Virus record (IMG/VR): IMGVR_UViG_3300046804_000242
Span: 1 to 25,442 of that record
DNA length: 25,442 nucleotides
Reading direction: 5' to 3' (one strand)
Source: a virus
The notes under the pieces are model-generated. The model made no database searches. It was not told where the DNA came from and worked only from the letters and a program-made list of their open reading frames with translations. Of the stretch, positions 1 through 25,442 are shown one piece after another. Position 1 is the stretch's first letter. Each line of letters starts with the position of its first letter. Both the position numbers and the translations under genes were made by a program.

Positions 1-8
1 GCCCCAGA

Positions 9-62
9 CCCCCCACCCCCATTCGCCAAAAAAAGGTAGGGGGGGGGTATGCCAAAAAAAAA
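9..62. repeat. Homopolymer-rich segment with a direct repeat
   Basis: This stretch is built of C6-A-C5 (9-20), A7 (28-34), G9 (39-47) and A9 (54-62). The ten bases GCCAAAAAAA occur twice, at 25-34 and 51-60. The C run (8-14) can pair with the G run (42-48). No gene is seen here. It lies at the very edge of the window, so it may be a genome or contig end, a junction between modules, or a slippage-prone tract. The sequence alone does not decide. Confidence 0.6.
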
Positions 63-63
63 T

Positions 64-92
64 TTGAAGAACGCCGATTGACTGTGTATAAA
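64..92 (+). promoter_or_regulatory. Sigma70-like promoter for the secreted FnIII gene
   Basis: A -35 box TTGAAG (64-69, 4 of 6 matches) is followed after exactly 17 bases by a -10 box TATAAA (87-92, 5 of 6 matches). Transcription would begin near 99, just at a small hairpin (CCCAC 102-106 with GTGGG 115-119) and about 30 bases before the ATG at 128. The call rests on box match and spacing only. Confidence 0.55.
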
Positions 93-127
93 GCGGCAAA
101 CCCCACAACTACTAGTGGGTTACTCCT

Positions 128-691
128 ATGAAAAACTATTTAGCCATTATTGCCGCCGCCATTCCGCTGACAGCGGCGGGATACACGCTAGGCGGCAGCA
201 TAACGGGCTTCAGTAGCGGCTCGTATCTTGTGCTGCGGCTGAATAACATAACGAGCCGCATAGTCCCAGCAGGCGCAACGTCCTATAGGTTTTCTACGCA
301 ATTCTCTACGGGCCAGCCCTATGTCGTGTCCATAGGGATACAGCCATCAGGGCTGCGATGCACAATTGCCAATTCCGCCGGAGTGTTTCAGTCAGCCAAC
401 ATTACCAACGCCAATATCACCTGCGTCAATCTGACCTCCACTCAGTTGTCGTGGTCGTTGCCAACCATGAACACGGACGGAACGCCGCTGACTGACCTGA
501 CGGGCTATATGGTGTATTACGGAACAGATCCGACTTTCGCTACGAAAGTAACAAAGTTTATCTCCACCCCTAATCTCTCAACCACGATTAGCAATCTAGC
601 GGTAGGCAGCACCTACTATTTCGCTGTGGCATCCGTGTCCGCTTCTGGTGGCACGGGCAATAGATCCAATTCGGTCAGCGTTAAGTTGTAG
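128..691 (+). CDS. Secreted fibronectin type III protein
   Basis: A 187-aa protein with an N-terminal signal-peptide-like segment (Lys-2, hydrophobic 4-17, small residues before Tyr-19). There is no lipobox cysteine, so it looks exported rather than lipid-anchored. Residues about 19-100 resemble a small beta-sandwich repeat of bacterial surface proteins, with two cysteines (Cys78, Cys99) that could form a disulfide. Residues about 101-187 look like a fibronectin type III domain, with the usual Trp in the first strand and a Tyr-Tyr-Phe-Ala-Val strand near the end. A promoter lies upstream and a hairpin follows the stop codon, so it appears to be its own transcription unit. The ATG has no clear Shine-Dalgarno sequence. 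It may be a host-surface or exclusion factor, or a virion-surface protein; the function is not known. Confidence 0.75.
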   Translation: MKNYLAIIAAAIPLTAAGYTLGGSITGFSSGSYLVLRLNNITSRIVPAGATSYRFSTQFSTGQPYVVSIGIQPSGLRCTIANSAGVFQSANITNANITCVNLTSTQLSWSLPTMNTDGTPLTDLTGYMVYYGTDPTFATKVTKFISTPNLSTTISNLAVGSTYYFAVASVSASGGTGNRSNSVSVKL

Positions 692-697
692 AATTTT

Positions 698-721
698 AAT
701 CCCGTGGAATTAGACGGGTTT
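698..721. terminator. Weak hairpin, possible bidirectional terminator
   Basis: CCCGT (701-705) pairs with ACGGG (714-718) around an 8-base loop. Flanking A/T pairs extend the stem through one mismatch. T-rich sequence follows on the + strand and A-rich sequence precedes it, so it could stop transcription from both sides. It sits between the stop of the secreted protein (691) and the stop of a possible minus-strand ORF (722-720). Confidence 0.4.
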
Positions 722-836
722 ATTTGGTTGTTTTATTTTTGAGAACAATCGTTGCAAAATATGCAGCAACTAAAAAAATAACCGCGCCGATAATACAAAT
801 AGCTGACAGACCGAGATAAATCGTATATGGTATGGC
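720..836 (-). other. Possible minus-strand membrane peptide, no standard start
   Basis: This 38-codon open frame on the minus strand lies in the 172-base gap between two + genes. Its core is a run of about 25 hydrophobic residues (Ile, Leu, Val, Ala, Phe, Gly), followed by a short basic tail (Lys-Asn-Lys-Thr-Thr-Lys). This is the layout of a single-pass membrane peptide. A TAG codon closes the frame at 839-837, and no ATG, GTG or TTG lies inside it. It would therefore need a rare start such as ATA or ATT, or be the remnant of a broken gene. Its 3' end faces the hairpin at 698-721. Chance is a real alternative. Confidence 0.2.
803..831 (+). promoter_or_regulatory. Possible promoter for the terminase genes
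   Basis: CTGACA (803-808, 5 of 6 matches to the -35 consensus) is followed after 17 bases by TATGGT (826-831, 4 of 6 matches to -10). It would start a transcript near 838, about 25 bases before the small terminase ATG. The evidence is sequence match only. Confidence 0.35.
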
Positions 837-863
837 CTAAATTAATTCACCGAAGCCGATTCT

Positions 864-1442
864 ATGCTGAAAGACAAATCCACCAAGGTACGCCCAAAAG
901 CCGGACGTAAGCCCCACGAACCGACAGAAGTGTCGCGCAATCAAGTACTTGCGTTCTGCGGCATGGGTCTGACCCACGGGCAGATATGTAAGCTATTGGA
1001 TATTAGTACCCCGACCCTCTACAAGAACTATAGGGCCGAACTCGACACCGGTGAGGCGCGGATGAACTTTAATGTCGCCAATAACTTGTACAACATTGCC
1101 ACCGACCCGACACACAAGAGCGGCGCACAAGCCGCGATGTTCTGGATGAAGACCCGCGCCCGCTGGCGGGAGACCAACAGACTGGAACACACCGGCCCAG
1201 ATGGACAACCAATTGCAACCAATAACACTTCCGTGCGCACGATTGATGCCAGCGTGCTGAACTCAGATCAGCGCCAAGCGCTTAGAGAGTTGATGGAGTC
1301 AGCGCTTGCGACCGCCCTTCAGAACAGCAGCGCAAACGGAAATCTGATAGAGCAATCCAATTACGCCGATGAGGACGAGGAAGAGGAAGAATCCCGTGAA
1401 GAAGAGGATGATTCCGCAGAGGATGAGGAAGGCGAAGTATAA
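864..1442 (+). CDS. terS: Terminase small subunit
   Basis: A 192-aa DNA-recognition subunit of the packaging motor. It binds the packaging site on phage DNA and hands it to the large subunit. Residues about 24-60 fit the helix-turn-helix of small terminases: a Gln/Val helix, a Gly-Leu-Thr turn, and a helix carrying Cys-Lys-Leu-Leu-Asp-Ile-Ser. A helical middle (about 65-105) carries Ala-Ala-Met-Phe-Trp-Met-Lys followed by Arg-Ala-Arg-Trp-Arg-Glu, typical of this family. The last 25 residues are nearly all Glu, Asp and Ser, an unusually acidic tail that may mimic DNA or regulate binding. The stop codon overlaps the ATG of the large subunit (TAATG), so the two are probably translationally coupled. 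The start has only a weak ribosome binding site. Confidence 0.85.
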   Translation: MLKDKSTKVRPKAGRKPHEPTEVSRNQVLAFCGMGLTHGQICKLLDISTPTLYKNYRAELDTGEARMNFNVANNLYNIATDPTHKSGAQAAMFWMKTRARWRETNRLEHTGPDGQPIATNNTSVRTIDASVLNSDQRQALRELMESALATALQNSSANGNLIEQSNYADEDEEEEESREEEDDSAEDEEGEV

Positions 1443-3070
1443 TGTCTGCATTGCCTAAGATAGATATCAGTAAGTTAGATCCGAGGCAGGTTCTAAAAGA
1501 TATCGAACGTGCCGACTGTGAAGACAGTCTATACGAATTCTTAAAGCATGCGTGGAAATATATTGACTCAAGCCCGTGGAAGGACGGTTGGCCTATTGAG
1601 GCAGTCGCGGAACATCTTCAAGCGGTTGTAGACGGCGACATTAAGCGCCTGATTATTAACATCCCACCGCGTATGGGCAAATCGAGCATTACAAGCGTGG
1701 CATTGCCCGCGTGGACTTGGGCGCAGCCAAACAGAAGCCCCACCAGTGGGCCGGGTGTCCAATTTCTTCATGCCTCTTATGCCAACCAACTTTCACTAAG
1801 AGATTCTGTTAAGAGCCGCCGACTCATCGAAAGCCCGTGGTATCAATCACACTGGGGTGAGCGGTTTGAACTTAACAGCGATCAGAATACTAAGAGCCGC
1901 TTCAGCAATGACAAAGGCGGCGAAAGGTTGATTACTTCGATTGGCGCTGCTGTAACTGGTGAAGGCGGCAGCATTATTGTAATCGATGATCCGAACGCCG
2001 CCAACGAAGCTTTTAGTGAAGCAACCATCGAAGCCACGAAAGAATGGTGGGATGGAACGATGTCTACGCGCTTGAATGATCCGAAGACCGGTGCGTATGT
2101 TGTGATTCAGCAAAGACTCGCCGAAGATGATTTGACCGGACACATCTTGAGTAAAGATGACGGTGAGTGGACGCACTTGTGTTTGCCGATGCGCTATGAA
2201 GCCAGCAGATCTTTTGTAACTACGATTGGATGGAAAGATCCACGCGAAGAAGAAGGCGAACTATTGTGGGAAGAGCGTTTTGGTGAGCCTGAAGTAAAAA
2301 AATTGGAGAAGACCCTAGGGCCATTTGCCGCCGCGGGTCAGTTGCAGCAACGCCCTGAGCCTGCTGGTGGCGGCGTGATCAAGCGCGACTGGTGGCAGCT
2401 TTGGCCTGACAATGCTTTTCCGCCGATGGACTTTATTGTCGCCAGCTTAGATACCGCTTACACGACAAAAACCGCTAACGACTACAGCGCATTGACTGTG
2501 TGGGGAATATTTACTGACGATGTCGTGGCTCAACCGACTCGAATGATTGATAACAGCGGTCGACCTAACTATGTGGATCGCAATTATGTCGAGGGAGCGC
2601 CGAAGGTGATGCTGATGCACGCTTGGCAAGAGCGCTTAGAGCTTCACGAACTAGTTGAAAAGGTTGCCAGAACGTGCAAGTCTTTGAAAATTGACAAGTT
2701 AATCATCGAAAATAAGGCTGCAGGTATCTCTGTAGCGCAGGAAATGCGCCGTTTGTACAGCAATGACGGGTTTGCGGTGCAATTATCTGACCCGAAATCG
2801 CAAGATAAGCTGTCTCGCTTGTATTCTGTGCAGCATTTATTTGCCGAAGGGTTGATTTTTGCGCCGGATCGCGCTTGGGCAGACATGGTTATCACACAAG
2901 TGGGTCAATTTCCGAAGGGAAAGCATGACGACTTGGTCGATACTGTGTCGATGAGCCTGCGTCACCTGCGAGAAATTGGGTTACTGACCCGTTCGCCTGA
3001 ACGAATTGCCGAATTGGAATCGCAAAAGACCTATCCCGGACGCGAATCTGTCCCTTTATATCCAAGTTGA
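1442..3070 (+). CDS. terL: Terminase large subunit (ATPase and nuclease)
   Basis: This 542-aa motor protein translocates DNA into the prohead and cuts it. The N-terminal ATPase has a Walker A motif Pro-Pro-Arg-Met-Gly-Lys-Ser (residues 75-81) and a Walker B motif Ile-Ile-Val-Ile-Asp-Asp-Pro (178-184, acidic pair Asp182-Asp183). The C-terminal RNase H-like nuclease has the first catalytic Asp in Ser-Leu-Asp-Thr-Ala (Asp337), a central Ile-Ile-Glu-Asn-Lys segment, and the last acidic motif His-Asp-Asp-Leu-Val-Asp (Asp496, Asp497, Asp500). Length and motif order are normal for the Terminase_6 type, and all key residues are present. It starts inside the stop codon of the small subunit. Confidence 0.97.
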   Translation: MSALPKIDISKLDPRQVLKDIERADCEDSLYEFLKHAWKYIDSSPWKDGWPIEAVAEHLQAVVDGDIKRLIINIPPRMGKSSITSVALPAWTWAQPNRSPTSGPGVQFLHASYANQLSLRDSVKSRRLIESPWYQSHWGERFELNSDQNTKSRFSNDKGGERLITSIGAAVTGEGGSIIVIDDPNAANEAFSEATIEATKEWWDGTMSTRLNDPKTGAYVVIQQRLAEDDLTGHILSKDDGEWTHLCLPMRYEASRSFVTTIGWKDPREEEGELLWEERFGEPEVKKLEKTLGPFAAAGQLQQRPEPAGGGVIKRDWWQLWPDNAFPPMDFIVASLDTAYTTKTANDYSALTVWGIFTDDVVAQPTRMIDNSGRPNYVDRNYVEGAPKVMLMHAWQERLELHELVEKVARTCKSLKIDKLIIENKAAGISVAQEMRRLYSNDGFAVQLSDPKSQDKLSRLYSVQHLFAEGLIFAPDRAWADMVITQVGQFPKGKHDDLVDTVSMSLRHLREIGLLTRSPERIAELESQKTYPGRESVPLYPS

Positions 3071-3080
3071 GTATATTTTT

Positions 3081-3308
3081 ATGCAAGAATTTTCAAATTT
3101 GCGCGTTAATGCCAGTTGTACGCTGGAATTGGTGCAGGAAATACCAAAAAAGAAATGGGAAGTGACAGTGACAGGTCTTGCACCGTATGATTGCACTAAA
3201 GTGTATACTCTTGCCGCCGATACTGATAACCAAGCGGCACAAGATGGATTGTGCTTATTTGTTTTAGAGATGCAAAAACAGCATGATCCTAGTTTGAAGG
3301 ATAAGTAA
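3081..3308 (+). CDS. Small hypothetical protein between terminase and portal
   Basis: A 75-aa protein beginning Met-Gln-Glu-Phe-Ser-Asn-Leu. The frame also has an ATG at 3006, but that one lies inside the large terminase gene and the first 25 codons would be terminase shadow. The ATG at 3081, ten bases after the terminase stop, is preferred. It looks like a small mixed alpha/beta domain with four cysteines or fewer and a Lys-rich end. It lies one base from the portal ATG, so it belongs to the same transcript. I do not recognise the family. Small proteins at this place are common in podoviruses and are usually of unknown role. Confidence 0.6.
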   Translation: MQEFSNLRVNASCTLELVQEIPKKKWEVTVTGLAPYDCTKVYTLAADTDNQAAQDGLCLFVLEMQKQHDPSLKDK

Positions 3309-3309
3309 T

Positions 3310-5649
3310 ATGCCATTAACGCCCGGCTTAGTTCCGAACATACGTCAAGTAGCTCCTGACGAACCTGAATTGCCTGAAGAGCAAGACGTTGTCGTGGAAC
3401 ACGCAGATGAAGGCGGAGATAAAGCTGTTACGGATGGCAAAGGCACAATTATTCAGATTGATCACGGAGATGGGTCAGTCACTATTGCGTTAGATGGTGC
3501 ATCACTTGGCGAGACTGAAGACAAGCAGCCAACTGAATGGTTTGATAACTTAGTAGATCAGATCAGCCAAGATGAACTGAACCGCATTTCCAGCGAACTG
3601 TTACGCGGAATCTCTGACGACATCGAATCACGCCGTGAATGGGTAGAAGATCGGGCCAGTGGTATCAAGCTGATGGGCTTGAAGCTGGAAGTTCCGGGCC
3701 TACAGGGTGCATCTGACGGTGCGCCTGTTGAAGGTATGTCGAAAGTGCGACATCCATTGTTGCTTGAAGCTGTTCTGCGCTTCCAAGCCAATGCTCGTTC
3801 TGAATTATTGCCAACCGATGGCCCAGTTAAGATTCGCAACGATGATAACAACGCGGATCTTTCTGAAGACCAGCTCGCAAACGCACTAGAACGCGATTTG
3901 AACCACTATCTCACTGCAGTGGCTACAGAGTACTACCCTGATACAGATCGCATGCTGCTGATGCTTGGCTTCGGCGGTACGTCATTCAAGAAGGTATACA
4001 ACTGTCCACTGCGCAATCGCCCAGTGTCGGAGACTGTAGATGCTGACGATCTGATCGTTAACAACTCAGCCACAGATTTGAAAAATGCCAAGCGTATTAC
4101 GCACCGCACTTACATGCGGCCTTCCACAGTTAAACGTCTACAGATTCTGGGGGTGTATCGCGACATCAATTTGATGACTCCGAACTCCCCAAATCTGGAC
4201 AGCTTACAGCGCGAAGAAAAAGCGCAGCAGGGCTTACGACCAGAAGCATCCAACCCAGATGATCGTGATCGAGAGATATACGAATGTTATTGCGAGTTGG
4301 ATATTCAGGGCTTCGAGCATAAGCATAAAGGTAAACCTAGCGGTCTGGAGATTCCATACCGCGTAACTATTGATGTAAGTTCAAGGGAAATTCTTTCAAT
4401 TGTACGAAATTACACTGAAGAAACTCAAGAACTTCCTGAAGCAAAAACCAGTTTTGTTAAGTACACGTTTGTTCCGGGCATCGGGTTCTACGACATCGGG
4501 CTGCTGCACATTCTTGGCAATACCACTAACGCAATTACCGCCGCTTGGCGTGAACTGCTGGACGCTGGTATGTACTCCAACTTCCCCGGCTTCCTGATGG
4601 CAGACTTAGGCGCTCGTCAGAACACCAACATCTTCCGTGTGCCTCCCGGCGGCGGCGCTCTGGTGAAGACTGGAGGCATGCCGATAAGCCAAGCCATTAT
4701 GCCACTGCCCTATCAACCGCCATCTCAGGCACTAATGCAGTTGGTCGGCGACATGGCCCAAACCGGGATGCGCATCGGAGGTACTTCTGAACAGCAAGTG
4801 GGCGAAGGCAAAGCTGATGCGCCAGTAGGTACTACGCTTGCCATGATCGAGCAGGCCACCAAGCTGATGAATGCGGTGCATAAGCGCTTACACGCCGCGC
4901 AAGCTGAGGAGTTTAAGCTGATTGTTGAATGCTTTAAAGAAAACCCTGAGTCATTTTGGATGCGTAAGTGCAAATCCAAGACCCAGTGGGACGAAGAAAC
5001 ATTCATGCGTGCAATCGATAATTGCGAACTGGTTCCACAGGCTGATCCAAATACATCAAGCCATGCCCAGCGCATTATGAAGATCACTGCATTGAAGCAG
5101 TTAGCCGCTTCTAACCCATCGATGTACGATCCAATCGCAATCGACACTGCAGCATTGCAGGCCATTGGTTACAGCAATCCGCAACAGTTCTTTGCTCCGC
5201 CTTCTACTCAGTCCAAGCCACCACCTGAAATTATCCAAGCTCAGGCCAAGGTTGCTAACGATACCAAGGCTGCTGACGCTAAGATGATCGAAGCCAAGGC
5301 CAAGGAAGCTGAAGCAATGGCGAAGATCCAGCAGGGTGCATTTGCACCTAAGCCTTCTGGTGGATTGTCTGGCGCTCCTCAGCAAGTCGATACTGAAGTC
5401 GAAAAGGCAATGGCACGCGCTAAGTTAATGGACGCTCAGACCAAGCGCGAAGAGCTGATGCTGAAGCATAAAGACACAATGCTTGAAGACCGTAATCGCG
5501 ACTTGGATCGTCAGAGTCGTGATCGAACTCAAAGCATTGAATTGCTACGAGACATCATCATGCATCCAGATGCTGCAAACATGCTGAAGGGTCAGATCTC
5601 ATCTCTGACAGATCGTTTGGGTAACAAAGGCAATAAAGGCGAAGAGTAA
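3310..5649 (+). CDS. Portal protein (P22-like)
   Basis: This 779-aa protein should form the dodecameric ring at one capsid vertex through which DNA enters and leaves. Its length fits the long P22-type portals rather than the shorter siphovirus type. The first 90 residues are acidic and probably flexible. The core (about 95-560) carries family features: the stretch around Lys-Val-Arg-His-Pro-Leu-Leu-Leu-Glu-Ala, Met-Leu-Leu-Met-Leu-Gly-Phe-Gly-Gly-Thr, and an Asn-Ala-Ile-Thr-Ala-Ala-Trp-Arg-Glu-Leu helix. Residues about 610-760 are rich in Ala, Lys, Glu and Gln with coiled-coil character, like the C-terminal barrel that extends into the P22 capsid. The ribosome binding site is AAGGATAAG just before the ATG. 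It follows the terminase genes closely and is almost joined to the polyvalent gene. Confidence 0.9.
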   Translation: MPLTPGLVPNIRQVAPDEPELPEEQDVVVEHADEGGDKAVTDGKGTIIQIDHGDGSVTIALDGASLGETEDKQPTEWFDNLVDQISQDELNRISSELLRGISDDIESRREWVEDRASGIKLMGLKLEVPGLQGASDGAPVEGMSKVRHPLLLEAVLRFQANARSELLPTDGPVKIRNDDNNADLSEDQLANALERDLNHYLTAVATEYYPDTDRMLLMLGFGGTSFKKVYNCPLRNRPVSETVDADDLIVNNSATDLKNAKRITHRTYMRPSTVKRLQILGVYRDINLMTPNSPNLDSLQREEKAQQGLRPEASNPDDRDREIYECYCELDIQGFEHKHKGKPSGLEIPYRVTIDVSSREILSIVRNYTEETQELPEAKTSFVKYTFVPGIGFYDIGLLHILGNTTNAITAAWRELLDAGMYSNFPGFLMADLGARQNTNIFRVPPGGGALVKTGGMPISQAIMPLPYQPPSQALMQLVGDMAQTGMRIGGTSEQQVGEGKADAPVGTTLAMIEQATKLMNAVHKRLHAAQAEEFKLIVECFKENPESFWMRKCKSKTQWDEETFMRAIDNCELVPQADPNTSSHAQRIMKITALKQLAASNPSMYDPIAIDTAALQAIGYSNPQQFFAPPSTQSKPPPEIIQAQAKVANDTKAADAKMIEAKAKEAEAMAKIQQGAFAPKPSGGLSGAPQQVDTEVEKAMARAKLMDAQTKREELMLKHKDTMLEDRNRDLDRQSRDRTQSIELLRDIIMHPDAANMLKGQISSLTDRLGNKGNKGEE

Positions 5650-5651
5650 TC

Positions 5652-8600
5652 ATGCTAGACCCTAAAGCTATTAAAAAAGCTCTGCTTATAGCCAAGGGTC
5701 TGCCTGACCGCCGAACGATGCATTTCTCAGAAGTGGGTAAGCGCATACCAGAATTGGAAGCTGGCGCTAATAAAGTTAATGCTGGTGAGATGTCTGGTAG
5801 CGAATATCAACAGCTAATAAATCAACACAAGCCTGTATACCCATACGAAAGCGTGCCTAACCCTGCTTCGTATGAGGAAATACATCGTGCGCTTTCTGCC
5901 ACTGATCCTCGCAAAGTTTCAAAAATTGGAAAGCTTGCCGATTATCCAGAAGGCCATCCAGTTGCATTGCGCTTAGATATCCCTGCGTACGAGAAGCAGG
6001 GTGTCTGGGTTCCAACAATACACGAAGGAAATAAGACTATCGCGCACGAAGGCGCTGCTCATATTTCCGATGCAACATTTAACGCAAACGAAAATAAGGG
6101 AATTAAGATTGCTGCTGGCGGTCAAAAAAATCCTTACGCTGTTATTAACGGTAAGCTCAAGAAGACTTCTACCGCAGACATTCATAAGTTAGCGCAGCAG
6201 TATCTCAATCATCCTGACTGGCGACAGGTCGGTATGGATCCAACTCGACACGGGTATTTCTATGATCGACATACTCAGGAGCCTATTGAACACGCAGAAG
6301 AAGTGCTGCAGGTCGGGCCATTAGTGCTGGCTAAGAATCCTACCTACGGTGATAAGTCCAAGTACAAATATGCAGACGGCGGCATCATTGGCAAGCCAAG
6401 CAGAATGCAACGTGCCGAGATGCGTATGCAGCAGGGTCTATCGCCTATTGAGAAGGGCGAGACCAACATCAATGTATATCACGGAACTGCGCACACTTTT
6501 CCGCCTGTTGAGGGTGCGCCATTAGGAAAGTTCGATTCCAGCAAGATCGGTACAGGAGAAGGCGCACAAGCTTATGGACACGGGATTTATGTGGCGCAAA
6601 ATCCAAATGTAGCTAAAGATTATCAGCTTTCAACATCAAAACATCAGTTTTTGACAAATGATGGTAATTTTGAACCACGCGAATTAGAACATTTGAATGT
6701 CCGTGCAAAAGCGTTGTCAGGTGATTTGGACACAGCTATTGAGAAAGCTCGAGAATTATCTAAACCAAATTTAGATTATCCTGAAACTGCCGCAAAAGCA
6801 GCTAGAGATTTGCAAAAATTAGAAAAGTTAAAAGCCAGCGGAGGTATACGCAAAAATCCGGGGCTTCTCTATACCGCAGATTTACCTGACGAACACATAG
6901 ATCGTATGTTGGACTGGGACAAGCCATTTAACAAACAACATCCGTATGTACAAAACGCATTAAAATCATCAGGAATTTATAAACAATATAAAGACAATTT
7001 GTCTAATTTTGCATCTCCAATGTCTAGTCGAAATAAAGACATGAAAGGTGGAAATATTCACGCCTTTATGGAGCATTTATCAGGTGGAGATTCTGCTAAG
7101 GCATCCGAAACATTAAGGAAAATGGGTATTCCCGGAATTAAGTATTTAGATGAAAGATCGAAATTCTTAGGCAAAGGAACTCAAAACTTTGTCGTATTCC
7201 CCGGCGAAGAACATAACCTTAATATACTTGCCCGTAAAGCAGAAGGCGGGGATGTTGAAGCGCCTCAACAGCCAGAGGACACCACGCCATCCCGTCAGTT
7301 GAACGAATATGGGCTATATAGCCACGCTGCAGAAGCTGCAGATGCGCTGAAGCAGGATAAAGGCTCACCACAGCAAATGATTGCTGCGCTGAAAGGCGTG
7401 AAGCCTGACGAACTATATTGGTCTGGCGTGCATAACGCATTCAAAGACCAAAAGACAATCACCAAGCAACAGCTTGCAGATCATTTCCGTAATGCCTTAC
7501 CGAAGATGTCGGTTAAGACACTTACGCCTACAGAAGGAACGATGAATGATCCAAAAGCAAAATATGCAGGATGGACTGCAGAAGGAAAGATAAGAAGCAG
7601 CAAGCAGCCAAATCTTTCTACTAATTACAGAGAAGTTTTGCAGACTCTGCCTTTGAACGATATGAATCCTGCTATCGGAAACACCGATGATGCAGAAAAG
7701 GATTTTACTAGCTCCCACTGGCGCGAGCCTAATATCGTATCTCATGTAAGATTATCTGATCGAGAGACTCAGCCGCCACAGCAAAAAGCACCTAAAGCAC
7801 CGCCATCAGATTCTTCTGTGATGATAAAGATGAATGGAGTGGAGGCCAATAGGTACAGCGAAGCTTGGAAGACTCCTCATAAGAATATATTTGTAACTCC
7901 AAGTATTCAGAAGCGTAATAAATATGTTCTTACTCACGGGCCTTCTGGTGGATCAATATCAAGCAATCCTGTTGATTTCTATCATGCAATGAGCAATGCC
8001 ACTAAGCTTGCAGAAAAATATCCTCATGTATTTGATCTGGACAGAGAGGGACTTGTAAATTTTATTGCAAACCCACAAAACAAAGAAACTGTAAATGGTG
8101 TTAGAGAAATAGTTAACTCAGATCCACCTGAATTGCCAGCTTCAAAGAAAGCAAAACCATTTACTAAAGAAAAGATTCTTCACGTTGACGAGTCTCAGAG
8201 CGACTTTGGTCAAGCGCTTAGAAAGCATACTGATAAATTTAATGAAGCAAAAGAAAAGATACAGAAGTTAAAAGATGAGCATAACTTTCATAAAGGTGAA
8301 CTTGAAAGATTGGTTAAAGAAAACCCACATCTAGTAGATGAAACCGGAAGACCAATGACAGTTTGGGACTTCAGAGAAAGATTTCCAAATCTTGATCAAA
8401 TGACAGATGAACAAAAAGAACAGTTCAATCGAGATAATAAAAATTGGAATTTGCTGCATTCTCACGAAAGAGATGCTGACAACAAGAGAAGAGCTATTAC
8501 TTCTTATACCAATGATCTTTCTGCTGAACAAAAGATGTTGCTAGATCTTCCAAAGTCTCCATATGTGGATAACACATCGAAGTGGACTGACCTCAATGTA

Positions 8601-9182
8601 AAGAGAATATTGACAGAAGCGGCTAAGGGAAATTACGACAAAGTGATTTGGACTCCCGGATCTGTGCAATCTAAGATCTACGGCATTGGACGTAGCTATT
8701 CAAAAATTCTTTATGACCCAGCATCAAAAAGACTGGTTGCAACTCCAAAAGGAAGATCTAGAGGAGTTACTGAAATAGTCGATCCTAAAGATTTACCAAA
8801 TTATCTTGGCGAGGGGCTGACAAAAAAACTTCTTGAATCTAACGAAAGCGGCGTTCATATGCTGCGCGGTAGAAACTTGGATGTTCCAAACCCCGGTCAG
8901 GAAGCCTATTACGGCAAGATCTTCCCAAGACGATTGCTGGAACTCGCCCGCGAGCATGACCCAGAGGCAGCTTTAACTGAGCACAGAGATAGCGATAAGT
9001 TGGTGGATAAATATCCAGCTATTCAGATCACTCCAAGGATGCGGGAGAGCATCCTGAAGAACGGGTTCAAAGCCTATAAGACTGGTGGATACATTGATGA
9101 TTCAGGTATCCTAAGCGCTGCTCAAGATCCAAGCAAAGCGATCCGCAAAGCGCTGATGATAGCTAAGAAACGTAAAGGTTAA
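5652..9182 (+). CDS. Polyvalent protein with ADP-ribosyltransferase-like domain
   Basis: A 1176-aa multidomain protein, two bases after the portal stop. Module 1 (about 1-240) resembles a domain recurrent in phage polyvalent proteins, with a His-Pro-Val-Ala-Leu-Arg-Leu-Asp-Ile-Pro-Ala-Tyr strand and a Gln-Val-Gly-Met-Asp-Pro turn. Module 2 (about 274-527) looks like the polyvalent-protein ADP-ribosyltransferase: Tyr-His-Gly-Thr at 276-279, Gly-Thr-Gly-Glu-Gly-Ala-Gln-Ala, Tyr-Gly-His-Gly-Ile-Tyr at 308-313, and a closing Gly-Ile-Lys-Tyr-Leu-Asp then Asn-Phe-Val-Val-Phe-Pro. Module 3 (about 545-1140) has Ser-Ser-His-Trp-Arg-Glu-Pro-Asn, His-Val-Asp-Glu-Ser-Gln-Ser-Asp and a Lys-Trp-Thr-Asp-Leu-Asn-Val-Lys-Arg stretch, also typical of that class. 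Each module ends in a Gly-Gly motif (243-244, 532-533, 1145-1146). Near-identical DPKAIKKALLIAK-type segments stand at both ends. It is probably packaged and delivered to modify host targets; this is inferred from the family. Confidence 0.8.
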   Translation: MLDPKAIKKALLIAKGLPDRRTMHFSEVGKRIPELEAGANKVNAGEMSGSEYQQLINQHKPVYPYESVPNPASYEEIHRALSATDPRKVSKIGKLADYPEGHPVALRLDIPAYEKQGVWVPTIHEGNKTIAHEGAAHISDATFNANENKGIKIAAGGQKNPYAVINGKLKKTSTADIHKLAQQYLNHPDWRQVGMDPTRHGYFYDRHTQEPIEHAEEVLQVGPLVLAKNPTYGDKSKYKYADGGIIGKPSRMQRAEMRMQQGLSPIEKGETNINVYHGTAHTFPPVEGAPLGKFDSSKIGTGEGAQAYGHGIYVAQNPNVAKDYQLSTSKHQFLTNDGNFEPRELEHLNVRAKALSGDLDTAIEKARELSKPNLDYPETAAKAARDLQKLEKLKASGGIRKNPGLLYTADLPDEHIDRMLDWDKPFNKQHPYVQNALKSSGIYKQYKDNLSNFASPMSSRNKDMKGGNIHAFMEHLSGGDSAKASETLRKMGIPGIKYLDERSKFLGKGTQNFVVFPGEEHNLNILARKAEGGDVEAPQQPEDTTPSRQLNEYGLYSHAAEAADALKQDKGSPQQMIAALKGVKPDELYWSGVHNAFKDQKTITKQQLADHFRNALPKMSVKTLTPTEGTMNDPKAKYAGWTAEGKIRSSKQPNLSTNYREVLQTLPLNDMNPAIGNTDDAEKDFTSSHWREPNIVSHVRLSDRETQPPQQKAPKAPPSDSSVMIKMNGVEANRYSEAWKTPHKNIFVTPSIQKRNKYVLTHGPSGGSISSNPVDFYHAMSNATKLAEKYPHVFDLDREGLVNFIANPQNKETVNGVREIVNSDPPELPASKKAKPFTKEKILHVDESQSDFGQALRKHTDKFNEAKEKIQKLKDEHNFHKGELERLVKENPHLVDETGRPMTVWDFRERFPNLDQMTDEQKEQFNRDNKNWNLLHSHERDADNKRRAITSYTNDLSAEQKMLLDLPKSPYVDNTSKWTDLNVKRILTEAAKGNYDKVIWTPGSVQSKIYGIGRSYSKILYDPASKRLVATPKGRSRGVTEIVDPKDLPNYLGEGLTKKLLESNESGVHMLRGRNLDVPNPGQEAYYGKIFPRRLLELAREHDPEAALTEHRDSDKLVDKYPAIQITPRMRESILKNGFKAYKTGGYIDDSGILSAAQDPSKAIRKALMIAKKRKG

Positions 9183-9185
9183 AAA

Positions 9186-11123
9186 ATGGCAAAGAAAAAA
9201 CAGACTAGTGCTGAGAAAAAAGCTCACGTTGAAAAAGCGTTAGCTTATATTGCCGATAAGGTAAAACAATACGGTCAGAAAGAAGTTTCTGTAGCGGACA
9301 ATCCAAGAAGAGTTATCGTACAGGCAGAAGGGCCGGGCAGAGCAAACAAAATATCGATTCCTGCACACACTCTTTACGGCAACGCTAATGAAGATGTCAA
9401 AGGAATGATGGAAATTAATAAAGCTAGAGCAGAAGTATATGGCGGAGAACAAAGAGATCCGTTAAATATTACTCAATTTAGCAAAATACACGGGAAAACC
9501 CTTGACGATCATTTTCAAAAGCCATTAGCGCAACAAATGCAGGATGAAGAAGCTGCGTTAAATAAACTCAAAAAGGCAAAGCATATTAGCCCTGATGCCA
9601 ATACTTTGGATGAAAGTGAAAAATTAGACACCGTACATCACGAACAAGATGATAAGGGCAGAAATTTTATTGCTTTTGCTTCAAAAGGCACTGCCGGTCA
9701 TGCCCTCTATACGTCTGGATCTGGCGTTGGCACTAAGTACCATATTGTTAATACCTGTCCGGGTCAAACAGATGGATGCGGCGGGGGTATTGATGAACAC
9801 GGATTAGTTGATACATCGCGCGGAAACTGCTTTGCCGTAAAATCTGAGAAGCAATACCCAGCGGCAGCAATTAGAAGAGCCTGTCACGAGCAAGCCAAGT
9901 TTGATCCAGCAATGACCAAAGATTGGATTTTGGCCCATGCGGGATCAATGAGGTGGGCTGCAAATTTGGCTGACAAAAACAATAAAAGATTATTGTTTAG
10001 ACCTAATGTGGTGGACGAATCAGATAAATCATCAATCTACTTAATTAAGTTATTAAATAAGCAAAGAGCGATGAAAAATTTGCCACCAATTATTTCTAAT
10101 TCTTATGGCAAAACTAATGAGTTGCATGATCCAGAGAATGGCATTTTTGTAACGTATTCAAACACCGGCCCAAAAACAAAGCATGGTTTTTCCATAGCAG
10201 AAAATATTGCTAGAGACTCAAAGAGAATGAGATCTACAGTTTTTGCCACAGAAGGCAAAAGAGATCTTACAAATGAGCAAGGGAATTTAACTCCGCCAAA
10301 GAATTCATATCTAGTAACGAACGTAAGAAGAAACTCAGATATGGATAATAAAATGCAGAATGCCATTAGGTACGCTAAGTATTGGTCTAGGCCAAGAGAG
10401 CAAAGCGAATTAAGTCCAGAGGAAAAGATGGAAGGCCCTGAAGGTCATTATGATGGTAATCATAATCCTACTACTCCAGAACTGGCGCATTATGGACATA
10501 CAACCGTTAATGGTCAGCGGTTTGATTATCAGAAACAGCACATCCTGCACCCTAGATTGGTTCAGGTAGGCCATAATGATGACGGATCTCCGCACATGAT
10601 TCCTACCGACTCTAGATTTTTGGACGATCAGTATTTGCCAAAAGATCGTTTTATGACTAAGAACGGTAAAAAGGCAGGGGCTATTCTGATGACTACCCCG
10701 ACTATCTCAACTACGCCAGCAGAACATCACACTGGATTTTTCCATGATGTGAATGACAATCATATTCAGCATGCATTACAAAATAACGGCGAATATGTGA
10801 TTGATCCTCCTGACGAACAAGTTAGGTCTGCTGGAAAGGAGTATGTTCCGCCTAAATTCGTGTCTGCATCAAGCATAAAAAAGAGAAGCGGGTTCTATAC
10901 GGGCGGAGCTGTACACGGCAGGGATAACGAAGACGACTGGATCGGATTCCCAGAAAGGAATTCGGCAACTCAGCTTCACAATATGCATAGCAGCATAGAC
11001 GAAGATCGAGAGCCTCATTTTTACCCCCACAAGCGTCAAAAGCGGGACGGCGTAAATCAACTGGTTGACCGCGCTATGCAGTTAGTAGCAAACTTGTCAA
11101 CATCAAGATCGGGCAACCGATAA
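9186..11123 (+). CDS. Four-cysteine cargo-like protein, gp88-like layout
   Basis: A 645-aa protein three bases after the polyvalent gene. The N terminus is Lys-rich and helical. A central region has four cysteines in a conserved-looking block: Cys191 (Asn-Thr-Cys-Pro-Gly), Cys198 (Gly-Cys-Gly-Gly-Gly), Cys215 (Arg-Gly-Asn-Cys-Phe-Ala) and Cys233 (Arg-Arg-Ala-Cys-His). These are followed by Pro-Ala-Met-Thr-Lys-Asp-Trp-Ile-Leu-Ala-His. The layout recalls the mycobacteriophage gp88 family, in which clustered cysteines precede an alpha/beta region; this is a likeness of layout, not a proven match. The cysteines could bind zinc or an iron-sulfur cluster. Near the C terminus is Phe-Tyr-Thr-Gly-Gly-Ala-Val (Gly573-Gly574), the same motif that ends the modules of its neighbour. 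It is probably co-translated with that protein and with the basic protein downstream. Confidence 0.65.
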   Translation: MAKKKQTSAEKKAHVEKALAYIADKVKQYGQKEVSVADNPRRVIVQAEGPGRANKISIPAHTLYGNANEDVKGMMEINKARAEVYGGEQRDPLNITQFSKIHGKTLDDHFQKPLAQQMQDEEAALNKLKKAKHISPDANTLDESEKLDTVHHEQDDKGRNFIAFASKGTAGHALYTSGSGVGTKYHIVNTCPGQTDGCGGGIDEHGLVDTSRGNCFAVKSEKQYPAAAIRRACHEQAKFDPAMTKDWILAHAGSMRWAANLADKNNKRLLFRPNVVDESDKSSIYLIKLLNKQRAMKNLPPIISNSYGKTNELHDPENGIFVTYSNTGPKTKHGFSIAENIARDSKRMRSTVFATEGKRDLTNEQGNLTPPKNSYLVTNVRRNSDMDNKMQNAIRYAKYWSRPREQSELSPEEKMEGPEGHYDGNHNPTTPELAHYGHTTVNGQRFDYQKQHILHPRLVQVGHNDDGSPHMIPTDSRFLDDQYLPKDRFMTKNGKKAGAILMTTPTISTTPAEHHTGFFHDVNDNHIQHALQNNGEYVIDPPDEQVRSAGKEYVPPKFVSASSIKKRSGFYTGGAVHGRDNEDDWIGFPERNSATQLHNMHSSIDEDREPHFYPHKRQKRDGVNQLVDRAMQLVANLSTSRSGNR

Positions 11124-11143
11124 CTTAATCTCTGGAGAACAGA

Positions 11144-12514
11144 ATGTCCGAAATGTCGAAAAAGGCCAGAATGGCGATGAGGAGCAAAATCTCCAGAATT
11201 ACCAAATCTGACCCAAAAGCTAAGGTAGATGCCTCTGATTACACCCCGCCAGATGCGCTGAATGCTGGTGTAAAGACGGGCGCTCGACCACTTTCCCGCC
11301 GCCAATTCAAGAAGGGCGGTAAAGTTGTTTCTATGTCCGGCGAAATGGCAAAGCAACACGCCGGTCGAAAGCCTCGCAAGAGTGGCGGCAAAGCTATCAC
11401 CGCCAATAGCTACATCAACCGTGATGTGCGCGAAGCTAACGAAGACCGCGATGGCAAGAAGCATGTAGGCGCTTTCAAGAAAGGCGGAATGGTCAAGCAC
11501 GATGACGTTGCTGAAGACAAGAAGCTGATCAAAAAGGTCGTAAAGCCTAGCGCTCTGAAGGGTCACGATGCTGAATGTCGTTGCGGCAAATGCGGTGGCG
11601 GTTCAGCAATGAAGCGTGGCGGGCGAACCGGCAAAGAAGGTGGTGGCTCTAGCTCCAGCTCTTCTTCATCTGCATCATCCGATTCTGCAAAGCAAGCCGC
11701 TTTAGGGAGATATCAGGCTGCACAACAGGCTATGGCACAGCCTAATGCAATAACAGGCTCATTAGCCGCTGGTCGTGAAGCATTAAAGTCCGATCTCCGA
11801 AAAGATATGGAAGCCAAGGGCGATACTACTTGGCAAGGCAAAAAGCGCGGTGGGCGCACTAAGAAAGAAGGCGGCGGTGGCATGAGCGCTGGGTCTTCTA
11901 GCTCATCAAGCTCTTCTAGTTCTTCTAGCTCTTCTAAGCCCTCTCAGGCAGAACTTGATGCAATCCGAGAAGCAAAAGACAAGCAAATGGATGCAAACTT
12001 GCAAAAAGGCTGGGACTACTGGAGAACCCATCGCAACAGCGGCGGAAAGGCTGGAGTGGGCAAAAAGATGGCAGGCGGAAGCAAAGCTAAAAGCTCTAAT
12101 GTGTCAGATGGAAAGCTCCAAGGAACGCGCCCAACAGGCGGTCGCCTCGCACGCAAACACGGCGGAAAAGCCAAGCTAAAAGGCGCTACAATTATTAAAA
12201 TTGACATCAATGGCAAGGATGAAAACAAGCCTATGGGCTTAGGCTTAGGCGCAGGCATGCCTCCAATGCCTCCTCGCCCAATTCCAGTGCCTCCTGCAGG
12301 CGCTGGCGCTCCTATGCCAATGCCTCCTGCACCTCCCGCAGGCGGTATGCCTCCCGGCGGCCCAATGCCTCCTGCAGGCATGCCTCCGATGGGCCGCAAG
12401 GCTGGTGGTCGCGTAGGTCACCGTTCCTACAAAACCACGCATGATATGGATGCAGGATCTGGCGGCGGATTAGGACGAAAAGAAAAAATAAAAATCTACG
12501 GCAAAAAAGCGTAG
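11144..12514 (+). CDS. Basic low-complexity protein with Gly-Gly, Ser and Pro repeats
   Basis: A 456-aa, very Lys/Gly/Ser/Pro-rich protein behind a GGAGAA ribosome binding site. Visible parts, in order: Phe-Lys-Lys-Gly-Gly-Lys-Val (55-61); the element HAGRKPRKSGGKA (72-84); Phe-Lys-Lys-Gly-Gly-Met-Val (111-117); a Cys-Arg-Cys-Gly-Lys-Cys cluster (145-150); a KRGGRTGKEGGG block followed by a Ser tract; a second KRGGRTKKEGGG block followed by a longer Ser tract; further Lys/Arg-Gly-Gly motifs; a Met-Pro-Pro-rich region; and a final Arg-Lys-Ala-Gly-Gly-Arg-Val. The Ser tracts use mixed TCT, AGC, TCA and TCC codons, so they are not simple triplet slippage. It is probably disordered and DNA- or capsid-associated. 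A hairpin terminator follows. No named family is recognised. Confidence 0.7.
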   Translation: MSEMSKKARMAMRSKISRITKSDPKAKVDASDYTPPDALNAGVKTGARPLSRRQFKKGGKVVSMSGEMAKQHAGRKPRKSGGKAITANSYINRDVREANEDRDGKKHVGAFKKGGMVKHDDVAEDKKLIKKVVKPSALKGHDAECRCGKCGGGSAMKRGGRTGKEGGGSSSSSSSSASSDSAKQAALGRYQAAQQAMAQPNAITGSLAAGREALKSDLRKDMEAKGDTTWQGKKRGGRTKKEGGGGMSAGSSSSSSSSSSSSSSKPSQAELDAIREAKDKQMDANLQKGWDYWRTHRNSGGKAGVGKKMAGGSKAKSSNVSDGKLQGTRPTGGRLARKHGGKAKLKGATIIKIDINGKDENKPMGLGLGAGMPPMPPRPIPVPPAGAGAPMPMPPAPPAGGMPPGGPMPPAGMPPMGRKAGGRVGHRSYKTTHDMDAGSGGGLGRKEKIKIYGKKA

Positions 12515-12520
12515 TTACAG

Positions 12521-12556
12521 TAAACGGGCAGATAGGTTATCCTAACTGCCCGTTTA
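12521..12556 (+). terminator. Long hairpin after the cargo cassette
   Basis: An 11-bp perfect stem (TAAACGGGCAG 12521-12531 with CTGCCCGTTTA 12546-12556) is extended, past one A/A mismatch, by 4 more pairs (TAGG with CCTA) around a TTAT loop. Only a short T run follows, so it may be a terminator, an attenuator or an RNA-processing stem that separates the cargo cassette from the head-assembly genes. Confidence 0.75.
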
Positions 12557-12573
12557 GTTATCTGTAGGAGTTT

Positions 12574-12774
12574 ATGCTTACATATCACAATTTATTTGAA
12601 ACTGAATTAAAGAAACTGATTGAAGAAGAGATTGGACGAATTGCAGAAAACTTATCGCTCGGCCTGAGCATAGTTGATTTTCCTGAATACAAGCACCAAG
12701 TAGGGCAAATAGCTGCTTTGCGCAAAGTATTAGGAATGTGCGAAGAAGTTCAAACCATTATTGCCAATAAATGA
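12574..12774 (+). CDS. Small helical phage protein of unknown function
   Basis: A 66-aa protein behind a TAGGAG ribosome binding site. It is nearly all helix, with a Glu/Lys-rich first half (a Leu-Ile-Glu-Glu-Glu-Ile segment) and a conserved-looking Tyr-Lys-His-Gln-Val-Gly-Gln-Ile-Ala-Ala-Leu-Arg stretch at about 41-52. Similar short proteins with this Tyr-Lys-His-Gln-Val-Gly core are found near capsid genes of other tailed phages, where the role is not established. It is the first gene after the 12521-12556 hairpin and lies 15 bases before the co-chaperonin gene, so the two are probably expressed together. Confidence 0.7.
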   Translation: MLTYHNLFETELKKLIEEEIGRIAENLSLGLSIVDFPEYKHQVGQIAALRKVLGMCEEVQTIIANK

Positions 12775-12789
12775 TAGGAGTTTTATTAG

Positions 12790-13182
12790 ATGCCTGCTAT
12801 GACAATGCAACACGATGTCGATCCTAAAAAAGCTTTACACAAGCAAATAGGCGATATTTCAGATATTGAGATCTACAACAATCAAGTATTGGTTGCTGTG
12901 TACATTCGCCCAGAAAAAACTCTTGGCGGAATCATTATTCCTGACGAAAACCGCAACGAAGATAAGACCCAAGGCAAGGTTGGCCTTGTGCTAAAGAAAG
13001 GCCCCGATGCCTTCAAAGACGAAAGCGGTCAATGGTTCAAAGATGTGATGGTAAAGGACAATGATTGGGTCATTTTCCGTCCATCAGATGGTTGGACTAT
13101 CACTGTGAACAAAGTTGTTTGTCGAATTCTTGATGATGTAAACGTCAGAGGTCGCATTCAACATCCAGATCAAGTGTGGTAA
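12790..13182 (+). CDS. GroES-like co-chaperonin
   Basis: A 130-aa protein whose middle and end fit the chaperonin-10 fold. A first strand Asn-Gln-Val-Leu-Val-Ala-Val-Tyr is followed by Pro-Glu-Lys-Thr-Leu-Gly-Gly-Ile-Ile-Ile-Pro-Asp, the mobile loop that contacts GroEL and the clearest signature here. Next come Gln-Gly-Lys-Val-Gly-Leu-Val, a Lys-Asp-Asn-Asp-Trp-Val-Ile-Phe strand, and a final Val-Cys-Arg-Ile-Leu-Asp-Asp-Val. It is about 30 residues longer than bacterial GroES because of an N-terminal extension and a middle insertion. It stands just before the scaffold gene, so the likely job is to redirect the host GroEL to capsid folding, as T4 gp31 does. No GroEL gene is seen in the window. 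Confidence 0.85.
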   Translation: MPAMTMQHDVDPKKALHKQIGDISDIEIYNNQVLVAVYIRPEKTLGGIIIPDENRNEDKTQGKVGLVLKKGPDAFKDESGQWFKDVMVKDNDWVIFRPSDGWTITVNKVVCRILDDVNVRGRIQHPDQVW

Positions 13183-13193
13183 GGAGTAATGTG

Positions 13194-14084
13194 ATGTCAA
13201 CAGAACCAGAACAGATTGAAATTGAAGTAACAGATCAACCGGCGGTTGAAAAAGAAGAGCTTGAGATTGTAAAGGCTGAGGAACAATCGCAAGAGCCTTC
13301 TAAAGTTAAAGAGATTGAGCCTGAAGAAGGTCTTGAGGCACTTAAAAAGCGTCTTGAGGAAGAGCGTTCAGCTCGTATTAATGCTGAAAAGCTTGCCCAA
13401 GAAGCTGCTCAACGTGCTTATCAAGCTTCAAACGAAGTGCAAGATGTCAATTTGCAACTTGTTAAGAATGCAATCGACACTTTGCATGGTAATGCACGCA
13501 CATTGAAGTCTGAATACTCTAGCGCAATGGCTATGGGTGATTATGACCGTGCTGCAGAGCTTCAGGAATCCATGTCTGAAAACACTGCAAAGCTTTTGCA
13601 GCTTGAGCAAGGCAAAACTGCTCTTGAGAATCAGCCTAAACAGAAAGCACCTGAGCCTGTTTATTCAGATCCAGTAGAAAATCTTGCCTCTCAACTCACT
13701 CCGCGTTCTGCAGAATGGATTAGGCGTAATCCTGATTTCGCAAGAAACCCAAGGATGTATCAAAAGATGATTGCTGCTCATAATCTAGTGACCGCAGACG
13801 AAATTAGGCCAGATACAGATGAATACTTTGCGCGTGTAGAAAGCATTCTTGGCGTTGGCAGCTCTGATAGCGATGACAGTCCTATGTCTTTAGCATCAAA
13901 GCCAGCTCAAAAGCGCTCTCCTCCTGCTGCACCCGTGAGCAGGTCAGGCACTGGCACTGGAACTCGTCCAAATGTCGTTCGTTTAACGGCTCAGGAAAGA
14001 GAAATTGCATCAATGATGGGTATGACCGATCAAGATTATGCGCGTAATAAACTAGCCCTTCAAAAAGAAGGCAAACTTAACTAA
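13194..14084 (+). CDS. Capsid scaffolding protein
   Basis: A 296-aa protein translated from the ATG at 13194, which has a perfect AAGGAG site (13181-13186) 7 bases upstream. A GTG further upstream (13176) overlaps the co-chaperonin end and is not preferred. The first 45 residues are acidic. Residues about 45-145 are a strongly helical coiled coil rich in Glu, Ala, Gln and Leu. Residues 160-220 form a small domain with Arg-Arg-Asn-Pro-Asp-Phe-Ala. A Ser/Pro/Gly linker leads to a basic C-terminal helix-turn-helix-like end (Arg-Leu-Thr-Ala-Gln-Glu-Arg-Glu). Acidic, coiled-coil and with a basic tail, in the slot before the capsid genes: this fits a scaffold, which guides coat assembly and is then removed. 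Confidence 0.75.
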   Translation: MSTEPEQIEIEVTDQPAVEKEELEIVKAEEQSQEPSKVKEIEPEEGLEALKKRLEEERSARINAEKLAQEAAQRAYQASNEVQDVNLQLVKNAIDTLHGNARTLKSEYSSAMAMGDYDRAAELQESMSENTAKLLQLEQGKTALENQPKQKAPEPVYSDPVENLASQLTPRSAEWIRRNPDFARNPRMYQKMIAAHNLVTADEIRPDTDEYFARVESILGVGSSDSDDSPMSLASKPAQKRSPPAAPVSRSGTGTGTRPNVVRLTAQEREIASMMGMTDQDYARNKLALQKEGKLN

Positions 14085-14093
14085 AGGTGACTT

Positions 14094-14786
14094 ATGGAAA
14101 CTACAGATACAACACAAATCGCTGATGCTGCTCCTGTTAAAAAGCGTGGTCGTCCTTCAGGAAAGCTTGCCAAAGCCGCCCGTGAAGCTAAAGCTGCAGA
14201 AAAGCTTACCGATCAGTCTGATTTAGCAGCAGAAGTTCCTTCTATTGCTGAAATTTCCCGCTCAGTAATGCGAGATGACCCTTCAGATCGACCAGAAATG
14301 AGGCCAATGATGCGTGAAGAAGATCCAAGAGTTCGCGCCGCACGCCGTGCGGCTGAATTACGAGACCATTTAGGCAGCATGGATGAATCCCCTGATGATT
14401 TCTACATTCCTCCATCAGACCTACCTCCCGGCTGGACATATGAATGGAAGCGAAAGACTCTTTTAGGCCAAGAAGATCCTGCATATCAGGTTCAATTGGC
14501 ACAAAGAGGGTGGGAGGCAGTGCCTGCATATCGTCATCCGTCTTATATGCCTGTTGGGTATAAAGGCGCAACGATTGAACGAAAAGGTATGATCCTGATG
14601 GAGCGCCCACTGGAGATTACGCAAGAAGCGCGTGATTTCGAGATTCGCAAAGCACGAAATCAGGTTCGCCAGAAAGAAGCGCAATTGGCTGGCGCTCCAG
14701 ATGGTCAATTTGAGAGAAACAATAAGGACTCATCGCTTGTTAAGGTTAAAAAATCATACGAAGCGATGCCAATTCCTAAAGATTAA
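14094..14786 (+). CDS. Head-module protein with AT-hook-like motif
   Basis: A 230-aa protein behind an AAAGGTGA site. Residues 16-24 read Lys-Lys-Arg-Gly-Arg-Pro-Ser-Gly-Lys, an AT-hook-like minor-groove binding motif, followed by an Ala/Lys helix. The middle (about 95-170) has a recurrent phage pattern: Tyr-Ile-Pro-Pro-Ser-Asp-Leu-Pro-Pro-Gly, Thr-Tyr-Glu-Trp-Lys-Arg, a Gly-Trp-Glu-Ala-Val-Pro turn and Gly-Met-Ile-Leu-Met-Glu-Arg-Pro. The last third is helical and charged. Proteins of this type stand between scaffold and capsid genes in related phages; the function is not established. A strong terminator follows. Confidence 0.7.
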   Translation: METTDTTQIADAAPVKKRGRPSGKLAKAAREAKAAEKLTDQSDLAAEVPSIAEISRSVMRDDPSDRPEMRPMMREEDPRVRAARRAAELRDHLGSMDESPDDFYIPPSDLPPGWTYEWKRKTLLGQEDPAYQVQLAQRGWEAVPAYRHPSYMPVGYKGATIERKGMILMERPLEITQEARDFEIRKARNQVRQKEAQLAGAPDGQFERNNKDSSLVKVKKSYEAMPIPKD

Positions 14787-14813
14787 GGATAATTTGAATA
14801 AAATTCTCCTGTT

Positions 14814-14837
14814 AGCGGCCTTCGGGCCGCTTTTTTT
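14814..14837 (+). terminator. Rho-independent terminator with UUCG loop
   Basis: AGCGGCC (14814-14820) pairs with GGCCGCT (14825-14831) around a TTCG tetraloop, followed directly by a run of seven T including the last stem base. It is a textbook intrinsic terminator, closing the scaffold operon. Confidence 0.93.
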
Positions 14838-14847
14838 ATAAAAATAC

Positions 14848-14875
14848 TTGACAATCAATTAATAACAGGAATAAC
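14848..14875 (+). promoter_or_regulatory. Promoter for the capsid genes
   Basis: A perfect -35 box TTGACA (14848-14853) is followed after 16 bases by AATAAC (14870-14875, 4 of 6 matches to -10). It lies directly behind the UUCG terminator and about 100 bases before the decoration gene. The implied leader contains a small hairpin (CCTCTC 14889-14894 with GAGAGG 14900-14905). The placement suggests separate, high-level transcription of the capsid genes. Confidence 0.55.
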
Positions 14876-14975
14876 CTTCGCTTCAACTCCTCTCTCGGCG
14901 AGAGGTATTTAACAAAAATCTGGTCTTAGTCGCCCCGGTGCGCGATGACGACTTCCGTAATAGGAGTTTTCCGTC

Positions 14976-15602
14976 ATGGCGAATACCCTCGCGCCTTTCG
15001 GATTTGTTCAATATTTAGGTAACGGCTCTGTGCCAACCTATGAACAAGTCTCGATGAAGATTGCCTCTAGCAACACCACGGCTATTTTCTTTGGTGATGC
15101 AGTAACCCCAGTAACCAGCTCTGTTACCGGCTATATCACGAAAACCGCTGCCGCATCAACTACGCCGCTTGCTGGTGTGTTCGTTGGCTGTAAATATCTG
15201 TCAACTGCTCAAAAGCGCGTTGTATGGAGCAATTATTGGCCCGGTTCCGATACGTCTAATGACGTTGAAGCTTATGTTGTCAATGATCCTAATGCCCAGT
15301 TCAAAGTGCAGTGTATCGCTGGCCCACTTACTGCTGCTTCTGTAGGTCGAAACGTAGATATTGACACGACTACCTCTGGCTCTACCGCTACTGGCATTTC
15401 CGGTATGGCGGTTTCTGCTACGGCAGCTTCTACGTCTACTCTTCCTTTCCGTATTGTGAGCCTGCTCACGAACAGCGGCGTAGCGATTCCTAACGGCGCT
15501 CCTCCTCCCGGTTCAAACGGAACGGATGCTGCTTCGGCATATAACTACGTCATCGTAGCATTTAACAACATTCAGACTCGCGCTGGCGCGACTTCTGTTT
15601 AA
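14976..15602 (+). CDS. Probable head decoration / virion structural protein
   Basis: A 208-aa protein behind a TAGGAG site. It begins Met-Ala-Asn-Thr-Leu-Ala-Pro-Phe-Gly-Phe, an opening seen in a widespread class of phage structural proteins next to the major capsid gene. It is rich in Ala, Thr, Ser and Val and looks mostly beta. Further class features are Thr-Ala-Ile-Phe-Phe-Gly-Asp-Ala-Val, Gly-Val-Phe-Val-Gly-Cys, a Trp-Ser-Asn-Tyr-Trp-Pro-Gly-Ser segment (about 84-91) and Gly-Ile-Ser-Gly-Met. It is the first gene behind a promoter and directly before the capsid gene, so it is probably abundant. Decoration or cement of the shell is the likely role, by position and class rather than by direct proof. 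Confidence 0.75.
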   Translation: MANTLAPFGFVQYLGNGSVPTYEQVSMKIASSNTTAIFFGDAVTPVTSSVTGYITKTAAASTTPLAGVFVGCKYLSTAQKRVVWSNYWPGSDTSNDVEAYVVNDPNAQFKVQCIAGPLTAASVGRNVDIDTTTSGSTATGISGMAVSATAASTSTLPFRIVSLLTNSGVAIPNGAPPPGSNGTDAASAYNYVIVAFNNIQTRAGATSV

Positions 15603-15618
15603 TTAGGAGCATAGTAAA

Positions 15619-16524
15619 ATGGCTGTCAATTTAAGTGCAATTAAAGACCTACTGCTCCCCGGTCTGCGTGGCGTAGAAGGCAAGTATGAGATGATCCCAT
15701 CTCAATACGACAAGATCTTCACAAAGCATGATTCAAAGCTTGCTTTAGAACGTACCGCAGAAATGCGTTACTTAGGTCTTGCTAACCTGAAGACTGAAGG
15801 CGGTCAAACTTCGTTTGACAACGGTGCAGGCGAGCGTTTCATCTATAACCAAGAACACAATGAAATTGGTCTTGGCTATGCAATCACCCGCAAGGCGATT
15901 GATGATAACCTGTACAAAACTCAGTTCCACCCATCGAACCTCGGTCTGATCGAATCTTTCCAACAGACCAAGGAAATCTACGGTGCTAACATCCTTAACA
16001 CTGCTACGACATACAACAACGCCATCGGCGGTGACGGCGTAGCTTTAGTGTCAGCATCTCACCCAATCGATGGCGGCGTAGTATCTAACTACGGCACGAC
16101 TGATCTGAACGAAAGCACGTTGTTGAACAGCATGATCAACATCCGTACTAACTTCAAAGATCAAGCCGGTCTGAAGGTGTTTGCTCGCGGTCGTAAGTTG
16201 ATCGTTCCTGCTGCTCTCGAACCAGTTGCAATTCGTTTAACGAAGACCGAATTGCGTCCGGGTACTGCTGATAACGATGTTAACGCCATCCTGTCAACGG
16301 CTGGTGGCCTACCTGAAGGTTATATGGTCAATGACTTCTTGACCTCAGCTTCAGCTTGGTTCCTGCTGACCAACATTGATGGTCTGTCGTATATGGAACG
16401 TGTAAAGTTTGAAACCGACATGCAAGTTGACTTCGTAACTGATAACCTGTTGGTTAAAGGCTATGAGCGTTACAGCTTCGGCTACTACAACTGGCGTGCT
16501 ATTTACGGCAACTTCCCATCTTAA
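15619..16524 (+). CDS. Major capsid protein (HK97 fold, Mu gpT-like)
   Basis: A 301-aa shell protein behind a TAGGAG site. The N-terminal part (about 15-60) has Gln-Tyr-Asp-Lys-Ile-Phe and a long charged helix. The middle shows an Ala-Ser-His-Pro segment followed by Gly-Gly-Val-Val-Ser-Asn-Tyr, then Asp-Leu-Asn-Glu-Ser-Thr-Leu. The gpT-like signature is the chain Lys-Val-Phe-Ala-Arg-Gly-Arg-Lys-Leu-Ile-Val-Pro followed by Leu-Arg-Pro-Gly-Thr-Ala-Asp-Asn-Asp-Val-Asn-Ala (about 185-225). The C terminus has Phe-Val-Thr-Asp-Asn and a Tyr-Tyr-Asn-Trp-Arg-Ala strand. The length is normal for a compact HK97-fold coat. There is no long N-terminal delta domain, in agreement with a separate scaffold gene. 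Confidence 0.93.
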   Translation: MAVNLSAIKDLLLPGLRGVEGKYEMIPSQYDKIFTKHDSKLALERTAEMRYLGLANLKTEGGQTSFDNGAGERFIYNQEHNEIGLGYAITRKAIDDNLYKTQFHPSNLGLIESFQQTKEIYGANILNTATTYNNAIGGDGVALVSASHPIDGGVVSNYGTTDLNESTLLNSMINIRTNFKDQAGLKVFARGRKLIVPAALEPVAIRLTKTELRPGTADNDVNAILSTAGGLPEGYMVNDFLTSASAWFLLTNIDGLSYMERVKFETDMQVDFVTDNLLVKGYERYSFGYYNWRAIYGNFPS

Positions 16525-16548
16525 TCGGCTAGTAAAGGAGGCTCAAAC

Positions 16549-17058
16549 ATGAGTACTACTGTTTTTACCGGCCCGGTTCTTGCTGGGAACATTTTGAATA
16601 CGAACGGTACTACCCCAGCTAACGCTAATGGTAGTATCGGGCTTCAAAATGTTGGGTTTGCCCAAATGGCTCAAGTAGCTAGTATCACCCAATCTGGTGG
16701 TACTACTGCTCGTTCCACTGCGATTGTAATTCCTGCAAATAGCATCATTATTGATATCTATAGCCAAGTTACTACGGCATGGGGTACTACTAACACTCTA
16801 AGTGTTGGTCTTACTAGCGCTGCTAATGAATTGGTTACTGGCTTATCAATGACTCAAGGTCAGAATACTGCTGCGGTTACTACTTTAATTGCGAACTGGA
16901 ATAACGTAAGCACTGGTCAATCCACTGCTACGGATCGTCAGATCTATATTAAAGATAGCGGTACAGGTACTGGCGGCGTTGGTTTGCTAGTTGTTTGCTA
17001 CATTCAAGGTTGGAATGGCTTTACCAAAGGCACTACTAACACCAACTGGACTGCTTAA
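16549..17058 (+). CDS. Beta-rich virion structural protein
   Basis: A 169-aa protein behind the strongest ribosome binding site in the window (AAAGGAGG, about 16533-16540). The composition is Thr, Ala, Asn, Gly and Val rich with few charged residues, as in small shell-attached or fibre proteins. It opens with a Phe-Thr-Gly-Pro-Val-Leu-Ala-Gly-Asn segment and has an Ile-Val-Ile-Pro-Ala-Asn-Ser strand near 61-69 and a Val-Cys-Tyr-Ile-Gln-Gly strand near 150. It directly follows the major capsid gene, and such proteins in related phages are found in virions. A decoration or head-fibre role is inferred. Confidence 0.65.
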   Translation: MSTTVFTGPVLAGNILNTNGTTPANANGSIGLQNVGFAQMAQVASITQSGGTTARSTAIVIPANSIIIDIYSQVTTAWGTTNTLSVGLTSAANELVTGLSMTQGQNTAAVTTLIANWNNVSTGQSTATDRQIYIKDSGTGTGGVGLLVVCYIQGWNGFTKGTTNTNWTA

Positions 17059-17075
17059 TTTAGGAGTTTTTTGAA

Positions 17076-17354
17076 ATGAAAGGCCGTAAATCTCGTGCTA
17101 CAGGCGGTGTGAACGAAGCCGCTGAGGATATGGGTAAGAAGAACCAACGCTACACTTATCAGTCTAAAGTCAATGACGAAGCTGAAGAGCGTAAGCGCGG
17201 TGGTCGTGCTGGTATGAAAGCTGCTGGCGAAGCCGGTAAGCATCACGCTGGTCGTAAAGCCCGTAAGTCTGGTGGTCGCGCTGGCGCAAATCCATTTGCG
17301 TTTGCCGCCCATGCAGGTACTCCTCCAAAAGGTCGTAAATTAGAGCTTAATTAA
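17076..17354 (+). CDS. Small basic Gly-Gly-motif protein
   Basis: A 92-aa, strongly basic protein behind an AGGAG site. It begins Met-Lys-Gly-Arg-Lys-Ser-Arg-Ala-Thr-Gly-Gly-Val, then carries Lys-Arg-Gly-Gly-Arg-Ala (40-45) and the element HAGRKARKSGGRA (57-69). That element differs at only two positions from residues 72-84 of the 456-aa protein encoded nearly 6 kb upstream. The C terminus is Gly-Arg-Lys-Leu-Glu-Leu-Asn. It is too small and basic for an enzyme; binding to DNA or to the inner capsid wall is plausible. It is the last gene of the capsid operon, with a terminator 26 bases later. Similar small proteins follow capsid genes in other phages, with unknown function. Confidence 0.75.
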   Translation: MKGRKSRATGGVNEAAEDMGKKNQRYTYQSKVNDEAEERKRGGRAGMKAAGEAGKHHAGRKARKSGGRAGANPFAFAAHAGTPPKGRKLELN

Positions 17355-17380
17355 TTTTAATGCTTTGATTGGGTGACTTT

Positions 17381-17407
17381 AACGGGGGCTAACATGCCCC
17401 CGTTTTT
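17381..17407 (+). terminator. Rho-independent terminator after capsid operon
   Basis: AACGGGGGC (17381-17389) pairs perfectly with GCCCCCGTT (17396-17404) around a TAACAT loop and is followed by a T tract. It closes the transcript that starts at the 14848 promoter. Confidence 0.92.
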
Positions 17408-17425
17408 CCTTATAAAAGGTGCTTT

Positions 17426-17947
17426 ATGCGATCCACTACTACTGTTTCTGCTTCCGGCGGCAGTTCTCGCTGGGTAACCATTGACTCTATGCAACCTCCA
17501 TTTGGCGTAGGTCTTGGTGTTTCAATCGGGTATGGCGCTGTATCTCCCGTATACACAGTGCAGCATACTTTTGATCCAACCGATGGCCCTGCTCGACAAG
17601 TATCAATTGCTTGTACTGCAAGCACGACCGTAACTGTGACAGATACTGCTCACGGTCTTGCTACGGGTGATTCTGTGACTATTACTGGCACAGGCAATTC
17701 TGCTATTGACGGTTCTTTTGATGTTACTGTGACAAGCGCAAACGCTTACACATACACAACAACCAGCACGACTTATAACGGTATGGCGAACTGTGCATCC
17801 TTCCGCGTATACCCTCATGCTGTGTTAGTGAACCAAAATGCACGCGCAGATGGTAACTATGCATTCCCAGTTTATGCATGCCGAGTTAAACTTGTATCAG
17901 GTACTGGCACTATCGCCATGACCGTAATACAAGGCACTGGCACTTAA
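17426..17947 (+). CDS. Beta-rich structural protein with His-Gly-Leu module
   Basis: A 173-aa protein of low charge, rich in Thr, Val, Ala, Ser and Gly. Residues about 67-115 form a module often seen in phage tail and fibre proteins: a Val-Thr-Asp-Thr-Ala-His-Gly-Leu turn (His76), then Gly-Asp-Ser-Val-Thr-Ile-Thr-Gly, then a Tyr-Thr-Tyr strand. The N-terminal part has a Gly-rich stretch (27-37) and a Val-Gln-His-Thr-Phe-Asp-Pro segment. The C terminus reads as one more beta strand pair. It comes 19 bases after the capsid terminator, with only a weak AAAGGTG site, and no promoter is seen. Position and composition suggest a minor virion protein. Confidence 0.6.
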   Translation: MRSTTTVSASGGSSRWVTIDSMQPPFGVGLGVSIGYGAVSPVYTVQHTFDPTDGPARQVSIACTASTTVTVTDTAHGLATGDSVTITGTGNSAIDGSFDVTVTSANAYTYTTTSTTYNGMANCASFRVYPHAVLVNQNARADGNYAFPVYACRVKLVSGTGTIAMTVIQGTGT

Positions 17948-17952
17948 TCAAT

Positions 17953-18351
17953 ATGCAGCTTGTACTTGCTACCTTGCAGAATCGACCGATAGTCTACAAG
18001 ATGATTCGGTTCGATTCTGTTGATACAGCAACAAGACAGATCATTGAAACTGTCTATGTTGCATCTTTAGCTGATGCTGAAACTGCTGCTGGTAACGATT
18101 GGGCTGCTGGTAAGGCGATGGGCGTTGAATGCAGGGAATTTCAAGTTGGGGATGTATTAGAACTAGCAAACGGAAAGATTGCTGTATTGACTAATGCTGC
18201 TGGCGCTAAGGTTGTATTTGATGCTAATGAATACACAGGCACATTGCCTGACATTAGCGTAGATCAAACAATCATAGACTCAATTCAATACAGACCAAAT
18301 CAACCTAAGATTCAGTCTCTTGTAAATGGGGAAATGACATTATGGCCGTAG
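17953..18351 (+). CDS. Hypothetical protein
   Basis: A 132-aa protein that begins 5 bases after the previous stop and overlaps the next gene by 10 bases, so it is embedded in an operon. A mixed alpha/beta composition is visible: a Leu-Ala-Asp-Ala-Glu-Thr-Ala-Ala helix near 38-50, a Phe-Gln-Val-Gly-Asp-Val-Leu-Glu-Leu segment near 63-71 that looks like a beta turn of a small barrel, and a Pro-Asn-Gln-Pro-Lys end. The ATG at 17953 has no clear ribosome binding site; an in-frame ATG at 18001 is a possible alternative start. I do not recognise the family. Confidence 0.55.
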   Translation: MQLVLATLQNRPIVYKMIRFDSVDTATRQIIETVYVASLADAETAAGNDWAAGKAMGVECREFQVGDVLELANGKIAVLTNAAGAKVVFDANEYTGTLPDISVDQTIIDSIQYRPNQPKIQSLVNGEMTLWP

Positions 18352-19136
18352 CATATGAATCCCCTCCATTAAAGTCTAACTGTCCTACTAACTTTGCTTC
18401 ATCATGGTCTTTTTCCTACACCAATAATGGTAATGCGATAGCGTTAGTGGCATGGGCTATAGAAAATAATACCTATGACCCTCCTCACATGACAGCAACC
18501 TATAATGGTTCTTCATTTACGCAAGATTTTTTTATTAGTGATTTAACTTATAACGCAGTAGGCTGGACTGGGTTGCATTTATTAAATGCCGCTTCAGGTT
18601 CAAATACTTTAGTTATTTCTGTAAATACAGGAACTGGCGCTGGTGTAGCGGATTATATTGGCGCTTATGTCGTGTCTGTTTCTGGAGCCAGCACAACTGC
18701 ATCTGTATTAAGCAATGCAAGTGCTTATTATTATAGTGGTGCAGCAAATGCAACAGTAGTTGCTCCCGCTGTTGCAGTACCATCTCGCGTTAATGATTTG
18801 GTTATTGGGTTTGCTGATCTAAACTCAGGATCTTCGTATATAACGGCGCTGACAGGAACAAATATTACTCCTACAGGAACTCCCGCAGGATTTTGGGCAA
18901 GTTATACTGCTGGCGCATCTCCGTCTGTAAATGTACAGCAAACTTTTGATTATAATGCAGGTGACGCTGCTGTTGGCGCTGCTACGATGGGATTTTCTTT
19001 TTCTCCATCAGGCGCAGGCCCAACAAACGTATCTGGAGTAACAATTGTTTCAGGAATTTCAGATCCGGGTGACGTAACCACAATATCCGGAGTGTCAATA
19101 AAACACACTGGCATAACATTGGTAGATTTCACATGA
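18342..19136 (+). CDS. Beta-rich appendage-type protein
   Basis: A 264-aa protein, almost without charged residues and rich in Ser, Thr, Ala, Gly, Asn and Val: the composition of phage fibres and adhesins. Residues about 20-140 look like one beta-sandwich, with strands Ile-Ala-Leu-Val-Ala-Trp-Ala and Gly-Leu-His-Leu-Leu-Asn-Ala. A second beta domain follows with Asn-Asp-Leu-Val-Ile-Gly-Phe-Ala. The end has Ser-Gly-Val-Thr-Ile and Ser-Gly-Val-Ser-Ile repeats. Its ATG lies inside the previous gene and its stop overlaps the next start (ATGA), so all three are probably translationally coupled. It is probably a surface or host-contact protein of the virion. Confidence 0.55.
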   Translation: MAVAYESPPLKSNCPTNFASSWSFSYTNNGNAIALVAWAIENNTYDPPHMTATYNGSSFTQDFFISDLTYNAVGWTGLHLLNAASGSNTLVISVNTGTGAGVADYIGAYVVSVSGASTTASVLSNASAYYYSGAANATVVAPAVAVPSRVNDLVIGFADLNSGSSYITALTGTNITPTGTPAGFWASYTAGASPSVNVQQTFDYNAGDAAVGAATMGFSFSPSGAGPTNVSGVTIVSGISDPGDVTTISGVSIKHTGITLVDFT

Positions 19137-19666
19137 CATTTGGAGTAACACAAGCGGAAGGCGTAACAGCAGTACCCGGCGGAGCTAGGGGCCTTGGAAG
19201 CGTTTATGGAAGCTTTAGCGATTTCACAACGCAAACAGGTTCTACTACAGCGGGCGTTCCATTTACGTTTGATACGGACGATTTAGGAGGCGCTGGCGGA
19301 ATTACTATCAGTGAATCTTCAAAGATTGCTGTTCCAAATACTGGAATCTATAACCTTCAATGGAGCGGTCAATTTTCCAGTGATAGTACAGCCACAACAG
19401 ATGCGTGGATTTGGATTAAAAAAAATGGTCAAGATGTTGCTGGCTCCACTGGATTAATCGGCCTGTTAGCCAGAAAAAATCCGGGTCAGCCATCTCATAT
19501 TATATCGGGCTGGAATTTCTTTCTGTCACTTAACGCTACCGACTATATTCAGTTATACTGGCTCAAGGAAGCCACCACAACGACTCTGACCACTTTTTCA
19601 GCGTCTGTTTCACCGGCCTATCCTGCTACAGCCTCTGTCATATTAACCATGAACCTAGTGGGATAA
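19133..19666 (+). CDS. C1q/TNF-like jelly-roll fibre protein
   Basis: A 177-aa protein whose last about 130 residues look like the C1q/TNF-type jelly-roll used as a receptor-binding head on phage fibres. Features are Gly-Ser-Phe-Ser-Asp at about 26-30, Ile-Ala-Val-Pro-Asn-Thr-Gly-Ile-Tyr-Asn-Leu-Gln-Trp-Ser-Gly-Gln, then Trp-Ile-Trp-Ile-Lys-Lys-Asn-Gly-Gln-Asp-Val, and a Tyr-Ile-Gln-Leu-Tyr-Trp strand. Such domains usually trimerise. The start overlaps the preceding stop by four bases (ATGA). With the preceding gene it forms a two-gene unit that probably encodes one appendage. Confidence 0.65.
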   Translation: MTFGVTQAEGVTAVPGGARGLGSVYGSFSDFTTQTGSTTAGVPFTFDTDDLGGAGGITISESSKIAVPNTGIYNLQWSGQFSSDSTATTDAWIWIKKNGQDVAGSTGLIGLLARKNPGQPSHIISGWNFFLSLNATDYIQLYWLKEATTTTLTTFSASVSPAYPATASVILTMNLVG

Positions 19667-19669
19667 GTT

Positions 19670-19708
19670 ATGCAAACCAAAACTAATAAACAAAAAGTTA
19701 AGGCATAA
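19670..19708 (+). other. Twelve-codon mini-ORF before the adaptor gene
   Basis: An ATG at 19670 opens a 12-codon frame rich in Lys, Gln and Thr that ends with TAA at 19706-19708. It is in the same frame as the adaptor gene that follows, which starts 12 bases later. It could be a leader peptide that couples translation, or chance. Confidence 0.2.
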
Positions 19709-19709
19709 C

Positions 19710-19723
19710 GGGAGGCTGAAATT
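19710..19723 (+). promoter_or_regulatory. Ribosome binding site serving an ATT start
   Basis: GGGAGG (19710-19715) is followed after 5 bases by ATT (19721-19723), where a start codon is expected. No ATG, GTG or TTG lies near the correct distance. The next in-frame ATG is 35 codons later and has only GGAG with very short spacing. Confidence 0.6.
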
Positions 19724-20410
19724 ACTACCTCAAATACATACGATTTTAATCCGTCACTAGGCGAAATCACGCTATACGCTTTTAACCTGTGCGGTGTCCG
19801 TAATACGGCGCTTTTACAGGAGCATATGGAAAGCGCCCGTATGGCGGCTAACATGATGCTTGGGCGCTGGAGCAGTCAAGGCGTTAACCTCTGGACGGTT
19901 GACCTGCAGACTATTCCTTTGGTGCAGGGTACGGCAACCTACGATGTCGAGCCTAATACCATCGTTATGCTAGACAGTTATGTCGTCCAGAATAGCGGAG
20001 GATCGGCGATTAACCGCCTAATCCTTCCTATTAGCCGCTCAGAGTACGCCAGTTATCCGAATCCCACCCAACAGGGGTTCCCTACCACCTACTGGTTTGA
20101 TCGCCTCATATCGCCTACGGTGACGTTGTGGCCTGTACCAGATGGCACTCAATCATCGTTCAAATACTACCGAGTTCGCCAGATTCAGGACTCTAACTTT
20201 ACTGCCGGTCAGCAGATAGAGATTCCATACTACTTCCTAGAGGCATTTGCCTATGGTCTAGCGCAGCGTCTGGCTATGATCTGGTCGCCAGACAAGGTAG
20301 CAATGCTCAAGCCTTTGGCAGACGAATCTTATTCTATCGCCGCCGCTCAGAATGTCGAGACGGCGCAGCAATATATCTCCCCAATGGTGTCTGGTTATTT
20401 CAGGCCGTAA
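19721..20410 (+). CDS. Head-tail adaptor (P22 gp4-like role), ATT start
   Basis: A 229-aa protein if read from the ATT at 19721. From there it runs Thr-Thr-Ser-Asn-Thr-Tyr-Asp-Phe-Asn-Pro-Ser-Leu-Gly-Glu-Ile. That is the usual opening of this podovirus class, which in its relatives follows an initiator Met. Starting at the ATG at 19826 would lose 35 conserved-looking residues. Next come a helix Glu-Ser-Ala-Arg-Met-Ala-Ala-Asn-Met-Met-Leu-Gly-Arg-Trp-Ser, the Gly-Val-Asn-Leu-Trp turn, a Tyr-Trp-Phe-Asp-Arg segment, Val-Thr-Leu-Trp-Pro-Val-Pro-Asp, and a C-terminal helix pair Leu-Ala-Gln-Arg-Leu-Ala. Such proteins join the portal to the tail and hold packaged DNA; the role is inferred from class and place. 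The frame is closed by TAA at 19706-19708. Confidence 0.8.
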   Translation: MTTSNTYDFNPSLGEITLYAFNLCGVRNTALLQEHMESARMAANMMLGRWSSQGVNLWTVDLQTIPLVQGTATYDVEPNTIVMLDSYVVQNSGGSAINRLILPISRSEYASYPNPTQQGFPTTYWFDRLISPTVTLWPVPDGTQSSFKYYRVRQIQDSNFTAGQQIEIPYYFLEAFAYGLAQRLAMIWSPDKVAMLKPLADESYSIAAAQNVETAQQYISPMVSGYFRP

Positions 20411-20415
20411 ACATC

Positions 20416-20826
20416 ATGGCCTACGCATCACAATCAGGCCGAGCCAGAACTAGTGCCAGCAGTCCGCAGGCGCATGCTATTTGCGACCGATGCGGTTTTA
20501 GATATAACTGGGTAGACCTACGCTGGCAGTACGACTGGCGTGGCGCTACGATGCAAAATATCAAGATTTTGGTGTGCAAGACCTGCTATGACCGACCTCA
20601 AGAGCAGTTGCGGGCCATTGTCGTTCCTGCAGATCCAACGCCTATTGTGAATGCTCGCGTTCAGGACTTCGTGGCTGCAGAGACCGATTATTTAACTGCC
20701 AGTAACGGAACAACGATTGATCCAACCACTGGCATACCTGTCCCGCCAGATACAACCATAGTGACTGAGCCTTATCCAAGCGAGGATGGCGAACAGTACG
20801 ATTTAACTACTCAGGCAGGTGGTTAA
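20416..20826 (+). CDS. Zinc-ribbon-like phage structural-module protein
   Basis: A 136-aa protein with two Cys-X2-Cys knuckles: Cys23/Cys26 (Cys-Asp-Arg-Cys-Gly) and Cys54/Cys57 (Cys-Lys-Thr-Cys-Tyr). The 27 residues between them are Trp/Tyr/Arg-rich, including Leu-Arg-Trp-Gln-Tyr-Asp-Trp-Arg-Gly. Together these fit one zinc ribbon. A segment Leu-Arg-Ala-Ile-Val-Val-Pro-Ala-Asp-Pro-Thr-Pro-Ile follows. The last 50 residues are Pro/Thr-rich and probably flexible. Proteins of this pattern are common next to adaptor genes in podoviruses, but their function is not known. It is tightly spaced: 5 bases after the adaptor and directly before the next ATG. Confidence 0.7.
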   Translation: MAYASQSGRARTSASSPQAHAICDRCGFRYNWVDLRWQYDWRGATMQNIKILVCKTCYDRPQEQLRAIVVPADPTPIVNARVQDFVAAETDYLTASNGTTIDPTTGIPVPPDTTIVTEPYPSEDGEQYDLTTQAGG

Positions 20827-22713
20827 ATGTTTTTCTGGAATAATGAAGGTCTAAATCCGAATGCTGTAGTAGGCTCTTCAAGAAGAGACATACAATTTTC
20901 TTCTGTAGTATCCAATGGAACTACAATGGTTGGCGTTATTTGCCCAATCCCTCATGGATTATCTAGATTAGACGTTATTGCTATATATGGATTAAGTAAT
21001 ACGAATGCCACAGGATTTTATTATATTTCAGAAATTATCGATGAATATAAGTTTACATATGAAATTTTATATCCAATCAGCGGCGGCCCTTTACAGACAG
21101 AAAATACGACATTGTTTGCGGCAAGCATTGGTGTTCCTTATGGGTATATTAAAGTTCCGTATCTATCAACTGCATGCTTTCCTCCAGTAAATATTATTGC
21201 GCCAATAATTACAGGATCTTGCGTAAGTCAAGGAACTTGGACTGGCTCAGAACCGATAGTGTATACATATCAATGGTATTCAGATGGACTGGAAATACAA
21301 GGTGCGACATCCCCATGTTATTACGGATCTGAAAGTAATTTATCCGTAACAGTTACGGGTACAAATCTTTGTGGTACTGAAACTGTACAGGTTGATTCTG
21401 GGCCAGCGTCTTGGAATACCGCGCTGTATGAATTTAAATATCTTCCAACATTCATAGACACAGAATCAATAAGACTTGGCTTGCAATCAAATATTTATAT
21501 ATTTTCCATGAATAGAACTAGTAGTCCTAACTATCCAGTAGTTACTAAATTTAATTTTAGCTCAAATCAAATTATATGGAATAAACGTCTTGGCGATGGC
21601 GGTGGGTGGTCTCCAGATGTAATGTGTTCAAATCCAGTTAATGGAAATGTTTATATATGTACAAATTATCCTTATTCAACATATTTTGGAATAATATCTA
21701 TAATCGATAAGGATGGAAATTTAATTTCTCAAAAGAAAGCGCAGGGAGCATATAATAATCAGTTTTATGGAATTTATATAAGCAAAGATAATAATTATCT
21801 TGTTGCATCAGGGCAAACAGGCAATGGTTATGGTTTATTAAAGCTTGACATGTCTGGGAATATAGTTTTTTCAAATTTATATTACATGTCGCCATCAGAA
21901 TATGCATATGATTGCAAGGCATCGACCTCATATTCTAATGATATATATTGTACTTACAAAACCGAGATTTGTGTTTCTTTTAAAATAAATACAACTGGAA
22001 TTGTCTCTTGGAGTAATAGGTTTAATTATTCAAACGAATCTTATTCCGCTGAGTCTAGATATTTATGCGTAGATACTAATAATAATTTAATTCAGGCTCA
22101 TAACAATTCTATTGTGAATGGATTTTGTTATTTAACAAAACAAAGCCCAAACGATGGGAGCATTGCTTGGAGTTTAAAAATAACTCCAAATTCTGGATAT
22201 GGCAGTGTTTATATTTGGGATGTTACTGTAGATGCTCAATCAAATATATATGCGTGCGGTTGGGTTCAAGAAAATTCATCTCCTTATAGAAGAATGTCAA
22301 TGGTTATAAAATACGACCAAAATGGCAATCTTTTATGGTGCAATGGTTGTTATAGAGACAATTATTTTGGTGGAGAATTAGAATTTGACGGTATTCAGTT
22401 GTATCAAGACAAAGTGCTTTCAGCATTATGGCTTAGTGATGGAACTGGGCTTTCAACTGCATCATTAACTAAATTGGCCCAAAATGGAACTGGTTTAGGT
22501 ACAGCTCAAGATTATTTGGGTAGAACAATAGTTTACAATGATTTATCTTCATCAATAACATCTGCCACAACAAGTGAAGTTACGGTTTCTTCAGTTAGCT
22601 TAACAGCTTCAGATTCAGCTCTTTCAATGACGGAACATTATTCTATTTTTGAAGATTTTCCTGTTAATGGATTCGATGTTCAAGAATTTGTTCCTCCACC
22701 AATGCCTCTTTAA
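20827..22713 (+). CDS. Tail appendage with Ig-like and beta-propeller domains
   Basis: A 628-aa protein. Residues about 34-80 repeat the His-Gly-Leu module seen in the 17426 gene (His43, then Asp-Val-Ile-Ala-Ile-Tyr-Gly-Leu, ending in a Phe-Thr-Tyr strand). Residues about 118-190 look Ig-like, with Gly-Thr-Trp-Thr-Gly and Tyr-Gln-Trp-Tyr-Ser-Asp-Gly plus cysteines. Residues about 205-560 contain at least six repeats of a propeller blade: a Lys-Leu/Phe-Asp strand, a Gly-Asn turn and a Trp/Phe-Ser/Cys-Asn strand, for example Lys-Tyr-Asp-Gln-Asn-Gly-Asn-Leu-Leu-Trp. The C terminus is Pro-rich. The gene is clearly more A/T-rich than its neighbours, with many ATA, AAT and TTA codons, suggesting a separate origin or fast divergence. 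It is probably a receptor-contact protein. Confidence 0.65.
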   Translation: MFFWNNEGLNPNAVVGSSRRDIQFSSVVSNGTTMVGVICPIPHGLSRLDVIAIYGLSNTNATGFYYISEIIDEYKFTYEILYPISGGPLQTENTTLFAASIGVPYGYIKVPYLSTACFPPVNIIAPIITGSCVSQGTWTGSEPIVYTYQWYSDGLEIQGATSPCYYGSESNLSVTVTGTNLCGTETVQVDSGPASWNTALYEFKYLPTFIDTESIRLGLQSNIYIFSMNRTSSPNYPVVTKFNFSSNQIIWNKRLGDGGGWSPDVMCSNPVNGNVYICTNYPYSTYFGIISIIDKDGNLISQKKAQGAYNNQFYGIYISKDNNYLVASGQTGNGYGLLKLDMSGNIVFSNLYYMSPSEYAYDCKASTSYSNDIYCTYKTEICVSFKINTTGIVSWSNRFNYSNESYSAESRYLCVDTNNNLIQAHNNSIVNGFCYLTKQSPNDGSIAWSLKITPNSGYGSVYIWDVTVDAQSNIYACGWVQENSSPYRRMSMVIKYDQNGNLLWCNGCYRDNYFGGELEFDGIQLYQDKVLSALWLSDGTGLSTASLTKLAQNGTGLGTAQDYLGRTIVYNDLSSSITSATTSEVTVSSVSLTASDSALSMTEHYSIFEDFPVNGFDVQEFVPPPMPL

Positions 22714-22740
22714 TGAGTTATACGGTTTTAGAGATAAAAA

Positions 22741-23499
22741 ATGAGTAACGTACAATTTACAAACCTTCCGGCGGCAATAGCTGTAACTAATGCTGACATA
22801 GTTGCTATTGTTCAGGCCAACGTATCTAAAAGAGCAACAATTCAGCAGATTAAAGATATTTTGGAACTTGGTGGCGGAACAGTTACTAGCGTAACTGGCG
22901 AGGGAACTGTAAACGGAATAACTTTAACCGGAGAAGTAACAGAATCAGGCGCTCTAACGCTTGGCGGATCTTTATCTGGCGTAAGCCTTACATCTCAGGT
23001 TAGCGGAATACTGCCAGCAGCTAATGGCGGTACTGGAGCATCATCTCTTTCTGGATTAGTTGTAGGTAATGGCGGATCTGCATTTACCGCTGTATCAGCT
23101 CCATCTGGTAGCGTTGTAGGGACTACAGACGTTCAAACTTTAACCAATAAAAAAATTACTCAAAGATCCAGTCTTACACAAACCCAGACATCCCCTTTAT
23201 CTTGGAATAGCGATAATTTTGACATTATCGCTATAGCCGAATTAGCAAATAATTTGACTATTAGCGCTGATTCTGGCTCTCCTACAAATGGTCAAAAGAT
23301 GATGTTTAGAATAAAAGATAATGGAACGGCCCGTACATTGGCTTGGACTACAGCAACCACCAATGGGTTTAGGGCGGTCGGAGTAACCTTGCCAACCACT
23401 ACAACTGCAAATAAAACACTCTATATTGGTTGCATATTTAATAGCGGATGGAGCAGTACTCCTTATTGGGATGTAGTCGCTTTAGCTCAAGAGGCATAA
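22741..23499 (+). CDS. Tail fibre protein
   Basis: A 252-aa fibre-type protein. Residues 1-45 are a small helical head with Asn-Ala-Asp-Ile-Val-Ala-Ile-Val-Gln. Then comes a Gly/Thr/Val repeat region, including Ala-Asn-Gly-Gly-Thr-Gly-Ala-Ser, a hallmark of phage tail fibres. A Asp-Val-Gln-Thr-Leu-Thr-Asn-Lys-Lys-Ile-Thr segment near 137-147 is shared with many fibre proteins. The C-terminal domain (about 160-252) is a beta fold with Lys-Met-Met-Phe-Arg-Ile-Lys-Asp-Asn-Gly and Trp-Asp-Val-Val-Ala-Leu. It lies between two other appendage genes. The start is chosen for the ATG after an A-rich GAGATAAAA leader; the ribosome binding site is weak. Confidence 0.8.
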   Translation: MSNVQFTNLPAAIAVTNADIVAIVQANVSKRATIQQIKDILELGGGTVTSVTGEGTVNGITLTGEVTESGALTLGGSLSGVSLTSQVSGILPAANGGTGASSLSGLVVGNGGSAFTAVSAPSGSVVGTTDVQTLTNKKITQRSSLTQTQTSPLSWNSDNFDIIAIAELANNLTISADSGSPTNGQKMMFRIKDNGTARTLAWTTATTNGFRAVGVTLPTTTTANKTLYIGCIFNSGWSSTPYWDVVALAQEA

Positions 23500-23500
23500 A

Positions 23501-23680
23501 ATGAAAATTGATTTTGAATTTACTACTAAATACGGTGTATTTAAAGATTGTCTCCATCTTTCTGATGACGCTCAGTACACCAATGAAGAGTTGGATCTAA
23601 TGAAGTCGGAAAGACTAAATAATTGGATTAGGATTATTGAAACTACTGAAAGTCCTGTTTCCTCAGAAACTACTGGATAA
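23501..23680 (+). CDS. Small protein between two fibre genes
   Basis: A 59-aa protein beginning Met-Lys-Ile-Asp-Phe-Glu-Phe-Thr-Thr-Lys-Tyr-Gly-Val-Phe, one base after the fibre stop. It has a beta-type N terminus, an acidic turn (Asp-Asp-Ala-Gln-Tyr-Thr-Asn-Glu-Glu) and a helix Met-Lys-Ser-Glu-Arg-Leu-Asn-Asn-Trp-Ile near 35-44. Proteins with this Glu-Phe-Thr-Thr-Lys-Tyr-Gly-Val opening and an Asn-Trp-Ile helix are found beside fibre genes in other phages. A fibre-assembly or chaperone role is possible but unproven. The double stop TAATAG closes it just before the next ATG. Confidence 0.7.
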   Translation: MKIDFEFTTKYGVFKDCLHLSDDAQYTNEELDLMKSERLNNWIRIIETTESPVSSETTG

Positions 23681-23685
23681 TAGCA

Positions 23686-25311
23686 ATGGCTACTATATAT
23701 TGGGTTGGCGGTAGTGGGACTTGGAACACCACATCAGTAACGAACTGGGCTAATTCTTCCGGTGGTACTGGTGGCACTGGCACAGTCCCGACTAATTCTG
23801 ACAATGTAATTTTTGATCAGGCAGGAACCTATACCGTCACAATGACGGGCGCTTTGCTTTGCTTGAACATTACGGTATCGGCAGGTACTGTAACTTTCGC
23901 CACGGGTACGTCCCCCACTCTTGCGGTATCTGGCTCAATGTCAATTATTGCCGGAACAGTGTGGAACTCAACTGGCACGATTACTTTTAATGCCACTACC
24001 GCAAAAACAATCTCCACCAATGGAATAACCATAGACGCACCAGTGACATTCAATGGCGTGGCTGGAAGCTGGCAGCTTCAAAGCAACTTTATTATTGGGT
24101 CAACAAGAACTATGACTCTTACAAATGGAACTCTTAATTTAAATGGATTTTCTTTAAGTGCTGGACTATTTTCTTCAAGCAATTCAAACACAAGAACTAT
24201 AGCTTTTGGAACTGGCAATATAACTGTTAATGGAACTGGATCTGTGTGGGATACAGGAACTTCAACTAACTTAACAGTAACAGGAACTCCAGTTGTTAAT
24301 GTATCTAATAATACAGCTACTGCCGCATCTGTATCTGCAGGATCTGTCTCTAGCAATCAAATATCATTTAATATAACTTCTGGGACTTATACGCTTACTT
24401 TATCTACAATCACAGCTTCATCACATATTAATAACTTAGATTTTACAGGATTTTCTGGAAGCTGGTCTCTTATTGATCCATATATTTATGGGGATCTTAC
24501 TTTTTCTTCAGCAATGACATTAACTCAAAATACTCAAATTATTTTTGCAGGAACTTCAAAGACTCAAAATATTAAATCAAACGGGAATGCCAATCTTAAA
24601 AGTAAATTTTATTTTAACGGATCTGGCACAACATTTAAATTGTTAGATTCTTTATCTTCAATTCCTACCTCTGGAGGAGAAAAAACAAACCTTAATAATG
24701 GAACTATTGATTTAAATGGATTTACTATGACAGTAAGAGAATTTGAAGTTACTGGAAATTTGTCAAAATCAATATCATTTAATGGTGGTAGCTTAGTGAT
24801 AACTGGTGGAAGTAATTCTGTTTATAACAGTAATTCTGCAACAAATTATACTTTTTTAGATACTGGAACAATATCTTTTACGGGCACAACACAAAAACGC
24901 ATTTACACAGGTAGTAATAGTCATTCTTTGGTTACATTAAATAATGGCGGATCTGGACAATTATATCTTGGAACAAGCGGAACGTGGAAAGATATTACCG
25001 CCACTTATCTACCATCTTCATTTATGTTTTACCTTAATACGACTCAAACAGTAAGTCAATTAACACTTTCCGGAACTGCGGGAAATTTAGTTACTTTAGA
25101 ATGGTATGACATTGATTTACCCGCATTTATAAGCAAATCATCAGGAATTGTTGCTTGCGATTATCTGTACATAACAGGAATTCAAGCAATTGGCGGCGCG
25201 ACATTTTACGCAGGATCTCACTCTATTAATGGTGGAGAAGCTACTGGATGGATTTTTAGCAACGCACCAACTCCGGTTACAGCTACTGGAAAAATGTTTT
25301 TAGCTTTTTAA
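23686..25311 (+). CDS. Beta-solenoid tail spike or fibre protein
   Basis: A 541-aa protein, rich in Thr, Ser, Gly and Asn with few charged residues. It opens with Ile-Tyr-Trp-Val-Gly-Gly-Ser-Gly-Thr-Trp-Asn and an Asp-Asn-Val-Ile-Phe-Asp segment (39-44), a start shared with many phage adhesin-like proteins. The body (about 50-450) is a long series of short alternating strands with recurring Asn-Gly-Thr, Leu-Asn-Leu-Asn-Gly-Phe and Ser-Phe-Asn-Gly units, as in right-handed beta-helices. The last 100 residues form a separate beta end. Codon use becomes distinctly A/T-rich after about 24,100, so the body may come from elsewhere than the N-terminal anchor. Host attachment is the likely role. No enzyme residues can be assigned. 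Confidence 0.65.
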   Translation: MATIYWVGGSGTWNTTSVTNWANSSGGTGGTGTVPTNSDNVIFDQAGTYTVTMTGALLCLNITVSAGTVTFATGTSPTLAVSGSMSIIAGTVWNSTGTITFNATTAKTISTNGITIDAPVTFNGVAGSWQLQSNFIIGSTRTMTLTNGTLNLNGFSLSAGLFSSSNSNTRTIAFGTGNITVNGTGSVWDTGTSTNLTVTGTPVVNVSNNTATAASVSAGSVSSNQISFNITSGTYTLTLSTITASSHINNLDFTGFSGSWSLIDPYIYGDLTFSSAMTLTQNTQIIFAGTSKTQNIKSNGNANLKSKFYFNGSGTTFKLLDSLSSIPTSGGEKTNLNNGTIDLNGFTMTVREFEVTGNLSKSISFNGGSLVITGGSNSVYNSNSATNYTFLDTGTISFTGTTQKRIYTGSNSHSLVTLNNGGSGQLYLGTSGTWKDITATYLPSSFMFYLNTTQTVSQLTLSGTAGNLVTLEWYDIDLPAFISKSSGIVACDYLYITGIQAIGGATFYAGSHSINGGEATGWIFSNAPTPVTATGKMFLAF

Positions 25312-25330
25312 TTTGTTCAAGAGACACAAA

Positions 25331-25442
25331 ATGGCTAAATCACCAGCATGGCAACGTAAAGAAGGCAAAAATCCAAGCGGCGGCCTGAACGCCAAGGGCC
25401 GAGCGTCAGCTAAGGCTCAGGGGATGAACCTAAAAGCGCCTC
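25331..25442 (+). CDS. DUF6321-like protein, cut by window end
   Basis: The first 37 codons of a gene that runs off the window. The start Met-Ala-Lys-Ser-Pro-Ala-Trp-Gln-Arg-Lys-Glu-Gly-Lys-Asn-Pro followed by Gly-Gly-Leu-Asn-Ala-Lys-Gly-Arg-Ala-Ser is characteristic of the DUF6321 family of small basic phage proteins. Function is unknown. It also has a Gly-Gly (17-18) in basic surroundings, like the small basic proteins upstream. Confidence 0.75.
   Translation, partial: MAKSPAWQRKEGKNPSGGLNAKGRASAKAQGMNLKAP

Follow-up and report, generated by a model that had tools for sequence, protein, structure and literature searches.

Why should the same short Gly-Gly motif stand behind each module of a large phage protein and recur in the protein encoded next to it? 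The question arises from a 25,442-nt virus record, IMGVR_UViG_3300046804_000242, which in its whole length is referred to here as the window (Table 1). Its head genes run in the order terminase, SU10-type portal, 1176-residue polyvalent protein, GP88-like protein, basic Gly-rich protein, GroES-like protein, probable scaffold and major capsid protein; no protease domain was recognised in the 302-residue probable scaffold, and the GroES-like gene occupies the same place in most annotated relatives that we looked at. Polyvalent proteins, as described by Iyer et al. (2017; PMC5512222), are of large size, combine several domains of the ART-PolyVal kind and the like, and are proposed to enter the cell together with the DNA.

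Table 1 Features of the window (nucleotide positions unless residues are stated).
Feature	Position	Strand	Remarks
Record IMGVR_UViG_3300046804_000242, whole stretch	1..25,442		25.4-kb virus record
Portal protein, SU10/phrog_1216 type	3310..5649	+	Served as motif-independent bait; strict motif 0
1176-aa polyvalent protein, putative cargo	5652..9182	+	Three modules
N-terminal candidate tag helix LDPKAIKKALLIAKG	5655..5699 (residues 2-16)	+	Isolated helix 4-14 in AlphaFold model
Module 1, L5 gp82-like/phrog_586	residues 128-219		Pfam match
GG motif 1, KYKYADGGIIG, module 1 end	6360..6392	+	Gly pair nt 6378, residue 243
Short predicted helix behind GG motif 1, PSRMQRAEMRMQ	6396..6431	+	Helix 251-260 in model
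Module 2, ART-PolyVal-like (ADP-ribosyltransferase)	residues ~273-516		Pfam match
GG motif 2, LARKAEGGDVE, ART module end	7227..7259	+	Gly pair nt 7245, residue 532
Module 3	residues ~540-1137		
GG motif 3, FKAYKTGGYID, module 3 end	9066..9098	+	Gly pair nt 9084, residue 1145; 31 residues before C-terminus
C-terminal candidate tag helix DPSKAIRKALMIAKKRKG	9126..9179	+	Near copy of N-terminal helix; isolated helix 1160-1175 in model
645-aa GP88-like protein, putative cargo	9186..11123	+	Pfam PF17338 E 5.4e-5, under cut-off; 21 relatives
Possible N-terminal tag helix of GP88-like protein, AHVEKALAYIADK	9222..9260	+	Resemblance only
GG motif of GP88-like protein, GFYTGGAVHG	10890..10919	+	Gly pair nt 10902, residue 573
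Possible C-terminal tag helix of GP88-like protein, NQLVDRAMQLVANL	11055..11096	+	Resemblance to VDRALxLxx tails
456-aa basic Gly/Pro/Ser-rich (KGG-rich) protein	11144..12514	+	Five relaxed GG copies of a basic type, [FR]KxGG[KRM]
GroES-like (Cpn10) gene	12790-13182		Between cargo and scaffold
Probable scaffold, 302 aa	13176..14084	+	Weak match, only to C-terminal end of Mu I protein
92-aa basic protein	17076..17354	+	Three related GG sites: RATGGV, RKRGGR, RKSGGR

An earlier note on this DNA had located four Gly pairs, and each lies exactly where it was placed (Table 1). In the AlphaFold model of the 1176-residue protein (mean pLDDT 71, 24-row alignment), low-confidence stretches at residues 243-255, 537-555 and 1142-1163 start at or just after each of the three motifs, behind confidently modelled modules. 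The claim that the motif closes every module thus holds for these three ends but needs qualifying, as a long low-confidence stretch within module 3 (about residues 617-780) lacks a full motif and five further GG doublets of the protein lie away from the borders. Copies of the strict pattern, [YFWKRHM][AK]xGGx[VI], number 3 in this protein against a mean of 0.025 in shuffled versions, with none of 5,000 shuffles reaching 3; the probability that each of the three 21-residue border windows would by chance receive one of its eight GG doublets is 0.002, for windows chosen after the motif was known. The Pfam matches of the protein stay under the curated cut-offs (26.1 versus 27 bits; 14.5 versus 31.2 bits). 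ART-PolyVal, which like L5 gp82 is below its cut-off in the window, is well above it in the relatives L082 and L087. A PDB fold search with the whole model returned nothing significant, its top line being an ADP-ribosyltransferase domain at E 0.7. The copy in the 645-residue neighbour is real, as had been said, yet falls outside the strict pattern. The five relaxed copies in the KGG-rich protein and the three related sites in the 92-residue protein had gone unmentioned.

Relatives carry the same modules reshuffled into other proteins and other orders, and the motif still trails them. It follows module 1 in 14 of 14 relatives in which the module end is present, and module 3 in 20 relatives, the single exception being a match that stops before the module end. 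At the GP88 module a GG motif is found in all 21 relatives reaching that place (17 by pattern and 4 by eye). All 11 relatives with an ART module have the motif behind it, compared with none of six sequences that belong to other lineages, namely phiGT1, Tunturi_5, vir555 and three contigs. A check that the earlier note had proposed, that homologues keep the motif while its flanks drift, was clearly passed.

We next collected loci by similarity to the portal, a bait that itself lacks the strict motif, and defined the cargo slot as the genes between terminase and portal or between portal and GroES/scaffold. The census covers the best 80 loci per scan of around 600 portal relatives, on contigs that are partly incomplete and with simple gene calling, and its counts treat loci as unrelated. 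The first search gave 78 further loci, over which 189 strict motifs occur where 6.8 are expected. Cargo-slot proteins carry the motif in 55 of 91 cases (1.8 expected) and other genes in 2 of 313 (2.5 expected); in this first set it is absent from 75 portals, 68 terminases and the scaffold cluster. Even the relaxed motif is missing from 18 of the 91 cargo-slot genes, some of which are cut or doubtful ORFs. Because the cargo proteins fall mostly into separate similarity clusters, the motif is not merely inherited along one domain. It is also present in 21 of 23 KGG-rich proteins of the portal-collected set, and the KGG-rich family cluster holds 67 strict motifs over 25 members against 0.83 expected. 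In a second scan, with the patterns fixed beforehand and previously seen portals removed, 22 new near-relative loci had the strict motif in 24 of 36 cargo genes versus 1 of 85 others. A search of the open-licence literature found no description of the motif.

The motif is one part of a larger terminal arrangement. Its last copy lies no more than 40 residues from the C-terminus in 39 of 51 complete proteins (7.5 expected; maximum 19 over 2,000 random-placement simulations). At N-termini a helix of the form DPxxAIRxALxIAR precedes the motif, and at C-termini a helix VxRALxLAR comes after it. In the window the two terminal helices are near copies of each other (DP-KAIKKALLIAK at the N-terminus, DPSKAIRKALMIAK at the C-terminus). 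The helix pattern, derived from the first portal set, occurs there at 19 of 64 cargo N-termini and 18 of 64 cargo C-termini, as against 0 and 1 of 275 other genes; applied to the new loci, it was found at 8 and 6 of 30 cargo N- and C-termini and at 0 and 2 of 76 in other genes. A C-terminal and an N-terminal tag can stand back to back inside the chain of fused proteins, as in L082, LKASGGMVTDPKKAARAALYVARKTFAAGGDV.

Further variants were seen around this arrangement. Two 537-residue cargo-slot proteins (L251:15454-17064 and L261:13888-15498) have the helix at both ends (VNKALSLTS... / IDRALSLTS...) but lack even the relaxed GG motif; the helix may therefore work alone. A second type of C-terminal helix, about xHKALEIIHHLL and mostly behind a GG motif, occurs in cargo-slot proteins (L040, L044, L045, L046, L050, L056, L073, L079, L091 and L098). 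More distant relatives in the second scan, with portals mostly 34-38% identical, had few cargo genes and no tag helix, and among these (L274-L314) the strict motif turns up in 10 of 215 genes that lie outside the cargo slot, where 1.9 would be expected. GG sites also trail module 1 in CRP-207 and CRP-9, two Roseobacter phages, and in ctYwJ313; all three have different annotated head genes, and the tag helix was not seen at the termini of their proteins. No cargo-slot protein of the Roseobacter phage CRP-901 has the strict motif. Pelagibacter phage HTVC027P has two strict copies.

Beyond the cargo slot, the strict motif in eight near-complete genomes is found chiefly in cargo, in the KGG-rich protein and in two large proteins encoded side by side in the presumed ejection region (79 versus 4.6 expected). 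One of the two matches the DNA-ejection-protein family phrog_4287, and from this match and their neighbourhood we presume that both act as ejection proteins. The partner ends in RA[TS]GGxV, a basic stretch and xKALxVANxxI, a C-terminal architecture (RATGGxV...DDTVxKALxVANxxI) that is kept as the body diverges: across five genomes, whose sequences are 18-29% identical to the first, few columns are invariant, and these include the GG pair, the Val and the core of the helix. Scanning with the helix pattern, a selection that fixes the helix and leaves the GG motif and the bodies free, picked 79 proteins, all 79 of which have a GG 30-40 residues upstream; 1,721 of 2,278 pairs of helix-picked proteins share a similar tail and no detectable body similarity. 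Profile comparison of cargo with ejection helices gave moderate agreement, above the 99% null for 6 of 64 C-terminal and 3 of 64 N-terminal helices, with a profile too narrow to decide the link. The cargo helix and the ejection helix may be one and the same element.

What, then, does the motif do? The earlier note had raised a cleavage site and offered a linker or packaging tag as the alternative; the evidence favours the tag. Were the polyvalent protein a polyprotein, a protease would cut after Gly-Gly and free the modules, either while still in the head or once injected, a reading that draws on the position of the motif at module borders within flexible stretches and on the proposal that embedded peptidases release parts of polyvalent proteins (PMC5512222). 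The motif is not confined, however, to places where two products would need separating: in four complete proteins its last copy lies 2-6 residues before the C-terminus, leaving almost nothing to release. Tandem copies exactly 8 residues apart (8 cases in cargo and 7 in KGG-rich proteins), the variable residues adjoining the Gly pair, the joining of the motif to a conserved helix at both termini and its presence in presumed ejection proteins likewise argue against a cut. Such tandems occur, for example, at residues 1014/1022 in L047:2797-6771, 938/946 in L053:4550-9733, 348/356 in L068:10084-13137 and 697/705 in L077:6036-9305.

The order of helix then Gly-Gly at some N-termini does look like a double-glycine (C39) leader, but here the order is reversed at C-termini and the motif is also internal. 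Position -4 is hydrophobic in C39 leaders, whereas it is mostly Ala or Lys here. Peptidase_C39 matched none of 18 records, with the control matching in 8 genomes; across the 18 records there were no matches to the S78 peptidase and none to CLP_protease over its cut-off. A search for S77 was uninformative because its control gave no match either. Among the Pfam matches of one complete relative, just two bear a peptidase name, an M15 of endolysin type and the S74 chaperone. With no candidate beyond these two in the 18 records and the complete relative, we rejected a phage protease of a recognised kind as the cutting enzyme; the cut could still come from a protease of the host or from one of the phage that escaped recognition, and cleavage in this wider sense is less likely than a recruitment tag and, in our judgement, unlikely overall.

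Two further explanations are both quite improbable. The Gly-Gly could be a plain flexible linker, merely a hinge between modules, and its place at the low-confidence inter-module stretches of the AlphaFold model fits this. Yet the flanks are enriched, with Tyr/Phe/Lys/Arg at -3, Ala/Lys at -2 and Val at +3 (partly by construction of the pattern), the motif is missing behind the ART module where other phages carry it, and it is kept at protein ends and tied to a conserved helix. Alternatively, the motif could serve association with DNA or with itself, the tags condensing the proteins of the head interior on DNA, or together with the KGG-rich basic protein, and binding no head component. The helices are basic, and the KGG-rich protein has many basic copies where those of cargo are more acidic (mean charge +0.60 versus -0.11 at position +2 and +0.23 versus -0.19 at -1). 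The acidic copies of cargo are unlikely to bind DNA, however, and a density of about one copy per 280 cargo residues suggests discrete docking sites. A DMDAGAGSGLGRLEKTEI-like stretch stands at the C-terminus of the KGG-rich protein in the window and relatives, and is repeated in some relatives. Chance in Gly-rich proteins was ruled out by the shuffles, as was a DNA-level repeat or recombination site by ordinary Gly and Val codons and by the finding that motifs paired within a gene have the GG codon pair in common in just 52 of 172 cases; since the motif's Gly codons match the usual codon use of their genes, conservation is at the protein level.

On the strength of its position, its recurrence, its association with the cargo slot and presumed ejection proteins, its link to the helix and its conservation as protein, all observed directly, we propose, with a probability of roughly 0.6, that the GG motif is part of a recruitment or loading tag common to ejection proteins and polyvalent cargo. 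The tag would be short and movable, a helix joined to [Y/F/K/R]-[A/K]-x-G-G-x-[V/I], with the helix leading at N-termini and the motif leading at C-termini, on proteins bound for the head interior. As the presumed head-internal proteins have it in common, a common component could load them: most likely one head component, be it scaffold, portal or an ejection protein, would bind the tag during procapsid assembly, so that unrelated effector modules and ejection proteins would be loaded together and later exit with the DNA. We infer the packaging of cargo from gene position and by analogy with polyvalent proteins elsewhere; presence in the virion, a receptor, a role in loading and a history of fusion are likewise what we infer. 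Polyvalent proteins may be chains of formerly separate tagged cargo proteins, and we propose that the tag persists at each module border because of this descent. More tentatively, the helix with Y/F-A-x-G-G-x-V could be a general, transferable loading code, by which a large group of podovirus-like phages would recruit arbitrary effector modules into the head, borrowing the tag at the end of the phage's own ejection protein, and polyvalent proteins would grow by end-to-end fusion of tagged cargo.

Precedents exist for such terminal signals. The first 30 residues of P1 DarB suffice to load a reporter into the head; the Dar N-termini of P1 yielded no consensus signal (PMC9024508). The capsid targeting sequence of DarB, like that of T4 IPIII, is a short N-terminal signal that carries large, otherwise unrelated proteins into the head, and the tag would here play a comparable part. 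The likeness proposed is one of function, and the tag described here differs in its placement, which takes in both ends and the internal borders, and in having a consensus common to many proteins. No prohead protease, which would process signals of the T4 IPIII type, was recognised among 18 records in searches for S78 and, above its cut-off, CLP_protease. The encapsulation peptides of bacterial microcompartments (BMC), amphipathic helices of 18-20 residues at the N-terminus or less often the C-terminus, steer cargo into a protein shell (PMC7221423). This is a functional analogy only, as container and sequence are different and the GG motif is particular to the phage tag. The GG border motif is not mentioned in the accessible text of Iyer et al. 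(2017; PMC5512222), where the emphasis is on embedded peptidases.

A whole group of phages here has a recognisable tag on unrelated proteins. If the tag is a loading signal, a culturable relative would allow packaging to be tested directly by means of a reporter joined to a short peptide, and injected effectors, including candidates for counter-defence, would become predictable from sequence among genes of unknown function.
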